Source: Sporosalibacterium faouarense
GTDB taxonomy: Bacteria; Bacillota; Clostridia; Tissierellales; VENL01
NCBI RefSeq assembly: GCF_016765695.1
Contig: NZ_JAETGO010000037.1
Coordinates: 62,001 to 126,000, forward strand
DNA length: 64,000 nucleotides
Direction of reading: 5' to 3'
The notes under the pieces are model-generated. The model worked only from the letters and a program-made list of their open reading frames with translations, was not told where the DNA came from and did no database searches. How positions within the stretch are numbered: position 1 is the first letter of the stretch; the number at the start of each line of letters is the position of its first letter. The position numbers were made by a program, and so were the translations under genes. Shown here piece by piece: positions 1 to 64,000 of this stretch.

Positions 1-532
1 AAGCATTTAAATCTTTTTCTTTAGCCTTATTTAAAACATTAAGTACATATTCATTTGCATTTTCTAATTTTACTCCATTACTTGATACTTGTATTTTATT
101 ATCTGCTGTTTCAATACTTTCATTATTTGAACCTTCTACCTTACTACTTTTATTATTTAATATGTCATTTAAGGCTTGTACTAAATGTTCAGTTTCTAAA
201 TCACCTTCCTCACCTGTTGTACTAATATTTGTTACATATTCTTCTAAAGCATCAAAACATTCAAAAAGTATATCAATGATTTCAGATGTGATTTCTTTTT
301 CTCCATTTCTCACGGCATGAAGTAAGTTTTCCATCTCATGAGTTAGATTAGATACTTTAGAAAAACCCATGGTACCAGCCATCCCCTTAACTGTATGGGA
401 CACCCTAAATATTTGATTTAACAAGTCTTTGTCATTTGGATTTTTTTCTAGTTCTAATAAGCTTTCATTCATACTAAGCAAGTGCTCTTTAGCCTCTTCA
501 ATGAAAATATCCAAATATTGATTCATATCCAT
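1..532 (-). CDS. cheA: Chemotaxis histidine kinase CheA, N-terminal part (runs off the window)
   Basis: Only the first 177 codons are present; the gene continues beyond base 1. The N-terminus is an HPt phosphotransfer domain: the FRVSHTVKGMAG segment carries the phospho-accepting histidine at H46. After about residue 110 the sequence becomes a low-complexity acidic linker, as in CheA between P1 and P2. The ATG at 532 follows cheB by one base, with an AAGGTAGGTG ribosome binding site inside the end of cheB. CheA autophosphorylates under chemoreceptor control and passes phosphate to CheY and CheB, both encoded nearby. Identity is secure; completeness cannot be judged. Confidence 0.93.
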   Translation of the reverse strand, partial: MDMNQYLDIFIEEAKEHLLSMNESLLELEKNPNDKDLLNQIFRVSHTVKGMAGTMGFSKVSNLTHEMENLLHAVRNGEKEITSEIIDILFECFDALEEYVTNISTTGEEGDLETEHLVQALNDILNNKSSKVEGSNNESIETADNKIQVSSNGVKLENANEYVLNVLNKAKEKDLNA

Positions 533-533
533 T

Positions 534-1619
534 CTATACACCTACCTTCTTATTTAAATGTGGAGCTATCTTATCTAAGGACAATATCTCTTCAATTGCC
601 CCTAAGTTAACAGCGACTTTTGGCATACCATATATAACACATGTTTCTTCATTTTGTGCAATGGTATAACCTCTATTATTTCTAATCTTTTTCATACCTT
701 TTGCACCATCACCACCCATACCAGTTAGTATAACTCCATAAATATTTACTGATGTTATATCTGCTACGGAATCCATTAAGACATCAACTGAAGGTCTATG
801 CCCTGAAACTACACTGTCTTGTGTAAGCTTAATGTATAATTTATTGCCTTTCTTTTCAACTTTCATGTGATGGTCACCAGGTGCTATGTAACACCAACCC
901 TTTATAATTTCTTCACCATGTTCAGCTTCTTTTACTGTCACTTGACTCAATCCATCTAATCGATTAGCAAGGGATTTAGTGAAACCAGGTGGCATATGTT
1001 GAACTACCAAAATACTTCCATTTATATTTTTATTAAAATATGGTATCACTGATTGTAAAGCTCTTGGACCACCAGTTGAAGTTCCAATAGCTATCAAATT
1101 TGCAACTTTTTCATCTCTTTTGATAAAGCCAGTAGATTTAGACCTATTGAAAATTGATCTTCTAGTAGATTTTCTTTCTGGTATTTTAGCTGGTTTTTTA
1201 GTCGGAGCTTTAGGTGGGATTTTCACCTTAGCAATACCCTTTATTTTATCTATTAGCTCAGTTTTTTTAGAATCACTATCCATATCAAAAATACTACTAG
1301 GCTTTGTAATAAAATCAATTGCTCCTAGTTCAAGAGCTTTAAGAGTTGCTTCAGCTCCTTCCACTGTTATACTACTTAACATTACGACAGGTATTTCATA
1401 GTTAGACATGATTTCTCTTAATGTTTCTATACCATCCATTACCGGCATTTCAACATCCAATGTCACAATATCTGGTTTAATAACCTTTAGTTGCTCTAGA
1501 GCATCCTTTCCATTTTTCCCTGTCCCAATAACTTCAATCTCTTCATCTAAACTAAGGATATCACTTATTATTCTTCTCATAAAAGCAGAATCGTCTACTA
1601 CAAACACTTTAATAGCCAT
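534..1619 (-). CDS. cheB: Chemotaxis response regulator / protein-glutamate methylesterase CheB
   Basis: This 361-residue protein has the full CheB architecture. An N-terminal receiver domain (about 1-125) has acidic residues D9/D10 and phospho-acceptor D55 in LDVEMPVMDG. A Lys/Pro-rich linker (about 130-170) precedes the methylesterase domain with the catalytic triad candidates S181 (GTSTGGP), H208 (QHMPP) and D304 (GMGGDGAKGM). It removes methyl groups from chemoreceptor glutamates (or deamidates glutamines) when phosphorylated by CheA, giving sensory adaptation. It is separated from cheA by one base and its ATG overlaps the stop of the PilZ gene, so it is cotranscribed with the fla/che operon. 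Confidence 0.96.
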   Translation of the reverse strand: MAIKVFVVDDSAFMRRIISDILSLDEEIEVIGTGKNGKDALEQLKVIKPDIVTLDVEMPVMDGIETLREIMSNYEIPVVMLSSITVEGAEATLKALELGAIDFITKPSSIFDMDSDSKKTELIDKIKGIAKVKIPPKAPTKKPAKIPERKSTRRSIFNRSKSTGFIKRDEKVANLIAIGTSTGGPRALQSVIPYFNKNINGSILVVQHMPPGFTKSLANRLDGLSQVTVKEAEHGEEIIKGWCYIAPGDHHMKVEKKGNKLYIKLTQDSVVSGHRPSVDVLMDSVADITSVNIYGVILTGMGGDGAKGMKKIRNNRGYTIAQNEETCVIYGMPKVAVNLGAIEEILSLDKIAPHLNKKVGV

Positions 1620-2284
1620 TATATCAAACCCTTTTTCCTTAATTTTCTTTGTTGATTAAATATAAATTTAATTATTCTTTCTCTATCAGTATCATCTATT
1701 TCAGAAAATTTAACCCCCAATGTATATTTGTATTGTGGATTATTAGCGTTGTCTATCCTTACTATTTTTCCATGAATAGTTATTACAAATCTATCAAGTT
1801 CTAACTTTAACTCAACTAAGTCACCTTTATCATGAGAATAGTTACTAAGTAAACCTATTCCACCACCACTAATATTTTCAGTAGAGCATTCTTCCTTTAT
1901 TTCTTTTTCTATACCATCCTTTGTTATCTTATATATCTTCAAGGCTGGCAAAGAATAGTCTAAACGATAAAAATTTCTCTGTTGAATTTTTCTTATCTTC
2001 GAAGTTTTTTCAACAACTAGCTTGTACATATTTTTATTGATAACCTTTTTTACTATTGCCTCGAAGAAGTATTTACCTTTATTTTCTTTGTAATATGCTA
2101 CTTCAATAATGTTATTTATATAAAAAGGAACTATATTTCTATTTTTCAGAGGACCGCTAATAGTATAATTTCTTTCATCAATAATATCTAGCATTTGACT
2201 AATATATTTCTTCTTTTCTCTTGACCTAGTTATATTATATAATTCTAATCTATCACCTATATTTGGCAAATCATTTATAGACAT
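1619..2284 (-). CDS. PilZ-domain flagellar brake protein (YcgR/YpfA/DgrA type)
   Basis: This is a 221-residue cytoplasmic protein with a YcgR-like N-terminal domain (about 1-95) and a PilZ domain (about 100-215). The cyclic-di-GMP binding signature is present: R103xxxR107 in the QQRNFYRL segment and an N-x-S-x-x-G motif at N137-S139-G142. Proteins of this type bind c-di-GMP and then slow or disengage the flagellar stator. Its place between flhG and cheB, with the cheB start overlapping its stop, is common in Clostridia. Both binding motifs look intact. Direct interaction with MotA is inference from homologues. Confidence 0.88.
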   Translation of the reverse strand: MSINDLPNIGDRLELYNITRSREKKKYISQMLDIIDERNYTISGPLKNRNIVPFYINNIIEVAYYKENKGKYFFEAIVKKVINKNMYKLVVEKTSKIRKIQQRNFYRLDYSLPALKIYKITKDGIEKEIKEECSTENISGGGIGLLSNYSHDKGDLVELKLELDRFVITIHGKIVRIDNANNPQYKYTLGVKFSEIDDTDRERIIKFIFNQQRKLRKKGLI

Positions 2285-2287
2285 TAA

Positions 2288-3196
2288 CTACGTATCCCCC
2301 TTTGAAAATAAACTTCTGAATCTCTTAACAAAGTTACCTATTCCACCATCATCTTCAGTATCCTGATTCCCTGAAATCTTTAATGCTATAGAATTTATTT
2401 TCTTTGATATACTCGAGTTGGGATAAAGAAGAATAAAGGGATCTTGATTTTTAACAGACTGCATTACTAACTTACTGTCATTAACAAATCCTAATTTTTC
2501 TATAGTCGTATTTAAAAATTTATGGGATACTCTACTAAGTCTATTAAAAACCTCATCTGCCTCATCACTATTTTCAACTTTATTAATCACTACACTAAGC
2601 TTATTATGTCCACCATTTGTTCTAAGTGTCTTTATCATTGCATATACATCAGTTAATGAGGTTGGTTCTGGTGTTGTTATCAGAATAACTTCATCAGAAG
2701 AATTTACAAAATTTAACACTGTATTAGATAATCCAGCTCCTGTATCAATGATAATGTAATCAGCATAATTATCTAACTGCTGAAGTTGACGAGTTAAAAT
2801 GTCCAACTTTTGACTATCTAAATTAACCAATGACTTTATTCCAGAGCCTCCTGCTATTATTTTTATACCATTAGGTCCTTCTGTCATTATATCTAGGATA
2901 TTTTTACTTCCATCTAAAACATCAGCTATTGTATATTTAGGAATAATTCCAAGTATAACATCAATATTTGCTAATCCAATATCAGCATCAAATACTACAA
3001 CCTTGTAACCAAGTTTACTTAACGAAATACTTAAATTTATAGCAAAATTAGTTTTTCCAACTCCACCTTTTCCACTAGTTACAGATAAAACTTTTGATTT
3101 ATTTATGAGTTGAGATGTATTATCTAGATTTGTTTTTGTATCCCTTGTCTTGTTGTGTAATATTATTTGTCTAAGTCTCTCAGCTTGATCTCTCAT
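2288..3196 (-). CDS. flhG: MinD-like ATPase FlhG (YlxH), flagellar number/placement regulator
   Basis: This is a SIMIBI-class P-loop ATPase of the MinD family with a deviant Walker A motif (SGKGGVGKT, near residue 45) and the switch DTGAGLS. I chose the ATG at 3196 because a GGAGAGA ribosome binding site lies 7 bases upstream; a TTG 15 bases earlier would place that site inside the gene. The product then begins MRDQAERLRQ, which carries the DQAxxLR motif that in FlhG homologues stimulates the FlhF GTPase. It overlaps flhF by 17 bases. It controls flagellar number and position together with FlhF. The C-terminus is basic and may form the usual membrane-targeting helix. Confidence 0.93.
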   Translation of the reverse strand: MRDQAERLRQIILHNKTRDTKTNLDNTSQLINKSKVLSVTSGKGGVGKTNFAINLSISLSKLGYKVVVFDADIGLANIDVILGIIPKYTIADVLDGSKNILDIMTEGPNGIKIIAGGSGIKSLVNLDSQKLDILTRQLQQLDNYADYIIIDTGAGLSNTVLNFVNSSDEVILITTPEPTSLTDVYAMIKTLRTNGGHNKLSVVINKVENSDEADEVFNRLSRVSHKFLNTTIEKLGFVNDSKLVMQSVKNQDPFILLYPNSSISKKINSIALKISGNQDTEDDGGIGNFVKRFRSLFSKGDT

Positions 3197-4496
3197 GTTT
3201 TGTCTCTCCAATCAACTCATTACTTAGTTTTGGAATATCAATGATTTCAATATCTTCTGGAACATTTTGTCCAGTTGTAATATATGACAATGGTTTATCA
3301 GTATAAAATTTTGTATCAAGAATTACACCAAGATTGTTTGATTCATCAGACTTAGTGAATATAATTTTAAAATTATCAATAAAGCTATATTGCTTTAATA
3401 TATCCTTTATGTTTTCTATATTTGTAGTGGCACTTAAAACAAGAAAAATATCTTTTTGCTTAACTATTTCTAATAATTCTTTGACATCTTCCATTTGTTC
3501 ACTATTTTTATGACTTCTTCCAGCTGTATCGACAAAAACTACATCTTTATCATTAAAATTCGATAATACCTCGTAAAAATCCTTTTTCTCATATATAATT
3601 TTTATCGGTAAATCTAGAATATCACTATAGATTTTAAGCTGTTCAACTGCAGCAATTCTATAGGTATCTGCAGTCACTAATCCAACATTCAGTTTTTTCT
3701 CTAAAGTATAGTATGCTGCTAACTTAGCTAACGTGGTAGTCTTACCAACTCCAGTAGGACCAATAAAAAATACTATTTTTTGGTCATTATTGTATCTAAT
3801 AGGAGAAGGATTTCCAAGATATCCATTTATATTAAATTTAACGACCTCTTTTACTTCTGATTCATTCTTATCTTCTAAGTTAACATTTTTATCTATATTT
3901 CCTAAAATACTATTACTAACAATTTCACTAACTCCATTATCAACTAATATATCTTTATAAGGCCTTAATTTCTCTGGCAAATAAAAGTCTTTATACATTT
4001 TACTTTCAAAGCTCTTCATAAATCCTTCCATTGTTCCCCTAAGCTTTTGAATCTCTTTGTTGATTTCTTCATTTGATTTAGAATTCTGATTATTATTTAC
4101 ATTCATCTGAGTATTCAACTTATCAAAGAAATCATTTGTAACGTTTTTATCTAAAACCTTATTCTTATCTTTTATACTGTCAGAAAAAGAGTTCTTTTCT
4201 TCATTCTCTTTTATGGTGCTGCCAAAGTTCTTCCTAGGAGTGCTATTATAACTATGGTTTTTGTATTTTTCAATATTATAACTTCTACTACTCACCTTTG
4301 GTTTTGTATCTTCTTCGCCCGTTTCTTCTTCATCAATTGCTGCAACAATTTCTATTAAGGATTTACCAAAAAGTCCCAAAAATCCTGACTTTTTAATTTT
4401 TCTTGTATGAAGTATTATTGCTTCAGGTCCTAATTCAACTCGTAATTTTTTCATAGCCTCTTGTGTTGTTTTCCCAATATATCTTTTAACAATCAT
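3180..4496 (-). CDS. flhF: Flagellar biosynthesis GTPase FlhF (SRP family)
   Basis: This 438-residue protein has the three-part FlhF layout: a basic N-terminal B domain starting MIVKRYIGKT, a poorly conserved Asn/Lys-rich linker (about 60-160), and an SRP-type NG GTPase domain. G1 is [10 protein letters not shown] at about 246-255, followed by VTADTYRIAAVEQL and VDTAGRSHKN. It forms GTP-bound dimers at the pole or at nascent flagellar sites and helps place the first basal-body components. The start shares one base with the flhA stop (TAATG), indicating translational coupling, and the 3' end overlaps flhG, its GTPase-activating partner. Confidence 0.95.
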   Translation of the reverse strand: MIVKRYIGKTTQEAMKKLRVELGPEAIILHTRKIKKSGFLGLFGKSLIEIVAAIDEEETGEEDTKPKVSSRSYNIEKYKNHSYNSTPRKNFGSTIKENEEKNSFSDSIKDKNKVLDKNVTNDFFDKLNTQMNVNNNQNSKSNEEINKEIQKLRGTMEGFMKSFESKMYKDFYLPEKLRPYKDILVDNGVSEIVSNSILGNIDKNVNLEDKNESEVKEVVKFNINGYLGNPSPIRYNNDQKIVFFIGPTGVGKTTTLAKLAAYYTLEKKLNVGLVTADTYRIAAVEQLKIYSDILDLPIKIIYEKKDFYEVLSNFNDKDVVFVDTAGRSHKNSEQMEDVKELLEIVKQKDIFLVLSATTNIENIKDILKQYSFIDNFKIIFTKSDESNNLGVILDTKFYTDKPLSYITTGQNVPEDIEIIDIPKLSNELIGETKHERSS

Positions 4497-6529
4497 TATA
4501 TAGTCACCATCCCTAGAGATTGAACCTCAACTGAAGAATCAATTTCATTATATGATAATACTATTAAATCCTCAGCTACTTGCTCAGATAATCTTTTGAA
4601 GAATATCCTTACTATAGGCGCCGTTAACACGATTGGTTGCTCTCCTATAGAAGTGAATTTTTCTATATTTTTAACTAAACTCCTTAAAACCTGCTGTACC
4701 GAGTTAGGGTCTAGAGATAAATATGAGCCCGTTTCTGTCTGTTTAATTGAATCCATAATTCTTTGTTCTAGCTGACCATCTAATGTTATTACCTTAATTC
4801 TCTTATTTTGCACATATTTATTTGTAATATATCTAAATAGCTTTTGTCTAACGTATTCTGTCAACATATCAGTATCTCTTGTTATATTTCCATAATCTGC
4901 CAAAGTTTCCAGTATAGAACCCATATCCCTTACAGAAATATCTTCTTTTAAAAGATTTGCTAGAACTTTTTGAATCTCACCAATGGTAAACATTTTAGGA
5001 GTTACTTCTTCTACTAAAGCCGGATGCTCTTCTTTTACATTATCTACTAATACTTTCACATCTTGTCTTCCTAATAATTCATGAGCATTGCTCTTGATTA
5101 TTTCTGTTAAGTGTGTAGATATCATCGAAGGTAGATCAACTACTGTATATCCAAGTATCTCTGCTTTCTCTCTTTCTTCTTCAGTAATCCATTTAGCAGG
5201 TAATCCAAAGGCAGGTTCTACTGTATCTATACCATTTATGTCTCCCTGTGAAGTTCCTGGGTCCATAGCAAGATAATGATCAAACATTACTTCACTTTTA
5301 CTCACTTCTGTCCCCTTAATTTTTATAATATATTCATTAGGATTCAATTGAATATTATCCCTTAATCTCACTATTGGTACTATTATACCCATTTCGAGAG
5401 CAATTTGTCGTCTAATCATAACAATCCTATCTAGAAGATCTCCGCCTTGATTAGCATCTGCCAATGGTATAATACCATAGCCAAATTCTAATTCTATATC
5501 TTCTACTTTAAGCAAAGACATTACGCTCTCTGGCTTCTTGATCTCTTCTGATTCAGATTCCTCTTCCATTTCCAATTCTTGTACTTCAGCAGTTTTGATG
5601 TTTGTACGTAGCCTTAATCCTGCAAAAATTAATACACCAGCCATAACAAGATAAGGTAATTTCGGTAATGGTGTTCCTAATCCAAGGAAAATAAGAACTC
5701 CAGATATGATAAACATTACTTTTGGATTTTGTCCAAAAAGCTGCTGTAACACATCTTGTCCAAGATTTGAATCTGAAGCTGCTCTGGTGACTACTATACC
5801 TGTAGCAGTTGATATTAAAAGAGCTGGAACTTGACTTACAAGGCCATCTCCAACTGTTAATAACGTATATTGGTTTAAAGCTTCACCAAAGGACATATTG
5901 TTCATTACAATTCCAATGACTAAACCTGCACTAATATTTATTAATGTAATTATTATACCCGCAATTGCGTCTCCCTTAACAAACTTACTAGCACCATCCA
6001 TAGCTCCATAAAAATCTGCCGATTGCTGTATTTCTTTTCTTCTAATTCTTGCTTCCTCTTCTGTTACTAAGCCTGAATTTAAATCCGCATCTATAGCCAT
6101 TTGTTTCCCAGGCATAGCATCTAAAGTAAATCTTGCGGCTACTTCTGCAACCCTTTCAGAACCCTTTGTTATTACAAGGAATTGAATAATAACAATAATT
6201 AAGAAAACTATAAATCCAACAGCTGCATTTCCTTGAATAACAAATTCACCAAAAGCTTCAATTACTCTACCTGCATCCCCTTCACCAAGAATATATCTAG
6301 TTGTTGATATATTCAGTGAAAGCCTAAACAATGTGGTCATTAGTAACAGGGATGGAAAAATTGAGAATTGAAGAGCATCCTTTGTATACATAGATATCAA
6401 TAGGATTAATAATGCCAAGGAAATATTTAAGCTAAGAAGGATATCTAAAGCTGTCTTCGGTATGGGAATAATAATAATAATAACTATGCAAATTACTGCA
6501 ATTGCAACAACTATGTCTCCAAATTTCAT
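4496..6529 (-). CDS. flhA: Flagellar type III export gate protein FlhA
   Basis: This protein is 677 residues, a normal FlhA length. The first ~320 residues hold about eight membrane helices and the conserved FHIPEP signature RFTLDAMPGKQMAIDADL (133-150). The C-terminal ~350 residues form the cytosolic nonamer-ring domain that docks chaperone-substrate complexes. FlhA is part of the proton-driven export gate with FlhB, FliP, FliQ and FliR, all encoded immediately upstream. The linker around residues 320-340 is highly acidic. It is followed by flhF with a one-base overlap. Confidence 0.97.
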   Translation of the reverse strand: MKFGDIVVAIAVICIVIIIIIPIPKTALDILLSLNISLALLILLISMYTKDALQFSIFPSLLLMTTLFRLSLNISTTRYILGEGDAGRVIEAFGEFVIQGNAAVGFIVFLIIVIIQFLVITKGSERVAEVAARFTLDAMPGKQMAIDADLNSGLVTEEEARIRRKEIQQSADFYGAMDGASKFVKGDAIAGIIITLINISAGLVIGIVMNNMSFGEALNQYTLLTVGDGLVSQVPALLISTATGIVVTRAASDSNLGQDVLQQLFGQNPKVMFIISGVLIFLGLGTPLPKLPYLVMAGVLIFAGLRLRTNIKTAEVQELEMEEESESEEIKKPESVMSLLKVEDIELEFGYGIIPLADANQGGDLLDRIVMIRRQIALEMGIIVPIVRLRDNIQLNPNEYIIKIKGTEVSKSEVMFDHYLAMDPGTSQGDINGIDTVEPAFGLPAKWITEEEREKAEILGYTVVDLPSMISTHLTEIIKSNAHELLGRQDVKVLVDNVKEEHPALVEEVTPKMFTIGEIQKVLANLLKEDISVRDMGSILETLADYGNITRDTDMLTEYVRQKLFRYITNKYVQNKRIKVITLDGQLEQRIMDSIKQTETGSYLSLDPNSVQQVLRSLVKNIEKFTSIGEQPIVLTAPIVRIFFKRLSEQVAEDLIVLSYNEIDSSVEVQSLGMVTI

Positions 6530-6541
6530 TTCTTATCCTCC

Positions 6542-7633
6542 TTAATTATGTCTTAATCCATATACATAAGCTAATACTTCTGCTACAGCCTGATAAAGCT
6601 CTTCAGGAATAATATCACCAATTTCTACACTTTTATATAATGCCTGTGCAAGAGGCTTATTTTCTACCATAGGTATATCAGATTCTTTAGCTACTTTTTT
6701 TATATTCTGAGCAATCAGGTCCTTCCCTTTTGCCAAAATAAAAGGCGCATCACATTTTTCTTTATCATACTTAAGAGCTATAGCATAATGAGTAGGGTTA
6801 GTAATTATTACGTCCGCCTTGGGAACATCTTGCATCATTCTGGTCATAGCTATCTGTCTTTGCTTTTCTTTTATTTTAGACTTAATCATTGGGTCCCCTT
6901 CTGTTTGCTTATGCTCTTCTTTTATTTCTTTTTTGCTCATTTTAAGGTTTTTCTCGAAATCCCACCATTGATATATATAATCAATAACTGCAATAACTAT
7001 CAATACACCTCCGGCTCTAAGAGCTATGCCAAAGGTAATATCACCGATATAGGTTACTATTGCTGCTATACTCATATCTAATAAGTTATAAATAAAATTC
7101 ATTTGTTTCAAGATATAGGAAAAAGCTACATAGCCTATAACAAATACCTTAATTAAGGATTTAACTAGCTCAACAATTGACTTCGGCGAAAATATACGCT
7201 TAAATCCTTCAATAGGATTTATTTTACTAAACTTTATTCCTATACTTTTAGTGCTAAATAAAAAACCAACTTGCATATAATTTGATAATAATCCTATAAT
7301 TAGTGCAACTGCTGCAATTGGTGCCACAGTTTGGGCGGCAACAATTATAATTTCATAAAACATATTATTAATTCCTTTGATAGTAAAAAGATCATCTATT
7401 TCGTTATAATGACTCAAAACCCTTTGAGTAAAATCACGAATATTACTATACATATAGCTTCCAAAAATTTTCAAACCAACAAAAGTTCCAATTATTAATA
7501 AAGCTGAGTTGATTTCTTGACTTTTTAATACTTGTCCCTTTTCCCTTGCTTCTTTTCTCTTCTTGGCGGTTGCCTTCTCAGTTTTTTCCTCGTCAGCGAA
7601 TAATTGAAGATTAAGTTTATATGTTAATTCCAT
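6542..7633 (-). CDS. flhB: Flagellar export switch protein FlhB
   Basis: FlhB has four membrane helices (about 45-215) and a cytosolic C-terminal domain with the self-cleaving NPTH motif (TNPTHYAIAL, about 60% along). Cleavage between Asn and Pro switches export from rod/hook to filament substrates after the FliK ruler signals hook completion. The N-terminus carries the FADEEKTEKAT signature. I favour the ATG at 7633, 8 bases after AAAGGA; an in-frame ATG at 7642 overlaps the fliR stop but has no spacing to that site. It belongs to the fliOPQR-flhBA export-gate block. Confidence 0.96.
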   Translation of the reverse strand: MELTYKLNLQLFADEEKTEKATAKKRKEAREKGQVLKSQEINSALLIIGTFVGLKIFGSYMYSNIRDFTQRVLSHYNEIDDLFTIKGINNMFYEIIIVAAQTVAPIAAVALIIGLLSNYMQVGFLFSTKSIGIKFSKINPIEGFKRIFSPKSIVELVKSLIKVFVIGYVAFSYILKQMNFIYNLLDMSIAAIVTYIGDITFGIALRAGGVLIVIAVIDYIYQWWDFEKNLKMSKKEIKEEHKQTEGDPMIKSKIKEKQRQIAMTRMMQDVPKADVIITNPTHYAIALKYDKEKCDAPFILAKGKDLIAQNIKKVAKESDIPMVENKPLAQALYKSVEIGDIIPEELYQAVAEVLAYVYGLRHN

Positions 7634-7638
7634 TTGAA

Positions 7639-8421
7639 TCATCCTTTAGAAATAATCTTCATAAATATGTCGATTTCATTAAACATGCTTTCAAATAAAT
7701 GTTGAAGTATAACAGAAAAAATGGGTATTGTAAAAATTAGAACTAGTAAACCTACTGCTACCTTAAAAGGCATACCAACTACAAAAACATTCATTTGTGG
7801 CATAGTCTTTGCTAAGATACCAAGCAACACATTTGCTAAAAAGATTGTAGCAATTATAGGACTAGCAATTTTGAATCCAATTACAAAAACTTGTCCAAAT
7901 ATACTTATCATTTGTGTTGTTAAATCATTACTAAAAGCAAAGCTACCTATAGGTATTAAACTATAACTATCAACTAATGCCCTAATTAATAAATGATGAC
8001 CATTTGTAGTTAGAAAAATTAGAGCTGCCAATATATAATAAAAATTACCAGTTATGGGTAACTGTACATTATGCTGTGGATCAAGAACATTAACCATTCC
8101 AAAGCCTATTTGCATATCTATGATCTGACCTGCTATATACATAGATGTGAAAAAAACATAAGAAATAAATCCAATGATTAGTCCAACTGCAAACTCTTTA
8201 ATTATTAACAATACCATACTAAGATCGTTAAATACTTCTGCATCATAATCTATAACTGAAAAAATAATAAGGGACATAAAAAATGCAAGTCCTATTTTTA
8301 AAATGTTAGGTATATTCTTTCTACTAAAAATAGGTGTAATTACAAATAGTCCTGTAGATCTTACTAATATCAAAAGAAAAATCTGGTACTTATTTAGAAT
8401 AATATCTATTATTGCATCCAT
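7639..8421 (-). CDS. fliR: Flagellar export gate protein FliR
   Basis: This hydrophobic protein of about 260 residues has six predicted membrane helices, typical of FliR. It contains the family-typical segment QIGFGMVNVLDPQ and ends with a hydrophobic stretch before a short tail. FliR joins FliP and FliQ to form the helical core of the export gate. The ATG at 8421 is preceded by AGGTGA at 5 bases and is preferred over an upstream GTG at 8430 that lies inside that site. The 3' end reaches the flhB start region, consistent with coupled translation. Confidence 0.95.
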   Translation of the reverse strand: MDAIIDIILNKYQIFLLILVRSTGLFVITPIFSRKNIPNILKIGLAFFMSLIIFSVIDYDAEVFNDLSMVLLIIKEFAVGLIIGFISYVFFTSMYIAGQIIDMQIGFGMVNVLDPQHNVQLPITGNFYYILAALIFLTTNGHHLLIRALVDSYSLIPIGSFAFSNDLTTQMISIFGQVFVIGFKIASPIIATIFLANVLLGILAKTMPQMNVFVVGMPFKVAVGLLVLIFTIPIFSVILQHLFESMFNEIDIFMKIISKG

Positions 8422-8437
8422 TTTATTCACCTAAATC

Positions 8438-8707
8438 TTATTGTATATATAAATTCAAATTCATCAAAAGATTCTGAGTAAACTCCAACACGAGTTTAAG
8501 AATCCATGGTCCAAAAAAGATAAATGAAACAAGCACAGCAACTATCTTAGGGATAAATGCCAATGTTGCTTCCTGGATTTGAGTAGTAGCTTGAAAAATA
8601 CTTACTAACAAACCAACTATAAGTCCAAATCCCAGCATAGGAGCAGATGCCATTAGTATTGTTTTCACACCTTCTTGAGCTAGTCTTAAAATTTCTCCTT
8701 CATTCAA
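8438..8707 (-). CDS. fliQ: Flagellar export gate protein FliQ
   Basis: This is a two-helix protein of 89 residues, the usual FliQ size, with the conserved QATTQIQEATLAFIPKI segment between the helices. The likely start is TTG at 8707, 8 bases after AAGGAG; the in-frame GTG at 8716 directly abuts the site. It packs around FliP/FliR in the export gate. It lies between fliP and fliR with only short spacers, so it is cotranscribed with both. Confidence 0.95.
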   Translation of the reverse strand: MNEGEILRLAQEGVKTILMASAPMLGFGLIVGLLVSIFQATTQIQEATLAFIPKIVAVLVSFIFFGPWILKLVLEFTQNLLMNLNLYIQ

Positions 8708-8723
8708 TTGGATCACTCCTTAA

Positions 8724-9440
8724 CTAATTAAAACTCAGAACTAACGATCTAATAACCAAGTGCCAGCCATCTACCAAAATAAATAATAATATTTTAAAAG
8801 GTAATGAAATCATTATTGGTGGAAGCATCATCATACCCATTGACATTAAAGTACTTGCCACGATCATGTCAATTACTAGAAATGGAATAAATAAAATGAA
8901 GCCCATTTTAAATGCCTTTCTTAGTTCTCCTATTACAAAAGCAGGTACTAGGGCTTTGGTTGGTATATCATCAGTATTTTCAACTTCATCAATTTGAGCT
9001 ATATCCATAAAAAGACTAAGATCTTTACCTTCTGTCTGTTTTAGCATGAAATTTCTTAATGGTTCTATTCCTCTTTCAATTGCTACATCTTGTCCAATTT
9101 CTTCATTTAAATAGGGTTGGATTGCATTATCGTTTATTTCTGTAGCTACAGGTGCCATAATGAAAAATGTCAAAAATAATGCTAATCCTATAAGAACTTG
9201 ATTTGGAGGAGTTTGTTGTGTTCCCACTGCATTTCTTATGAATGAAAGCACTATGATTATTCTAGTAAAGCTAGTCATCATAATAACAATTGCAGGTAGT
9301 AAAGCCAAAATTGTAAAAAGAACTAACAATTGTATACTAGGAACGTAATCTCTAACTTCAAAACCTTCCGCATAAGCACAAGAAGTAAATAATAATAGTA
9401 TTATACAAGTTAATAATATCGTCTTAGTTCCCTTATTCAT
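8724..9440 (-). CDS. fliP: Flagellar export gate protein FliP
   Basis: This 238-residue protein has a cleavable N-terminal signal sequence (about 1-25, ending CAYAEG) followed by the FliP core. Family features are MTSFTRIIIVLSFIRNA, GTQQTPPNQVLIGLALFLT and the C-terminal segment MSMGMMMLPPIMISLPFK. FliP forms the pentameric base of the export gate. Its ATG overlaps the end of fliO by 8 bases behind a GAGGAAGAGGAG ribosome binding site, so the two are translationally coupled. Confidence 0.97.
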   Translation of the reverse strand: MNKGTKTILLTCIILLLFTSCAYAEGFEVRDYVPSIQLLVLFTILALLPAIVIMMTSFTRIIIVLSFIRNAVGTQQTPPNQVLIGLALFLTFFIMAPVATEINDNAIQPYLNEEIGQDVAIERGIEPLRNFMLKQTEGKDLSLFMDIAQIDEVENTDDIPTKALVPAFVIGELRKAFKMGFILFIPFLVIDMIVASTLMSMGMMMLPPIMISLPFKILLFILVDGWHLVIRSLVLSFN

Positions 9441-9984
9441 TCTCCTCTTCCTTATCTAATTGATTATTGTATTTATCATTCTTTAGTTTGAGTACCTTCA
9501 TTTTCATATTTACAAGCTTATCATTTAAGCCTGATTCTCCAGAATCATCATCTATAGAGTCCATGATACTGTCTAGTTGTTTTTCAAAGTCCCTATTATC
9601 TACTAGGGACTCTTGATCTTCTAAATTAATATCTTTTTCACTAAGTTTATCTATAACACTAGTTTGATTATTGTTTACAGATAAAACATAAATTTTTCTA
9701 TATATTTTAGCTACTAGAATCTTATTATTACTTCCAAAGCTAAATTGGTCTAATATCTCTATATTATTACCTTTACCAAGCTTTTTTGAATGTCTAGCTA
9801 TAAATTTAGTCCCATAATAAGTTAAGAACAAGACTAAAGCAAGAGCTAACAAGTATAAAACTATTTTACCAGCTGCTCCAAAAAGACTATAATCTTCAGA
9901 AATTAAGTCATCGGAACAATAGGCACTTGAGCTGAAAAATAATAAGCTAAAAAAAGCTATTAAGGCATAAGTATTTTTTTTCAT
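9433..9984 (-). CDS. fliO: Flagellar biosynthetic protein FliO (FliZ type)
   Basis: This protein is 183 residues, with a signal-like N-terminus (residues 1-23), a single membrane helix (about 38-60, VLYLLALALVLFLTYYGTKF), and a cytosolic FliO domain containing LEILDQF-like and KIYVLSVNN segments. The tail is charged and coiled-coil-like. FliO is a scaffold for FliP assembly and is not retained in the mature gate. It sits 3 bases downstream of cheY and overlaps fliP by 8 bases. The family is weakly conserved; position and topology support the call. Confidence 0.87.
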   Translation of the reverse strand: MKKNTYALIAFFSLLFFSSSAYCSDDLISEDYSLFGAAGKIVLYLLALALVLFLTYYGTKFIARHSKKLGKGNNIEILDQFSFGSNNKILVAKIYRKIYVLSVNNNQTSVIDKLSEKDINLEDQESLVDNRDFEKQLDSIMDSIDDDSGESGLNDKLVNMKMKVLKLKNDKYNNQLDKEEENE

Positions 9985-9987
9985 TTT

Positions 9988-10350
9988 TTATCCTAATGCC
10001 TTTTTAACTGCCTCTAAAACCCTGTCTGCCTGGAAAGGTTTAACAATGAAATCTTTTGCTCCAGCTTGTATTGACTCTATAACCATTGCCTGTTGTCCCA
10101 TGGCAGAACACATGACAACTCTAGCCTGTGGATCAGTTCCCATAATTTGCTTAACAGCTTGAATACCATCTACTTCTGGCATAGTTATATCCATGATTAC
10201 TAGTTCTGGTTGCAATTCATTGTACTTTTCAATTGCAACTTTCCCATTCTCAGCCTCTCCTGCTATTTCATAACCATTTTTTGTTAATATATCCTTAATC
10301 ATCATTCTCATAAAAGCGGCATCATCAACTACTAAAATTCCATTTGCCAT
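9988..10350 (-). CDS. cheY: Chemotaxis response regulator CheY
   Basis: This is a single-domain receiver of 120 residues. D9 and D10 bind Mg2+, D54 (VIMDITMPEVDG) is the phospho-acceptor and the conserved Lys lies in FIVKPF near residue 104. CheY-P binds the switch proteins FliM and FliY encoded directly upstream, changing rotation bias. A strong GAGGAGG ribosome binding site precedes the ATG. The order fliM-fliY-cheY matches Bacillus and clostridial fla/che operons. Confidence 0.96.
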   Translation of the reverse strand: MANGILVVDDAAFMRMMIKDILTKNGYEIAGEAENGKVAIEKYNELQPELVIMDITMPEVDGIQAVKQIMGTDPQARVVMCSAMGQQAMVIESIQAGAKDFIVKPFQADRVLEAVKKALG

Positions 10351-10363
10351 GTAAATTCCTCCT

Positions 10364-11587
10364 CTATAGTTTATTTATTCGTTTAGATGGATTTATTATA
10401 TCAGTTACTCTGACACCAAAGTTATCATCAATAACTACTACTTCTCCTCTAGCTATAAACTTTCCATTGGCATATATCTCTAGAGGTTCTCCAACTAATT
10501 TGTCTAATTCAATAATAGTTCCTGGTCCATATTCTAAAATTTCACTTATCCTTTTAACAGTTCTGCCTAATTCTACTGTTATTTCTACAGGAATATCTTG
10601 AATTCTTTCTATACCTTCATTATACATAGCATTGTCATTGCTATCAAATGCCTGAAATTGCATTTCTTGTACATTTACTGGCTCTTGCTTATTAATTTCA
10701 TCATTTTCAACATTTTTTCTAGAATTATTACCAAGATTATTACCTTCTGCATTTATTTGATCATTTCGAAGCATAGATTGCATATGGCTGTTATCTTGTC
10801 TTGATGAATTACTATTTGTTTGATTAGCTTGAACTGCAGGCTGCTGAGAGGCTTTTGACGAAGAACCCAAACTAATTTCTTCCTCATTATCTTGCTCACC
10901 CATTAGCTTGTTAACCATATTTTTCGCAAACCTCATAGGAATAAGCTGCATAATTTCACTATCTATAACATTTCCTACTTCCATTTTAAAAGATACTTTA
11001 ACAATATCTTCTTTTGGGTCAAATATTTCCAAATCCCAAATTCCATTAGCATTGAATTTAATTTCAAATGCTCTAGGAGGATCAATATCAATTTTATTCA
11101 TGAACATCTCTGACAGTGAAGTGCTTGATGAACCTACCATCTGATTCATTGCTTCACTTATGGCACTCAAGTCCATCTCACTGATATCTCCACCAGGACT
11201 TGTCCCATCTCCCCCCATCATTAAGTCAGTTATTACCTTGACATCGTCCGACTTAAGTATCAAGAGATTAGTTCCTTGTAATCCTATTTTATATTTGACA
11301 TCAACAGCAACAAAAGGGATTGGGTATTCTTGTGCTAATTCTTCAACATTAGTAATAGAAACCTTTGGAGTAGTAATAACAACTTTTTGCCCTAATAATG
11401 TGAACAAAGTTGTTGCAGCAGTTCCCATACTAATATTACCTATTTCACCTAATGTGTCTTTTTCCGAATCAGTAAGTCCATCATTTGGATTACCTTCTAT
11501 ATCAGAATTTCCACTTGAGCTTTGATTATCATCTTCTCCTTTTAATAGAGCATCTATTTCCTCTTGTGATAGCATCTCACTAGTCAT
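10364..11587 (-). CDS. fliY: Flagellar switch protein FliY (CheC-type phosphatase plus FliN domain)
   Basis: FliY here combines three parts. There is an N-terminal CheY-P binding peptide (LSQEEIDALLKG), a CheC-like domain with two phosphatase half-sites (GEIGNISMGTAATTL and SEAMNQMVGSSSTSL), and, after a Gln/Asn-rich linker (about 235-310), a C-terminal SpoA/FliN domain (VELGRTVKRISEILEY...). It is part of the C-ring and dephosphorylates CheY-P at the motor. I set the start at ATG 11587, 7 bases after GGTGAT; several in-frame ATGs up to 11602 exist. It then overlaps fliM by 8 bases. Confidence 0.93.
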   Translation of the reverse strand: MTSEMLSQEEIDALLKGEDDNQSSSGNSDIEGNPNDGLTDSEKDTLGEIGNISMGTAATTLFTLLGQKVVITTPKVSITNVEELAQEYPIPFVAVDVKYKIGLQGTNLLILKSDDVKVITDLMMGGDGTSPGGDISEMDLSAISEAMNQMVGSSSTSLSEMFMNKIDIDPPRAFEIKFNANGIWDLEIFDPKEDIVKVSFKMEVGNVIDSEIMQLIPMRFAKNMVNKLMGEQDNEEEISLGSSSKASQQPAVQANQTNSNSSRQDNSHMQSMLRNDQINAEGNNLGNNSRKNVENDEINKQEPVNVQEMQFQAFDSNDNAMYNEGIERIQDIPVEITVELGRTVKRISEILEYGPGTIIELDKLVGEPLEIYANGKFIARGEVVVIDDNFGVRVTDIINPSKRINKL

Positions 11588-12581
11588 CTGCATCATCACC
11601 ATCCTTTTTTACGTCAGTTAGCTTAACAGCCAATTTATTTTTATTGGTCCCAGGTAATCCATAAAACTTTTCTACTCTACCTGTAAATATCCTTAGCTGC
11701 TCATCTGTTTTAGTATCTAGCTTTATGACATCTCCAACATTTAAATTCATTACTTCTTTTAGAGAAGCTGTTGTAGAACCTAATTGCGCCCTTACTGTCA
11801 CAGCAGCTCTCTTTATCCTTTTGGACATTTTATCTTTATCTTTGTTATCTTCATCTTCTGTTCTTTGAGCATTTGAAAACCAAAGCTTAGTACTTAATCT
11901 GTTCAAGATTGGTTCGATAACAAGATGAGGAATACAAATATTAAACATTCCTTCAACCTCACCTATAGAAACATTCATTGTTGCTAAAGCAATTGTTTCA
12001 TTGGGAGATACAATTTGAGCAAACTGAGAGTTAATCTCAATTTTCTCAAGCTTAGGCTTTAACTCGATTACATTTTCCCAAGCTTCTGGAAAAATATCTA
12101 GTATTCTTGTCAATACCCCTCTTAGCAATGTGAGTTCTATCTCAGTAAAGCTCCTAGTTTCTTGTCCTTTTTCACCATCTCCACCTAGTAGCCTTTCTAT
12201 CATAGTGAAAGCGAGGCCAGTAGAGATTTCCATTAGTATTTGCCCATTTAATGGATGAAAGTCGATTACTGGTAAAAAAGCTGGATTAGAAATTGAGTTA
12301 TTAAATTCGCTGTAAGCAAATTGGTCTACTGTTAAAACTTCAATTTTTACTGGAGCCCTTAAATAGCCAGATAAAAAGGTTTGTAAAAGTCGCCCAAAAT
12401 TCTCATGGATAATCTCTAATGTCCTTAATTGATCCTTAGCAATTTTTTGGGGATTTCTAAAGTCATAGTTTTTAACCTTTTTTTCTATACTATCATCTTC
12501 TATCTCATTAACATCAACTTCTCCAGAATTTAAAGCTTTGAGTAGGGCATCTATTTCATTTTGTGATAAAACATCAGCCAC
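11580..12581 (-). CDS. fliM: Flagellar motor switch protein FliM
   Basis: This is a 333-residue FliM. Residues 5-14 (LSQNEIDALL) are the CheY-P binding peptide, the middle domain (about 45-230) is the CheC/FliG-binding core, and the C-terminal SpoA domain (about 255-325) packs with FliY. It begins with GTG at 12581, 9 bases after GGGAGG. It forms the middle of the C-ring and transmits CheY-P binding to FliG. Its 3' end overlaps the fliY start. Confidence 0.96.
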   Translation of the reverse strand: MADVLSQNEIDALLKALNSGEVDVNEIEDDSIEKKVKNYDFRNPQKIAKDQLRTLEIIHENFGRLLQTFLSGYLRAPVKIEVLTVDQFAYSEFNNSISNPAFLPVIDFHPLNGQILMEISTGLAFTMIERLLGGDGEKGQETRSFTEIELTLLRGVLTRILDIFPEAWENVIELKPKLEKIEINSQFAQIVSPNETIALATMNVSIGEVEGMFNICIPHLVIEPILNRLSTKLWFSNAQRTEDEDNKDKDKMSKRIKRAAVTVRAQLGSTTASLKEVMNLNVGDVIKLDTKTDEQLRIFTGRVEKFYGLPGTNKNKLAVKLTDVKKDGDDADD

Positions 12582-12594
12582 TATAAAAACCTCC

Positions 12595-13014
12595 CTACTG
12601 TATGATTAATTCTTCAAAATAGATATTTATTATTTCATTAGTAGAAAAAACAGTATTAAGTCTGTCAGTTAATTCTTTCTGAAGAGAAAGTTGACCATCG
12701 CTGCCTTCTAAATCTTCATAAGTTTTGCTTCTAATAGTTTCATTGATATCATTTTTTATCAAAAAACTTTTTTCATCAAATTCAGTTATTAAATCCTCAT
12801 CAGTAGTCTCAATAATAACCTTCAGCCTAACTATTCTACTAGTTTCTTTTAGATTACATATCATCTGATCAACATTATAATATAACGATTCTTTTACTAC
12901 TTCTTCTGTATTATCTTTATCATTAAATACAAAAAGCTTCAATCCAGTAAAAGTTATTGCTGAAATTACTAACAAAGAAATAATTGCATAAATAAATATT
13001 TTTTGTGTGCTCAT
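12595..13014 (-). CDS. fliL: Flagellar basal-body protein FliL
   Basis: This 139-residue single-pass membrane protein has a short cytosolic start (MSTQKIFIY), a membrane helix (about 8-27) and a periplasmic-side FliL domain ending with the family-typical hydrophobic C-terminus (NIYFEELIIQ). FliL surrounds and stabilises stator units. The ATG at 13014 has TAAGGAG 10 bases upstream and leaves a 20-base gap to motB. An upstream in-frame ATG at 13050 would overlap motB and add 12 atypical residues, so I rejected it. Confidence 0.88.
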   Translation of the reverse strand: MSTQKIFIYAIISLLVISAITFTGLKLFVFNDKDNTEEVVKESLYYNVDQMICNLKETSRIVRLKVIIETTDEDLITEFDEKSFLIKNDINETIRSKTYEDLEGSDGQLSLQKELTDRLNTVFSTNEIINIYFEELIIQ

Positions 13015-13034
13015 AGTCTTCCAACTCCTTATTT

Positions 13035-13784
13035 TTAGTTGGGCTCCCATTTACTATAGGATGATTTCAGAATTAATATATCAACCCTTCTATTCTTGGC
13101 TTTATTTTCTGCTGTGTCATTAGGGGCAACTGGTCTATAATAAGCATATCCAGCAAAGGATATTCTATCACTTTCAATTCCTTTCTTATCTACAAGAAAT
13201 CTAAGCACGCTAGATGCCCTCATACCTGAGAGTTCCCAGTTCGATTCAAAAAGATTTGTATAGAGTATAGGGTCTGAATCAGTATGTCCCTCTATTTTGA
13301 TATGCTTGTCCTTTACTTCTTCTAGTTTTAACATATCACCAATATAAAGCAAGACTTCTTTAGCTCTAGGTTTGATTTCAGCTCTACCAGGATCAAAGAA
13401 TACATTATCTAAAATTCGTATCACTAATCCTCTTTCCTCTATATCTGCTACAATTTTTGCATCTAAATTGTTCTCTTCAGCATAGGTTTCAATTTGATTC
13501 TGTAGCTTTTTAAAATCTTCCTGTTCTTGAATGTCACTAGTTGACATATTCTCTGGTAAATTATCAGCATTTATGTTGGGAGCTTGTTCTATAGTCTTAC
13601 CACCCTCCCAAATTCCTAAGGAGCCTTCAAAGGATTTCATTATGGCTTGAAATTTCTGAACATCAATTTCTGAGAATGAAAATAACAATATAAAGAAGCA
13701 TAATAAAAGTGTTACCATATCACTATAGATAGTCATCCATTCTGGTGAACCTTTCTTCTCTTCATTTTTTTGTCTTCTTCTCAT
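13035..13784 (-). CDS. motB: Stator protein MotB
   Basis: MotB has a single N-terminal membrane helix with the proton-carrying aspartate D22 (YSDMVTLLLCFF), a linker/plug region, and a C-terminal OmpA-like peptidoglycan-binding domain (about 130-245) containing IEGHTDSDPI and NRRVDILI. It forms the 5:2 stator with MotA and anchors it to the cell wall. Its ATG overlaps the motA stop by one base (TAATG), giving translational coupling. The aspartate environment suggests proton or sodium coupling; the sequence alone does not decide. Confidence 0.96.
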   Translation of the reverse strand: MRRRQKNEEKKGSPEWMTIYSDMVTLLLCFFILLFSFSEIDVQKFQAIMKSFEGSLGIWEGGKTIEQAPNINADNLPENMSTSDIQEQEDFKKLQNQIETYAEENNLDAKIVADIEERGLVIRILDNVFFDPGRAEIKPRAKEVLLYIGDMLKLEEVKDKHIKIEGHTDSDPILYTNLFESNWELSGMRASSVLRFLVDKKGIESDRISFAGYAYYRPVAPNDTAENKAKNRRVDILILKSSYSKWEPN

Positions 13785-14575
13785 TATTCTGCCCCACTTT
13801 CAGCTTCCTGTCCTTTAGAAATTGCCTTTCTCATATCTGGTGACAAGAATGTAAGTAGCTTCTCTTCGATGATTCTAGGATTTTCACCTGCTTGTATAGA
13901 TAATAATCCCTCTACCATAAGTTCCTTCATCATTATTTCTTCTCTACTTCTTCCTTTAAGCTTATTGGCTATTGGAATGAATAGAAGATTTGCTAGAACT
14001 GAACCATAAAAAGTTGTAATAAGGGCTACAGCCATCTTTGGACCAACTGTTGATGGGTCATTTAAGGTTTTTAGCATATTTATAAGTCCAATAAGGGTAC
14101 CAATCATACCAAATGCTGGAGCGTATGTTCCCATGGATTCAAAAATTCCTTGTCCTTCTTTATGTCTGTCCTCCATAAAAGTTAATTCAGTTTCTAGTAT
14201 ATTTCTTACAAGCTCTGGGTCAGTACCATCAACAATCAATAATATACCTTTTTTTAAGAAATCATCATTAATTTCTTCTCCTGCCTCTTCTAAAGCTAGT
14301 AGACCTTCTTTCCTGGCCACATTTGCCAATTCAATTATTTTATTTATAACATCATTAGGCATATCATTTTTTGTCGTAAACGCATTCTTTACAACCTTTA
14401 AAGTAGCCAAAACCTTTTTCAAGGGATAACTTACAAATGTAGCTGCTATTGTTCCCCCTAAAACTATAACTATAGAGGCAAAGTTATAAAAAGTAATTAG
14501 TGACCCTGAATTAGTTATTCCCCAAATAATAAATCCAAATCCTGTTAAAAAGCCTATAGCCGTTGCTAAATCCAA
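13784..14575 (-). CDS. motA: Stator protein MotA
   Basis: MotA (263 residues) has four membrane helices and the large cytosolic loop between helices 2 and 3 that contacts FliG. The helix 3 segment YAPAFGMIGTLIGLINML contains the conserved proline P153, and helix 4 reads ALITTFYGSVLANLLFIPI. The partner of MotB, it converts ion flow into torque. The ATG follows a GAGGTGTAG ribosome binding site and lies 3 bases after flbD. Placing motAB inside the fla operon next to flbD is usual in Clostridia. Confidence 0.96.
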   Translation of the reverse strand: MDLATAIGFLTGFGFIIWGITNSGSLITFYNFASIVIVLGGTIAATFVSYPLKKVLATLKVVKNAFTTKNDMPNDVINKIIELANVARKEGLLALEEAGEEINDDFLKKGILLIVDGTDPELVRNILETELTFMEDRHKEGQGIFESMGTYAPAFGMIGTLIGLINMLKTLNDPSTVGPKMAVALITTFYGSVLANLLFIPIANKLKGRSREEIMMKELMVEGLLSIQAGENPRIIEEKLLTFLSPDMRKAISKGQEAESGAE

Positions 14576-14578
14576 TAG

Positions 14579-14788
14579 CTACACCTCGTTTCTTTGTATC
14601 ATCAAATTATTGTTTGTTTTTTTCTTGAATTCGATGACCTTATTTATTATATCATCAACTGAATCCTGTACAACTATTTTCTTCCCTGTAGTAAAGGTTA
14701 TAACAGTGTCAGGAGTTGATTCCATAAATTCTATTAACTCACAATTTATTACTAACTCTTCTCCATTTAATCTACAAACTTTAATCAT
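14579..14788 (-). CDS. flbD: FlbD family flagellar protein
   Basis: This small cytosolic protein of 69 residues is of the FlbD/SwrD type, starting MIKVCRLNGEELVINCELIE and containing ESTPDTVITFTTGKKIVV. In Bacillus subtilis the homologue SwrD raises torque by acting on the stator, and here it is directly followed by motA and motB, which fits. A GGGTGATG ribosome binding site precedes the ATG. A strong stem-loop separates it from flgE upstream. Confidence 0.92.
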   Translation of the reverse strand: MIKVCRLNGEELVINCELIEFMESTPDTVITFTTGKKIVVQDSVDDIINKVIEFKKKTNNNLMIQRNEV

Positions 14789-14810
14789 TGCATCACCCTA
14801 GTTTGTTATT

Positions 14811-14844
14811 TATCCCTGGATAATAATTCAATTATCCAGGGATA
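14811..14844 (-). other. Perfect 14-bp stem-loop between flgE and flbD
   Basis: The arms TATCCCTGGATAAT and ATTATCCAGGGATA are exact reverse complements separated by a 6-base loop. On the transcribed minus strand the stem is followed by AAATAAC rather than a U run, so it is not a classical intrinsic terminator. It lies 11 bases downstream of the flgE stop and just upstream of flbD. It could protect the 3' end of the hook-gene mRNA or reduce read-through into the stator/switch half of the operon. Confidence 0.8.
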
Positions 14845-14855
14845 ATATTATTTAA

Positions 14856-16253
14856 TTATCTTTTCATATTCGCTAGTTCTTGAAGCATTTCATCAGTTGT
14901 GGTAATTATTCTTGAGTTTGCTTGGAAACCTCTTTGTGTAGAAATCATTTCAGTAAATTCCATAGATAAATCTACATTGGACATTTCCAAAGCACCTGGA
15001 GTAATTGCTCCTAATCCATTACTTCCTGCAGTTCCAAGTTGAGGTTCTCCAGAGTTAGGAGTTTTTTCAAAGAAATTACTTCCTGATTTAACTAGTCCTG
15101 CTGGATTATCAAAGTTTGCTAGTTTGATCTGCCATAAGGCCATTTTTATTCCATTATCAAAACTAGCAATAACTTGTCCTGTTTCATTTATGGTAAATTC
15201 AGTAACAGATCCAGAGGATTTACCTGTGTCGCCATCTAATCCAACATCAACACCCTTAGCTGAACTCTCATTTCCAAATTGTGTTAATTTAGTAAGGTCT
15301 ATCTCAATATTATCATTAGTTGAACCACTAGGCCCAAAATCAACCCCTAGATTAGTTGCTAAATCACTAAGGTCTAAATCAAATTTCGGATCACCTGTTA
15401 TTTTTCCAGAAGCATCAAATGTAATTTGGGGATTTGATCCAGTATTAAATTCCCAATTGCCCGATGCCGGATAAATTTTATTATTCGATACTCCTCTTAT
15501 CTCTTTAATGCCTACTGTCCATTCATTCACGCCATTACCAGAAACTGAGTTATCCATATGTTCAAATTCAATTGCTACCTTATAGGAATTTCCTAAACTA
15601 TCTTTAACATACACATCTGTCGTATATTTCCCATCATTGTTAGTTTCATCAACTGTACCATCATCATCTGTATCATCTTGATAAAATGGTATTCTTGAAT
15701 CTAAGTTACCACTAACATCAATTTTTGTTGAAGCCACAGGCGGCGATGGAATAGCTTTACTAACTTTAATCCCATCTAAATCCTTTGTTGAGTCTACATC
15801 TAGATAATCAGCATAATCGGAATCTCCAATATAAGTTCCTAGTACTTTATATCCTCCTTTTGTTACTAAGTTACCTTCAACATCAAAACCAAAATTTCCA
15901 GCTCTAGTAAAGTATCTTTCCTCAGCATTTGGGTCATTAGATACCATGAAGAATCCATCCCCATCTATCATTAAATCTGTAGGATTATCAGTTCTCTGTG
16001 TTGCCCCTTTAGTATGAATCGTTTGAATTGCACCAAGCTTAAGTCCAAGACCTATTTGTTGAGGGTTTGTACCTCCACTTCCTCCACTTGGAGCAGAACC
16101 TCCACTAACTACTTGGCTAAATGCCTCTTGAAAACTAGCCTGAGATTTTTTATAACCAATTGTGTTAACATTAGCGATGTTATTACCAATAACATCCATC
16201 TTTGTTTGATGTACCCTTAACCCAGATACTCCTGAGTACATTGATCTCATCAT
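14856..16253 (-). CDS. flgE: Flagellar hook protein FlgE
   Basis: This 465-residue hook protein has the flagellar rod/hook N-terminal motif (MYSGVSGLRVHQTKMDVIGNNIANVNT-type, residues 5-30) and the matching C-terminal motif (MSNVDLSMEFTEMISTQRGF to the end). These pair as the D0 coiled coil. The middle holds variable Gly/Ser/Asp-rich D1/D2 domains. It polymerises into the hook, whose length is set by FliK. A strong AGGAGG site precedes the paired ATGs. The gene is followed by a stem-loop. Confidence 0.95.
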   Translation of the reverse strand: MMRSMYSGVSGLRVHQTKMDVIGNNIANVNTIGYKKSQASFQEAFSQVVSGGSAPSGGSGGTNPQQIGLGLKLGAIQTIHTKGATQRTDNPTDLMIDGDGFFMVSNDPNAEERYFTRAGNFGFDVEGNLVTKGGYKVLGTYIGDSDYADYLDVDSTKDLDGIKVSKAIPSPPVASTKIDVSGNLDSRIPFYQDDTDDDGTVDETNNDGKYTTDVYVKDSLGNSYKVAIEFEHMDNSVSGNGVNEWTVGIKEIRGVSNNKIYPASGNWEFNTGSNPQITFDASGKITGDPKFDLDLSDLATNLGVDFGPSGSTNDNIEIDLTKLTQFGNESSAKGVDVGLDGDTGKSSGSVTEFTINETGQVIASFDNGIKMALWQIKLANFDNPAGLVKSGSNFFEKTPNSGEPQLGTAGSNGLGAITPGALEMSNVDLSMEFTEMISTQRGFQANSRIITTTDEMLQELANMKR

Positions 16254-16334
16254 AATTATTGACCTCCTTATTGTTTAGAGCTGTTCTATGCCCTCTATCA
16301 TTCAGACATAAAAGCTTCCTTTAAAAGGTCCAGC

Positions 16335-16730
16335 TTATATTATTACAGCTCCATCTATATTAGTAAACACTTTCTCATTCATTCCATCAGGATTAGCAGT
16401 TGTTATAATCGTTTTGCTTTTTACGCTGGCTATGAATGCTTTATTATCCATTAATATCAAAGCTTCCTTTATTCCTTTGTTTTCAGCTTTTGATAAAGCA
16501 TTTTCTAGTCTTTTAACTTCATCTTTATCTAGATTTATATTTCTACTACCCATTCTTTGTACTGCATGCTTTGAAAATTTAACATCATTACTTTCCTTAT
16601 TAATTTGATGTAAAATCTCATCAAAGCTTTTTCTATTATTCTTCTGAATATTAGGTTGCATATTAGTATTATTTCTGTTGTTAATTCTTATATTACTAAC
16701 TTGTGGATTAATCTTATTCATTTTAATCAC
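16335..16730 (-). CDS. Flagellar operon protein of the TIGR02530 type, function unclear
   Basis: This is a 131-residue basic protein. The N-terminal ~45 residues are Asn-rich and probably disordered. The rest (KFSKHAVQRMGSRNINLD... to ...EKVFTNIDGAVII) matches the small protein regularly found between flgD and flgE in Firmicute fla operons. Residues VKFSKHAVQRM and the C-terminal DGAVII are typical. No enzymatic motif is visible; a role in hook assembly is inferred only from position. It lies 10 bases downstream of flgD and 81 bases before flgE. Confidence 0.75.
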   Translation of the reverse strand: MIKMNKINPQVSNIRINNRNNTNMQPNIQKNNRKSFDEILHQINKESNDVKFSKHAVQRMGSRNINLDKDEVKRLENALSKAENKGIKEALILMDNKAFIASVKSKTIITTANPDGMNEKVFTNIDGAVII

Positions 16731-16740
16731 CTCTATTGTT

Positions 16741-17097
16741 CTACTCTTCGCCTGAGTAAGCTTTTATGGCTTCTTCAATTGAGGCAAGCTTTTTTAATAC
16801 TTCTACTTGGCTCTCTACATGATTATTATTAAGGTCTTTAATACTCTCAATAATAGCAACTTGCGAATTTTGTAAACTTGCATTCATGTTTTGCATTTGT
16901 TCCAATGAACTAAACTGAGCCATCTGAGCAATGAATTCTTTATCTTCCATAGGTTTTAAAGGATCCTGATTTCTTAATTGAGTAACTAATAACTTTAGGA
17001 AAGCATCCTTATCTAGAGTACTATTTTTACTTAAAGCACTTTGAGTAGTATTCACATTATTTGTACCACTAGAACCTTGAACTGTAGTATCAGACAT
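16741..17097 (-). CDS. flgD: Short FlgD hook-capping protein
   Basis: This is a 118-residue protein with the FlgD N-terminal domain: [20 protein letters not shown] followed by [21 protein letters not shown]. The C-terminal FlgD Ig-like and tudor-like domains of enterobacterial FlgD are missing; short forms are common in Firmicutes. It caps the growing hook and allows FlgE subunits to assemble. Its position between fliK and the TIGR02530-type gene is standard. Confidence 0.92.
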
Positions 17098-17110
17098 TAT
17101 TTATCCCTCC

Positions 17111-18556
17111 TTATGCTTGTAGGTTTATTGTGCTATTACCAATCATCATATTATCTTTACTTCCAGCTACTCCAACTTCAGTAGTATCATCTAAGTACTG
17201 ATTATATTCATTCTTTACACTTGCAATCCTTCCAATTCTCCTGCTTCTTTTATGGTTCCAATTATGTCCATTATGTCTTTGGAAGTTAGAATCATCACCA
17301 ACTGATACTTCAAAGTTGGTAATATTGATACCTTGCTCTTCTAGATTTTCTCTTAACTGATTAAGATTTGATTCTATTAGCTGCTTAACCTGCTGATCTT
17401 GCACAATCGCTTTAGCGCTTATTACACCCTCATCCATACTCAACTTAAGAGACATTTCACCTAGAATTTCAGGCTTTAAACTTATCTTAATTTGAGAGCT
17501 ATTACTATTTGTATTAATTTTAACTTTACTAACTATTTGTTTAATTAAGTCATTTTTATCTATATCATGTGCTTTATTAGATAAATTACTCAACTGTGTA
17601 TGTGTATCTTTTACAGCTTTAGTACTAACTTCTCCTTCAGCTACCTGTTGAAAAAACACTTTGTTGTCACCATTATCTGTTTTTGATAATGTAGACTCAT
17701 TTAATACTTTTATCTTCTCACCACCATCAAAACTTTTATCACTTTGTCCTTGACTATTATTGGAAGCATCTTCTTTTTTTGATAACTGACTTGCTTTTTC
17801 ATTATAATTATCATCATCTATTCTTAAGTTTTCAACGAAGCTTGAGTCAGATTTTGAAGTATTTTTCTTAGAATTTTCACTACTATCTAATGTTTTATTC
17901 AGTTTGTCAATAATAGCTGTGAAATTTTCAGCTTGACCTGATTCAATCTTAGAAGCATCTATTTGAGTAATTAAGCTATTTAAGATATTTTTAAGTTCCT
18001 TTACTATATTTTGGAATTGTAGCATATCTTGACTACCTTGATTTTCCTCAAACTGTGACAAGATTTGTTGTAGCTTACCTTTGATGCTTTCTACATCTAG
18101 TCCGCCAAGGTTATTACTAAGTTCTTCTTGGCTTAAACTGTTTAAGAGGTTAATAATACTATCTTGGATTTCATCAGCCTTATCTTCAATATTGATTTCG
18201 TGCTTGTCCTCTAATTCTTTAGTCTTATCAGTTTTAGTTTCTTTTGAGCTATTAGTTGATTTGGCACTACCCGATTTTTCATTTGAATTAGTAGTATCAT
18301 CTGTTCTATGTAGCTCTTTTCTATCTGTTGCTTCAGATTCTTCTTTATCAGTAAGATTTTTTCCCTTCACTGAAGTACTAGTAGGCTTCCTTTTTCTGTC
18401 TACTTGACTATTATTCTCTTCTAATGAGCTCGTCCTTCTTTCAAAAATACTTTCGAAATTATTTTTTGAAGAATTATCTCTTCTAGAAGACGAATTTTTA
18501 ACTGAACTACTCCTTGAGCCAATGTTATTGATTAAATTAAAAGCCATATTATTCAC
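17111..18556 (-). CDS. fliK: Hook-length control protein FliK
   Basis: This is a 481-residue protein. The first ~340 residues are low-complexity, Ser/Asn/Lys/Glu-rich and probably extended, consistent with a molecular ruler. The C-terminal ~90-residue Flg_hook domain (INTNSNSSQIKISLKPEILG, then LREDNLEEQGINITNFEV-like) contacts FlhB. It begins with GTG at 18556, 5 bases after GGGAGGTG; an ATG at 18547 lies too far away. It measures hook length and triggers the FlhB substrate switch. Confidence 0.88.
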   Translation of the reverse strand: MNNMAFNLINNIGSRSSSVKNSSSRRDNSSKNNFESIFERRTSSLEENNSQVDRKRKPTSTSVKGKNLTDKEESEATDRKELHRTDDTTNSNEKSGSAKSTNSSKETKTDKTKELEDKHEINIEDKADEIQDSIINLLNSLSQEELSNNLGGLDVESIKGKLQQILSQFEENQGSQDMLQFQNIVKELKNILNSLITQIDASKIESGQAENFTAIIDKLNKTLDSSENSKKNTSKSDSSFVENLRIDDDNYNEKASQLSKKEDASNNSQGQSDKSFDGGEKIKVLNESTLSKTDNGDNKVFFQQVAEGEVSTKAVKDTHTQLSNLSNKAHDIDKNDLIKQIVSKVKINTNSNSSQIKISLKPEILGEMSLKLSMDEGVISAKAIVQDQQVKQLIESNLNQLRENLEEQGINITNFEVSVGDDSNFQRHNGHNWNHKRSRRIGRIASVKNEYNQYLDDTTEVGVAGSKDNMMIGNSTINLQA

Positions 18557-18591
18557 TTTCTCACCTCCCTTCCCTAGATTATACCAAATTT

Positions 18592-19818
18592 CTAGTTTAA
18601 TATTAGTTTTCTCGACAATTCTGCAGCCTTTATTGAAGACATATTACTCAAAACGTCAGAAACTGTCGATTTATTCATTTTACGTAGGACATCCATTATT
18701 ATAGAAGCATCAGAAACTCTATATAATTCATTAGTATCTATTTGAAAGGAACTCAACTCATTGTCTTTTCTTAACATGTTGGTAACTATGTCTCCTAATA
18801 CATCAGGTTCCATCTTTTCATATACCTCTACTAACTCATCAATTTTATTATTATAATCAGTTAAATAACTGAAAACACGACTAATTTTTAAGGCTTTTGA
18901 ATCAGTAATTCCTTTTAATCTTTCCTGATCTCTAATACCGTTTAGTAAACTATCTACAAATTCTTTATCATCACTCTTAAATAAAATCTCACCAGCTTTT
19001 TTCGGTGTTAAATTCATATATATTGTTGCCAACTCATCAATTGTATGGCCTTGTGTATTTCCTATTTCAGCAAAAGATGTTTCTAAATCTTTTGCTTCAT
19101 AAATATCTGCTAAATCAATAAGTTTATTTTCTTTAAATGTCTTTTCTGCTAATAAAGAATTAATATTTTCTCTACTGTTCTCTTTAACCATGCTTAATAT
19201 AAGCGTTCTGTCTTCTTGGCCTAGATAATATAGGATGCTAGAAGCAATATTTGGGTCCATTCCTTCCATTATCTTTCCTATCTCACTTAAGAACGAAGGA
19301 TCACTATCTATTTTGCTACTTATTTCATCTATTGCTAAATTAGTTTCCATACTTTCATATCTTTCAACTTCAGTATCTAGAGCATTTTCTTTTTCTGTTT
19401 CCATCTCCCCGTAAACAGATACTAGCATGTCATCCCTAATCTCAAGGTTTCGAATACTCGCTAAAATTTCTTTTGTTTTATTACTGGACATGGAATTCAT
19501 CATATCTTTAATGTCATTAAAAAGCACTTCATCGTCTTTCTTGATTATATAAAGCTTTTCAGCTGCTCTTTCAGGCTCCAATTCAATATAATGCTGTGAT
19601 AAATCAGAAATCTTTTTCTCCCTTTCATCATCGGTAGGAATCTTTTCAAAGTGTGTTCCTATAAATCCGGGAGCATCTCTTAAATAGTCATTTACAGCTA
19701 CTTCAAAAGTATCGTTTGTATAATACACTAATGTTGAAACTCCAAGGGGTAACCCTATTAATACTAGTGTAAATATTAATATTATTTTTATTGTATTTGT
19801 CTTTTTTTCTTTAGCCAT
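18592..19818 (-). CDS. MotE/YlxF-like flagellar membrane protein with MgtE-N/FliG-like repeats
   Basis: This 408-residue protein has one N-terminal membrane helix (about 10-29, IKIILIFTLVLIGLPLGVSTLVYY) and a long helical extracytoplasmic part. Several segments (IMEGMDPNIASSILYYLGQ, IYMNLTPKKAGEILF, VYEKMEPDVLGDIVTNML) resemble the helical repeats of the MgtE N-domain and FliG. Position between fliJ and fliK matches ylxF/motE-type genes. It is larger than typical MotE (about 200 residues) and seems to carry extra repeats. A chaperone or scaffold role in motor assembly is inference. Confidence 0.65.
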   Translation of the reverse strand: MAKEKKTNTIKIILIFTLVLIGLPLGVSTLVYYTNDTFEVAVNDYLRDAPGFIGTHFEKIPTDDEREKKISDLSQHYIELEPERAAEKLYIIKKDDEVLFNDIKDMMNSMSSNKTKEILASIRNLEIRDDMLVSVYGEMETEKENALDTEVERYESMETNLAIDEISSKIDSDPSFLSEIGKIMEGMDPNIASSILYYLGQEDRTLILSMVKENSRENINSLLAEKTFKENKLIDLADIYEAKDLETSFAEIGNTQGHTIDELATIYMNLTPKKAGEILFKSDDKEFVDSLLNGIRDQERLKGITDSKALKISRVFSYLTDYNNKIDELVEVYEKMEPDVLGDIVTNMLRKDNELSSFQIDTNELYRVSDASIIMDVLRKMNKSTVSDVLSNMSSIKAAELSRKLILN

Positions 19819-19830
19819 ATGATACCCCCA

Positions 19831-20268
19831 CTATTTTACACTATTATTAAATGACACCAACTGGTCTACTATTTTTTCATCCTCTCTTTTTAACTCAAAG
19901 AGATGTTGGTCATAATCTTTATCCTTTAGCTTCTCAAAAGTTCTTTTTTCTTTTACAGATTTAATTAATTCCTGCTTTGCTTCTTCAACTTCATCTTTCT
20001 TTACATTGACTCTTGAGTTTTGCTCTATAATTATTTCATTCATTTTATTTAAATAATTATTAAATATTTTTAAGTCTTTAACAGTAGACTGCTTTGTCAA
20101 ACTGTTCCTCTGTTTATTGATTTCTTCTTGTTCCTTAATAAAGATATTAAGTTTATCTTTTTCTTCATTAAATTCTTTTATTTCAGTATTATAACTAGCT
20201 CTTTTCAAATCTTCAATTGTTTGCTTAAAATCCAATATTCTTTGAAATCTAAAATTGAATTTCTTCAT
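19831..20268 (-). CDS. fliJ: Flagellar export chaperone FliJ
   Basis: This is a 145-residue, almost entirely alpha-helical coiled-coil protein starting MKKFNFRFQRILDFKQTIED, the typical FliJ opening. It sits directly after fliI, whose ATPase ring it occupies like the gamma subunit of F1. No membrane segment or enzyme motif is present. A GGAGTGG ribosome binding site precedes the ATG. Confidence 0.9.
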   Translation of the reverse strand: MKKFNFRFQRILDFKQTIEDLKRASYNTEIKEFNEEKDKLNIFIKEQEEINKQRNSLTKQSTVKDLKIFNNYLNKMNEIIIEQNSRVNVKKDEVEEAKQELIKSVKEKRTFEKLKDKDYDQHLFELKREDEKIVDQLVSFNNSVK

Positions 20269-20296
20269 AAAACCACTCCATTATATACAGTTTTAT

Positions 20297-21619
20297 TTAT
20301 GAAATCTTTGAAGCTATATCTTCCAATAACTTAATTGTTTCCTCATAAGTGAACTTTTCCATAATATCTTGTCTTAAAAAGCTATTAATTTCATCTATGT
20401 GTTCAACAGCTAAATCTAACTTTCTATTAGCTCCTTCTTCATAAGCCCCAATATTAATTAAGTCTTCAGACTCTCTATATACTGCAAGAATATCTCTTAC
20501 AATACTTGCGTAACTTTTGTGGTCTTCATCACAAATATTAGGCATAACCCTACTAATACTCCCAAGTACATCTATGGCTGGATAATGATTCTGATGGGCT
20601 AGCTTTCTAGATAACACAATATGACCATCTAATATTCCTCTCACGGTATCGGTTATAGGTTCATTCATATCATCACCATCAACCAACACAGTGTATAGAG
20701 CTGTAATTGTTCCCTTGTCAGAATTTCCAGAGCGCTCTAGAAGTCTAGGTAATTCAGCAAAAACAGAAGGAGTAAATCCCCTTGTAACAGGTGGTTCTCC
20801 TATAGCTAGTCCAATTTCTCTTTGAGCCATTGAAAATCTAGTTAGGGAATCCATCAATAACATTACATCTTTACCCATATCTCTAAAATATTCTGCTATA
20901 GCTGTTGCCAACAAAGCACCTTTCTTTCTAACTAGAGCAGGTTGATCTGATGTTGCAACTACTAAAATAGATTTTTTTAGACCTTCTTCTTTAAGATCAT
21001 TCTCAATAAATTCCCTTACTTCTCTTCCCCTTTCTCCGATTAAAGCTATTACATTAATATCCGCAGTAGCATTTCTCGCAATCATACCCATCATAGTACT
21101 CTTGCCAACACCACTACCTGCAAATATTCCAATTCTTTGGCCCTTACCACATGTAAGAAACCCATCCATTGCTTTAATTCCTAAGGGTAAAGTATCTTTG
21201 ATTTTTCTTCTCTGTAAGGGGTTAGGTGGAGTATTATATACTGGATAAGATTTCCCTGTATTTATAGTTCCTTTATCATCAATAGGGTTACCTAAACCAT
21301 CTAATATTCTTCCTATCAAGCTTTCACCTACATCTACCTTAAGTGAATCACCACTTGCTAAAACTGTACTTCCAGAACCTATACCTGTCATTTCCCCTAA
21401 AGGCATTAGTAATATCTTATCCTCTTTGAATCCTACAACTTCTCCTCTAATTGGAATCTTAGAATTGAAAGGATAAATATAACAAAGTTCACCTATACTT
21501 GCCGATGGTCCATTTGCTTCAATAGTTAAGCCAGTAACTCTTGTAACCTTGCCACTATATTTTACAAACTCTTTTCCATCCACTGCATTAATATATTTAG
21601 TAAGATCTATTTTCTCCAT
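20297..21619 (-). CDS. fliI: Flagellum-specific export ATPase FliI
   Basis: This is a 440-residue F1-beta-like ATPase. The Walker A motif GSGVGKST is at 168-175, the Walker B region is MLLMDSLTRFSMAQREIGLA, and GFTPSVFAELPRLLERSGN is the family signature. It hydrolyses ATP to help unfold and deliver substrates to FlhA, controlled by FliH upstream and FliJ downstream. Length and motifs are normal. Confidence 0.97.
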   Translation of the reverse strand: MEKIDLTKYINAVDGKEFVKYSGKVTRVTGLTIEANGPSASIGELCYIYPFNSKIPIRGEVVGFKEDKILLMPLGEMTGIGSGSTVLASGDSLKVDVGESLIGRILDGLGNPIDDKGTINTGKSYPVYNTPPNPLQRRKIKDTLPLGIKAMDGFLTCGKGQRIGIFAGSGVGKSTMMGMIARNATADINVIALIGERGREVREFIENDLKEEGLKKSILVVATSDQPALVRKKGALLATAIAEYFRDMGKDVMLLMDSLTRFSMAQREIGLAIGEPPVTRGFTPSVFAELPRLLERSGNSDKGTITALYTVLVDGDDMNEPITDTVRGILDGHIVLSRKLAHQNHYPAIDVLGSISRVMPNICDEDHKSYASIVRDILAVYRESEDLINIGAYEEGANRKLDLAVEHIDEINSFLRQDIMEKFTYEETIKLLEDIASKIS

Positions 21620-21625
21620 TTAATA

Positions 21626-22363
21626 TCACTCGCCATTTAGTAAATTTTGTAATAAATCTTTTATTTCTTCAAATTGAGTTCTCAGACTTGAATCCACACT
21701 GCCTTTAGATGTCTCAATAACACATCCTCCAGCCTCAAGACTACTATCAACTTTAATTTCTATATCCTCTACTAGATTTGCCATGGCTAAGATTCGATCC
21801 TTTGACATTTCAACAAAATCATAGTCTTCTTCAGATACTCTAATTGTCATTTTTTCTCTTGTATTTAAGCTACCTATTCCTTTAGATATAATTGATAAAA
21901 TTGCTTCTTTATTGTCTTCTACTAAATCACCTAAAATTTTATCACATACATTAATTACCAATTCTATTATGTTATCCTCTAAATCATTAAGGAGATTTTC
22001 TCTTTGTGTAAAGTACTCCCTTTTAATTTGGTTAGCCTCTTTAATTAATTCGTCAGACTCTGTCTTTCCTTCATTGTATCCTTTTTCATAACCTTCTTTT
22101 CTTGCTTCATCCACTATATTTGATGCTTTTGAATAAGCTTCCTCAATATGACTTTCACTTTCAGATTTAGCACTGTCAATTATTTCTTTAGCTTTTTCTT
22201 GGGCTTCCGCTATTATTTCTTCGTATCTTTTATTCGCTTCAGCTAGCTTTTCTTCCAAAATATTTCTTTCTGCATCAATATTGTTCACCTTTGTCTCAAC
22301 TGTTTTTTGAGGTTTCGTCTTTATAACATAGGAAGATTTTATAATACTAGACAATGACTTCAT
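21626..22363 (-). CDS. fliH: Flagellar export ATPase regulator FliH
   Basis: This is a 245-residue protein with a long charged coiled coil (about 25-125, rich in Glu/Lys/Ala) and a C-terminal V-ATPase E-subunit-like domain (about 130-240). It binds FliI as a dimer and links it to the C-ring. The ATG overlaps the fliG 3' end by 17 bases, with GAGGAGGAG directly before the start. Weak sequence conservation is normal for FliH; position and architecture support the call. Confidence 0.92.
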   Translation of the reverse strand: MKSLSSIIKSSYVIKTKPQKTVETKVNNIDAERNILEEKLAEANKRYEEIIAEAQEKAKEIIDSAKSESESHIEEAYSKASNIVDEARKEGYEKGYNEGKTESDELIKEANQIKREYFTQRENLLNDLEDNIIELVINVCDKILGDLVEDNKEAILSIISKGIGSLNTREKMTIRVSEEDYDFVEMSKDRILAMANLVEDIEIKVDSSLEAGGCVIETSKGSVDSSLRTQFEEIKDLLQNLLNGE

Positions 22364-23354
22364 CTCCTCCTCTAGGTGTAACTATTTCGCCTTCTTCCTC
22401 TAGTCTTCTAATTACATTTACGATATTTTGCTGAGCTTCTTCTATATCCTTGAGTCTTACAGGACCCATAAATTCCATATCTTCTCTTATCATTTCTACT
22501 AGACGTTTAGACATATTGGCAAATATGACTTCTTTAACCTCTTCACTAGCTCCTTTAAGAGCAACTGCCCATTGATCGTTTTCAATCTCTCTAGCAAATC
22601 TCTGTATAGATCTACTGTCAAGGGAAACAATATCATCAAATACAAACATTCTCTTTCTAATTTCTTCACTAAGTTCTGCATCTTGGACTTCAAGCTCTTC
22701 CATAATAAGTTTTTCAGTACCTCTATCTACGGAATTTAATATGTTTACAATTGTCTCAATTCCACCTACCGCAGCATAGTCTTGAGTTACCATGTTAGAG
22801 AATTTATTCTCTAATACTCTCTCAATCTCCTTAATAACCTCTGGTGAAGTTCTGTCCATTACAGCAATCCTTCTAGCTACCTCAGATTGTTTTTCTTGAG
22901 ACAAGCTAGATAAAATTTGAGCAGATTGATTAGGGCTTAGATAAGCTAGAATCAAGGCGATTGTTTGTGGATGTTCATTTTGAATATATGTTATTAATTG
23001 GCTAGGATCTGCTTTTCTAATAAATTCAAATGGCCTAACCTGCAATGAAGACGTAAGTTTATTAATTATATTGACAGCTTTTTGGGATCCTAAAGCTCTT
23101 TCTAGAACATCTTTAGCATAGTTGATCCCACCCTCTGAAATATATTCTTGAGCTAAACAAAGCTGATAAAAGTCTTCTAAAACAACTTCTTTTTCCTCAG
23201 GCGAAACCATTCTCATATTTGCAATTTCTAAAGTAAGTTCTTCAATTTCATCTTCACTTAAATGTTGGAAAATATCAGCAGATTTCTGTGGTCCTAAAGT
23301 TATGAGTAATATAGCTGCTTTTTCTTTTCCACTAAGTCCTTTTTGTTTTGGCAT
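22347..23354 (-). CDS. fliG: Flagellar motor switch protein FliG
   Basis: This is a 335-residue FliG with N-terminal FliF-binding, middle and C-terminal torque domains. Recognisable elements are GLSGKEKAAILLITLGP, the EHPQTIALILAYL segment of the middle domain and the charged C-terminal face (MFVFDDIVSLDSRSIQRFAREI). It contacts MotA to generate torque. It overlaps fliH by 17 bases and follows fliF by 10 bases. Confidence 0.97.
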   Translation of the reverse strand: MPKQKGLSGKEKAAILLITLGPQKSADIFQHLSEDEIEELTLEIANMRMVSPEEKEVVLEDFYQLCLAQEYISEGGINYAKDVLERALGSQKAVNIINKLTSSLQVRPFEFIRKADPSQLITYIQNEHPQTIALILAYLSPNQSAQILSSLSQEKQSEVARRIAVMDRTSPEVIKEIERVLENKFSNMVTQDYAAVGGIETIVNILNSVDRGTEKLIMEELEVQDAELSEEIRKRMFVFDDIVSLDSRSIQRFAREIENDQWAVALKGASEEVKEVIFANMSKRLVEMIREDMEFMGPVRLKDIEEAQQNIVNVIRRLEEEGEIVTPRGGDEVIV

Positions 23355-23364
23355 AATTTCACCT

Positions 23365-24918
23365 CTAATCTTCGTTTAACCAGCTTCTCAATAGCTGTGC
23401 TACTGCATCAGGCTTATTATCAACAAATTTATTAATTTGAGATTTAAATTGAGATTTTTCTTCATCAAACTTAATATCTTGTAAACTTGACATCTCATCT
23501 GTTCTTTCATCTATAATTTTTTCAAGATCTACTTTTTCTTTTGACTTTCTTCTCCTATTTATAAAGAATCCTGCCAATAATCCTGCTCCTAATAAGGCTA
23601 CTCCTAAAATTGCAATTGTAATAGCCGATGGCATATTAGAACCACCTTCTGTTCCATTTGGAGTTTGAATAAGTGAATTATCATCATTAAACTTAGAAGC
23701 ATGAACTTCAACACTCTTAGTATCTAATCCTGTAGCTGCATATATTAGTTTAACTATCTCTTCCTTCTTATCGTCAGTTAACTCTCCGTCAACCAAAGAG
23801 TCCTGATTGATTAAAACAGCCACGGTAATAGACTCTATCTTACCTGGAGCACCACTAATTTGCTTATTAATTTCATTTAGTTCATAGTTAATAGTTTTAC
23901 TTGCACTTTCATATTTCGACAGATTATCATCTTGTTGAACATAATCAGTAGTGTCTTCAGTGTTAGACTCCGTTCCTGCTACACCACCGTCAACCCCATT
24001 AACAGTGCTTTCTTCCATCTGCTGTAAGCTCCTAATTAAACCTTCATCACTACCTTCAACAGGGGGCTTAAATTCAACTATATTGGTTATCTCACTATCA
24101 AAGTTTATTTTTACATTCGATACTACTGCAACATTACCTGTACCAAATACAGTCTCTAAAAATTCATCTATACTATTTTCAACCCAAGACTGATAGCTTT
24201 GTTGTGTTGCATATTGTTCAGATAAATTAAAACTATTTGAGTTGTCATCGGCTTGACTTAAAAGGTTACCTGAGTCATCTACGACAGATACATCTTCTGG
24301 TTGCATCCCTACTGCATTTGCGACTGTAGTTTGTATAGACAATATTTTGTTTGGTGTTAATGAAGCACCAATTCCTTTTTGAATAATAACTGATGCGGTT
24401 GCCTTTTCATCGTTATCAAGAACAAAACCTTTTTCTTTTGGTTTGTATAAATATACTTTAGCACTTGCCACACCGTCGATTTGTGATATCGAATTAGCTA
24501 GATTGGTGGATAATGCCTGGTTATACAATCTATCTTTATCAGATTGTGTCATAGTCCAACTTGTATCATTAAATGCTTCCTCCATTGTCAAACCGTCGGA
24601 AGCAAATCCTTCTTTTGCTAATTCCATCCTTACTCTACTTTTCATATCACTAGGTACCAAAATGGAATTAAATCCTTCTCCTTCTTCCCAATCAATACCC
24701 ATTTCATCTAATTTCTCAACTATTAGGGCCGATTCTTTAGCAGTTAAAGATCTACTAAAAAGCTCTTCATACTTAGTCCTCGTAGTAAATAGAATAATTG
24801 CTGTGATACTTAAAATTATAAGAGCCGCACTTACTCCTAATTTAATTTTTTTTCCTTTATCAAGACCAGACCAAAATTCATTCAGTTGGTTTTTCATTTG
24901 TTCTAAGGTTTCCCCCAC
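23365..24918 (-). CDS. fliF: MS-ring protein FliF
   Basis: This is a 517-residue FliF with two membrane helices (about 26-46 and 425-447) flanking the ring-building motifs (RTKYEELFSRSLTAKESA; IAVAVLINQ-type segments). The C-terminal peptide VAQLLRSWLNED binds FliG. The start is probably GTG at 24918 behind GAGGTGATTAG; an internal ATG seven codons later lacks a good site. It forms the MS-ring, the first structure of the basal body. Confidence 0.96.
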   Translation of the reverse strand: MGETLEQMKNQLNEFWSGLDKGKKIKLGVSAALIILSITAIILFTTRTKYEELFSRSLTAKESALIVEKLDEMGIDWEEGEGFNSILVPSDMKSRVRMELAKEGFASDGLTMEEAFNDTSWTMTQSDKDRLYNQALSTNLANSISQIDGVASAKVYLYKPKEKGFVLDNDEKATASVIIQKGIGASLTPNKILSIQTTVANAVGMQPEDVSVVDDSGNLLSQADDNSNSFNLSEQYATQQSYQSWVENSIDEFLETVFGTGNVAVVSNVKINFDSEITNIVEFKPPVEGSDEGLIRSLQQMEESTVNGVDGGVAGTESNTEDTTDYVQQDDNLSKYESASKTINYELNEINKQISGAPGKIESITVAVLINQDSLVDGELTDDKKEEIVKLIYAATGLDTKSVEVHASKFNDDNSLIQTPNGTEGGSNMPSAITIAILGVALLGAGLLAGFFINRRRKSKEKVDLEKIIDERTDEMSSLQDIKFDEEKSQFKSQINKFVDNKPDAVAQLLRSWLNED

Positions 24919-24954
24919 CTAATCACCTCATTTCCTGCCACTTATTATGCTGCA

Positions 24955-25251
24955 TTATATCTGCATTCTCATTATTTCATTATATGCATCTAAGATCTTA
25001 CCCCTTACTGTCATCGTAAATTGTAAGGCAATGTCTGCTTTTTCTGCAGCAATTGTTACTTGATGAATATTATCTACTTGTCCAGTGGCCAGTAATTGTT
25101 TATATTGGTCGGCCTCAACCTGTAATCCATTTACTTTATCTAAAGCATTTTTTAAATAACCTTCAAATGAAGAATCTTTGCTTTGCTGTTTATTTAATAT
25201 TTTATTATTTAAATTTAAATTTCCAATTTTAGTAATACCATTTGGACCCAT
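24955..25251 (-). CDS. fliE: Hook-basal body protein FliE
   Basis: This is a 98-residue FliE with SFEGYLKNALDKVNGLQVEADQ and the C-terminal ALQFTMTVRGKILDAYNEIMRMQI, both characteristic. It links the MS-ring to the proximal rod. It is preceded by AGGAGG and flanked by flgC and fliF in the standard flgBC-fliEF order. Confidence 0.95.
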   Translation of the reverse strand: MGPNGITKIGNLNLNNKILNKQQSKDSSFEGYLKNALDKVNGLQVEADQYKQLLATGQVDNIHQVTIAAEKADIALQFTMTVRGKILDAYNEIMRMQI

Positions 25252-25261
25252 GTCTTACCTC

Positions 25262-25708
25262 CTACTTTCCAATATTGATTGCTTTCATTGCCATTGATTT
25301 TGAAGAGTCGATTGAAGTAATATTTGCTTCATAAGAACGTGTAGCAGTAATCATATCAACCATTTCCTTTACTATGTCTACATTAGGCATATTTACATAA
25401 CCAGCTTTATCAGCATCAGGATGTCCTGGGTCATAAACTTTCTTAAATGGAGATTTGTCCTCCACAATTTCACTAATCTTTACCCCGTTCTTTTCCATTA
25501 AACTTCTAGACTTTGTAAAGTTTGATAAATGCTCTGCAAAAGATTTATTTTTGCTTTCTTCAAATACAACCATTTGTCTTCTATAAGGTGTGCCACTGCT
25601 TGTCCTAGTCGTATTAGCATTTGCAATGTTCTTGGAGATAATATCCATCCTGGTTCTTTCTGCTGTTAGTCCAGTTGCACTCATATTAATAGAATTGAAA
25701 ATTCCCAT
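25262..25708 (-). CDS. flgC: Proximal rod protein FlgC
   Basis: This is a 148-residue rod protein. It has the N-terminal rod motif (NSINMSATGLTAERTRMDII, followed by SKNIANANTTR) and the FlgC-type C-terminus (GYVNMPNVDIVKEMVDMITATRSYEANI). It assembles with FlgB as part of the proximal rod. It lies 3 bases after flgB. Confidence 0.96.
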   Translation of the reverse strand: MGIFNSINMSATGLTAERTRMDIISKNIANANTTRTSSGTPYRRQMVVFEESKNKSFAEHLSNFTKSRSLMEKNGVKISEIVEDKSPFKKVYDPGHPDADKAGYVNMPNVDIVKEMVDMITATRSYEANITSIDSSKSMAMKAINIGK

Positions 25709-25710
25709 TA

Positions 25711-26118
25711 TTATTTACTCCCTTCTTCAATAACATTTCTTATTTTTATAAACTCGTTTGATACTTGTCTAATAAGTGCATCATACATAATAGCGTTTTT
25801 AGCTAAGTTTGCCATTTCTACATCGATATTAACATTGTTATCATCTAACCTTGTAGAGGTGTTTTTTTGTTCCTTAACTATTGGATTAAATTCTTCTGAT
25901 GAGCCATTACTCTTAATATGTTTTTCATTAGTAGCTTTTAACCCCATTCCATTACTCTTAATTTCATCTTTAAGTATATTTTCAAATTCAACTATATTTT
26001 TTTTGTATCCTGGAGTATTCACGTTTGCAATATTATTTGATATTGCTTCATTACGAACCCAAGTTCCATCTAATGCCTTTTTTAGAAAGTCAACGTTACT
26101 ATATACATTCTTAATCAT
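25711..26118 (-). CDS. flgB: Proximal rod protein FlgB, first gene of the fla/che operon
   Basis: This is a 135-residue rod protein with RNEAISNNIANVNTPGYKK and the C-terminal MANLAKNAIMYDALIRQVSNEF motifs of FlgB. It is the promoter-proximal gene of the 26-kb operon, separated from codY by about 355 bases containing a terminator. A GGGTGGTGATTTA ribosome binding site precedes the ATG. Confidence 0.95.
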   Translation of the reverse strand: MIKNVYSNVDFLKKALDGTWVRNEAISNNIANVNTPGYKKNIVEFENILKDEIKSNGMGLKATNEKHIKSNGSSEEFNPIVKEQKNTSTRLDDNNVNIDVEMANLAKNAIMYDALIRQVSNEFIKIRNVIEEGSK

Positions 26119-26427
26119 TAAATCACCACCCTGTAAATGCTTTACTTTTATACATTCGATTTTTTTTTACGTTTTCCTTCAATTTTTTCCAAAATTTTTC
26201 CTTGTTTGCAAAGCAAGAAATATTTTCTATGTTTTTTTCTCTTATTCAATTTTTTCATACTTTTATAAATAAATAAAGATAAAATTTGTCATTTTTCGAT
26301 TTTGGTACGTTAGTCCTATGCTATATTTTGTTATTTTTAGTAAAAAGATTGTTTATCCAAATTTTATGTTTTCTTCTTTAACAAGGAAAAATAGCTTGAT
26401 TTTTCTAATTTCTTTATAAATATAAAA
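26119..26427 (-). promoter_or_regulatory. fla/che operon leader and promoter region, with possible CodY box
   Basis: These ~310 bases carry no reading frame and must contain the operon promoter. The best sigma-A candidate has an ATGACA -35 (complement of 26,286-26,291) and a TATAAA-like -10, but the spacer is about 19 bases, so the assignment is weak. No convincing sigma-D (TAAA-N15-GCCGATAA) site was seen. At 26,181-26,196 the minus strand reads AATTTTGGAAAAAATT, resembling the CodY box AATTTTCWGAAAATT with about four mismatches. CodY control is known for the Bacillus fla/che promoter, but in such AT-rich DNA this match could be chance. Confidence 0.4.
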
Positions 26428-26462
26428 GATGATATGTTCTTTAATTAAAAAGCCATATCATC
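26428..26462 (-). terminator. Intrinsic terminator of the hslVU-codY unit
   Basis: On the minus strand GATGATATG pairs with CATATCATC (9 bp) across a 17-base loop, followed by TTTTATATTT. It lies 12 bases after the codY stop and separates codY from the fla/che operon. Confidence 0.82.
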
Positions 26463-26473
26463 TAAATTACTTA

Positions 26474-27256
26474 TTAACTTGTATATTTCTTCAGTTCTTC
26501 CATAAGCCTACTATTCAATATCTTGATATGCGTTCCTTTCATTCCTAGAGACCTTGATTCGATTAAACCCGCACTTTCAAATTTCCTTAGAGCATTTACA
26601 ATTACAGATCTTGTTATCCCAGCCCTATCAGCAATTTTACTTGCAACAAGCAATCCTTCATCTCCTTCTAGCTCATTAAAAATATGTTCTACTGCTTCAA
26701 GTTCAGAATAAGATAATGTCCCTATGGCCATCTGAACAACAGCTTTTTTTCTAGCTTCTTCTTCTATTTCTTCATTTTTAGATCTTAAGATTTCCATACC
26801 TACGACTGTTGCACTGTATTCAGCTAGAACTAAGTCTTCTTCTGTAAACTCTCTGCCGAATCTTGCAATTACCAGAGTTCCAAGCCTAGCACTCCCACTA
26901 TTAATGGGTATAACAGTAGAAATCTTATTTGGATAATCACATTTTGATACTTCATCAAAAACACAATTAGCCGTTTCTTTCAGATTTTCTCTAGTTTCTG
27001 TTATCTCCATTATAGTATCGTTGTATTTTGGTGGGAATCTTCTTTCTTGAATTACTTCATTTTCTATTATACCACAATCAAAGCCCTCAGATAAAGCGAA
27101 ACCTAAAACTCTTCCCCTTCTACTAGCAATATATACGTTAGCTTCCAAAATATCGCTTAATATCTTGCTCAGTTCAGTAAAAGACAATGCCTTTGAAGCT
27201 GATTTTTGTAGTAATTTATTTAACCTTCTAGTCCTTTGTAATAAAGTTTGGGACAT
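26474..27256 (-). CDS. codY: GTP- and branched-chain amino acid-sensing repressor CodY
   Basis: This is a 260-residue CodY. It has an N-terminal GAF effector domain ([18 protein letters not shown] opening, [18 protein letters not shown]) and a C-terminal winged HTH with the signature [20 protein letters not shown] and [14 protein letters not shown]. The ATG at 27,256 is 6 bases after GAGGAGG; upstream TTG and ATG codons overlap that site. CodY represses stationary-phase, nutrient-uptake and motility genes when GTP and branched-chain amino acids are plentiful. It follows hslU by 20 bases and lies upstream of the fla operon, as in Bacillus. Confidence 0.97.
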
Positions 27257-27276
27257 AGTCATCCTCCTCAATCTTA

Positions 27277-28671
27277 TTATAAAATGTATTTTTCCATATT
27301 CATTTCCTTAATTTTTGAACTCAATTTTTCTTTGACATAATTATTATCAATAACTATTTTTTTATTACCTACTTCTGGAGCTTCAAATGATAAATCTTCT
27401 AAGAGCTCTTCTAATATAGTGTGAAGTCTTCTTGCACCAATGTTTTCTGTTTCTTCATTTATAAGAAATGCATATTTAGCTAATTCTCTAATACCTTCAT
27501 CATTAAATATAACTTCCACACCTTCTGTTTCTAATAAAAGCTGATATTGCTTAGTTAAAGCATTTTTAGGTTTAATCAAGATTTCTTTAAAGTTTTCTTC
27601 AGTTAATTTTTCCAATTCAACTCTAATTGGAAAACGTCCTTGTATCTCAGGTATTAAATCTGTAACTTTAGCAACATGGAATGCACCTGCTGCAATAAAA
27701 AGAATATGGTCGGTTTTCACAGGTCCATGTTTTGTCATTACTGTGCTACCTTCAATTATAGGCAATATATCCCTTTGTACTCCTTCCCTAGATACATCTG
27801 GTCCAGAGCCATACCCTCTTCCAGCAATCTTATCAATTTCATCAATAAAGATGATTCCATGATCTTCTGCTCTTGAAATACCTTCACTCACAACCTCATC
27901 CATATCTATAAGCTTCTGCGCTTCTTCCGAGGCAAGTATTTTCTTTGCTTCTTTAATTGTTACCTTGCGCTTTTTAGTTGATTTAGGAACTAAACCTCCA
28001 AACATATCATTCAAGTTAATATTTAGTTCATCCATACCAAGTCCCAACATTCCTACTGAAGAATTTTTATTCTCTTCTACTTCAATTTCTATTATTTCAT
28101 CATCTAGTTCAGATTTTTTTAGCTTTTCTTTTAATTCTTCTCTTTTATATTCCAAATCTTCTTCATCGTTAGAATTTTCAGTATTTTCTTCATCTTTACT
28201 ATAATTCACTCCTAATATGGCTTCAAGTGGATTAGAAAAGCTTTTTTTATCACCTGGCATAGGTATCATAATATCAACTATTCTGTCTAAAGCAACTTTT
28301 TTTCCTTTGTCATAAACCTCTTCAACTCTTTTACTCTTTATCATTCTAATAGATGTTTCTACTAAGTCTCTGATCATAGACTCTACATCTCTGCCGACAT
28401 AACCAACTTCAGTAAATTTAGTAGCTTCTATTTTTATAAAAGGTGCATGTGCTAGTTTTGCTAATCTTCTGGCAATTTCAGTTTTACCAACACCTGTTGG
28501 TCCTATCATAAGGATATTCTTTGGTTTAATCTCTTCTTGGAATTCTTCGTTTAAAAGGCTTCTTCTGTATCGATTTCTAAGGGCAATTGCAACTGATTTC
28601 TTAGCTTTATCTTGCCCAATAATATACCTATCTAATTCCTTTACGATTTGTTTTGGGGTTAATTCTTTCAT
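27277..28671 (-). CDS. hslU: HslU (ClpY) ATPase of the HslVU protease
   Basis: This is a 464-residue AAA+ unfoldase. The Walker A motif is GPTGVGKT at about 57-64, Walker B is [14 protein letters not shown], and the C-terminal sensor-2/ClpB-D2-like region ends in [10 protein letters not shown], the tail that docks into HslV. An acidic I-domain insertion spans about 130-210. The ATG at 28,671 is 9 bases after GGGAG; the in-frame TTG upstream is less likely. It feeds unfolded substrates to HslV, encoded 14 bases upstream. Confidence 0.97.
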
Positions 28672-28685
28672 TTTCAATCACTCCC

Positions 28686-29216
28686 TTACAGACCTTCAAC
28701 AGTAATATGGCTGTTAGTAAATACACAAATCGACGAAGCTATTAAAAGGGATTCCTTAGCAATCTCATCTAAATCTAGACTTGAATGCTTTAACAGTGCT
28801 TTCCCTGCCGATAATGCGTAGTTACCACCAGACCCTATTGCTGCTATTCCATCGTCAGGTTCAATAACATCTCCTGTGCCAGATATAACAAAAAGATTCT
28901 CTTTATCACATGCTATTAACATAGCTTCGAGCTTTCTTAATACTTTATCTTTTCTCCAGTCTTTTGCGAGCTCTACAGCAGCTCTCTTAAGATTGCCACC
29001 ATATTGCTCAAGTTTTTCTTCAAGTTTTTCTGAGAGTGTAAAGGCATCGGCAACAGACCCAGCAAATCCTATGAGTACTTTACCATTATAGAGCTTCCTT
29101 ACTTTCTTTGCAGTGTGCTTCATCACAGTCTTGTCACCCATAGTCACTTGTCCGTCACCGGCGATAGCAACTTTTTCTCCTTTTTTAATTGCAATAATCG
29201 TAGTACCTCTTAGCAT
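28686..29216 (-). CDS. hslV: HslV (ClpQ/CodW) peptidase
   Basis: This is a 176-residue proteasome-beta-like protease. The short propeptide MLRG precedes TTIIAI, so the catalytic N-terminal threonine is probably T5 after processing. This differs from Bacillus ClpQ, which uses serine. [26 protein letters not shown] and [17 protein letters not shown] are conserved. It partners with HslU. It is the first gene after the promoter at 29,252-29,280. Confidence 0.97.
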
Positions 29217-29251
29217 TGAATCACTCTCCCAACTTTATAGAAACAAAAGAA

Positions 29252-29280
29252 ATATTAACACAATAGTAGAGATTTTTCAA
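29252..29280 (-). promoter_or_regulatory. Sigma-A type promoter upstream of hslV
   Basis: On the minus strand TTGAAA (complement of 29,275-29,280) and TAATAT (29,252-29,257) are separated by exactly 17 bases. The -10 lies about 36 bases from the hslV start. It should drive hslV-hslU-codY, ending at the terminator near 26,430. No terminator was seen between topA and this site, so read-through from topA is also possible. Confidence 0.7.
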
Positions 29281-29333
29281 CAAAATTTACTTAATACTTT
29301 TAACACTATCTTAATAAGTTATAAAATTTGAAC

Positions 29334-31418
29334 CTATTCTGCCTTTTTCTTCTTTACCTTATACCCACATTCTTTATTAATACACTTTTTTGTAATTCCT
29401 TTTTTTGTAACTTTTTCAGTTAAAATACTATTGCATTCTGGGCACTTTTCATTCGTTGGCTTATCCCAAGATACAAACTTACATTTAGGATAATTATTAC
29501 AGCCAAAAAACTTTCTGCCTTTTTTGGACTTCCTTTCAATAATATCCCCGCCACATTCAGGACATTTTACTCCTATTTCATTTACAATAGGCTTTGTATT
29601 TTTACACTCAGGATATCCTGGACAGGCTAGAAATTTACCGTATCTACCGTGTTTTATTACCATATTTCTTCCACATTTTTCACACTTCTCGTCTGTTTCT
29701 TCATCTTTTATCTCAATTTCGCCTATTTCCTTCTCTGCTGCCTCAAGCACTTTACTAAAGTCTTTATAAAAGTCCTTTATAATTTCCTTCCAATCAATTT
29801 TAGATTCTTCTACATCATCTAATTTTTCTTCCATATCAGCAGTGAATTCTTCGTTAACTATATCCTTAAAATGTTCTTTTAATATATCAGTAACTAGAAT
29901 TCCTAACTCTGTTGGTATAAGACTTTTATTCTCAAACTCAACATATCCTCTACTTAATATAGTCCCTATTGTAGGGGCATAGGTGCTTGGTCTTCCTATT
30001 CCTAATTCCTCAAGGGTTTTGACCAAGGATGCTTCAGTATATCTTGGAGGTGGTTGAGTAAAATGTTGTTGAGGGTTAGGTTCTTTTAGTTCCACTTTTT
30101 CATTTTCTTCCAAGTCAGGAATATTTATATCTTTATCCTTACTACTTATATCATATACCTTCATAAAACCATCAAACTTAATCTTTGATCCACTAGATTT
30201 GAAAATATTAATACCACAATTTATTTTTACAGATAAAGTGTCATAAATGGCTGGCTTCATTTGACTAGCTACAAAACGCTCCCAAATAAGCTTATATAAC
30301 TTATATTGATCCTTTGTTAATGAACCTTTTATGGCACTAGGTGTTTTATCAATTGAAGTAGGTCTAATGGCTTCATGGGCATCTTGTGCACCTTTTTTCC
30401 CTTTTTTAAATTGTCTGCCTCCAGTTGCATATTCTTTACCATAATTTTCATTGATAAAAGCATCTGTGCTATTAATAGCTTCATTAGAAATTCTAATAGA
30501 ATCAGTTCTAATATAAGTAATCAGACCTACGGTTCCTTGACCTTTAATGTCTATACCTTCATATAGCTGCTGAGCAACTCTCATAGTTTTTCTAGTAGAA
30601 AAGCCAATTCGTTTTGAAGCATCTTGCTGTAAGCTACTTGTAGTAAAAGGTGGATATGGATTCCTTTTCTTATTACCTCTTTTTACTTCTGATATTATGA
30701 AGTCTTCTTTTTTAATTTCTTCTATAATTTTTTCTACTTCTTCTTTATTATTTATTTTGACTTTTTTGTCTTTATTTCCATCTCTAATACCAAAATATGA
30801 AGCCTCAAACTCTGATTTGTTTTTTCTAAGCATTACACTTAATGACCAGTATTCTTCAGGATCAAAGTCATCTATTTCCACTTCTCTATCACATATTAAC
30901 TTTGTTGCTACTGATTGAACTCTACCAGCACTTAGTCCTCTTCTTATTTTTCTCCACAATAATGGACTTATCTTATAACCAACTAGCCTATCAAGTACTC
31001 TTCTAGCTTGTTGGGCGTCTACTAAATTTTTATTAATTTCTCTTGGTTGTTTTATAGCTTTAGTTATTGCACTTTTAGTTATCTCATTAAATTCAATTCT
31101 ATTTTTATCGGATTCATTTAATTTCAGAATGTGAGCTAAATGCCATGAAATAGCTTCACCTTCTCTATCCGGGTCAGTTGCTAAGTAGATTTTATCTGCT
31201 TTTTTTGCTTCTTTTCTTAACTCACTTAATACTGGACCTTTACCCCTAATTGTAATATATTGAGGATTAAAATTATTATCCACATCAATTCCTAATTTAC
31301 TCTTGGGTAAATCTCTTACGTGTCCAACTGAAGCTTTTACTTTATAATTTCTACCTAAAAATTTTCCAATTGTTTTTGCCTTTGCAGGTGACTCAACTAT
31401 AACTAAAGATTTTGCCAA
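29334..31418 (-). CDS. topA: DNA topoisomerase I
   Basis: This is a type IA topoisomerase of about 694 residues. It has a Toprim domain with VESPAKAKTI and the acidic DPDRE motif, catalytic tyrosine in GLITYIRTDS (about residue 302), and three C-terminal four-cysteine zinc ribbons (CEKCGRN..., CPECGGD..., CPECNSI...). It relaxes negative supercoils. The start is probably TTG at 31,418, 8 bases after GGAGG; a GTG nine bases earlier lies inside that site. The order dprA-topA-hslVU-codY is conserved in Firmicutes. Confidence 0.97.
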   Translation of the reverse strand: MAKSLVIVESPAKAKTIGKFLGRNYKVKASVGHVRDLPKSKLGIDVDNNFNPQYITIRGKGPVLSELRKEAKKADKIYLATDPDREGEAISWHLAHILKLNESDKNRIEFNEITKSAITKAIKQPREINKNLVDAQQARRVLDRLVGYKISPLLWRKIRRGLSAGRVQSVATKLICDREVEIDDFDPEEYWSLSVMLRKNKSEFEASYFGIRDGNKDKKVKINNKEEVEKIIEEIKKEDFIISEVKRGNKKRNPYPPFTTSSLQQDASKRIGFSTRKTMRVAQQLYEGIDIKGQGTVGLITYIRTDSIRISNEAINSTDAFINENYGKEYATGGRQFKKGKKGAQDAHEAIRPTSIDKTPSAIKGSLTKDQYKLYKLIWERFVASQMKPAIYDTLSVKINCGINIFKSSGSKIKFDGFMKVYDISSKDKDINIPDLEENEKVELKEPNPQQHFTQPPPRYTEASLVKTLEELGIGRPSTYAPTIGTILSRGYVEFENKSLIPTELGILVTDILKEHFKDIVNEEFTADMEEKLDDVEESKIDWKEIIKDFYKDFSKVLEAAEKEIGEIEIKDEETDEKCEKCGRNMVIKHGRYGKFLACPGYPECKNTKPIVNEIGVKCPECGGDIIERKSKKGRKFFGCNNYPKCKFVSWDKPTNEKCPECNSILTEKVTKKGITKKCINKECGYKVKKKKAE

Positions 31419-31489
31419 TTTTTTCACCTCCGAATCTCATAATGTTTGTTATTATATCAAAAACATTCATTTTAGTCCATGTTTGTCCT

Positions 31490-32581
31490 TTAACAAACAG
31501 TAAAAATTTTACCTGGTAATTGCTTTATGTATCCTTTCATTTCAAGAATTGTTAGAATACTATTAACTTTCGAAATATTCAGTCCACACTCATAAGCTAT
31601 CATATCACAATGAGCTGGTTTCTCAACTATTTTTTTTATAATAATTGATTCTTCTTCACTTAAGTCTTCATATTTTATATTCTTTTCTATATTATTATTC
31701 TTTATTTCCTTTAATTCTACAATCTCGTCTAAAATATCATTTATATCCATCAATACTCTAGCTCCATCCTTTATTAAAAGATTAGTTCCTCTACTATATA
31801 TACTATTAATATTTCCTGGTAATGCAAAAACATCTTTCCCTTGATCCAATCCATGGTGAGCAGTTATTAAAGATCCACTTTTTTCTCCTGCTTCTATAAC
31901 TATAACACCCAATGATAATCCACTAATTATCCTATTTCTTTGGGGAAAATTCTGAGATAAGGGTTGAGTTCCAGGGGGAAATTCAGATACTATACTTCCA
32001 TTGTTGTAAATCTTATTATATAGCTCTCTATTGCTTTTTGGATAAATAACATCTACTCCGCAACCTAAAATCCCATGAGTTCTACCATTATTATTAATTG
32101 CTCCCCAATGGGCTTTAGTATCAATCCCTTTCGCCATGCCACTAATAACAGAAATTCCAATTTGAGTAAGCTCAGTTGCAAATTTTTCTGATGCCCACCT
32201 ACCATATGCTGTAGCTTTTCTAGCCCCAACTATAGCTATTGATTTTTCGTTCTCTTTTAGAAACTCACCTTTTATGTATAGAACCTTTGGAGGTGCATAG
32301 ATATTTTTAAGACTGTCAGGGTATTTCTTATCATATATTGTTATAACTTCTATATCTAATTTCTTAAGTTTTTCTATATGTCTATTATAATATTCTATAT
32401 TCCTATTTTTTATTATTAAACCTTTAATTTTTTCATTTATAAAAGACATATTTTGTATTTCTTTTGCAGATGCTGTCCAAATAAATCTTATTTCTCCAAA
32501 ATATTTTTCTATTTTACTTGCTGTAATACACCCTACACATTTTAAACTATTAAGCCAGATTAGTGTTTCTCTATTATTCAT
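31490..32581 (-). CDS. dprA: DNA-processing protein DprA (Smf)
   Basis: This is a 363-residue DprA with three parts. They are an N-terminal helical SAM-like domain (about 1-75), the extended Rossmann fold with IVGARKATAYGRWASEKF, SGMAKGIDTKAHWGAI and LGCGVDVIYPKSNRELY, and a C-terminal winged-helix domain (about 295-363, CGLNISKVNSILTILEMKGY). It loads RecA on incoming single-stranded DNA in competent cells. ATG 32,581 has TAGGG upstream; the earlier TTG is not needed. It follows comM by about 50 bases. Confidence 0.95.
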   Translation of the reverse strand: MNNRETLIWLNSLKCVGCITASKIEKYFGEIRFIWTASAKEIQNMSFINEKIKGLIIKNRNIEYYNRHIEKLKKLDIEVITIYDKKYPDSLKNIYAPPKVLYIKGEFLKENEKSIAIVGARKATAYGRWASEKFATELTQIGISVISGMAKGIDTKAHWGAINNNGRTHGILGCGVDVIYPKSNRELYNKIYNNGSIVSEFPPGTQPLSQNFPQRNRIISGLSLGVIVIEAGEKSGSLITAHHGLDQGKDVFALPGNINSIYSRGTNLLIKDGARVLMDINDILDEIVELKEIKNNNIEKNIKYEDLSEEESIIIKKIVEKPAHCDMIAYECGLNISKVNSILTILEMKGYIKQLPGKIFTVC

Positions 32582-32635
32582 ATTATTCCCTACTTTCAAT
32601 TAGAATTATAAATTATATATAGAAACTATATAAAA

Positions 32636-34168
32636 TCATCTCCAAAATTTTCTGTCCAAACTTCTATATTGTATTGCTTCTGCTAAATGATGACTTTCAA
32701 TAAATTCTTTATTATCTAAATCAGCTATAGTTCTTGCAACCTTAAGTATTTTATTATATGCTCTAGCACTAAAGTTCAGAGTTTTAAAAGCATTTTCTAA
32801 TAAGTCTTGTCCTTCCTTATTAATATCACAGTATTTTTTTATTAATTTAGGTGAAAGCTTTGAATTGGAATAAATATGTTTTCCTTTGTATCTATCAATC
32901 TGTTTTTTTCTCGCACTTTCTACTCTCTCTTTTATCACTTTTGAGGTTTCTTCTTTGATATTTTTAGATTGAAGATCCTCATATTTAACAGGTGTGACTT
33001 CAATATGTATATCCATTCTATCTAGTAATGGTCCACTAACTTTTCCTAAGTATCTATCTATACTTCCTTGGCTACAAGTACATTCGTGGGTTGCGTCTCC
33101 AAGGTAGCCGCACGGACAAGGATTCATACTAGCTACCAGCATAAAATCCGATGGATATGATAAAGAAGCATTCACTCTAGATATTGTCACATGCCCATCT
33201 TCCATAGGTTGTCTTAATACTTCTAAAACCTGCTTTTTGAATTCAGGAAGCTCATCTAAGAATAACACTCCATAGTGGGATAAAGATACTTCTCCAGGCT
33301 TAGGTTTTCTTCCACCACCGACAAGGGAAGCGGATGATACAGTGTGATGTGGCGACCTAAAAGGTCTTTTCTTTATCAATGAATTATCCTCTAACAATCC
33401 AACAATACTATATATCTTAGTTATTTCCAAGGACTCATTAAAGCTTAGACTAGGTAATATAGTAGGAAGTCTTCTTGCCACCATAGTTTTTCCAGAGCCA
33501 GGTGGACCAATTATCAATATATTATGTCCTCCCGCAGCTGCTACTTCCATGGCTCTTTTTAAGCTATGTTGTCCTTTTATATCACTAAAATCCTTTAAAT
33601 TTTCTTTTATACTAGCTTCATTTATATTGATATCAATTTGATATGGTATAATCTCAAAATCATTATTTAGGTATAAAATAAGTTCTTCCAATGACTTTAC
33701 AGGTATGACTTCCACTCCTTCAATAATTCCACACTCATCTTTATTTTCGAAGGGAATAATGACCCTTTCTATTTCTAGCTCTTTTAATGAGATGACTATT
33801 GGTAAAGCTCCTTCAATCCTATTAATATTTCCATCAAGAGATAGCTCTCCTATGAAGGCTGTTTTATCAAAATTTTGCTCCTTAATCTTATCATTAGCCG
33901 ATAATATTCCCACAGCTATTGCAAGATCTAGCTGCGACCCTTCCTTCTTCAAATTTGCTGGTGCCAAATTAATAGTTATTCTACTTAATGGAAAATCAAA
34001 TCCACTGTTTTTTATTGCAGTTCTTACCCTTTCCTTAGATTCCTTTATTGATATATCAGCCAAGCCTACAAGATTCATACAAGGTAATCCATTTGAAATA
34101 TCAGTTTCAACATCGACAATATAACCATCAAGCCCTTGTAATACACACGTTTTAACTTTTGATAACAT
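32636..34168 (-). CDS. comM: ComM/YifB family Mg-chelatase-like AAA+ ATPase
   Basis: This is a 510-residue YifB/ComM protein. It has an N-terminal Lon-type domain (about 1-165, with LKKEGSQLDLAIAVGIL), an AAA+ core with Walker A GPPGSGKT at 221-228, a cysteine cluster (NPCPCGYLGD...CTCS) in the helix-2 insert, and a C-terminal Mg-chelatase domain (about 410-505). ComM is a branch-migration helicase that promotes integration of transformed DNA, in keeping with its neighbour dprA. It is the last conserved core gene before the accessory region. Confidence 0.95.
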   Translation of the reverse strand: MLSKVKTCVLQGLDGYIVDVETDISNGLPCMNLVGLADISIKESKERVRTAIKNSGFDFPLSRITINLAPANLKKEGSQLDLAIAVGILSANDKIKEQNFDKTAFIGELSLDGNINRIEGALPIVISLKELEIERVIIPFENKDECGIIEGVEVIPVKSLEELILYLNNDFEIIPYQIDININEASIKENLKDFSDIKGQHSLKRAMEVAAAGGHNILIIGPPGSGKTMVARRLPTILPSLSFNESLEITKIYSIVGLLEDNSLIKKRPFRSPHHTVSSASLVGGGRKPKPGEVSLSHYGVLFLDELPEFKKQVLEVLRQPMEDGHVTISRVNASLSYPSDFMLVASMNPCPCGYLGDATHECTCSQGSIDRYLGKVSGPLLDRMDIHIEVTPVKYEDLQSKNIKEETSKVIKERVESARKKQIDRYKGKHIYSNSKLSPKLIKKYCDINKEGQDLLENAFKTLNFSARAYNKILKVARTIADLDNKEFIESHHLAEAIQYRSLDRKFWR

Positions 34169-34213
34169 TTTATTTCTCTCCCTATCCCATTTAATATAAA
34201 TTCGTTTATATGT

Positions 34214-34235
34214 TTACTAGTTGTATAACTAGTAA
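34214..34235. promoter_or_regulatory. Perfect 9-bp inverted repeat upstream of comM
   Basis: TTACTAGTT and AACTAGTAA are exact reverse complements around a 4-base centre (gtat), 46 bases upstream of the comM start. It could be an operator or an mRNA hairpin; no U run follows on either strand. No clear -35/-10 pair could be assigned around it. Confidence 0.45.
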
Positions 34236-34379
34236 TTATCCACTTTAAAGAACATGAAAAAAAGTGCTTTCTTATTGTTCTAAATCTATTCCCGAGGAAA
34301 TAGTTGAATTTCTAGCTTTTATAACATTTAATGACAGAAAATACTTTTTCAATTTCATTATACAATTCAAGCATACAAA

Positions 34380-34404
34380 AAGACTAGGAAAATTTCCCAG
34401 TCTT
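34380..34404 (-). terminator. Stem-loop, probably a terminator for minus-strand transcripts
   Basis: AAGACT-A-GGAAA pairs with TTTCC-C-AGTCTT (11 pairs with one A/C mismatch). Read on the minus strand it is followed by TTTTGTATG, so it fits a weak minus-strand terminator. The only minus-strand material upstream is gene debris (34,801-35,490), so it may be the surviving end of a decayed transcription unit. Confidence 0.5.
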
Positions 34405-34800
34405 ATTATTTATACTTTCATATTCAGTTCTTATATTGGAAGAATTCACTGATATATTAGTACCATCTATTCCATTTATCTCTAATTGAGTTTGTCATAT
34501 TTATGTAGAGTGTTAAATTCATGTTATTTTTTTCTTACATTATATATATCGATAATTTGAGTGTTGGTTTAATGTTTATTGAATATGTGAAATTAAAATC
34601 ATAAAGTAGAAGGACTTCTAAACAATTTACATTACAAATTTTACTTATAGTATTGTTCTCAACTCCAATTAGTTTAGTAGTTTATTTGAATAAATTGCTT
34701 TTATAAGAACATAATAATAATGTTGTAATATGGGAATAAGAGATATAATTTTATTTTCAATACTCCATTTCAAACAAAACTATTTTGATACTTTCATACT

Positions 34801-34902
34801 TTAACCTTTTTTAATGTTATTTACTTGTGCATTTCCAAATATTGCATAATGAACATGTGGGGCTAACTGCAAGGACTTTGTATAAGAAAGTGATACATCA
34901 AT
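34801..34902 (-). pseudogene. C-terminal fragment of a possible M23-type peptidase
   Basis: A 33-codon open stretch ending in TAA encodes IDVSLSYTKSLQLAPHVHYA followed by IFGNAQVNNIKKG. The PHVHY motif followed by a short strand and a V-N turn resembles the end of M23 (lysostaphin-type) peptidases, where the HxH pair binds zinc. A TAG directly precedes it in frame and no start codon or ribosome site is present. I read it as a leftover fragment; the match is short and could be chance. Confidence 0.3.
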
Positions 34903-34940
34903 CTAGATTTTCCATCTTTTTTATGAAAGGATGATTTTTG

Positions 34941-35159
34941 ATGTCAAATATCAACTTGTCACATGCACTACTTGCAGTAGCTATTGCCTCTCTAAGCAAT
35001 TTATTAGAAGCAATTAGTTCTAGTATCAAAATCACTATTTTAAACAATAATACACTAAAACAATTAACAGCTGATTTCGTAGCACGTCTACTTATCTTAT
35101 TAGTATTACTTATTATAATTAATCAGTTTGCACAACAGAATCCGCCCCGTAATTTATAG
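34941..35159 (+). CDS. Small hydrophobic protein of unknown function
   Basis: This is a 72-residue protein starting MSNINLSHALLAVAIASL, with a hydrophobic N-terminal half, a polar middle (NNNTLKQLTADFVAR) and a C-terminal membrane-helix-like stretch (LLILLVLLIIINQF). The ATG at 34,941 is 7 bases after AAAGGATG, a reasonable ribosome binding site. I do not recognise the family. It stands alone on the plus strand among minus-strand debris, and its stop codon lies in the loop of a GC-rich hairpin. It could be a genuine small membrane protein or chance. Confidence 0.5.
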   Translation: MSNINLSHALLAVAIASLSNLLEAISSSIKITILNNNTLKQLTADFVARLLILLVLLIIINQFAQQNPPRNL

Positions 35160-35182
35160 AATTATGGGGCAAGCCCCACATT
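35144..35182 (+). terminator. GC-rich stem-loop at the end of the small membrane protein gene
   Basis: GCCCCGTAATT pairs with AATTATGGGGC (11 pairs, one G-U) around the stop codon. A second GCCCC follows after two bases (GGGGCAAGCCCC), so a mutually exclusive hairpin is possible. Only ACATTTCTG follows, so the U run is poor. The exclusive-structure layout is noted but may only be a degenerate terminator. Confidence 0.5.
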
Positions 35183-35204
35183 TCTGTATTAACTTTATTC
35201 TTTG

Positions 35205-35490
35205 CTAATCATTTAATATTATCATCACACACTTTTTATCCATATCATTTGCTTTAGCAATGTCCATGTTATCAACCATTGCTTCAACAAGTTTAAAGTT
35301 GTTCAGATAATTTAACATCCTACCCAATATAGAATACTTCTCTAGTCTAGCTCCCAAAAGCTTACATATATTATCCTAAAGTTTTTATCCAAGGAACCTA
35401 TGTTTGATTTTCTAGCTTATATACTTATGTTATTATAACCCATGATTCTCCAGTCATTCTCGCTTAAGTGAGGTTTCTGTCGATATTTGT
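35205..35490 (-). pseudogene. Decayed gene of unknown family (frameshift and stop)
   Basis: Reading the minus strand gives three protein-like stretches in order. The first is KYRQKPHLSENDWRIMGYNN then ISI and a stop. In the same frame comes ARKSNIGSLDKNF. Then, after a one-base frame change near 35,378, DNICKLLGARLEKYSILGRM continues into LNYLNNFKLVEAMVDNMDIA and ends with ILND and TAG. Composition is that of a real soluble helical protein, but no intact frame or start remains. I do not recognise the family. Confidence 0.45.
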
Positions 35491-35859
35491 TTTATTGGTT
35501 GATTAATTATTATTCAGTCTTAAATAATATGTAATGTAACAGTTAGTTACATTTTGTTTGAAAATCTCACCCATATCTTAATCAAGTCCTTCCGAGAACC
35601 TAAGAGCTAATCTAAAAAATGGGTTTCTTGTCCTATTTTGAGTCATAGTATAAAAAACACAAGATATACTTAATATTTCAAAAATCTGTTAATGCATCAA
35701 ATTATAACTTTTTCTAATCTCAATTAATTTTTAAAACCTTCCTTTAATTATTAAATCTTTTGTATGTAATTCTTAATTACCTTTCTTGTTTTGTTGTTGT
35801 AGCAATTTTTATTGACATTATAAATGTATTTTTTTGATATTTGTAACTTTTTGTTTCAT

Positions 35860-35878
35860 TTGTTACAATATGTGACAA
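35860..35878. promoter_or_regulatory. Candidate operator of the XRE regulator
   Basis: TTGTTAC and GTGACAA form an inverted repeat (one mismatch) around AATAT, 43 bases before the HTH gene start. A TTGACA at 35,812-35,817 lies upstream and could be a -35. Such dyads next to XRE-type genes are usually autoregulatory operators; that is inference. Confidence 0.45.
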
Positions 35879-35920
35879 TTAATGATATCATATTAATTAG
35901 AATTATTTAGGAGGTTAACT

Positions 35921-36256
35921 ATGGAATTTGGTGAGCGTATTTCCCAATTAAGAAAAGAAAAAAGCATGACACAAGAAGAATTATCTAAGTTACTAGGTGT
36001 CTCAAGGGGAGCTATTGGTATGTACGAAATTGATAAAAGAGATCCAGATACCAATACTCTAAAAAAAATATCTAATATATTTAATGTGTCCGTAGACTAC
36101 CTTCTAGGAAAAAACAATGAAAGAAAAGGATTTTCTAAAGCATATCATACCCTTGATGTTGAGGGATTATCTGAGGAAGATATAAGGAAAGTTGAGGAAT
36201 ACATAGAGCTAATTAAAATGAAGTATAATTCTGATGGAAGTTTGAAGAAAAAATAA
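35921..36256 (+). CDS. XRE-family helix-turn-helix regulator
   Basis: This is a 111-residue protein. Residues 3-63 form a Cro/C1-type HTH (ERISQLRKEKSMTQEELSKL, then GVSRGAIGMYEIDKRDPD, then LKKISNIFNVSVDYLLGK). The C-terminal ~45 residues are acidic/basic helix with no recognised domain. An excellent TAGGAGG site is 7 bases before the ATG. It starts the plus-strand defence-like cluster and is followed after about 100 bases by a nuclease gene. It could be a restriction-modification controller, or a phage-type repressor whose partner ImmA-like gene has been moved and broken (45.1 kb). Confidence 0.85.
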   Translation: MEFGERISQLRKEKSMTQEELSKLLGVSRGAIGMYEIDKRDPDTNTLKKISNIFNVSVDYLLGKNNERKGFSKAYHTLDVEGLSEEDIRKVEEYIELIKMKYNSDGSLKKK

Positions 36257-36354
36257 TTTTTATATATACTCAAATTAATATCTTTGCTTATTTATATCGT
36301 TTGAAATTGAATTAAATATCAAAAATAAAATACAAAATACTAAGGGGGAGTAAA

Positions 36355-37431
36355 ATGGATTTTATTGATGAACTAAAACAATTTTCAACTAAAGCAAAAA
36401 AACTTAAGGATCGCATTTCGACCGAGGAAGCAACTAAAACCTCACTCATTATGCCTTTCTTTCAACTACTAGGATATGATGTATTCGATCCTGATGAGTT
36501 TTTACCAGAATTTATTGCTGATGTAGGTCTTAAGAAAGGTGAAAAAGTAGACTATGCCATAATGAAGAATGATGAACCTTTAATATTAATTGAAGCAAAA
36601 ACCTGTTCAGAGTTTTATTTACATAAGCATGGAAATCAGCTTTTCAGATATTTTGGTACTACAAAGGCAAAATTTGGTATTCTAACAAATGGTATTTCAT
36701 ACTTATTTTATACAGATTTAGATGAGCAAAACATTATGGATACAAAGCCATTTTTTGAATTTAATTTGCTTGAAATTAAAGAAAATAAAGTTAATGAATT
36801 AAAGAAATTTAAGAAAGAGAATTTAGATGTAGATACTATTATGAGTTCTGCTTCTGAATTAAAGTATACTGGTGAGATAAAAGAACTTATGACCAAATTA
36901 TTGGACAACCCTACAGATGATTTTGTTCATTTTATACTTGGAGAAATATATTCTGGTAGAAGAACACAAAACATGATTGATAAATTTAGATATATTGTGA
37001 AAAAATCATTAAATGAATACATAAATGAATTAATGAATGAAAGAATTAAAAATGCAATTGAAAAGCAAAGTTCTTCTTCACAAGAGGATGAAGCCTCATC
37101 TGAAAATGATAATGATAATAACCAATCTGATGATAGTAATAAAATAGTTACCACAATCGAAGAATTAGAATCCTTCTTTATAATAAAAACAATATTGAAA
37201 GATTATATTGATCCTGAGAAAATAACTTATAAAGATACTCAATCATATTTTAGTATTCTACTTGAAAACAATACTTGGAAATGGATCTGTAGAGTTTACA
37301 TTAAAGAAAGTATAAAGTACTTAACCATACCTGATGAAAATAAAAAAGAAATCAAATATGAAATAGATGATATACAAAATATATACAACCATAAAGATGA
37401 TCTTATTGAAAGCTTAAGGAGATACATATAG
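36355..37431 (+). CDS. Stand-alone HsdR-N-type nuclease domain protein
   Basis: This is a 358-residue protein whose first ~150 residues match the HsdR N-terminal nuclease fold. These include STEEATKTSLIMPFFQLLGY, D66 in KVDYAI, E80-A-K82 in ILIEAKT (a PD-(D/E)XK pattern) and NQLFRYF. No helicase motifs follow; the rest is helical, with a Ser/Asp/Asn-rich linker (about 236-265) and a C-terminal ~100-residue domain of unknown type. A GGGGGAG site precedes the ATG and a strong terminator follows. Such proteins are frequent in defence islands, but their activity is mostly uncharacterised. The catalytic residues look intact. Confidence 0.8.
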   Translation: MDFIDELKQFSTKAKKLKDRISTEEATKTSLIMPFFQLLGYDVFDPDEFLPEFIADVGLKKGEKVDYAIMKNDEPLILIEAKTCSEFYLHKHGNQLFRYFGTTKAKFGILTNGISYLFYTDLDEQNIMDTKPFFEFNLLEIKENKVNELKKFKKENLDVDTIMSSASELKYTGEIKELMTKLLDNPTDDFVHFILGEIYSGRRTQNMIDKFRYIVKKSLNEYINELMNERIKNAIEKQSSSSQEDEASSENDNDNNQSDDSNKIVTTIEELESFFIIKTILKDYIDPEKITYKDTQSYFSILLENNTWKWICRVYIKESIKYLTIPDENKKEIKYEIDDIQNIYNHKDDLIESLRRYI

Positions 37432-37495
37432 TTATATCTCAGAATGAATCAAATAGGTTTCATATCTAAAAAAATAACGGCTTGAGTTTGATATT

Positions 37496-37536
37496 ATACT
37501 ATAAAAGACCACTTATTATGTGGTCTTTTATAGTAT
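37496..37536 (+). terminator. Strong terminator after the nuclease gene
   Basis: ATACTATAAAAGACCAC pairs perfectly (17 bp) with GTGGTCTTTTATAGTAT across a 7-base loop. The stem contains its own U and A runs, so it would work on both strands. It isolates the HTH-nuclease unit from the following membrane protein gene. Confidence 0.9.
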
Positions 37537-37771
37537 CCAATTTTTTCGACAAATTAATGCATTTTTTTACAAGGTTACGTTTAGAAATTCATTGTTTTTA
37601 TCATAAATTCTAATTATACTTTTTGCTTATGTGTAAATAAAATTCATTTTGGGACATGCTGTCATATTATATAAATCACAAAATTAGTGAGAAATGACGA
37701 ATGCTATACAGTGCTTAACTTTATTAATTAAAATATTATTTAAACCATCAAAAAAAAGGCTGGAGGCAACA

Positions 37772-39118
37772 ATGATAGAAAATAGTTCAAACAAATTTAT
37801 AAAATCTATATTAAAAATTATTAGAAGTTATTACTTTAGCTTTCCAGTAATAATCTATGTTTTAGGATTTATATATTCTCAATCATTAACAATGGCATTT
37901 GCTTACGATATTACTGGATTTACACTTATTCGAGTAAATTTTGACGGCTTATTACCCTTCTCCTTTAGTACCTATTTGATTATAGGCTCTAAATTATTTA
38001 TGTATACATTACTACTAATTGTTTTAACTTACATAATAACTAGAATACTAAATTCTCTTGGAAATTTCTGCTTAAGAAATTCCGACTTTCGTAATTTTCT
38101 TTTTTCTGTTAGATTTCGTATTTCCTCCTTAAAAAGTCATAAGTATGCTTGGACTCTATTCAAATTAGTATGTTATGCACTGATAAGTTCTATCTTTGCT
38201 TTTCCTATAGTTACGCTGTTTGATTTGTTTTCTTTTGCTACAAGTATTGAATTTGATTCTAGTTTATATAAACTCTTTAGTGGATTTATACTCCCAAATA
38301 TTGTAATATTTTCTCTAATGTATTACATATATATTTTGATTACTTATTTATTTAAAAACAACTTTTTTGATTCTGAGGATAAGCCATATATTTTTATTAT
38401 TTTTGGTTTAGTTACAATTGTAACTTTGTATATTTTAATAACCATAAACTCTTTCTATTCTTTTTATTGTAAAGTGCAAAGTGTAACCAATGATGAATCT
38501 AAACTTCAAGTAATGAAAGTATATACTAGTGAAAATGATTATAGAGAATTACTAAAAATAGATATTACAGATAATTATGTTATTGGATATAATACCCATA
38601 AAAATAAAATTGATGTCATTCCAACTAATAGAATTTTTGAAATTGGCATATATAGTGTAGGTAATAATAAAGTATTTACTAAGTATGATAATAATAAAAC
38701 ACTTAAAGGACAAGTAAACAAAAATTATCTTGATTCTGAAAGAATCATTGAAAGCTTAGACATTTACTATAATATAAGACAAAAGAAAACTATAAAAAAA
38801 GAAGAAGTTAAAGAGTTGAAATCTCTCTTAGTGTATGATTTTTATGAAAAAAGATATAATCTTATGTCAGATAACATCTTGATTAAGAAATGGGAGCTAT
38901 CAGATAATTTTAATAATTATTCAACAGATAAATTTATAGGTTATGATATGTCATTACCTATAAAAACTGATGATAATTACGAAGTATATGTAAAAGAATA
39001 TTGGATAGATGAAGATATCTATTTAAAATATGCGTTTAGCGATGATAATTCTATTTGGAAGATTTCATCAATAGAAAAACTAAATGAAAACTTTGATTTT
39101 ACCTCTTCTCAACAATAA
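37772..39118 (+). CDS. Five-helix membrane protein with soluble C-terminal domain, unknown function
   Basis: This is a 448-residue protein. The N-terminal half has about five membrane helices (around YYFSFPVIIYVLGFIYSQSL, LIIGSKLFMYTLLLIVLTYI, LFKLVCYALISSIFAFPIVT, ILPNIVIFSLMYYIYILITY, IIFGLVTIVTLYILITINSF). The C-terminal ~210 residues are soluble and rich in Lys, Asp and Tyr. The ATG at 37,772 sits 5 bases after GGAGG; an earlier in-frame ATG-like start has no site. I recognise no family. It is flanked by defence-type genes, and membrane proteins of this layout are often effectors in such clusters, but nothing in the sequence proves that. Confidence 0.7.
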   Translation: MIENSSNKFIKSILKIIRSYYFSFPVIIYVLGFIYSQSLTMAFAYDITGFTLIRVNFDGLLPFSFSTYLIIGSKLFMYTLLLIVLTYIITRILNSLGNFCLRNSDFRNFLFSVRFRISSLKSHKYAWTLFKLVCYALISSIFAFPIVTLFDLFSFATSIEFDSSLYKLFSGFILPNIVIFSLMYYIYILITYLFKNNFFDSEDKPYIFIIFGLVTIVTLYILITINSFYSFYCKVQSVTNDESKLQVMKVYTSENDYRELLKIDITDNYVIGYNTHKNKIDVIPTNRIFEIGIYSVGNNKVFTKYDNNKTLKGQVNKNYLDSERIIESLDIYYNIRQKKTIKKEEVKELKSLLVYDFYEKRYNLMSDNILIKKWELSDNFNNYSTDKFIGYDMSLPIKTDDNYEVYVKEYWIDEDIYLKYAFSDDNSIWKISSIEKLNENFDFTSSQQ

Positions 39119-39175
39119 TGAACTAAAGACATAATATTTCATATTTTCAATAGCTATTTAGTTTAAATAAATTAG

Positions 39176-39286
39176 GATTTTATACATCCTAATTCTAGAG
39201 GTGCAAGTACACATATTAAAATAGATGTTTTGAAAAAATATATAGATTCATATACAAACGTTTCTAAGATCAATCCTTTCACTTGA
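39176..39286 (+). pseudogene. Short gene fragment of unknown origin
   Basis: An open stretch of 36 codons between TAG and TGA encodes HPNSRGASTHIKIDVLKKYI followed by DSYTNVSKINPFT. The composition is protein-like, but there is no start codon or ribosome site. It is probably the 3' remnant of a gene deleted when the cluster was assembled. The family is not recognised and chance is possible. Confidence 0.28.
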
Positions 39287-39378
39287 TTTATTAATATCCA
39301 ATATCCATTTCAAATGATTAATATTATAGTGTATACTATAATTATGATTGAATATATGATTTTAATCAATTATTAGAT

Positions 39379-39407
39379 TTGTGCAATCATATTATTATTT
39401 GTATAAT
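39379..39407 (+). promoter_or_regulatory. Promoter of the DUF262-HEPN pair
   Basis: A perfect TATAAT (39,402-39,407) lies 17 bases after TTGTGC (39,379-39,384), and the DUF262 gene starts 72 bases downstream with a TAGGAGG ribosome site. The -35 is only a partial match. Confidence 0.55.
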
Positions 39408-39478
39408 ATGTATATTCTAATTGGTTTACTTCATATAATGTATTCAAGTTATTATTTAGCTAAATAGGAGGTTATTAT

Positions 39479-40612
39479 ATGACAACGAATGAATTTAGTA
39501 ATCTTAGAGATGAAATAGAATCAAAACGTGGAGAAATATATACACATCAGTTAACCATGTCAGTTGGTGAGTTGATTAATTTATATCAAGAGAGCGAGAT
39601 AAATCTTGACCCTGCCTTTCAAAGATTGTTTAGATGGGACTCATTTCAAGAAACTAGCTTTATTGAATCCATTTTACTGGGATATCCTATTCCAGCTATT
39701 TTTGTACTCCAAAGAGATGATGGTGTTTGGGATGTAATAGATGGTGTACAAAGACTTTCAACTATATATCATTTTGCTGATATATTAAAAGACGAAAATG
39801 ATGAAAAAATAACTCCACTACAACTTGAAAAGGCAAAAATACTTAAGCATCTTGAAGGTAAATACTACTATACTAGATATGGAGATAGCTTAGATACTGC
39901 AACTAAAATTGATTTCAAGAGATCTTCTCTACCTGTTATCATATTAAAACATGGGAGCGAAAAAAAATCAAAATTTGAGCTATTTAAACGCCTCAACACT
40001 GGAGGTTCTCACCTAAGCCCACAGGAGATTAGAAACGCTTTAATTCTTATGAGTGATGAAGATGTTTATAATTCAATGGATGCATATTGTAAGAAAGACA
40101 GCTTTATAACTATGATTAACATTCCTGATTCAAAGTCTGAGATAAGAATGGATATGGATATTCTAACAAGGTTTCTAGTTATGAGGAATTATGAAGATAT
40201 TGATGATGTTCCTAACAGTGCAGATATTAATGAGTTCTTAGATGATGCAATTGAACAGATTATTACAAGAAAAAATTTCAATATTAACGAAGAATTAAAT
40301 GCTTTTGATATTCTAATTAATTTTTTAAGTGATAGTATATCTGATGATTATGGCTTTAAAGTTTATGATAAAAGTACTAGTAGATTTAAAGGGGCATTTA
40401 ATTGGTTTGTATTTGAAACTCTAATTTGGGGATGTACAGTCTTAAATAATCCAAATACTTTGCTTGAAAATAAAGCTTATTACATTGATAAAATTAAAAA
40501 TTTAAATAGCATTGGTACTCATTTACAAAAAATTGGAAAATCCAATATAAAAGTAATTCAAAGACTTAAGGAAGCTAAAGAAGAAGCAAAAAAGGTTTTT
40601 ACTAATGAATGA
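39479..40612 (+). CDS. DUF262 (ParB-like) domain protein
   Basis: This is a 377-residue protein with the DUF262 fold at about 25-230. It has DPAFQRLFRW (44-53), IPAIFVLQ, the diagnostic DGVQR at 88-92, and FKRLNTGGSHLSPQEIRNAL. The DGxQR motif belongs to the ParB/Srx-like NTPase-nuclease superfamily seen in GmrS and other defence proteins. No DUF1524 HNH nuclease follows, so it is not a complete GmrSD. The C-terminal ~140 residues are helical. Its stop overlaps the next gene by 8 bases, tying it to a HEPN nuclease; such pairs behave like two-gene defence or toxin-antitoxin modules. Confidence 0.87.
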   Translation: MTTNEFSNLRDEIESKRGEIYTHQLTMSVGELINLYQESEINLDPAFQRLFRWDSFQETSFIESILLGYPIPAIFVLQRDDGVWDVIDGVQRLSTIYHFADILKDENDEKITPLQLEKAKILKHLEGKYYYTRYGDSLDTATKIDFKRSSLPVIILKHGSEKKSKFELFKRLNTGGSHLSPQEIRNALILMSDEDVYNSMDAYCKKDSFITMINIPDSKSEIRMDMDILTRFLVMRNYEDIDDVPNSADINEFLDDAIEQIITRKNFNINEELNAFDILINFLSDSISDDYGFKVYDKSTSRFKGAFNWFVFETLIWGCTVLNNPNTLLENKAYYIDKIKNLNSIGTHLQKIGKSNIKVIQRLKEAKEEAKKVFTNE

Positions 40613-41303
40613 TTCTTATAATAATAAAGTTGAATCATTTATCAATAAGCTCGATAATGAATTGATTTTAAGAAAAAAATATTTAGGATATTTGAATGAA
40701 ATTTTACATGAACTTAAGTCTAATAATCATAAATTTACTTTTATTAGAACAACAGTGCCAGAATTATACGCTCATTATGAGGGTTTTTTGAAATTTAGTT
40801 TTTTAGAGTTGATTTCTTTTCTTAAAACTCTAGATTTATCAAATGATGATATAAATATAAACTATCTTATCTTCTGCTTACTCACAAAATTAGAAAATCA
40901 CATAGTTACACAAGATGCTAAGGCTAGAAGAATACTTGATGTTTTTTATAATGTTTTTAATGCCAATGAAAGTTTCCTAAAGAATGCAGATATTGATAAA
41001 TATATCTTAAATCATGATACTCTAAAATATACTTTAGAAATCCTGTCAATTGACCGAACTAACGCAACTTTTCAAATGGACAAGCTAGGAGTGCTTTATC
41101 AAAGGCGTAATGGGATTGCTCATGGAGAATTAAAAACTGGTAACGCTTTTTCTATTTCTAAAAACAGAGATATTACAGATGCTCAAGTTCAAACATCATA
41201 TAATATATGGACTGAGGATTATAGATGTGTTGTAGAAACATTAGATATTATAAAGAATACGTTAATTGATTATATAATTGATAAAGAATATCTTAATACT
41301 TAA
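40605..41303 (+). CDS. MAE_28990/MAE_18760-type HEPN nuclease
   Basis: This is a 232-residue alpha-helical protein. The N-terminal segment VPELYAHYEGFLKFSFLEL and the C-terminal R168-N-G-I-A-H173 (the RX4-6H HEPN catalytic motif, in RRNGIAHGE) match the MAE_28990-type HEPN family, commonly encoded just after DUF262 proteins. HEPN domains are usually metal-independent RNases acting in abortive defence. The start lies inside the DUF262 gene (8-base overlap), so the two are coupled and probably interact. A long palindromic terminator begins at its stop codon. Confidence 0.8.
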   Translation: MNDSYNNKVESFINKLDNELILRKKYLGYLNEILHELKSNNHKFTFIRTTVPELYAHYEGFLKFSFLELISFLKTLDLSNDDININYLIFCLLTKLENHIVTQDAKARRILDVFYNVFNANESFLKNADIDKYILNHDTLKYTLEILSIDRTNATFQMDKLGVLYQRRNGIAHGELKTGNAFSISKNRDITDAQVQTSYNIWTEDYRCVVETLDIIKNTLIDYIIDKEYLNT

Positions 41304-41336
41304 ATCTAAAAAAAGCTATAGCTTTTTTTAGATTTA
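41301..41336 (+). terminator. Perfect palindromic terminator after the HEPN gene
   Basis: TAAATCTAAAAAAAGCTA is followed directly by its exact reverse complement, an 18-bp stem with no free loop beyond the central bases. The U-rich second arm makes it a good terminator; the first three bases are the HEPN stop codon. Confidence 0.88.
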
Positions 41337-41380
41337 TATAGTAAACTTTATATAAAATATTTATTTTTAGGAGATGCAGT

Positions 41381-42880
41381 ATGAAAAAAAATGAGTTATT
41401 AGACATATTTAATAGATCTCAAGAAAATTATATTGAAAAAAAGAGCCGAAAACACTTAAAGTCAAATTCTCAATTTTTCACTCCCCCACATATATGCAAA
41501 AAAATGCTTGAAACTATTAATTGGGATTCATTTAAAGAACAAGATTCTATTAGTCTCTTAGAGCCAGCGGCTGGTTGTGGAATACTGATACTTGAAACAG
41601 TTTTCTATATTATTAAAAAAACAAACATTAATAAACTGTTTATTGATGTTTTTGAACTTGATTCTGAACTATTTAATATATTAAATGAGAATCTTAATCT
41701 ATTAAAAATGTACTTTAAGAAGAATCACAATATAGAAATTATCATAAATCTATATAATGAGAATTTCATATTGTTTAATTCAGACAAATGGAAATGTGAT
41801 AATAATTATTTGTTATATGATATTATAGTTTCTAACCCACCTTTCAAAAAAATTAATCAAAGCTCAGATGAAGCATTGCTTATGAAAGATTTAGTACACG
41901 GTCAACCTAATATATATACACTTTTCATTGCAATGAGCCTAAAGCTATTAAAAAAAGAAGGTGTATTTTCGGTTATTAGTCCAAGAAATTATTTAGTTGG
42001 AATATACTCAAAGAAAATTCGCAACTTTATCTTTAATAATTATTCTTTTTCACATATACATACTTTTGACAACAGAAATCTTTTTAAATTTGTAAACCAG
42101 GAAATTATTATATCTACATACGTTAATAAAAGGAATACAGAAATCCAAATTTCACGTAATGGCGATTCTGAGTTGAAAATTAATTTTAACAATATTATTT
42201 TTGATAAAAAAAACAACTCTATATTTGTTCCAAACGATAATAAAGACTTAATGTTAGTAAATAAGTTTTTGGATTTAGAATATACTTTAGATGATATAGA
42301 TATTAAAGTGTCTGTTGGACCAATTGTACAATTCAGAAATCAGGAATATTTAAGGAAAAATATTTATTCAGGAGATTATGCTCCTTTACTCATTAATAAC
42401 GATATAGTTAATAATAATGAAATTATTTATTTTTCTAGAAAAAACTCTAGAAAAACTCATAATAAATCAATTCATAAAAGTGCTAGATGTTTAATAAAAA
42501 ATTCCAATTATTTAATCTTAAGAAAGGTTACTGCTAAAGATGATAAGAACATACTTATTTCTTCTGTTTTGAGTAAAGATTTTTTTCAACATGAACTTTT
42601 AGGTTTAGATAATAATCTTTTATATTTTCATAGGGTAACTAATGATAAATATTTATCATTGGATGAATGTTATGGTTTGTTTTGTATTATCAATTCTAAA
42701 CAATTTCAAAGCTACTATTATCTAATAAACGGAACTCATACTATTAATGTCAGTGATTTTAAAAATATGAGATTTCCAAATTTAGATACAATCTCTTCAA
42801 TTGGATGTAAGCTAAGGAATACTAAAAAGTATACAAAAGAACATTGTAGTGATATAGTAAGTGAAATATTAACTATATAA
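41381..42880 (+). CDS. N6-adenine DNA methyltransferase (Eco57I/type I-like)
   Basis: This is a 499-residue methylase. NSQFFTPPHICKKMLE is typical of the type I/Eco57I entry, motif I is LLEPAAGCGILILE (about 59-72), and the catalytic motif IV is SNPPF (N152-P-P-F). The second half (about 250-499) looks like a target-recognition domain. It transfers a methyl group from S-adenosylmethionine to adenine N6. No cognate endonuclease with helicase motifs is encoded beside it. The HsdR-N-type protein at 36.4 kb is the only candidate partner, but it lies in a separate transcription unit. An AGGAGATGCAG ribosome site precedes the ATG. Confidence 0.85.
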   Translation: MKKNELLDIFNRSQENYIEKKSRKHLKSNSQFFTPPHICKKMLETINWDSFKEQDSISLLEPAAGCGILILETVFYIIKKTNINKLFIDVFELDSELFNILNENLNLLKMYFKKNHNIEIIINLYNENFILFNSDKWKCDNNYLLYDIIVSNPPFKKINQSSDEALLMKDLVHGQPNIYTLFIAMSLKLLKKEGVFSVISPRNYLVGIYSKKIRNFIFNNYSFSHIHTFDNRNLFKFVNQEIIISTYVNKRNTEIQISRNGDSELKINFNNIIFDKKNNSIFVPNDNKDLMLVNKFLDLEYTLDDIDIKVSVGPIVQFRNQEYLRKNIYSGDYAPLLINNDIVNNNEIIYFSRKNSRKTHNKSIHKSARCLIKNSNYLILRKVTAKDDKNILISSVLSKDFFQHELLGLDNNLLYFHRVTNDKYLSLDECYGLFCIINSKQFQSYYYLINGTHTINVSDFKNMRFPNLDTISSIGCKLRNTKKYTKEHCSDIVSEILTI

Positions 42881-42882
42881 AG

Positions 42883-42926
42883 ATATCCCCTAGTATATTT
42901 TAAATATTAGGGGATATACTTTTTTC
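42883..42926 (+). terminator. Strong terminator after the methylase
   Basis: ATATCCCCTA pairs with TAGGGGATAT (10 bp) across a 15-base AT-rich loop, followed by ACTTTTTTCC. It begins 3 bases after the methylase stop and closes the plus-strand cluster. Confidence 0.93.
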
Positions 42927-43050
42927 CTAGTTTATTATAATTTCAATTATTTAAAATATGAATATTAAAGGTTTTGTATTAGACTTCACTTATCTCTCTA
43001 TCAAAATATTCTAGTGATATTTAAATCAAATTAGATAATTTCTCTCAAAA

Positions 43051-43398
43051 TCACTTATTTAAATAGCTTTGAAACTTAGGCATATCACCATATAATACAA
43101 CAAAGACTTCTTCCCATCTTCCTTGTCCATGAAATTCTTGAGCAAGTCCTTCAACAAAATGATAATCTCCATGATGCTGTGGAACTATATTATAAATTTC
43201 TTGCTCAAAGCCACCATGATGAACACTTTCATTATTATCTATTTTTCTTCTATATTCATCCATCACGTCCATAATTGAACGATATTGTGGTTTAGTAACA
43301 TTATATTCAAAAAGTAACCTATCTACTCCTGTATTATTAAATAGAAGTTCTTGACGGAATTCTATTAGGCTTAGTCGATCCTCGATTGTATTACACAT
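43051..43398 (-). CDS. DUF1878-like small protein
   Basis: This is a 115-residue soluble helical protein starting MCNTIEDRLSLIEFRQELLF, followed by FEYNVTKPQYRSIMDVMDEY and an EGLAQEFHGQGRWEEVFVVL ending. Length, the coiled N-terminus and the acidic helix resemble the Firmicute DUF1878/YhaI family, whose function is unknown. An AAAGGAGGAG site precedes the ATG. It is a lone minus-strand gene with about 470 bases of AT-rich sequence upstream. Confidence 0.55.
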   Translation of the reverse strand: MCNTIEDRLSLIEFRQELLFNNTGVDRLLFEYNVTKPQYRSIMDVMDEYRRKIDNNESVHHGGFEQEIYNIVPQHHGDYHFVEGLAQEFHGQGRWEEVFVVLYGDMPKFQSYLNK

Positions 43399-43869
43399 AA
43401 ATTCTCCTCCTTTTTTCTACTGCTCTTTTTAAACTACTACTAACACTCTTTTTTACTTATATGTTATGATAATTTCAAATCTGCTCGTCAGTCTTTCTCA
43501 TATACTCACTAGTTATGTCAACATTTCACTCAAATCCTTTGTTTACTAAAAAATAATAAATTAGATATACTTTTGTATATTTTTTTCTCTAACCTATCTC
43601 AGTGATGTAAACTTACTTTGCATTTAACATATCATCACTTCATCTTAATCTAATTTATAAACATTATATAATGTTTATAAATTTACTAAATATTTTATTC
43701 TATTTTTTATCTCAAGAATATTTTCATATCTCACCTCCTCTTAGAGTAATCTATTTTACAAGATTGTTTATTAAATATTCATATTTATATACGCTTTACT
43801 ACTAAATTTTTCATCTATCTCCCCAAATATGTTGAATAACAATTGCAATATAAATTGGTTTGAAATTTT
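43399..43869. other. AT-rich intergenic region with a long palindrome and micro-frames
   Basis: No normal gene is present. The region holds a perfect 32-base palindrome at 43,652-43,683 (16-base arm AATTTATAAACATTAT) and, on the minus strand, two very short frames with strong ribosome sites: MKNLVVKRI (43,785-43,814, after GGGGAGATAG) and MKIFLR (43,707-43,727, after AGAGGAGGTGAGAT). These may be leader peptides or the first codons of decayed genes. Confidence 0.5.
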
Positions 43870-44913
43870 TTAATGTTGTATTTTAGAACTGAGTAATTCA
43901 GGCTGTTCTCTTACATAAATATTTTTGATTTCTTTAATTTCTTCAGCATATTTCTTCTGAACATTTGGTAATTCATAATTATTTATTAAATTAAAAAATT
44001 CTTCTCTCTTGATGTGATCTTCATATGTTCTCAAGTTTTTCAATAGATTAAAAGCCCTATCAATATCGCCTACTTCATTTCTCATATCTAAAGCAACAAT
44101 CAAATCTTTCTGGGCAAGTAAATTCAATTCATTTAAGTCTAGTGCTATTTCAAAATATTCAACTGCTTTAGAATAAAATTTACCTTTTAGCTTAATAAGT
44201 CCTAAATTTGAATATGAGTAAGATTTAAATACGTCTTCTTCTATATTTTCAATTGCTTTTTTGTAATACACCTCAGCTTCTCTTATATCTCTTGTACTTA
44301 TTACAATGGCATAATGATTATAGATATCTCCTTTACGTGCGTTATCTACTACATTAGGTGTCTGTTCAATTAAAGATATTATTTCACTATACAACTCAAT
44401 AGACCTTTTTATTGAAAGATAATCGCTCCTATTTCTTTCTGTTTCTGCTTTCATTTCTAACAAATCAATTCTAGTCTTTATAGAGTTTTCTAATGCTTCA
44501 TTCTTAACTTTTTCCAAAATGTCATTCATCTTAACTAATTTATCTTCAAATTCATTATTCAAATCTTCTCTATCATTTTCTATTTTTTCTCTTAATTCTA
44601 CAATACTAGCTTCTAAATCGCTTTTAATTCTAGTAATCTCTTTAGACTTTATATACTAAAATAATGAAAACGTGGTTATTACTACTGTTATATACACTGT
44701 CAATACAATAATAATATTATAAATTTTGTTAATAGCATTATCAGTAGCATTCATAATACTACTTATTACATTTGTCTGTAAACTTTCTATATTTAAACTA
44801 TTAGTTTCCATTGTTGCTCCAATTTGAAGACTAGATAATAAAAAATAAATTATTATTGAAGTAAAAACTAGTAATGAAATAATAAAAAAAGTCTCTGATT
44901 TTATTTTTCTCAA
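43870..44913 (-). pseudogene. Membrane-coiled-coil-TPR protein gene interrupted by one amber codon
   Basis: Two open stretches lie in the same frame, separated only by a TAG at 44,656-44,658. The first 85 codons (MRKIKSETFFIISLLVFTSI onwards) encode two membrane helices (about 8-28 and 66-85) with a short loop. The 31 codons after the TAG plus the next 230 encode a charged coiled coil and TPR-like helices (IYNHYAIVISTRDIREAEVY; YSNLGLIKLKGKFYSKAVEY). Restoring one codon gives a natural 347-residue protein. A TTG at 44,562 could start the second part but has no clear ribosome site. It is either a recent nonsense mutation (CAG to TAG fits) or amber read-through. Function unknown. Confidence 0.75.
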
Positions 44914-45106
44914 AAGTCTCTCTCCCCTTCTTCTAATAAATGTGATAAGTCACAGAAATATAAGAAATCAATAAAATTATATCATTTTTATCCCTTTTCT
45001 ACAATTATTTTACATATGAGCACAATTATCTATTTTATCATTATTTCTTCCTAACACATTTTTACTTGTCAATATATACTTGTTAAATAAGTAATATGAT
45101 ATGATA

Positions 45107-45118
45107 GAACGTACGTTT
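45107..45118 (+). promoter_or_regulatory. Candidate LexA (SOS) box
   Basis: GAACGTACGTTT matches the Bacillus/Clostridium SOS box GAACRNRYGTTY at every defined position shown. It lies 33 bases upstream of the ImmA-like gene and just after TATGAT sequences that could be a -10. Nothing else in the window carries as good a match that I noticed. Confidence 0.6.
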
Positions 45119-45139
45119 TCTATGTTAGGAGGATTATTT

Positions 45140-45729
45140 ATGATTGCAACAAAAAAATTAGAAGAAATAATAGATAAGTGTGGTATTATACTGAAGTTTA
45201 TTTATCTTCCAAATTCAGTTTTAGCTTACTACACCTTTGATAGTGACTACTACATAATACTTATTAATGAGTCAATAAGAAATAATGAAAGGTTGTGTAG
45301 GACAGTTCTAGCTGAGGAGATTGGACACTATAGAACTACTATAGGTGATATCACTCCAAGGAAATATATGAGTTATAGGGATAAGATTAATGTTGATAAG
45401 AAGGAGCTCCTTGATTTAAGGTGGGTTGCTGATTTTATAATACCTACTGATCAGCTTTTGTCTTTCATGAAAGCAACCCTGTTTGATCCTTCGAGGGGAT
45501 TATCGATCATTTCTATATTACTAATGATTTGGTTAATTTGAAGTTTAAATTCATAGCCAATGAAAAAAGAATTGTGAACCATTTACCCTATCATAACTTA
45601 ATAACCAATCACCTCAACAGCTTTCTCACAAAAGAAACTGTAAAATATGACATTAAGAAAATCCCTAGAAACCCTTCAAATATTGATAATAGTTTAGTTG
45701 GAGTATTTAATGGATGTATATCACCATAG
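45140..45729 (+). pseudogene. ImmA/IrrE-like protein gene with a frameshift
   Basis: The intact part (ATG 45,140, after TTAGGAGG at 7 bases) encodes MIATKKLEEIIDKCGIILKF to LRWVADFIIPTDQLLSFMKA, clearly of the ImmA/IrrE type. The frame then runs into a non-homologous hydrophobic tail and stops at 45,541. In another frame, from about 45,495, the missing family C-terminus continues: FEGIIDHFYITNDLVNLKFK. One base lost (or two gained) near 45,490 explains this. The metal motif reads AEEIGH, with Glu in place of the first His of HExxH, so catalysis is uncertain even before the lesion. The extended frame overlaps the end of the converging channel gene. Confidence 0.72.
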
Positions 45730-47396
45730 CCAATAGTTAAGAAAGTAATTCCACTATAATAAAATGAGTTTATTAGATTCTTTATATTCCCTACTTCAAT
45801 ACTGAACAATTGATGTGTTATTCTTCTTGAATTGTCACTACCTAAAATATTAATTTCATTTAAAGCTCCGACGTTAAATTCAAAAAATGGTATAAAAGTA
45901 AATAATACTGCAAAGGCACATACTACAATTAACATTGTAATGAAAACATTTCTGGGTTTTGTCCCAAATCCACCTATTTTATAAAATATAAGCCACTTCA
46001 AAAAATATCTCATTGATTCAATAGGTCTAATAAGGTAAAGCTTATTTAGAGCAATTAAATACTTAATATAATCTAAAATGTGACTACGAGCTTGATTATT
46101 TAATTTGTTCTTGTAAAAATTAACCCTTTGATTCAGGCTATTCTTATAATTAATCAATTTTATTTTTCTCTTAGAAGCTCTCTTTGGCGTTTCAATTTCA
46201 TCATATAATCTTGATTTAATTTCACACTTCCTATATTCAAGATATGATTCATCTTCATCGTCATATTGTCCTAAATTACTAAAATTTTCTTTAAGCATTC
46301 TAAATTGTTCAGCCTTTTCCATGAAAGTCGTACTCTTATCTTGTTTATAAATTAATTTTTTAACATTATTCTTGTACCAATCAAGTCTAATTTGACCTAA
46401 TATTATTGTATTCAATATGTCAATTCTCTTGATATCTACCGGGATATACTTAGTTGGGTTTAAATTTAATACATTTTCTATTCTGCATTCTATTATTTCC
46501 AAGAATCTGCAATATGCAAACTGCATATTTACGTAATCATAGAAGTGATTATCCTTAAATGTAATATTACTACTTTCTGCATATGATTGCCTAAAAGAAA
46601 TTTCTCCTTTTCCAAATATTGATCTAGTAAAATCAATACTCATATGTTGAATTTTATCTTTCCTGCTTGGCATAAAGGTTGTACAACTGAAATCTAAATC
46701 ACCGTTTCCAAATTCAGCACCTTTAAAGCTTACACTCTGACCCCCAAAACTAGCTCTATTAAAACTTATATTTCCTGTTTTAAATTTAACATTATTAAAA
46801 TAGGAAGACCCTCTAAAATCTGCAAATTTGAAACTCACATCTCCATTACTAAAATGTGCCTCTCTGAAATCAATACATTTATTATAAAACTTCACATTTT
46901 CAAAATTAATATTTCCAGTACCAAAATTAGTGTTCCTAAAGTCTACTTGTCTAGCTATAAACTCCGAGTCTTTAAAACTAATATTCCCATCTCCAAACTT
47001 ACAGTTTCTAAAATCTATTGTCCTATTTTTAAAAATGGCATTGTCAAAAGCTATACGCTTGTTTTCTTTTAAATTAAAGAATGCAGAAAATGCAGTAAAT
47101 CCGATTATAGGGATTTTTCTATCTTTTGAATTGCATATTTTATTAATGTCTATCTCACCTAATGAAAAGTCTTCTATGTAACAGTAATCTAAATTTACAG
47201 TTTTACCCTCATAAATAGACCTATAAATATCTTCTTTCCTAACAATATCCAATTCTAAGATTTCATCATTTCCATCTTCATATACAAACTGAAAAACAGC
47301 AGTCCCTTGACTTGGCAATCTATTATGTGCACTATTTCTCTTAATTCTCGTTATATCTAAGCTACTTCTTTTAGTCTTTATAAGCTTATACATCAT
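45609..47396 (-). CDS. Two-helix potassium channel with a long N-terminal repeat domain
   Basis: This is a protein of about 595 residues. Residues about 105-290 are a solenoid of roughly 18-20-residue units of the pattern F-G-x-G-x-I-x-F (DFRNCKFGDGNISFKDSEF; DFRNTNFGTGNINFENVKF; SFNRASFGGQSVSFKGAEF), related in style to pentapeptide repeats. A charged helical linker (about 340-450) leads to a pore module: helix FITMLIVVCAFAVLFTFIPF, then filter TIGYGD (554-559), then helix IFEGFLGIFLMSYFTVSFV. The filter is that of K+ channels. ATG 47,396 or 47,393 follows TGGAG. The repeat domain may gate the pore or bind a ligand; its trigger is unknown. Confidence 0.82.
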   Translation of the reverse strand: MMYKLIKTKRSSLDITRIKRNSAHNRLPSQGTAVFQFVYEDGNDEILELDIVRKEDIYRSIYEGKTVNLDYCYIEDFSLGEIDINKICNSKDRKIPIIGFTAFSAFFNLKENKRIAFDNAIFKNRTIDFRNCKFGDGNISFKDSEFIARQVDFRNTNFGTGNINFENVKFYNKCIDFREAHFSNGDVSFKFADFRGSSYFNNVKFKTGNISFNRASFGGQSVSFKGAEFGNGDLDFSCTTFMPSRKDKIQHMSIDFTRSIFGKGEISFRQSYAESSNITFKDNHFYDYVNMQFAYCRFLEIIECRIENVLNLNPTKYIPVDIKRIDILNTIILGQIRLDWYKNNVKKLIYKQDKSTTFMEKAEQFRMLKENFSNLGQYDDEDESYLEYRKCEIKSRLYDEIETPKRASKRKIKLINYKNSLNQRVNFYKNKLNNQARSHILDYIKYLIALNKLYLIRPIESMRYFLKWLIFYKIGGFGTKPRNVFITMLIVVCAFAVLFTFIPFFEFNVGALNEINILGSDNSRRITHQLFSIEVGNIKNLINSFYYSGITFLTIGYGDIHPLNTPTKLLSIFEGFLGIFLMSYFTVSFVRKLLR

Positions 47397-47607
47397 TACC
47401 AATCACTCCATTTTCATGATATCTGATAGCATTCCAAGTCAAAGATTCCTTAAATGCAACATTCCTTAAATATTATACCATATATCCCATATTTTACATA
47501 TTGCTGGAATGGTTGAGCTTAGTTTTGTAAGTCTAAATTCCATTGCTATTTAAAATGATCACCTTTTAATTATGTCATTAATTGTACTTATCAAAAAAGT
47601 TAAAAGA

Positions 47608-47623
47608 CTAGGGTTCCCCCTAG
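47608..47623 (-). terminator. Terminator of the MFS exporter gene
   Basis: On the minus strand CTAGGG-GGAA-CCCTAG is followed by TCTTTTAACTTTTTTG. It lies about 55 bases after the MFS stop codon. Confidence 0.75.
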
Positions 47624-47676
47624 CCAATAAACTACCAAGTTGTATATATAGCCTATTTAATGTATCTAAATAATTT

Positions 47677-48954
47677 TTAAGAAATTTCACTTTTTCTTTC
47701 TATTTGACCTTCAATTCTACCTGTTAACCAACCTCTCAGCCAGAATACTGTTCCTATAAATAGTACCCCGCCTCCAACTAATGGTAGTAGATATGCCTCT
47801 ATATGTTCAAGTAATAATCCTGATAAGATCAATGCCATGGGAGCAATAATTTTAGCTCCACCCATACCTATACTTAGGACCCGCCCTCTAAGATTACTTG
47901 GTATCTTTATCTGCATAAAGTATATAATAGGAATATCTATAAAAGAAACAATTAATCCAAATAACAGATTACAAATTGCATAATATATAAGATAAATATA
48001 TTCAACAAAGATGCCTGATTGTATTATTAAGGGTATACCAATCATAAGAATAATCGTAGCTAATCCCAAGGTCATTATCTTCAATAATCTATCGTAGTCC
48101 ATCTTTTTCATAATATATTTTATAATTGTAGCTCCTAATATCATTCCTATGGGAAAAAAGCTTTTAACAATTCCATAAGTGCTTGAACTCAATTTTAATA
48201 CTTGATTTATGATATAGGGTAAAGGTACAGTTATACAAAGGCTTATAAAAAAGTTTATTGCTATCAACAAACTAACTATTGCTATCACATCTTTTCGACT
48301 TAAGATATAATTAATTCCCACTTTAAAATCTCGAAAGAAGCCAAGATTTTCTTCTTCTCCATCTATTCCTGTTTTATTAAGGTTAAAATCAATCATGCTT
48401 TCAAAAATAACAGATATTAGAAAGGAAACTCCATTAAACAGAATAAATAGATCAATACTTATAAAAGCAAAAACCATCCCCCCTATAGCTGGACCTGCTA
48501 TAGAAGCTAAAGATTCAATTATTGTTGTAACTGAATTTATTTTTAATAGTTTGCTATCAGTTACAATGTTAGGCTTTGCAGTGTTAAATGTAATACCAAA
48601 TATGGTCGTTAATCCTGAAGTTAAAAATGTACTTATATAAATGGTTGCAAATGTTAAACTATTATATTTGCTAACTATAAATAGAATAATAAACATTAAT
48701 CCATTTAATAAATCCATAATTATAACAATTCTTTTTTTGTTAAATCTGTCTGATACTACACCTGCAATTGGATTGAAAATAATAACTGCAATAACATTTA
48801 ACATAAGTGTTGTTGCAAAGCTCATACCTGATTCTGTTATTTTTAAAACATAGAGTCCTATAACAAAAGTATAAATAGCAGACCCTAATATTGATATTAG
48901 CATTCCAATCGAAAAAAAAGATAGATTCAAATTTTCTCTCTTAGAAATCAACAT
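47677..48954 (-). CDS. MFS multidrug/macrolide-type exporter
   Basis: This is a 425-residue major facilitator with twelve predicted membrane helices. The A-motif-like loop GVVSDRFNKKRIVIIMDLLN follows helix 2. Overall it resembles the MefA/MdfA-like drug exporters of Gram-positives (GIVKSFFPIGMILGATIIKY in helix 7-8). The ATG at 48,954 lies 6 bases after AGGGGTG; an upstream GTG overlaps that site. It is transcribed from a 19-bp-spacer promoter (48,979-49,009) directly downstream of the MerR-methyltransferase gene, so it is probably induced by a ligand of that regulator. The substrate cannot be read from sequence. Confidence 0.85.
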   Translation of the reverse strand: MLISKRENLNLSFFSIGMLISILGSAIYTFVIGLYVLKITESGMSFATTLMLNVIAVIIFNPIAGVVSDRFNKKRIVIIMDLLNGLMFIILFIVSKYNSLTFATIYISTFLTSGLTTIFGITFNTAKPNIVTDSKLLKINSVTTIIESLASIAGPAIGGMVFAFISIDLFILFNGVSFLISVIFESMIDFNLNKTGIDGEEENLGFFRDFKVGINYILSRKDVIAIVSLLIAINFFISLCITVPLPYIINQVLKLSSSTYGIVKSFFPIGMILGATIIKYIMKKMDYDRLLKIMTLGLATIILMIGIPLIIQSGIFVEYIYLIYYAICNLLFGLIVSFIDIPIIYFMQIKIPSNLRGRVLSIGMGGAKIIAPMALILSGLLLEHIEAYLLPLVGGGVLFIGTVFWLRGWLTGRIEGQIERKSEIS

Positions 48955-48978
48955 AAGTATCACCCCTATCTAATACTT

Positions 48979-49009
48979 ATGTTAACCTATAGACTTAACC
49001 CAATGTCAA
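48979..49009 (-). promoter_or_regulatory. MerR-type promoter of the MFS exporter
   Basis: On the minus strand a perfect TTGACA (complement of 49,004-49,009) and TAACAT (48,979-48,984) are separated by 19 bases. That over-long spacing is the hallmark of promoters activated by MerR proteins, which twist the DNA. The spacer holds TTAA...CTATAG...TTAA partial symmetry. A MerR-type gene lies immediately upstream. Confidence 0.75.
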
Positions 49010-49045
49010 CAACATAAAGTGATCAATTTCTTAACCTTATTTAAT

Positions 49046-49071
49046 AAAAGGTTGGGTTAACCCAACCTTTT
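49046..49071 (-). terminator. Terminator containing the MerR-methyltransferase stop codon
   Basis: AAAAGGTTGGGTTAACCCAACCTTTT is a perfect palindrome written here only by its halves: AAAAGGTTGGG, central TTAA, CCCAACCTTTT, followed by ATTAAAT. The TAA stop of the upstream gene forms part of the loop. It would separate the regulator transcript from the exporter promoter 40 bases on. Confidence 0.85.
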
Positions 49072-50280
49072 ACCATGATATTGATAAGTATAAACAACCT
49101 CACCATCAACAAAATAATTTTCAAACAGACCACCTTTTTCTATATAGTCTGAAATATTTTCTTGTAAGCACTTATATCCCAGTCCACTTAGTTTATTTTT
49201 CACATTATTCAAGAGAAAATTTTTTCTATGCGAATCCTCTATTAAGCTATTTGATGCAAAGTTCTTAAAAAGTATGTAACTTCCAATTAAATCAGCTTGG
49301 TCTTTTACATATTTGTTTATATCTTCTAATAAAAATTCAGTATGAGCAAAGGAATAATTACTTGTTCCTGAATAATCAATGAGTAAATCTATAGTTTTTT
49401 CTTGAATGGGTATTTCTTTAAAATCTGAGCATATAAAGAGTATATTCTTCTTGTTATCTGATCTTTCAAGAATGTTTTTTAAAAGTCTATGTTTATTGAT
49501 ATCATGATCTATTGCTATGTATAAACAATCATCAGGTAGTAAATGGTATATATTCCTAAGTAAAAAGCCTACCCCAGACCCTAACTCTAGGACAGTTTTG
49601 TTATCTAATTCTTGAAAAGCAGTACTTCTTTTTAGCCAATCAATCCCTTTATAAATATTTTCAAGATAATTACCATCTGTTGAACTAATATATTTTGTAA
49701 TAAAATTATGGTTGTAATGACTCTTATCTTCAATTTTATCTTTTGATATCATCACTATCCCATCTTGAATTAAATACTCTTCACCACATTTACAAGAAAG
49801 TAGACCATTCAGAATTTGGTTATCTATTATATCACCTTTTTTTATTATTAAGGAAGATTTACAATTCAAACATTTTAATTTAGACAATGTATCTAAGGAA
49901 ACACCTATGGTAAACTTTTTCTTATTATTACATTCATCAAGCTCTTTGAGTTTACTTTTTATTTTTACTTTTGTTAATTCAAGTTTTTTTATTTCCTCAA
50001 CTACACACTGATACTTGTTTTCAAAAAGCATCTTATAATATTCATCTTTTTGATAAATAGTCATGTTCCCTAGAGAATTAAACATAAAGATTGTCTTAAT
50101 TTCACTTAGTTTAAATCCCATCTCTTTTAATAAAAACACTTCATTAATACTTTCTTGACACTGAATATCAAAAGAATACTGACCATTTACCTTATCTGGA
50201 AGTAACAAATCTAAATCCATATAATGTCTTATAGTATCTATACTCACCTGATTTTTTTTAGCAAACTCTCCAATTCTCAT
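49057..50280 (-). CDS. MerR regulator fused to a Trm112-like zinc ribbon and SAM methyltransferase
   Basis: This is a 407-residue fusion. Residues 1-70 are a MerR winged HTH (MRIGEFAKKNQVSIDTIRHY; LLKEMGFKLSEIKTIF). About 75-120 is the antiparallel dimer helix. Four cysteines (C137, C140, C163, C165) in LKCLNCKSS...LSCKCGEEYLIQDGI form a Trm112-like ribbon. Residues 190-407 are a class I methyltransferase with motif I VLELGSGVGFLLRN (230-243) and AIDHD. The MerR part should bind the exporter promoter downstream; the methyltransferase part may act as the drug-sensing domain or may modify a small molecule. A TAGGAGG site precedes the ATG. Confidence 0.85.
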   Translation of the reverse strand: MRIGEFAKKNQVSIDTIRHYMDLDLLLPDKVNGQYSFDIQCQESINEVFLLKEMGFKLSEIKTIFMFNSLGNMTIYQKDEYYKMLFENKYQCVVEEIKKLELTKVKIKSKLKELDECNNKKKFTIGVSLDTLSKLKCLNCKSSLIIKKGDIIDNQILNGLLSCKCGEEYLIQDGIVMISKDKIEDKSHYNHNFITKYISSTDGNYLENIYKGIDWLKRSTAFQELDNKTVLELGSGVGFLLRNIYHLLPDDCLYIAIDHDINKHRLLKNILERSDNKKNILFICSDFKEIPIQEKTIDLLIDYSGTSNYSFAHTEFLLEDINKYVKDQADLIGSYILFKNFASNSLIEDSHRKNFLLNNVKNKLSGLGYKCLQENISDYIEKGGLFENYFVDGEVVYTYQYHGKRLG

Positions 50281-50573
50281 AATTCCTCCTAATGTATATA
50301 TATCGTGAAGTGACCATTTTCTTCAAAAGGTTATTCTTGAATATAATGCTAGTAAACCTAAGTCTGTCGTTCCTTATTGGGTATAAATTCCTCTACGCTA
50401 ATCCCTCGAATATCCTATCATCTTTCTTTTCATTAACTAGTCATATAATAATGAAAAAAAATAAATTATTGCTGGGGAAATAGTCAGATTTCAACTCCTT
50501 GTAACAAATAATTACATAAATTAATGTCAAAAGAAATACTTACTTAGTGAAAAATTGACTTTATAATTTATAC
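50281..50573. other. Intergenic region upstream of the MerR fusion
   Basis: About 290 bases without a supported gene. It should contain the promoter of the MerR-methyltransferase gene, but no -35/-10 pair stood out. A 63-codon plus-strand frame here has no ribosome site and an odd composition, so I do not annotate it. Confidence 0.4.
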
Positions 50574-50906
50574 TTAATATAGCTTATTACTCTTATAACC
50601 ATTATAGGCATTATATAATCCAAATATTAATATTATATACGACACTAATCCTAACAAAATTGTCGGTATGCTAATAAATTGTAGAACATAACCAAGTTTA
50701 AGTGCATAAGCTGTATTCCTCATAATATAGGGTATAAAAAAGTAGTTCTTAATAAAATCTAATACTACTATAATAATTCTTAGACTAAAAAACCATATCC
50801 CATACTTATAAATATTTCCTTCCTTAATTTTTAAAGCACAGATTACTAATCCAATCATAAATACAAAAACTGAAAAAGTAATATGTATTATATTAATTAA
50901 ATTCAT
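50574..50906 (-). CDS. Small membrane protein of unknown function
   Basis: This is a 110-residue hydrophobic protein with three to four predicted helices (IIHITFSVFVFMIGLVICAL; WFFSLRIIIVVLDFIKNYFF; FISIPTILLGLVSYIILIF) and a short polar tail. AAAGGAGAATC lies about 9 bases before the ATG. I do not recognise the family. It is a single gene between two resistance-type genes. Confidence 0.6.
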   Translation of the reverse strand: MNLINIIHITFSVFVFMIGLVICALKIKEGNIYKYGIWFFSLRIIIVVLDFIKNYFFIPYIMRNTAYALKLGYVLQFISIPTILLGLVSYIILIFGLYNAYNGYKSNKLY

Positions 50907-50986
50907 TTGAAATGATTCTCCTTTCCCTAATCCAAACTCATTTTTATACCTCTGATAATTTAAGATTACCTAATAAAATTCAACAT

Positions 50987-51024
50987 TTGAAGAAATAGCA
51001 TATTTACAAATTCAATATATTTTT
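50987..51024. repeat. Dispersed repeat, copy A
   Basis: A 38-base segment containing GCATATTTACAAATTCAATA recurs with a few differences at 59,144-59,181 and in shorter form at 62,400-62,436, always in the same orientation and at gene borders. This copy ends in the stop codon of the kinase gene. Confidence 0.6.
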
Positions 51025-51943
51025 ATAATTTAATAAGGTAATTATATACAAACTCACAATTCTCAATATCTTTCTTCAATAGTAATTCGTCTGGTGCTGC
51101 TTCTTCAAATGTCCAACAAATACTTAAAGCATATAATACAAATAAGGCAATGGTAATAGTTTTCTTAGTCTCATTAAATTTCGTACTAAAAATATTTATC
51201 ATATCATCTAGGATTTCTTTTTTATTTTCTTCTTCTGAAATATCTAAATGATTGGTCATAAATCTAGCAGATTCAAAATATGGTGGTCCTAAAACTCCAT
51301 GGGGGTCTATTGCCTTCCAATTACCATTTTCATCTTGTAGTATATTCCAGTGATGTAAGTCACCGTGTAATAAAGCTACTTGACTATCATTAGATTCAAC
51401 CTCTTTAAAAAACTTTTCTGCTTCATCAATAAAATGTATCATCTTACTACCAACTTTGTTCTCTGTTCTGGCCTTTTTAAATGCCCTATTGATCCATTGA
51501 CTATATGTCGGAAATCCATCCTTAGCATCAGTAAATAAAGGTACCTTAGCAATCAATTCAGCTGCAATAGTGATTTGTTCTCTATGATTTTTTAAAGATG
51601 TTAAACATTTACCGGGTACTATCCGTTCTAAAAGTAAAGCCCCAATATCCATATCCAAAGCATAGCATTTACATACACACTCTTCATTAAATAGAGATAG
51701 AGCTTTCATTTCTGTATATTTTTCAGGATGTGGTCCTTCTAATTTAAGCACCACATCTCCATATTTCTTCGATTTAGCAAAATATATAAGATTTATAGAT
51801 AAGTCTTCAACTATTTTAAAGTCGTATAATTGCCACTTTCCCTTACATATATCAATAATTTTAGGTAATTGCAAAATCCATTCTTCCCCATTTTCATCAA
51901 AACGCCTTATAGATTTAGTCTTAAATTCCTCAGTTATCAGCAT
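51023..51943 (-). CDS. APH(6)/Hur-type antibiotic kinase
   Basis: This is a 306-residue kinase-fold protein of the aminoglycoside/hydroxyurea phosphotransferase family. The catalytic loop HGDLHHWN is at 193-200 (D195 as base) and the metal-binding segment is AIDPHGVLGP (D213). The N-lobe has LLERIVPGKCL. Family members phosphorylate streptomycin at position 6 or hydroxyurea; the substrate here is not provable. It is preceded by AAAGGTGAG and follows a DUF402 gene by 18 bases, so they may share a transcript. Confidence 0.78.
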   Translation of the reverse strand: MLITEEFKTKSIRRFDENGEEWILQLPKIIDICKGKWQLYDFKIVEDLSINLIYFAKSKKYGDVVLKLEGPHPEKYTEMKALSLFNEECVCKCYALDMDIGALLLERIVPGKCLTSLKNHREQITIAAELIAKVPLFTDAKDGFPTYSQWINRAFKKARTENKVGSKMIHFIDEAEKFFKEVESNDSQVALLHGDLHHWNILQDENGNWKAIDPHGVLGPPYFESARFMTNHLDISEEENKKEILDDMINIFSTKFNETKKTITIALFVLYALSICWTFEEAAPDELLLKKDIENCEFVYNYLIKL

Positions 51944-51961
51944 ATTAAAATCTCACCTTTC

Positions 51962-52498
51962 TTAAGAAGTCATCATAAGTTTTAAGTAAGTCTCTCTAGA
52001 ATTAATAACATAATTACTATTGTTATTGATTTGATCTATTAACTTTCTAGCTTCTTTATATGCTAAATTATATTCACCATCGGTTATTTCTCCATTCTCA
52101 AGAGCTTCCTCCAATTCATCCTCATCCAGTAAAAAAACTTCTCCATTTGCCAGTACAACAACATCTAAGAATAAGTCGTCGAAATATAATTTGCCATCTT
52201 CATTAACACCATGTTCTTTGATTATATCAAAATACCATTGAATTAAATTATACTCATGATCATACATTGCGATAACTGCATAATTATAATCAACTGGTAA
52301 ATACTTAACCCAAATATAACCATCATTAGCCAATTGTAAAGTACTACCTTCAAATTTTACGATTAGTGGCTCCTCTATTTTATCTATATATAATATGGAA
52401 ACATAGCCCTTGAATTCATTATTTTCTATATATTTTTGTTTATATCTTCTTTTAATTAGACGTTCCCAGTCAGAGCTATCGACTAACTTCCTCTTCAT
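51962..52498 (-). CDS. DUF402 family protein (possible nucleotide phosphatase)
   Basis: This is a 178-residue protein with the DUF402 pattern: GYIWVKYLPVDYNYAVIAMY, LIQWYFDI and the acidic LFLDVVVLANGEVFLLDEDE. Characterised relatives (Ntdp, FomD) hydrolyse nucleoside di- and triphosphates or related adducts using a cluster of aspartates like that seen here. The ATG at 52,498 is preferred over a GTG nine bases upstream. It lies between a membrane protein gene and the APH-type kinase. Confidence 0.78.
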   Translation of the reverse strand: MKRKLVDSSDWERLIKRRYKQKYIENNEFKGYVSILYIDKIEEPLIVKFEGSTLQLANDGYIWVKYLPVDYNYAVIAMYDHEYNLIQWYFDIIKEHGVNEDGKLYFDDLFLDVVVLANGEVFLLDEDELEEALENGEITDGEYNLAYKEARKLIDQINNNSNYVINSRETYLKLMMTS

Positions 52499-52519
52499 AC
52501 TTATCACTTCTTTCTTTTT

Positions 52520-53068
52520 TTACTCTTCATAATCCAAATATCCTAATTCCCTTTCTGACTCTCTCATTAGTAGTAGCATCAATATATACATTACAAAAGA
52601 ATATATAATTATAACAATAAATAGAATTGCTACCAATCCAGGTACAACAAATCCTAATAAAATTATCAAGTTATTAATTAGATATAACATCCATCTTGTC
52701 ATAGCCTTTTTTGAAAGTTCTATCTTTTCTTGTTGTTGGGCTAATTCAGAAATACCATTACATATTTTGTAAACCATTATTAAGTTAATTACAGTGACTG
52801 CTATACCTATTACTAACATTAATGGTGGGCCATAGGTTATATTGACACCGCCTGCATTATTCTGAGGTTGAAATATATCAAGAATTGACAGAAATATAAG
52901 AGGTAATGCTAAGTTCTTTGCTGTGCTAAAATTTTGATTCTTATTCATAAGTGTCTTAAGACCTATAAATATAAATATATATCCTACAAAATCTGGTAAT
53001 ATATCGAATCCGTTGAATCTAAAATCAAACATAAAGAGAAATCCCCAAAATAATTTATTAAATCCCAT
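52520..53068 (-). CDS. Integral membrane protein of unknown function
   Basis: This is a 182-residue protein with four to five predicted helices (FVGYIFIFIGLKTLM; LPLIFLSILDIF; PLMLVIGIAVTVINLIMVYK; IILLGFVVPGLVAILFIVII) and the N-terminal motif FDFRFNGFDILPDFVGYI, seen in many clostridial membrane proteins of unknown role. The C-terminus is charged. TTTAGGAGG precedes the ATG by 7 bases. No function is proposed. Confidence 0.68.
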   Translation of the reverse strand: MGFNKLFWGFLFMFDFRFNGFDILPDFVGYIFIFIGLKTLMNKNQNFSTAKNLALPLIFLSILDIFQPQNNAGGVNITYGPPLMLVIGIAVTVINLIMVYKICNGISELAQQQEKIELSKKAMTRWMLYLINNLIILLGFVVPGLVAILFIVIIIYSFVMYILMLLLMRESERELGYLDYEE

Positions 53069-53110
53069 AATACTACCTCCTAAAACATTTAAATTATACT
53101 TACTTAAGCA

Positions 53111-53746
53111 CTAATCTATTTTAGTTCCTCCCCACTCTATCACGGTAAATCCAGAGCGTTCAAAGGGCTTTAACTCCTGAGTCTTGATTTCTGTATACTT
53201 GTCTAGTGGCTTAAAAACCATAAAAACTCTCTGTATACTATCTGGTTTTGGTTTAATAGTAAGATTAGCTAAATCAGCGTATTCATTTCCTGCAAAATGA
53301 ATTAAATTATAGTTATTACCTTTCATCAATGGCAACCAATATACGATAAATTCATTGTATTCCTTTGGACTTAATCCCAAATAAGCTAACTTTTCCTGTA
53401 GAAACTCAGCTGTGTTTTCACCTTTAACTACAAACCCTTCATTTATATCCCAATTGTTCTCATACTCTCCTTCCCAGAATAAATAGCTATATTCTTTTCC
53501 ATCTTGTAGATTAGTAAGAGAACCATCTGGATTTGCTAATACATTCCATTCATCATTATATGTTGGATATGTCACAAGCAAATCACCATCGAATTCTAAT
53601 TTAACCTGGACCTCTGTCTTTTCCTCAGGATATAAATAAATTACAGGCTTACTTCCTAAACAGGGTACTCCCCCTTCACATTTTCCAATCCCTATTACTA
53701 TAACAACTAAAATCAACACTATAACAATTAACTTTGATTTCTTCAA
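53111..53746 (-). CDS. Secreted or membrane-anchored protein with a KPVIYLYP motif
   Basis: This is a 211-residue protein with an N-terminal hydrophobic signal/anchor (KLIVIVLILVVIVIGIG, about 4-20) and an extracytoplasmic domain beginning SKPVIYLYPEEKTEVQVKLE. It contains WNVLANPDGSLTNL and YLFWEGEYEN. The KPVIYLYP start recurs in exported proteins of many bacteria, but I know of no assigned function. The start is TTG at 53,746 behind GGGGGGAAGG. The lone Cys at 23 is not in a clean lipobox. Confidence 0.65.
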   Translation of the reverse strand: MKKSKLIVIVLILVVIVIGIGKCEGGVPCLGSKPVIYLYPEEKTEVQVKLEFDGDLLVTYPTYNDEWNVLANPDGSLTNLQDGKEYSYLFWEGEYENNWDINEGFVVKGENTAEFLQEKLAYLGLSPKEYNEFIVYWLPLMKGNNYNLIHFAGNEYADLANLTIKPKPDSIQRVFMVFKPLDKYTEIKTQELKPFERSGFTVIEWGGTKID

Positions 53747-53779
53747 TTTACCTTCCCCCCAATTTTATATGCAATTATC

Positions 53780-54508
53780 TCAATTATATATCGGTTCTAA
53801 AAATGATACCCTTCTCTTACCAATCGTGAAATGCTTTATTCTATTATAACCTTTATGCTTTATGATTTCTTTTTTATCAGTGATTATGGTCATAATAGAA
53901 TCAGGTTTTAGATTTAAAAGCATACTATTGAGAAATTGTTCTAGACTATTCCCTTCATCCCCTGACCACTCTACTAGATTCCCATAAGGAATATCAGTCA
54001 TAATTAGATCTACAGAATTAGATATGCCTTTATTATTTAGTGCATCTTTTTTAAAGCATTCGACAGTTGTACTTTTATCTAAGCCTCCTAACATTTCTTT
54101 TAGCCTTATTCCACTATTCAACGCTTTTTTATGGGAACTCTTTCCAAATTCCTCTATGTATCCTTTAATTTCTTCAATACGATTTTCCATACCTTCTTCT
54201 GTTAAAAGTGATAAGTTGCGAGCCGCTAAACTAATCATTTCCTCATTAATATCAGATGCCATTATCTTTGAAAAACTTTTCCCGTAAAGAAATCCTAATG
54301 TTGTTAGTAAGTAAGCTCCACCACAGCAAGGATCATATATAGTAATCTTTCCATTATTCCCTTTTTCTTCTAAATGATTTTTGCTCCTTAAAAATATTTC
54401 ACTTGCCAATCTAACAGGAAAAGAAGTTGCTCCTTTTCGGTTATACAGCACATGTCCACTAGCAAAGTCTTCATAGTTCTTACGTTCTTTCTCAAAAATG
54501 TATTTCAT
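53780..54508 (-). CDS. AviRa-type 23S rRNA methyltransferase
   Basis: This is a 242-residue Rossmann methyltransferase matching AviRa throughout: DFASGHVLYNRKGATSFPVR, LASEIFLRS, motif I IYDPCCGGAYLLTTLGFLYG, ASDINEEMISLAARNLSLL and motif IV DLIMTDIPYGNLVEWSG. AviRa methylates a guanosine in the 23S rRNA peptidyl-transferase region and gives avilamycin resistance in its producer. Clostridial homologues may protect against orthosomycins or serve another function. Motif I has Gly-Ala where AviRa usually has Gly-Tyr neighbours, but is otherwise intact. Confidence 0.83.
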   Translation of the reverse strand: MKYIFEKERKNYEDFASGHVLYNRKGATSFPVRLASEIFLRSKNHLEEKGNNGKITIYDPCCGGAYLLTTLGFLYGKSFSKIMASDINEEMISLAARNLSLLTEEGMENRIEEIKGYIEEFGKSSHKKALNSGIRLKEMLGGLDKSTTVECFKKDALNNKGISNSVDLIMTDIPYGNLVEWSGDEGNSLEQFLNSMLLNLKPDSIMTIITDKKEIIKHKGYNRIKHFTIGKRRVSFLEPIYN

Positions 54509-54531
54509 AAAATCATCCTCTGTAATTATAT

Positions 54532-54804
54532 TTATAGTAATCCTTTAATGGCTTCAAAGATATATTGAATTAAGAAAAACTCCAAGACTGTAATCACTAT
54601 GCATAGAAATATAAATCCTCCAGCTTTCATTTCCGACATTCTATCCTGCCAATATTTACCCCTAAATAAAGAGAATAAATCTGGCGTGAAGATATATCCT
54701 AATGATTCCTTAAAGTCTTCAATATCATAGAAAAAACCTTTAAATATAAATTTGTATATTGGTATATTAATTATTAATAGTATTCCTATTATAGCAACAT
54801 TCAC
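54532..54804 (-). CDS. Small membrane protein of unknown function
   Basis: This is a 90-residue protein with an N-terminal helix (VAIIGILLIINIPIYKFIF), a polar middle (DFKESLGYIFTPDLFSLFRG) and a C-terminal helix (FIFLCIVITVLEFFLIQYIF). It starts with GTG at 54,804, 7 bases after GGAGGGAG. The family is not recognised. It lies 23 bases upstream of the AviRa-type gene and may be cotranscribed. Confidence 0.6.
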   Translation of the reverse strand: MNVAIIGILLIINIPIYKFIFKGFFYDIEDFKESLGYIFTPDLFSLFRGKYWQDRMSEMKAGGFIFLCIVITVLEFFLIQYIFEAIKGLL

Positions 54805-54849
54805 GTCTACTCTCCCTCCTTTTCAATTAAAAACAAAGAATACTTCTAT

Positions 54850-55404
54850 CTAAATTTTATTATGATAATCTTCTCTTAATAAACCATATTCTACTCTATC
54901 TTTATATTCTCCATCATGCCATACGTGTTTCCCATATTCTGCTTCTTTTACCATATTACACTTTTTCATAATTTTTTCTGAATTACAGTTTTCTTTTATA
55001 CACCCAGTAACTATTTTATGTACATTACATTCTCTAAAGGCGTAATCAATAACTTTTATTGCAGCTTCAGTAACGAAACCCTTTCCCCAATGCTCCTTAA
55101 GGATAAAATAACCTAAATTGACCACTTTGCCCAAAGGACTATCCTCAATTACGGTAAAGCCAATTTCACCAACATATTCTTGACTATCCCTCAATATAAT
55201 TCCGAAGAAATATTTTTCTCTATTAGCTATTTTGGATTCTAATATTGCTGTTTCTAGGTTTTGCTTTGAATCTTCAAAGCTATTAGACTTTATATCTTGT
55301 AGATAATACATTATAGTGCTATCAGATAGCAACTTATGTAAGCCTTCTATATCTGTGGGAATATGATCCCTTATTAATAATCGCTCACTTTCTATCTTTA
55401 TCAT
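54850..55404 (-). CDS. RimJ/RimL-type GNAT acetyltransferase
   Basis: This is a 184-residue GNAT protein of the Acetyltransf_3 type: IESERLLIRDHIPTDIEGLH opening, VNLGYFILKEHWGKGFVTEA (acetyl-CoA P-loop, about 95-114) and the ENCNSEKIMKKCNMVKE motif. Members acetylate ribosomal protein N-termini or small-molecule amines, including antibiotics. TAGGAGG precedes the ATG. It lies directly downstream of fosB, so a resistance role is plausible but unproven. Confidence 0.85.
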   Translation of the reverse strand: MIKIESERLLIRDHIPTDIEGLHKLLSDSTIMYYLQDIKSNSFEDSKQNLETAILESKIANREKYFFGIILRDSQEYVGEIGFTVIEDSPLGKVVNLGYFILKEHWGKGFVTEAAIKVIDYAFRECNVHKIVTGCIKENCNSEKIMKKCNMVKEAEYGKHVWHDGEYKDRVEYGLLREDYHNKI

Positions 55405-55421
55405 ATATGTCCTCCTAATTA

Positions 55422-55847
55422 CTATGTAGAATAGAATTTTAAATCCTTTCTGTACTTTTTATAGAATTCAATTCTATCTTTCCTTGATTTTGTATGTAGT
55501 TCAAATAAATGTCCATCTAAATCCCTAAAATATATTGATTTTCCTTCTTCTATATGCCTTTGTCTACCTTCAACTATGTCCACATTGAAAGACTTTAGTT
55601 TAGTGAGAATGTGGTCATACTCTTTATTGTCTATGGAAAAACTAATGTGAGTATATGAGTCATAAATTTCATTCCTACTTACATTTTTTTCTACGTTTAA
55701 TGCAATCCATAGTCCATTAATATCAAAATATGCAAGTTTGTTACCTTTAACTAGTATTTTAGCTTCAAAAACGTCTTGATAAAACTTTATTGATTTTTCA
55801 AGATTAGATACTGAAAAAGTTATATGATTAATACCATTTAATTTCAC
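55422..55847 (-). CDS. fosB: Metallothiol transferase FosB (fosfomycin resistance)
   Basis: This is a 141-residue VOC-fold enzyme closely following FosB. It has GINHITFSVSNLEKSIKFYQ with metal ligand H8, RNEIYDSYTHISFS with H67, and DLDGHLFELHTKS with E116. FosB opens the epoxide of fosfomycin with bacillithiol or cysteine using Mn2+/Mg2+. The three metal ligands and the Arg/Tyr substrate residues of the family are present. It starts with GTG at 55,847, 8 bases after GGAGGG. It is followed after 17 bases by a GNAT gene. Confidence 0.88.
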   Translation of the reverse strand: MKLNGINHITFSVSNLEKSIKFYQDVFEAKILVKGNKLAYFDINGLWIALNVEKNVSRNEIYDSYTHISFSIDNKEYDHILTKLKSFNVDIVEGRQRHIEEGKSIYFRDLDGHLFELHTKSRKDRIEFYKKYRKDLKFYST

Positions 55848-56024
55848 TTAAAACCCTCCAAAGTTTATAAAAAAGTACTGACCCTAATTAGGTAAATAAA
55901 TTATATACTTATAAATTAAATAAGATATAGCCTGATATAAAATCCCTATGCTCAATTTTCTAAAATAATAAATTTTCTTATCTACATGCATAGATAATCC
56001 TAAAAAAATTTTCAAAAATTAAGA

Positions 56025-56387
56025 CTAAACAATAAATTTGAAAAAAATATATATCCAAAAGGCAATCAATAATAAATACACAAATCTATATTCTTTCTCC
56101 TTTACTTCTTCGACTTTATACAAATACGACTTTTTCAAAGTTAAAAAGTATCTAAAGTAAAAGCCATACTTACCCATAAAGCCATTTATAATAAGAGCTC
56201 CTAGCATATGTACCCAATATATTATTAATGCTACTTCTATATAATTAGGATACTTCAGATCAATAAAAAACAGTCCAATAACTATTGGAAGCCCCAGAGA
56301 AAGATATATAATTTCAAATATACCTATTGCTATTTCTTTTTTTATATCTTTAAATATATCCTCTTGTAATCGTTTAAGTATCTGCAT
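56025..56387 (-). CDS. Small membrane protein of unknown function
   Basis: This is a 120-residue protein with three to four predicted helices (IFEIIYLSLGLPIVIGLFFI; VALIIYWVHMLGALIINGFM; FVYLLLIAFWIYIFFKFIV) and a basic N-terminus (MQILKRLQEDIFKDIKKE). A GGGGGAG site precedes the ATG. It follows a GNAT gene by 13 bases. The family is not recognised. Confidence 0.6.
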   Translation of the reverse strand: MQILKRLQEDIFKDIKKEIAIGIFEIIYLSLGLPIVIGLFFIDLKYPNYIEVALIIYWVHMLGALIINGFMGKYGFYFRYFLTLKKSYLYKVEEVKEKEYRFVYLLLIAFWIYIFFKFIV

Positions 56388-56400
56388 AACTCCCCCCTAG

Positions 56401-57207
56401 TTATATAACAGTCTTAGTCACCATATTAATTTGGCCCCTTTCATCCTTACATTGGAATCCAAACTTCTCATATAATTTGATTGCATTATGGTTTTCTGCA
56501 TCACAAGCTAGAAAACTTCTTTTTGCCCCGTTCTTCTTTCCAAATTTCATCGCATAATTAATCAGTTTATATCCAATTCCCTGGGATTGATGTTTAGGAT
56601 GTACAGCCAATTCTCTTATCCATAAAACTGTACCTTTTTCACTATCAAAACCATATAGCCTAATACAGCAAACCCCTACAATCTCTCCAGAAATTTCTCC
56701 AACAAAAATCCATGAATTTTCTGATTCATTCCAATCCTTTATCCACTGATTACTTTCTCCACAAAAGCCTCTAGAGTATCCTTCACATGCTCTAGTTATT
56801 TCCCCAGAAATATTATATTCTTCTTTTTCTATCTTTCTTATTGATAGGGATTTATCATCCCTTGTAGTGAGATTTATTAAATCATTATTCCAAAAATCTA
56901 TGTACTCACTTTCAATTTCAAATCCAAGTTTTTCAAGATCAATAACAAAATTCTCAGGTACAAACTCTGTATAAATCTTTTTATCTGACTTTTCTTTTAA
57001 AACTCCAATCACTTGCTGTAATCCACTTAAAAAGTCTGCTTTTGACTCAGCTGCCCAGTCTAAATGAATCTTTTCATCACTATATCTGGCAATAAATAAA
57101 TCATCTTCATTATTTAAAATCACTTCAGCATCGGACATATCTTCAATATCTACATATGCTAGAGTATTAAATTTGTAGTTTCTTGCTTTATTAATGATAT
57201 TTTTCAT
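56401..57207 (-). CDS. GNAT-family acetyltransferase with an N-terminal extension
   Basis: This is a 268-residue protein. The C-terminal ~130 residues are a GNAT domain: VLWIRELAVHPKHQSQGIGY with the acetyl-CoA loop and ACDAENHNAIKLYEKFGFQC. The first ~130 residues look like a degenerate second GNAT fold. The ATG at 57,207 follows GGGGGATATAGG; an upstream ATG-like start is less likely. The substrate is unknown. Confidence 0.83.
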   Translation of the reverse strand: MKNIINKARNYKFNTLAYVDIEDMSDAEVILNNEDDLFIARYSDEKIHLDWAAESKADFLSGLQQVIGVLKEKSDKKIYTEFVPENFVIDLEKLGFEIESEYIDFWNNDLINLTTRDDKSLSIRKIEKEEYNISGEITRACEGYSRGFCGESNQWIKDWNESENSWIFVGEISGEIVGVCCIRLYGFDSEKGTVLWIRELAVHPKHQSQGIGYKLINYAMKFGKKNGAKRSFLACDAENHNAIKLYEKFGFQCKDERGQINMVTKTVI

Positions 57208-57418
57208 CCTATATCCCCCATTTTTAACATTCATTAATTCATATCATATAAAATTATATTATCAGATAAACCCGTATAAATTTTAAAAATTCAATTTCCC
57301 CTCTTTAGTCTTCATATTAGTTTTAAAGTTCTTCTCAAAGAATTTTTCTCAAATCATTTATCATTTCCAAACAGAAATAAGCAATAAATGTCACACTCTT
57401 CAACTTACACTATTAATC

Positions 57419-58177
57419 TTAATATTGATTCATTATAGATGATACAACAATTTCTTCTGACATCACTTTAAAGCCTATTCCCTTAGCTAAATTTATTGAA
57501 GCTACATTAGTAGAATCAACCCAGTAAATAGGAATTACATTATTTCTAAAGCACCATTTAACTGCATCTAGAGTTACCTGTTTGCCATATCCTCTTCTTC
57601 TATACTTAGGAGAAGTCCACACTGCTAAGTTTCCACCATCAAAATCTATATCAGAAACTTTACACCAGCAAGTTATTTTTCCATCATCTAGAATAGTATA
57701 TTGCCTTCCGTCTTCTACCTCTGTCTTTTTTCTTCTCCATATTCTATCCTTTTCTATTCTATCTTTATCTTTAATATTATCCATTAATATTTCCTTAGTA
57801 AGCTGAATAGCTAAAGAACTGGGTATATCAATCATTTCATCTTTATTTACAGTGAGCCTATACATTTTTCTAATTTGATGTTTTTTTAACTTATTCTCAA
57901 AAAAACTTTGTAAAAAGGGCTTCAATTTATTAACCCCTTCTAGTTTATTCTCTTTGTATTTTAATATATGCTTTTTAAAGCCATTGTAATATTTAGGTGA
58001 GATAGAAAAAATTTGTTTGCCATCTATCTCGGTAATTATTAGATGTTGAAAATGACTACCTGAAATTGGCTCATTCCTCTGATTACAGCTAAATATAATG
58101 TTCCCTTTACTTAAATCCAGAATGTTAATTCCTAAATATTTACAATAATAATCTATATACTCTTGTCTCTCATCCAA
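57419..58177 (-). CDS. GNAT-family acetyltransferase
   Basis: This is a 252-residue protein. The N-terminal half (about 1-130) is a helical domain of unknown role, and the C-terminal half a GNAT fold with LAVWTSPKYRRRGYGKQVTL and STNVASINLAKGIGFKVMSE. It starts with TTG at 58,177, 8 bases after AAGGAG. The layout resembles Bacillus-type two-domain GNATs of the ZmaR/GCN5 class. The substrate is unknown. Confidence 0.8.
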   Translation of the reverse strand: MDERQEYIDYYCKYLGINILDLSKGNIIFSCNQRNEPISGSHFQHLIITEIDGKQIFSISPKYYNGFKKHILKYKENKLEGVNKLKPFLQSFFENKLKKHQIRKMYRLTVNKDEMIDIPSSLAIQLTKEILMDNIKDKDRIEKDRIWRRKKTEVEDGRQYTILDDGKITCWCKVSDIDFDGGNLAVWTSPKYRRRGYGKQVTLDAVKWCFRNNVIPIYWVDSTNVASINLAKGIGFKVMSEEIVVSSIMNQY

Positions 58178-58333
58178 TATTTAAGCTCCTTTATACTCAA
58201 TTAGTTTATTGCATTGTAAATACTCATATCCTATTGCTTTAATTACAATATCTAAAAGATTATAATTGTTTCATGGTTTCTCTATTATTCTATCTAATTT
58301 AGCAACATGGTTTTCTTAATCTATAGTGAAATT

Positions 58334-59074
58334 TCATCTATTATTATTTGACATATCTAGAATTTCATCTCTATTATATACTTCTGTATAGCTTGACAAT
58401 TGAGAGCCATTTTGAAATTTTGTATATTCGATAGTAACTTTGTCTCCTTCAACTATAATATCACTAATTTGATCATACCCTTCAGGCTTAATTGTCAGTA
58501 AAAATTCTTCATCATTAACATTATGCAAATATAGGTCTCCACCTACAGTTCTTGTACCATAAGCATATTTGATTATAACCAAAAGATTATTATCGTCCAA
58601 CCAAGCTAACTTGCTAGGAGTATATTCATGATCAAAATCAATTTCTTTCTTAATAATTACTTTATTTGTTCTTTGTATTACATCATAAAGATATACATCC
58701 CCAATTGTTTCCCATAGCACCATGTCTATATATGCTACCTTCTTCCTATATGGAGATACTGCAGGTACCGAAGGCTTTTTATCACAAATTACTGCTTCTC
58801 CTTCAGATAACTGTACTGATATTTCACTTTTCCCACCCAACTCATCACTTTTATATAAGAGTGTACTTCCATCTGCAAGTTCATATTTGTTTTTTATCTT
58901 AAGTGGATATTCATCATCATTCTTAGACTCATCTTCTTTCTTTTTCGGTTTTACTGTCTCTTTTTCTTCAACTGTAGTTTGTTTAACATTTGTACTAACT
59001 GTAACTCTTGTGCATCCAGTAATTATTGTCATTATGATTATCAATACCATGACCTTAGCAAAATTCTTACTCAT
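58334..59074 (-). CDS. Lipoprotein, DUF4652-like
   Basis: This is a 246-residue lipoprotein: signal helix and lipobox IIITGC with Cys21, then a charged linker (VEEKETVKPKKKEDESKN) and a domain about 55-240 of beta-rich propeller-like repeats (KKVAYIDMVLWETIGDVYLY; PSKLAWLDDNNLLVIIKYAY). The pattern resembles the Firmicute DUF4652 family; function unknown. CTGGGGGAAG precedes the ATG. Confidence 0.65.
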   Translation of the reverse strand: MSKNFAKVMVLIIIMTIITGCTRVTVSTNVKQTTVEEKETVKPKKKEDESKNDDEYPLKIKNKYELADGSTLLYKSDELGGKSEISVQLSEGEAVICDKKPSVPAVSPYRKKVAYIDMVLWETIGDVYLYDVIQRTNKVIIKKEIDFDHEYTPSKLAWLDDNNLLVIIKYAYGTRTVGGDLYLHNVNDEEFLLTIKPEGYDQISDIIVEGDKVTIEYTKFQNGSQLSSYTEVYNRDEILDMSNNNR

Positions 59075-59143
59075 ATAATCACTTCCCCCAGTTTTTTATT
59101 AGAATAGTCCATTTACTGTATAAAGAAAATCATATATTTGATC

Positions 59144-59181
59144 TTGAGGAAATTGCATATTTACAAATTCAATATAGTTTT
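59144..59181. repeat. Dispersed repeat, copy B
   Basis: The second copy of the 38-base repeat, differing from copy A (50,987-51,024) at about three positions. It lies upstream of the DUF4652-like lipoprotein gene, in a 260-base gap that otherwise holds only AT-rich sequence. Confidence 0.6.
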
Positions 59182-59334
59182 GCACGATTTCATCCCAGTT
59201 GCGACTTATTTAGTTACTTTTTTCTTAAATTAAAAAGAAAAGCGGTTGAATATTGGAGTCACAAGGATATAATTTTACATAAAATTTTAATATGCAATTT
59301 GCTTATCTTAAATATATTCTCACAAACCTTATTA

Positions 59335-59808
59335 TTAATTTAAATCCATGCTTAATCTAATCATATCAACACATTTAATACCATTTTCTATAATTTCTTC
59401 ATCATAATGTCTTATGAAAAAATCTTTATCTACTCCCACTATACGAAATCCACATTTTTGATATAATGCCAATTGTCCTAAGCTAGAATTACCCGTTCCT
59501 ATTTCTAATGTTTCCATATTTGACTCTTTTGCTTTTCTAATTGCATCTTGAACAAGGATTCTTCCTATACCTTTTCTTTGCATATCTTCTCTAACCCCCA
59601 CATTCACCAATTCCATAGTTTTCGGGCGAGTATTCAATAAAACATAAACCCCCACTATTTCATTAGTCTTGCATACATAGCATATTCCTCTCTTTAAATA
59701 TTCATCTATAATATCTTTTGAAGGGTCAGCTAGAAGCAATAAATCATATGGTGGAGTATCATAGGATTCTAGTTTAGTAATTCTATAATTACATTCCTGT
59801 ATTTTCAC
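59335..59808 (-). CDS. GNAT-family acetyltransferase
   Basis: This is a protein of about 157 residues with a complete GNAT core: LVNVGVREDMQRKGIGRILV (acetyl-CoA loop) and EIGTGNSSLGQLALYQKCGF. The start is probably GTG at 59,808, 8 bases after GGAGG; a TTG 15 bases upstream precedes that site. The substrate is unknown. It is cotranscribed with the GNAT gene 46 bases upstream, or nearly so. Confidence 0.87.
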   Translation of the reverse strand: MKIQECNYRITKLESYDTPPYDLLLLADPSKDIIDEYLKRGICYVCKTNEIVGVYVLLNTRPKTMELVNVGVREDMQRKGIGRILVQDAIRKAKESNMETLEIGTGNSSLGQLALYQKCGFRIVGVDKDFFIRHYDEEIIENGIKCVDMIRLSMDLN

Positions 59809-59869
59809 TTGTTGTTCCTCCAATTTCTAATTGATGATTTTATTATCATCTATAGCTTCATTCTATTGA

Positions 59870-60373
59870 CTAAAATTCTTTAATCCAATATTTACATACT
59901 CCTTCATTAACCTCTTCTAAAATTCCTTTACTATACTCTATTACTTTTCTTGAAGGTACATTATCTTCATTACATGTTAGAAGTACTTCTGTTATCCCCT
60001 TTTTCTTAGATTCCTTTAATAACTCTTTTAAAATAATATTTCCATAACCTTTACCACGTTCTGAAGGTCTAATGCAATATCCAATATGCCCACCATGCTC
60101 TCTTAAATGCTCGTTTAAATAATGTCTTAGCTTCCCTATACCCACAGGCTTATTATTTACCATTAACCAAAACATTGTTTGTGACACATATTCTGACTTT
60201 AATCCTATCCCCTTTGACATTTCTATATTATCCTGTAGAAAATTTGAAAAGTCCTTAAATTCAATATCATACCCTCTGTTTCCAAATCCATTTTCACCAG
60301 GTCCTATCTCTACAATCATTTTATAAATTTCTTGTCCATCAGATAAAGATAACTCCTTTAACTCCATATTCAT
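59870..60373 (-). CDS. GNAT-family acetyltransferase
   Basis: This is a 167-residue GNAT protein with GHIGYCIRPSERGKGYGNII as the acetyl-CoA loop and LTCNEDNVPSRKVIEYSKGI. The sequence style (HYLNEHLREHGGHIGYCIRP) is that of the YjbC/Acetyltransf group common in Gram-positives. AGGAGG lies 8 bases before the ATG, and the upstream GNAT gene ends only 19 bases away, so the pair shares a transcript. Confidence 0.87.
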   Translation of the reverse strand: MNMELKELSLSDGQEIYKMIVEIGPGENGFGNRGYDIEFKDFSNFLQDNIEMSKGIGLKSEYVSQTMFWLMVNNKPVGIGKLRHYLNEHLREHGGHIGYCIRPSERGKGYGNIILKELLKESKKKGITEVLLTCNEDNVPSRKVIEYSKGILEEVNEGVCKYWIKEF

Positions 60374-60392
60374 TATAAAATCCTCCTAATTC

Positions 60393-61310
60393 CTATTTAA
60401 TCATGTACATATCATTTAGACTTCCATTATTGATAAACCCTAAATGGTCATAAAGCTTTTTTGCAGGATTATTATCAAAAACATATAGTCTAATAGCTGA
60501 GTATTTTTTACTAGTACAATTAATGCCGTATTTAACTAGATACCTCCCTATTCCCTTACCTTGATGTTCTGGACATACAGCTAGTTGAGTAAGTAATGGC
60601 ATGTTTTCAAATTCCATATATAAGGATACTCCTACTATTTTCCCTGTATTCATACATACTACAACTCTTGAACTATCATAAATTGCGCCATTTTTACCTT
60701 TATTCTTTAAGTGACTATTTACGCTAATAAGGTATGTTTCTTTGTCATAAACAATCTTAATAGACGGATTCTCAGTGTATGCTGTTAAAATCAAACTTGC
60801 TACTTCATTTTTATCTTCTTCATGTAGAGGTCTAGATACATAACCTTCTGGAACAGAAGCTTTAATTTCTTCTGTTGGTCTAATCATCCAAAATCCTTTC
60901 TCTTGGATTTTAAACCCATTTTTTTCATAAATGGGTACGAATTCTTCTATTATTTCTTGCAGTAATATTTTCTCATTCGTATCCGAAATTTCAATTAAAT
61001 ATTCTGTTATCTTTTCTGCTATGTAATTATAATCATCAAATGGTGGAATTATGAATAAATCACTCATGAAATTAGGCTTTAGAATAACACCACCTATGAC
61101 TTTATCTCCTTTGAAAATGAGATAGCATGAATCTATAAACTTAGCCCTTTCCTTTAGAGAATCTACAGTATCCCTAAAGTAATATTGCGAAAACTTATGT
61201 CCATAATATACAGAGTAATAATTGGCAAAAATCTCGTGCTGTTGATAAGCTATCCTAATATTTTCACCTAAATCAATATCTTTCCCTAGTTCCTTTCTTA
61301 CTACATCCAT
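60393..61310 (-). CDS. Two-domain GNAT-family acetyltransferase
   Basis: This is a 305-residue protein. The C-terminal ~140 residues form the active GNAT domain (LTQLAVCPEHQGKGIGRYLV; RLYVFDNNPAKKLYDHLGFI). The N-terminal ~150 residues resemble a second, degenerate GNAT fold without an acetyl-CoA loop. GGGGGAATTAG precedes the ATG. It is the first of a run of acetyltransferase genes reading leftward. The substrate is unknown. Confidence 0.83.
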   Translation of the reverse strand: MDVVRKELGKDIDLGENIRIAYQQHEIFANYYSVYYGHKFSQYYFRDTVDSLKERAKFIDSCYLIFKGDKVIGGVILKPNFMSDLFIIPPFDDYNYIAEKITEYLIEISDTNEKILLQEIIEEFVPIYEKNGFKIQEKGFWMIRPTEEIKASVPEGYVSRPLHEEDKNEVASLILTAYTENPSIKIVYDKETYLISVNSHLKNKGKNGAIYDSSRVVVCMNTGKIVGVSLYMEFENMPLLTQLAVCPEHQGKGIGRYLVKYGINCTSKKYSAIRLYVFDNNPAKKLYDHLGFINNGSLNDMYMIK

Positions 61311-61404
61311 ACTAATTCCCCCAATTTCATAATATAATAAAATATATTATAATACTGTATTACATTTTCTGATCTATTTTCTCTACTACCTAACTGATTG
61401 CCCT

Positions 61405-62346
61405 TTAGGGTAGTACAACATCAATTCCTAAAACTCCTATAAATTCATCATCTTTATATACAGCTTTTGATAATGAAAAAACATTGGCATCGGTTGAAAT
61501 ATCTTTAAATATACCAGAAACATAATATTCTTTATCTAATGCATTCTTATACCATGCTCTTTCAGCTACATCATAATCTTCTGGTAATTCTACATATGGA
61601 GAAATAATAAATTCACCTGTCTTCAAGGCGAAATATACATTTGTAATTTTAAGCTCGCTATTTTCTCTAAAATCATTTAATTGCTGAGTAATATCATCAC
61701 TATTATCAAGTTTAGACATACTTTGGCTAAGAGAGCTAAGATCATCAACTAATGCATCCATATCTATTTCAGATAAATCTGGTGTCTTTTCCTTTGATGT
61801 ATTATTTGAAGTTTGTTTGGTTGTCTTCTCATTTGATTTATCAGTAATATAATCTATTCCAATTACTCCTTTTATTTCATTGTCTATAACAATAGATTTA
61901 GAAACTGTAATAATGTTTTTCCCTGTAGAAAAGTCCATATATGGTTCAGATACAAAGTAATCTAGTCCCTTTGCCTTTTTATACCATTCACCTTCAACTG
62001 CGTTAAAATTCTCAGGCAATTCAACTTGTGGCGAAATAATAATACCACCTGTTTCAAATCCCATATAAGCATTTAATATGTTTTCGTTGTTCTCTTGAAC
62101 AAATTTATCTAAATACTTTTGAATTTCATTTTGATCTGTGCTGTAGCCCATCTCTTTATCGAATAAATTCAATTTTTCTTTAACCAAATCCAGTTTAGAG
62201 CTGATTTCTTCTTTACCCTTAACTGAATTAGCATTAATTGAATTATTATTTGTTGTTAATTTAAGAGATGCACCACAAGCTGATAATAATAAAACTATTA
62301 AAATTAGTATTAGTCCTGTAGTTAATTTTTGTTTTGTTTTTATCAT
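61405..62346 (-). CDS. Lipoprotein with a duplicated Cache/PDC-like sensor domain
   Basis: This is a 313-residue lipoprotein (lipobox LLSACG, Cys at about 24). Two homologous halves follow. One contains IIISPQVELPENFNAVEGEW and SKSIVIDNEIKGVIGIDYI; the other contains FIISPYVELPEDYDVAERAW and SKAVYKDDEFIGVLGIDVV. Each resembles the membrane-distal part of PDC/Cache domains of chemoreceptors (WYxxA...GVxGxD pattern). No kinase, HAMP or signalling domain is attached, so it may bind a small ligand and hand it to another receptor, or simply be a binding protein. AGGAGGAAG precedes the ATG. Confidence 0.75.
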   Translation of the reverse strand: MIKTKQKLTTGLILILIVLLLSACGASLKLTTNNNSINANSVKGKEEISSKLDLVKEKLNLFDKEMGYSTDQNEIQKYLDKFVQENNENILNAYMGFETGGIIISPQVELPENFNAVEGEWYKKAKGLDYFVSEPYMDFSTGKNIITVSKSIVIDNEIKGVIGIDYITDKSNEKTTKQTSNNTSKEKTPDLSEIDMDALVDDLSSLSQSMSKLDNSDDITQQLNDFRENSELKITNVYFALKTGEFIISPYVELPEDYDVAERAWYKNALDKEYYVSGIFKDISTDANVFSLSKAVYKDDEFIGVLGIDVVLP

Positions 62347-62399
62347 CTTCTTCCTCCTAAGTTTTTCTTTTGATGTAAAGCTTGTCCAATCTACATATC

Positions 62400-62436
62400 T
62401 GCGAAAATTTTGTATTTACAAATTAAGTACAGTTTT
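62400..62436. repeat. Dispersed repeat, copy C (diverged)
   Basis: TATTTACAAATTAAGTACAG followed by TTTT matches the core of copies A and B (50,987 and 59,144) with several changes. It lies between two lipoprotein genes. Confidence 0.4.
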
Positions 62437-62460
62437 ATAAAACTTTACAGGAGTTTGGGC

Positions 62461-62895
62461 TTATTCAGATTCTTTATATTCCTTAATCATTTCCATGATA
62501 TCTTTATTAAATCTACTTTTGTATATTTTGTCATTCATCATTAATTTACCATCTTCATAATTTAGTTTTGTATTTATAATTTCATATGTATCCTGCTTTT
62601 CATTAAATATTGGCATCTCAATATTAATTTCATTATCAATTATTTCCACAACTGACTCATGTAGAAAAGCAATAGGCACCCCACTGCCATATATCATATA
62701 TACACCCATGGGTTTATTATCATTTTCATAAAAATATATTCCCTTTCCAGCCCATGTATCAAAATTACTCCATTCCTTGTTTTCAATATCCATCCACACA
62801 TTAGAATTTAATACTTCTTTACTAGTAGATTTTGTGCAGCTAGTTAAGAAAATCAATAAAAAAATAATAAAAAAGCTAACTTTTTTATATCCCAT
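62461..62895 (-). CDS. Small lipoprotein of unknown function
   Basis: This is a 144-residue lipoprotein: signal FFIIFLLIFLTSC with Cys at about 20, then a beta-rich domain (SNFDTWAGKGIYFYENDNKP; VYMIYGSGVPIAFLHESVVE). I do not recognise the family. A TTTACA/TAAAAT promoter candidate lies about 90 bases upstream and GAAGGAG precedes the ATG. Confidence 0.65.
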   Translation of the reverse strand: MGYKKVSFFIIFLLIFLTSCTKSTSKEVLNSNVWMDIENKEWSNFDTWAGKGIYFYENDNKPMGVYMIYGSGVPIAFLHESVVEIIDNEINIEMPIFNEKQDTYEIINTKLNYEDGKLMMNDKIYKSRFNKDIMEMIKEYKESE

Positions 62896-63237
62896 ATTTT
62901 TTACTCCTTCATTTTTATTAATCTATATTACTATCTTAATTTTAATTACATGTACTAATTAATTTGCTTTATTATATCAAAATTTTAGTATAAATAGTAC
63001 TTTTGTAAACCTACACCATTTATAGGAGTGGTGACACCTTAGGTCCATCCCAAGAATTAAAGTTTGCCCTGTTTAATATTTCCCATATAATCTAATTAGA
63101 ACTGTCTTAAGATACAATTATGATATAGACAGACTTATTATATTTAGATGCCAATTAATGTAAATTTGTTCCATATTTGCATAATTGTATTTATATGTGT
63201 AATCTAATTACAACTTATAGAGATTATGCTTTACGAA
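62896..63237. other. Intergenic region upstream of the small lipoprotein gene
   Basis: About 340 bases without a gene. Apart from the promoter candidate at 62,982-63,009 it contains only AT-rich DNA and a short inverted repeat (CACC...GGTG) near 63,014-63,033. Nothing else could be supported. Confidence 0.5.
62982..63009 (-). promoter_or_regulatory. Candidate sigma-A promoter for the small lipoprotein gene
   Basis: On the minus strand TTTACA (complement of 63,004-63,009) and TAAAAT (62,982-62,987) are separated by 16 bases, each matching consensus at five of six positions. The start codon lies about 87 bases downstream. Confidence 0.45.
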
Positions 63238-63963
63238 CTATAACAATTTATTTAAATCCTTTATCTGACATATCTCCATATCAGGTTTAATATCTGTATT
63301 ATTAATAACCTTGTTTTTATTGTACCAAATACTCTTAAGTCCAAGCTCTTTTGCAGGGGCAATATCACTTGAAAGATTATCTCCTATCATAACTGACTCA
63401 TTAGGTTTAACTTGAAATTCATTTAATGCGTGTTGAAAAATTTGTTTATTAGGCTTTCCTATCTTAAGATAATAACTAAAGGTAAATGAATCAATATACT
63501 TAGCTATTCCAGCTTCTTTAAAACAATTTATCATCACTTCATCATAAATACTTGCATTGGAAATTACCCCTATCTTATATCTTTTATCAACTATACTACT
63601 TAGCGTTTGAATAAGTTCTTCCTCAATCCAAATATATTTTCGATACTCTGTATAGAAAATATCTAATGCTTTGATACACATATTTAAGCTTAGATTAACA
63701 TCATAGCTTTTTAAAAAGTTATTTAAAAAGCTTTCAACAGGATACTCAATATGAGTGATTTTCCTCAATGGCATTATATTTTGCCATTTCGTAAAGAATT
63801 TTTTCTTTACATCTTCATATTTTATCCTAGAGTCATATTTTTGCAAAAAATTTGTAAGATATTCTATTCCCTTTTCATCCTTCTCTTCATCGCTTTTCCC
63901 ATGATGAAAATGCAATAATGTATTTCCCATGTCGAAAAAAATTACTTTGATATTATTCTTCAT
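63238..63963 (-). CDS. HAD-superfamily hydrolase
   Basis: This is a 241-residue HAD protein. Motif I is FFDMGNTLL with nucleophile D11, motif II VISNAS, motif III Lys in KIGKPNKQIF and motif IV MIGDNLSSD. The residue two after the nucleophile is Gly, not the usual general-acid Asp, so phosphatase activity is uncertain and a different hydrolase role is possible. The cap region (about 20-95) is of the C1 helical type. The ATG at 63,963 follows GGGGGA at 5 bases; an upstream TTG is less likely. No partner gene is visible before the window edge. Confidence 0.8.
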   Translation of the reverse strand: MKNNIKVIFFDMGNTLLHFHHGKSDEEKDEKGIEYLTNFLQKYDSRIKYEDVKKKFFTKWQNIMPLRKITHIEYPVESFLNNFLKSYDVNLSLNMCIKALDIFYTEYRKYIWIEEELIQTLSSIVDKRYKIGVISNASIYDEVMINCFKEAGIAKYIDSFTFSYYLKIGKPNKQIFQHALNEFQVKPNESVMIGDNLSSDIAPAKELGLKSIWYNKNKVINNTDIKPDMEICQIKDLNKLL

Positions 63964-64000
63964 TAAATCCCCCAAAATTTTATTTTAATTTATATTTTAC

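What the first reader, a model, noticed from the sequence alone, without database searches (positions are those of the whole stretch)
45609..47396. Potassium channel with a long solenoid of 18-20-residue repeats
A TIGYGD-filter two-helix pore is fused to about nine units of an F-G-x-G-x-I-x-F repeat and a charged linker. Repeat-linked small channels are rare. The gene lies next to broken mobile-element-like genes and a defence-type cluster, so it may be an effector that collapses ion gradients on infection or stress, or a mechanosensor.
Basis: partly seen in the sequence, partly recalled or inferred. Interest (0 to 1): 0.62.

Follow-up and report, generated by a model that had tools for sequence, protein, structure and literature searches.

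The report
Phage-shared potassium channel on a β-helix
This gene encodes a bacterial potassium channel joined to a rod-like repeat domain, and one of its closest complete relatives sits inside a phage genome, which suggests a mobile, uncharacterised kind of channel that phages and bacteria both carry and that may act in their conflicts.

Summary
A single 595-residue protein (ATG at 47396, stop at 45609, minus strand) joins a β-helical repeat domain to a two-helix K+ channel with a TIGYGD filter. Pfam names both parts: Pentapeptide_3 and Ion_trans_2. The repeat unit is 12 residues (5+7, paired into 24-residue coils), not 18-20.

The protein belongs to a broad, apparently unstudied family. Pentapeptide-type rods, linked by a GYGExPxR-like motif, end in the same pore module in Clostridia, Aeromonas and haloarchaea. 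Rod period differs between members (10, 11 or 12 residues). Relatives also sit in at least five phage or prophage contexts. The window protein groups with an intact channel lying between the terminase genes and a DNA methyltransferase of a phage contig (98/95 support). In the window the gene lies 2.7 kb from a restriction-type cluster but is a separate transcript.

My leading explanation is a K+ channel gated through its cytoplasmic rod and carried as an accessory gene in phage-host conflict. This is inferred, not shown (0.42). An ordinary ion-homeostasis channel is the main rival (0.35), because several relatives have housekeeping neighbours and no PADLOC model matches.

I file it as a new variant of a known kind, interest about 0.5.

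The parts
45609..47396 (-). channel gene, 595 aa + stop (TTG at 47402 is an alternative in-frame start)
   Evidence: RBS GGAG at 47406-47409
47070..47396 (-). N-terminal cap (about 110 residues); its end (EDIYRSIYEGKTVNLDYCYIEDFSL) resembles the caps of L003 and phage L160
   Evidence: sequence comparison by eye; low AF2 confidence
46401..47069 (-). right-handed beta-helix rod, 12-residue (5+7) units, about 9 coils of 24 residues
   Evidence: PF13576, periodicity, AF2 pLDDT about 90 for residues 140-300, VIA-align Z about 15-17 to beta-helices including pentapeptide proteins 6fls and QnrB1
45969..46400 (-). helical charged linker (DWYKNNVK...QFRMLKENF..LGQYDDED), shared with L003, L160 and G784; GFGTKPR lies just before TM1
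   Evidence: helical but low confidence in AF2
45894..45956 (-). first transmembrane helix
   Evidence: AF2 channel model m59dcbfa5907f
45720..45737 (-). K+ selectivity filter TIGYGD
   Evidence: sequence; PF07885; invariant T, G, G, D columns in the phage set
45612..45704 (-). second transmembrane helix and short basic tail RKLLR, no RCK or other C-terminal domain
   Evidence: alignment of family ends
47606..47625 (-). terminator-like hairpin between the MFS gene and the channel gene, suggesting a separate transcript
   Evidence: consensus scan
35921..42880 (+). neighbouring restriction/defence-type cluster (context, not shown to be part of the system)
   Evidence: GC 0.24-0.28 against about 0.31-0.33 in most of the region to the left

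Best explanation
The protein is a two-helix K+ channel subunit, presumably a tetramer. Its long N-terminal domain is a right-handed beta-helix rod that acts as the sensor or docking arm in the cytoplasm. Sequence and models support the rod, helical linker, TM1, TIGYGD pore and TM2. Tetramer assembly, topology and K+ selectivity are inferred from the Ion_trans_2 family. The C-terminus ends right after TM2, so gating most likely comes from the N-terminal rod through the helical linker and the GFGTKPR segment before TM1 (inference). I think it most likely works as an inducible K+ leak, as proposed for RexB-type exclusion: closed at rest; when a phage- or stress-derived partner binds the rod the channel opens, K+ and membrane potential drop, and infection aborts. 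It is carried as a mobile accessory gene by bacteria and by phages (the recurrent phage carriage is observed; trigger and outcome are inferred).
For: Channel and rod: (leading Foldseek matches of the pore model are K+ channels such as SthK and KcsA, and NaK; E-values weak). Phage carriage of the architecture: L085/L086/L083 between P2-type tail completion and baseplate genes; L087 beside a repressor and a Mu-type transposase and L088 between integrase and endolysin/tail genes; L105 between DNA methyltransferase and terminase; L160 between terminase/portal and a ParB-methyltransferase, on the opposite strand. L160 is an intact same-subfamily relative and clusters with the window protein and G784 (98/95). 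PHROG 15350 spans residues 124-587 (E 4.6e-11). The window gene lies beside a restriction-type cluster. The same-subfamily copy in genome G784 follows a P-loop ATPase/winged-helix gene just after a gene I read as rlmH. Precedent for prophage ion channels in exclusion: RexB and Sbash gp31 (PMC6426596).
Against: Several relatives have housekeeping or mixed neighbours: two Aeromonas copies, the haloarchaeal spermidine synthase/DUF2617 cluster, an iron-transport-type neighbour in G051, SiaC-type signalling in L003. No PADLOC model matches any member scanned. No partner gene is conserved and the window gene is not in an operon with the cluster. Only one IMG/VR contig holds the closest subfamily. 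No matched control for neighbourhood enrichment was made.
Confidence: 0.42

Rival explanations
1. An ordinary ion-homeostasis channel: K+ efflux or osmotic/pH regulation gated by a small molecule or protein that binds the rod. Phages merely picked it up to modulate host physiology.
For: Relatives sit in housekeeping contexts in Aeromonas and in a conserved spermidine synthase/DUF2617 cluster in Halorussus, Haloarcula and Salinibaculum; one lies beside a Na+/H+ antiporter; no defence-model match.
Against: Patchy presence: of 391 class genomes only the window's own and G784 gave a match that covers linker and pore of this subfamily, and the whole architecture was found in few genomes per order, unlike a core homeostasis gene. 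Repeated phage carriage is unusual for a housekeeping channel.
Confidence: 0.35
2. A phage gene that serves the phage itself (as chlorovirus Kcv does, own knowledge): it depolarises or de-turgors the host to aid DNA entry, exclude competitors or time lysis. The bacterial copies are remnants or domesticated forms.
For: L160 and L105 place the channel between DNA methyltransferase and terminase genes. The window copy lies in a low-GC region near restriction genes.
Against: Most members found are chromosomal or plasmid genes, including archaeal ones. Orientation opposite to the late genes in L160 fits expression in the lysogen better than a lytic role.
Confidence: 0.12
3. A mechanosensor: the rod is a stiff tether between pore and a cytoplasmic or cell-pole anchor, and pulling opens the pore.
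For: Rod length varies between members while the pore module stays conserved.
Against: No anchor domain was seen; a conserved rod tip was not tested for. Beta-helices are stiff and normally bind proteins or sugars rather than stretch (own knowledge). Rod length variation also fits drift.
Confidence: 0.07

Closest known systems
PHROG 15350 (phage protein family, unknown function)
   Same: pentapeptide-type N-terminus and Ion_trans_2-like C-terminus; match over window residues 124-587, E 4.6e-11
   Different: uncharacterised; the window's 12-residue repeat and linker are a divergent branch
Bacterial 2TM K+ channels (KcsA and relatives; PF07885)
   Same: TM1, pore helix, TIGYGD, TM2
   Different: regulatory domain is an N-terminal beta-helix, not a C-terminal RCK domain or helix bundle
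Pentapeptide repeat proteins (Qnr, MfpA, AlbG, 6fls)
   Same: right-handed beta-helix with regularly spaced F residues; VIA-align Z 14-16
   Different: coils of 24 residues (5+7+5+7) instead of 20; fused to a membrane channel
RexAB of lambda / Sbash gp30-gp31 (PMC6426596)
   Same: prophage-carried membrane protein proposed to act as a gated ion channel that depolarises the cell
   Different: RexB and gp31 have four TM helices and a separate activator; here two TM helices with the putative sensor in the same chain
Phage L160 channel (IMGVR_UViG_3300033406_000032)
   Same: similar cap, linker and pore; intact 710 aa relative; clade with window and G784 98/95
   Different: 11-residue repeat period instead of 12 and a longer rod; filter written TVGYGD

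Membership tests
2TM K+ channel (Ion_trans_2, PF07885) | Pfam score above curated cut-off | tested here: met
   58 bits against 22.5
2TM K+ channel (Ion_trans_2, PF07885) | selectivity filter T-x-G-Y/F-G-D | tested here: met
   TIGYGD at 45720-45737, conserved in relatives
2TM K+ channel (Ion_trans_2, PF07885) | TM1, pore helix and TM2 fold | tested here: inconclusive
   helices predicted with pLDDT about 65-86; leading Foldseek matches are K+ channels and NaK but all E > 0.1
2TM K+ channel (Ion_trans_2, PF07885) | tetramer with K+-selective current | not testable with these tools
   needs electrophysiology
Pentapeptide repeat protein (Pentapeptide_3, PF13576) | Pfam score above curated cut-off | tested here: met
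   38.3 bits against 27
Pentapeptide repeat protein (classic Rfr fold) | strict five-residue repeat, 20 residues per coil | tested here: not met
   spacing 5+7, period 12 and 24; lag 20 negative
Pentapeptide repeat protein (classic Rfr fold) | right-handed beta-helix | tested here: met
   AF2 pLDDT about 90 in the rod; VIA-align Z about 15 to Qnr and 6fls, tied with pectate-lyase-type helices
PHROG 15350 | profile match across rod and pore | tested here: met
   residues 124-587, E 4.6e-11
Known anti-phage defence families (PADLOC) | profile match | tested here: not met
   no hit for the window protein or for any of the eight relatives scanned
Anti-phage defence system (functional class) | enrichment beside defence genes | tested here: inconclusive
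   window beside a restriction-type cluster, others mixed; no matched control
Anti-phage defence system (functional class) | protection against phage | not testable with these tools
   needs plaque assays
RexB-type exclusion channel | four TM helices and a separate activator gene (RexA/gp30) | tested here: not met
   two TM helices in the model; no partner in a shared transcript

The most novel reading that the evidence does not exclude
A previously undescribed class of phage- and bacterium-carried exclusion channels: one polypeptide holding both the infection sensor (a beta-helix rod of variable gauge) and a K+ pore that opens to abort infection.
Probability: 0.3. Interest if true: 0.78.

Novelty: new variant of a known kind. 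Interest (0 to 1): 0.5.

Why it matters
If the conflict reading holds, it adds a single-chain, K+-selective channel to the small set of prophage-encoded ion-channel exclusion systems and gives a compact experimental handle on how a cytoplasmic β-helix could open a K+ pore. Independently of function, the family shows one channel module paired with β-helices of three different repeat periods (10, 11 and 12 residues, so about 20, 22 and 24 per coil). That makes rod-to-pore coupling directly testable, and the searches here found no paper on it.

Tried and rejected
An 18-20-residue repeat: rejected by autocorrelation. Operon with the restriction cluster or with the MFS gene: disfavoured by strand and by a terminator-like hairpin. 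Match at L020 in genome G575: a chance frame overlapping other genes. Viral loci L094-L098, L102-L104 and L110: other channel types without a pentapeptide rod. Helical-hairpin motif YRxL...RR of the other family members: a profile of it finds two held-out members but not the window or L003 linker, so that homology is not shown. Full-length search of phage records, and of E. coli genomes with the L085 gene: no match. The viral structure library gave no confident match. Synteny with relatives to prove an island insertion: the yraN/comM region is rearranged in this genome, so no empty site could be shown. The P2 defence hotspot of PMC9122126 lies between gpA and gpQ, not between S and V where L085 carries the channel, so that location does not by itself argue for defence. 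Literature on pentapeptide-repeat K+ channels: none found in the library.

Full report
Observation. Pfam finds Pentapeptide_3 (38.3 bits, cut-off 27) and Ion_trans_2 (58 bits, cut-off 22.5). The filter reads TIGYGD. Residue identity in the repeat region recurs at lag 12 (z 7.0) and lag 24 (z 5.5), while lag 20 is negative (z -2.1). Phenylalanines are spaced 5 and 7 apart.

Structure. AlphaFold2, given an alignment of seven window and locus proteins, predicts the repeat region at pLDDT about 90 as a β-helix whose strands recur about every 24 residues. The linker and pore are low in confidence there. A second model of the pore alone gives TM1, a pore helix and TM2, with pLDDT about 65-86 in the helices. 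Its leading Foldseek matches are K+ channels (SthK, KcsA, AKT1) and NaK, with weak E-values. Foldseek on the whole model ranks a pentapeptide protein first (6fls, E 0.034). VIA-align gives Z of about 15-17 for right-handed β-helices, with pentapeptide proteins (6fls, QnrB1, EfsQnr, AlbG) tied with pectate-lyase-type and tailspike helices.

Family. Sequences from haloarchaeal plasmids, two loci of an Aeromonas caviae record (4.9 Mb, so in effect a chromosome), and other Clostridia-type genomes share one plan. It is a pentapeptide-type N-terminus, a helical linker, a GYGExPxR-like motif, TM1, T(I/L)GYGD, TM2 and a stop within a few residues. Rod periodicity differs between members. It is 10/20 in Aeromonas copy 1, Halorubrum, Halalkalicoccus, Haladaptatus, genome G051 and phage L087. 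It is 11/22 in Salinibaculum, Halorussus vallis, Haloarcula and phage L160. It is 12/24 in the window and in a Bacteroidales MAG. A TPR-type N-terminus on the same pore occurs in genome G521 (read from the sequence, Pfam support weak). The window's nearest relatives share its linker: L003 (Bacteroidales, cut off by the contig end before the pore), G784 (interrupted by an in-frame TAA) and phage L160.

Phage carriage. Scans of IMG/VR found tethered channels in several contigs. L085/L086/L083 lie between P2-type tail completion and baseplate genes. L087 lies beside a repressor and a Mu-type transposase. L088 lies between an integrase and endolysin/tail genes. L105 lies between a DNA methyltransferase and the terminase. 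L160 lies between the terminase/portal block and a ParB-methyltransferase, on the opposite strand. L084 is a viral contig whose neighbours were not resolved. The rods of L085 and L105 are degenerate: Pfam finds only the pore in them. In a maximum-likelihood tree of the pore region, window, G784 and L160 form a clade (98/95), and the phage rows fall in more than one place, although one origin is not statistically excluded. PHROG 15350, of unknown function, is the same architecture.

Window context. The plus-strand cluster 35921-42880 is restriction/defence-like: a HTH control protein, an HSDR_N nuclease, an unassigned 474-residue protein, a GmrSD_N protein, a HEPN protein and an N6-methyltransferase. 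It has GC 0.24-0.28 against about 0.31-0.33 in most of the region to the left. The channel is convergent to it, 2.7 kb away, and set off from its upstream MFS neighbour by a terminator-like hairpin. It is therefore near, but not part of, that cluster's operon.

Mechanism. Shown: sequence anatomy, repeat period, predicted rod, phage carriage. Inferred: tetramer, K+ selectivity, cytoplasmic rod, gating through the N-terminal arm (there is no C-terminal domain), and a role in phage-host conflict. The conflict role leans on phage carriage, patchy distribution and the precedent of RexB and Sbash gp31 (PMC6426596). Against it stand housekeeping contexts in Aeromonas and haloarchaea, the lack of any PADLOC match and the lack of a controlled neighbourhood test.

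Novelty. The domain pairing exists in databases (Pfam domains, PHROG 15350, NCBI names such as 'pentapeptide repeat-containing protein' and 'potassium channel family protein'), but the library searched gave no functional paper on it. I rate it a new variant of a known kind.

Noticed in passing
window 35921-42880 (+): restriction/defence-type cluster: HTH control protein, HSDR_N nuclease, 474 aa unknown, GmrSD_N (NsnA-like), HEPN, N6-methyltransferase
   Followed up: partly
window 58334-59074 (-): matches PADLOC candidate PDC-M58B (E 4.7e-25), a possible second defence gene
   Followed up: no
window 53780-54508 (-): AviRa-type rRNA methyltransferase (PF11599, E 5e-82), a family associated with avilamycin resistance
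   Followed up: no
L169 (G784) 6014-10014: P-loop ATPase/winged-helix gene followed by an interrupted channel of the window's subfamily, just after a gene that reads as rlmH
   Followed up: partly
L055 (G521) 697-2013: same pore module with what looks like a TPR-type instead of a pentapeptide N-terminus
   Followed up: partly
L017, L049, L051: haloarchaeal channel genes recur beside spermidine synthase and DUF2617 genes
   Followed up: no
L094, L102, L103: other 2TM channels with a cytosolic C-terminal domain on IMG/VR contigs
   Followed up: no
L003 4388-5911: gene beside the Bacteroidales relative has DUF6272 and SiaC domains, a signalling context
   Followed up: partly
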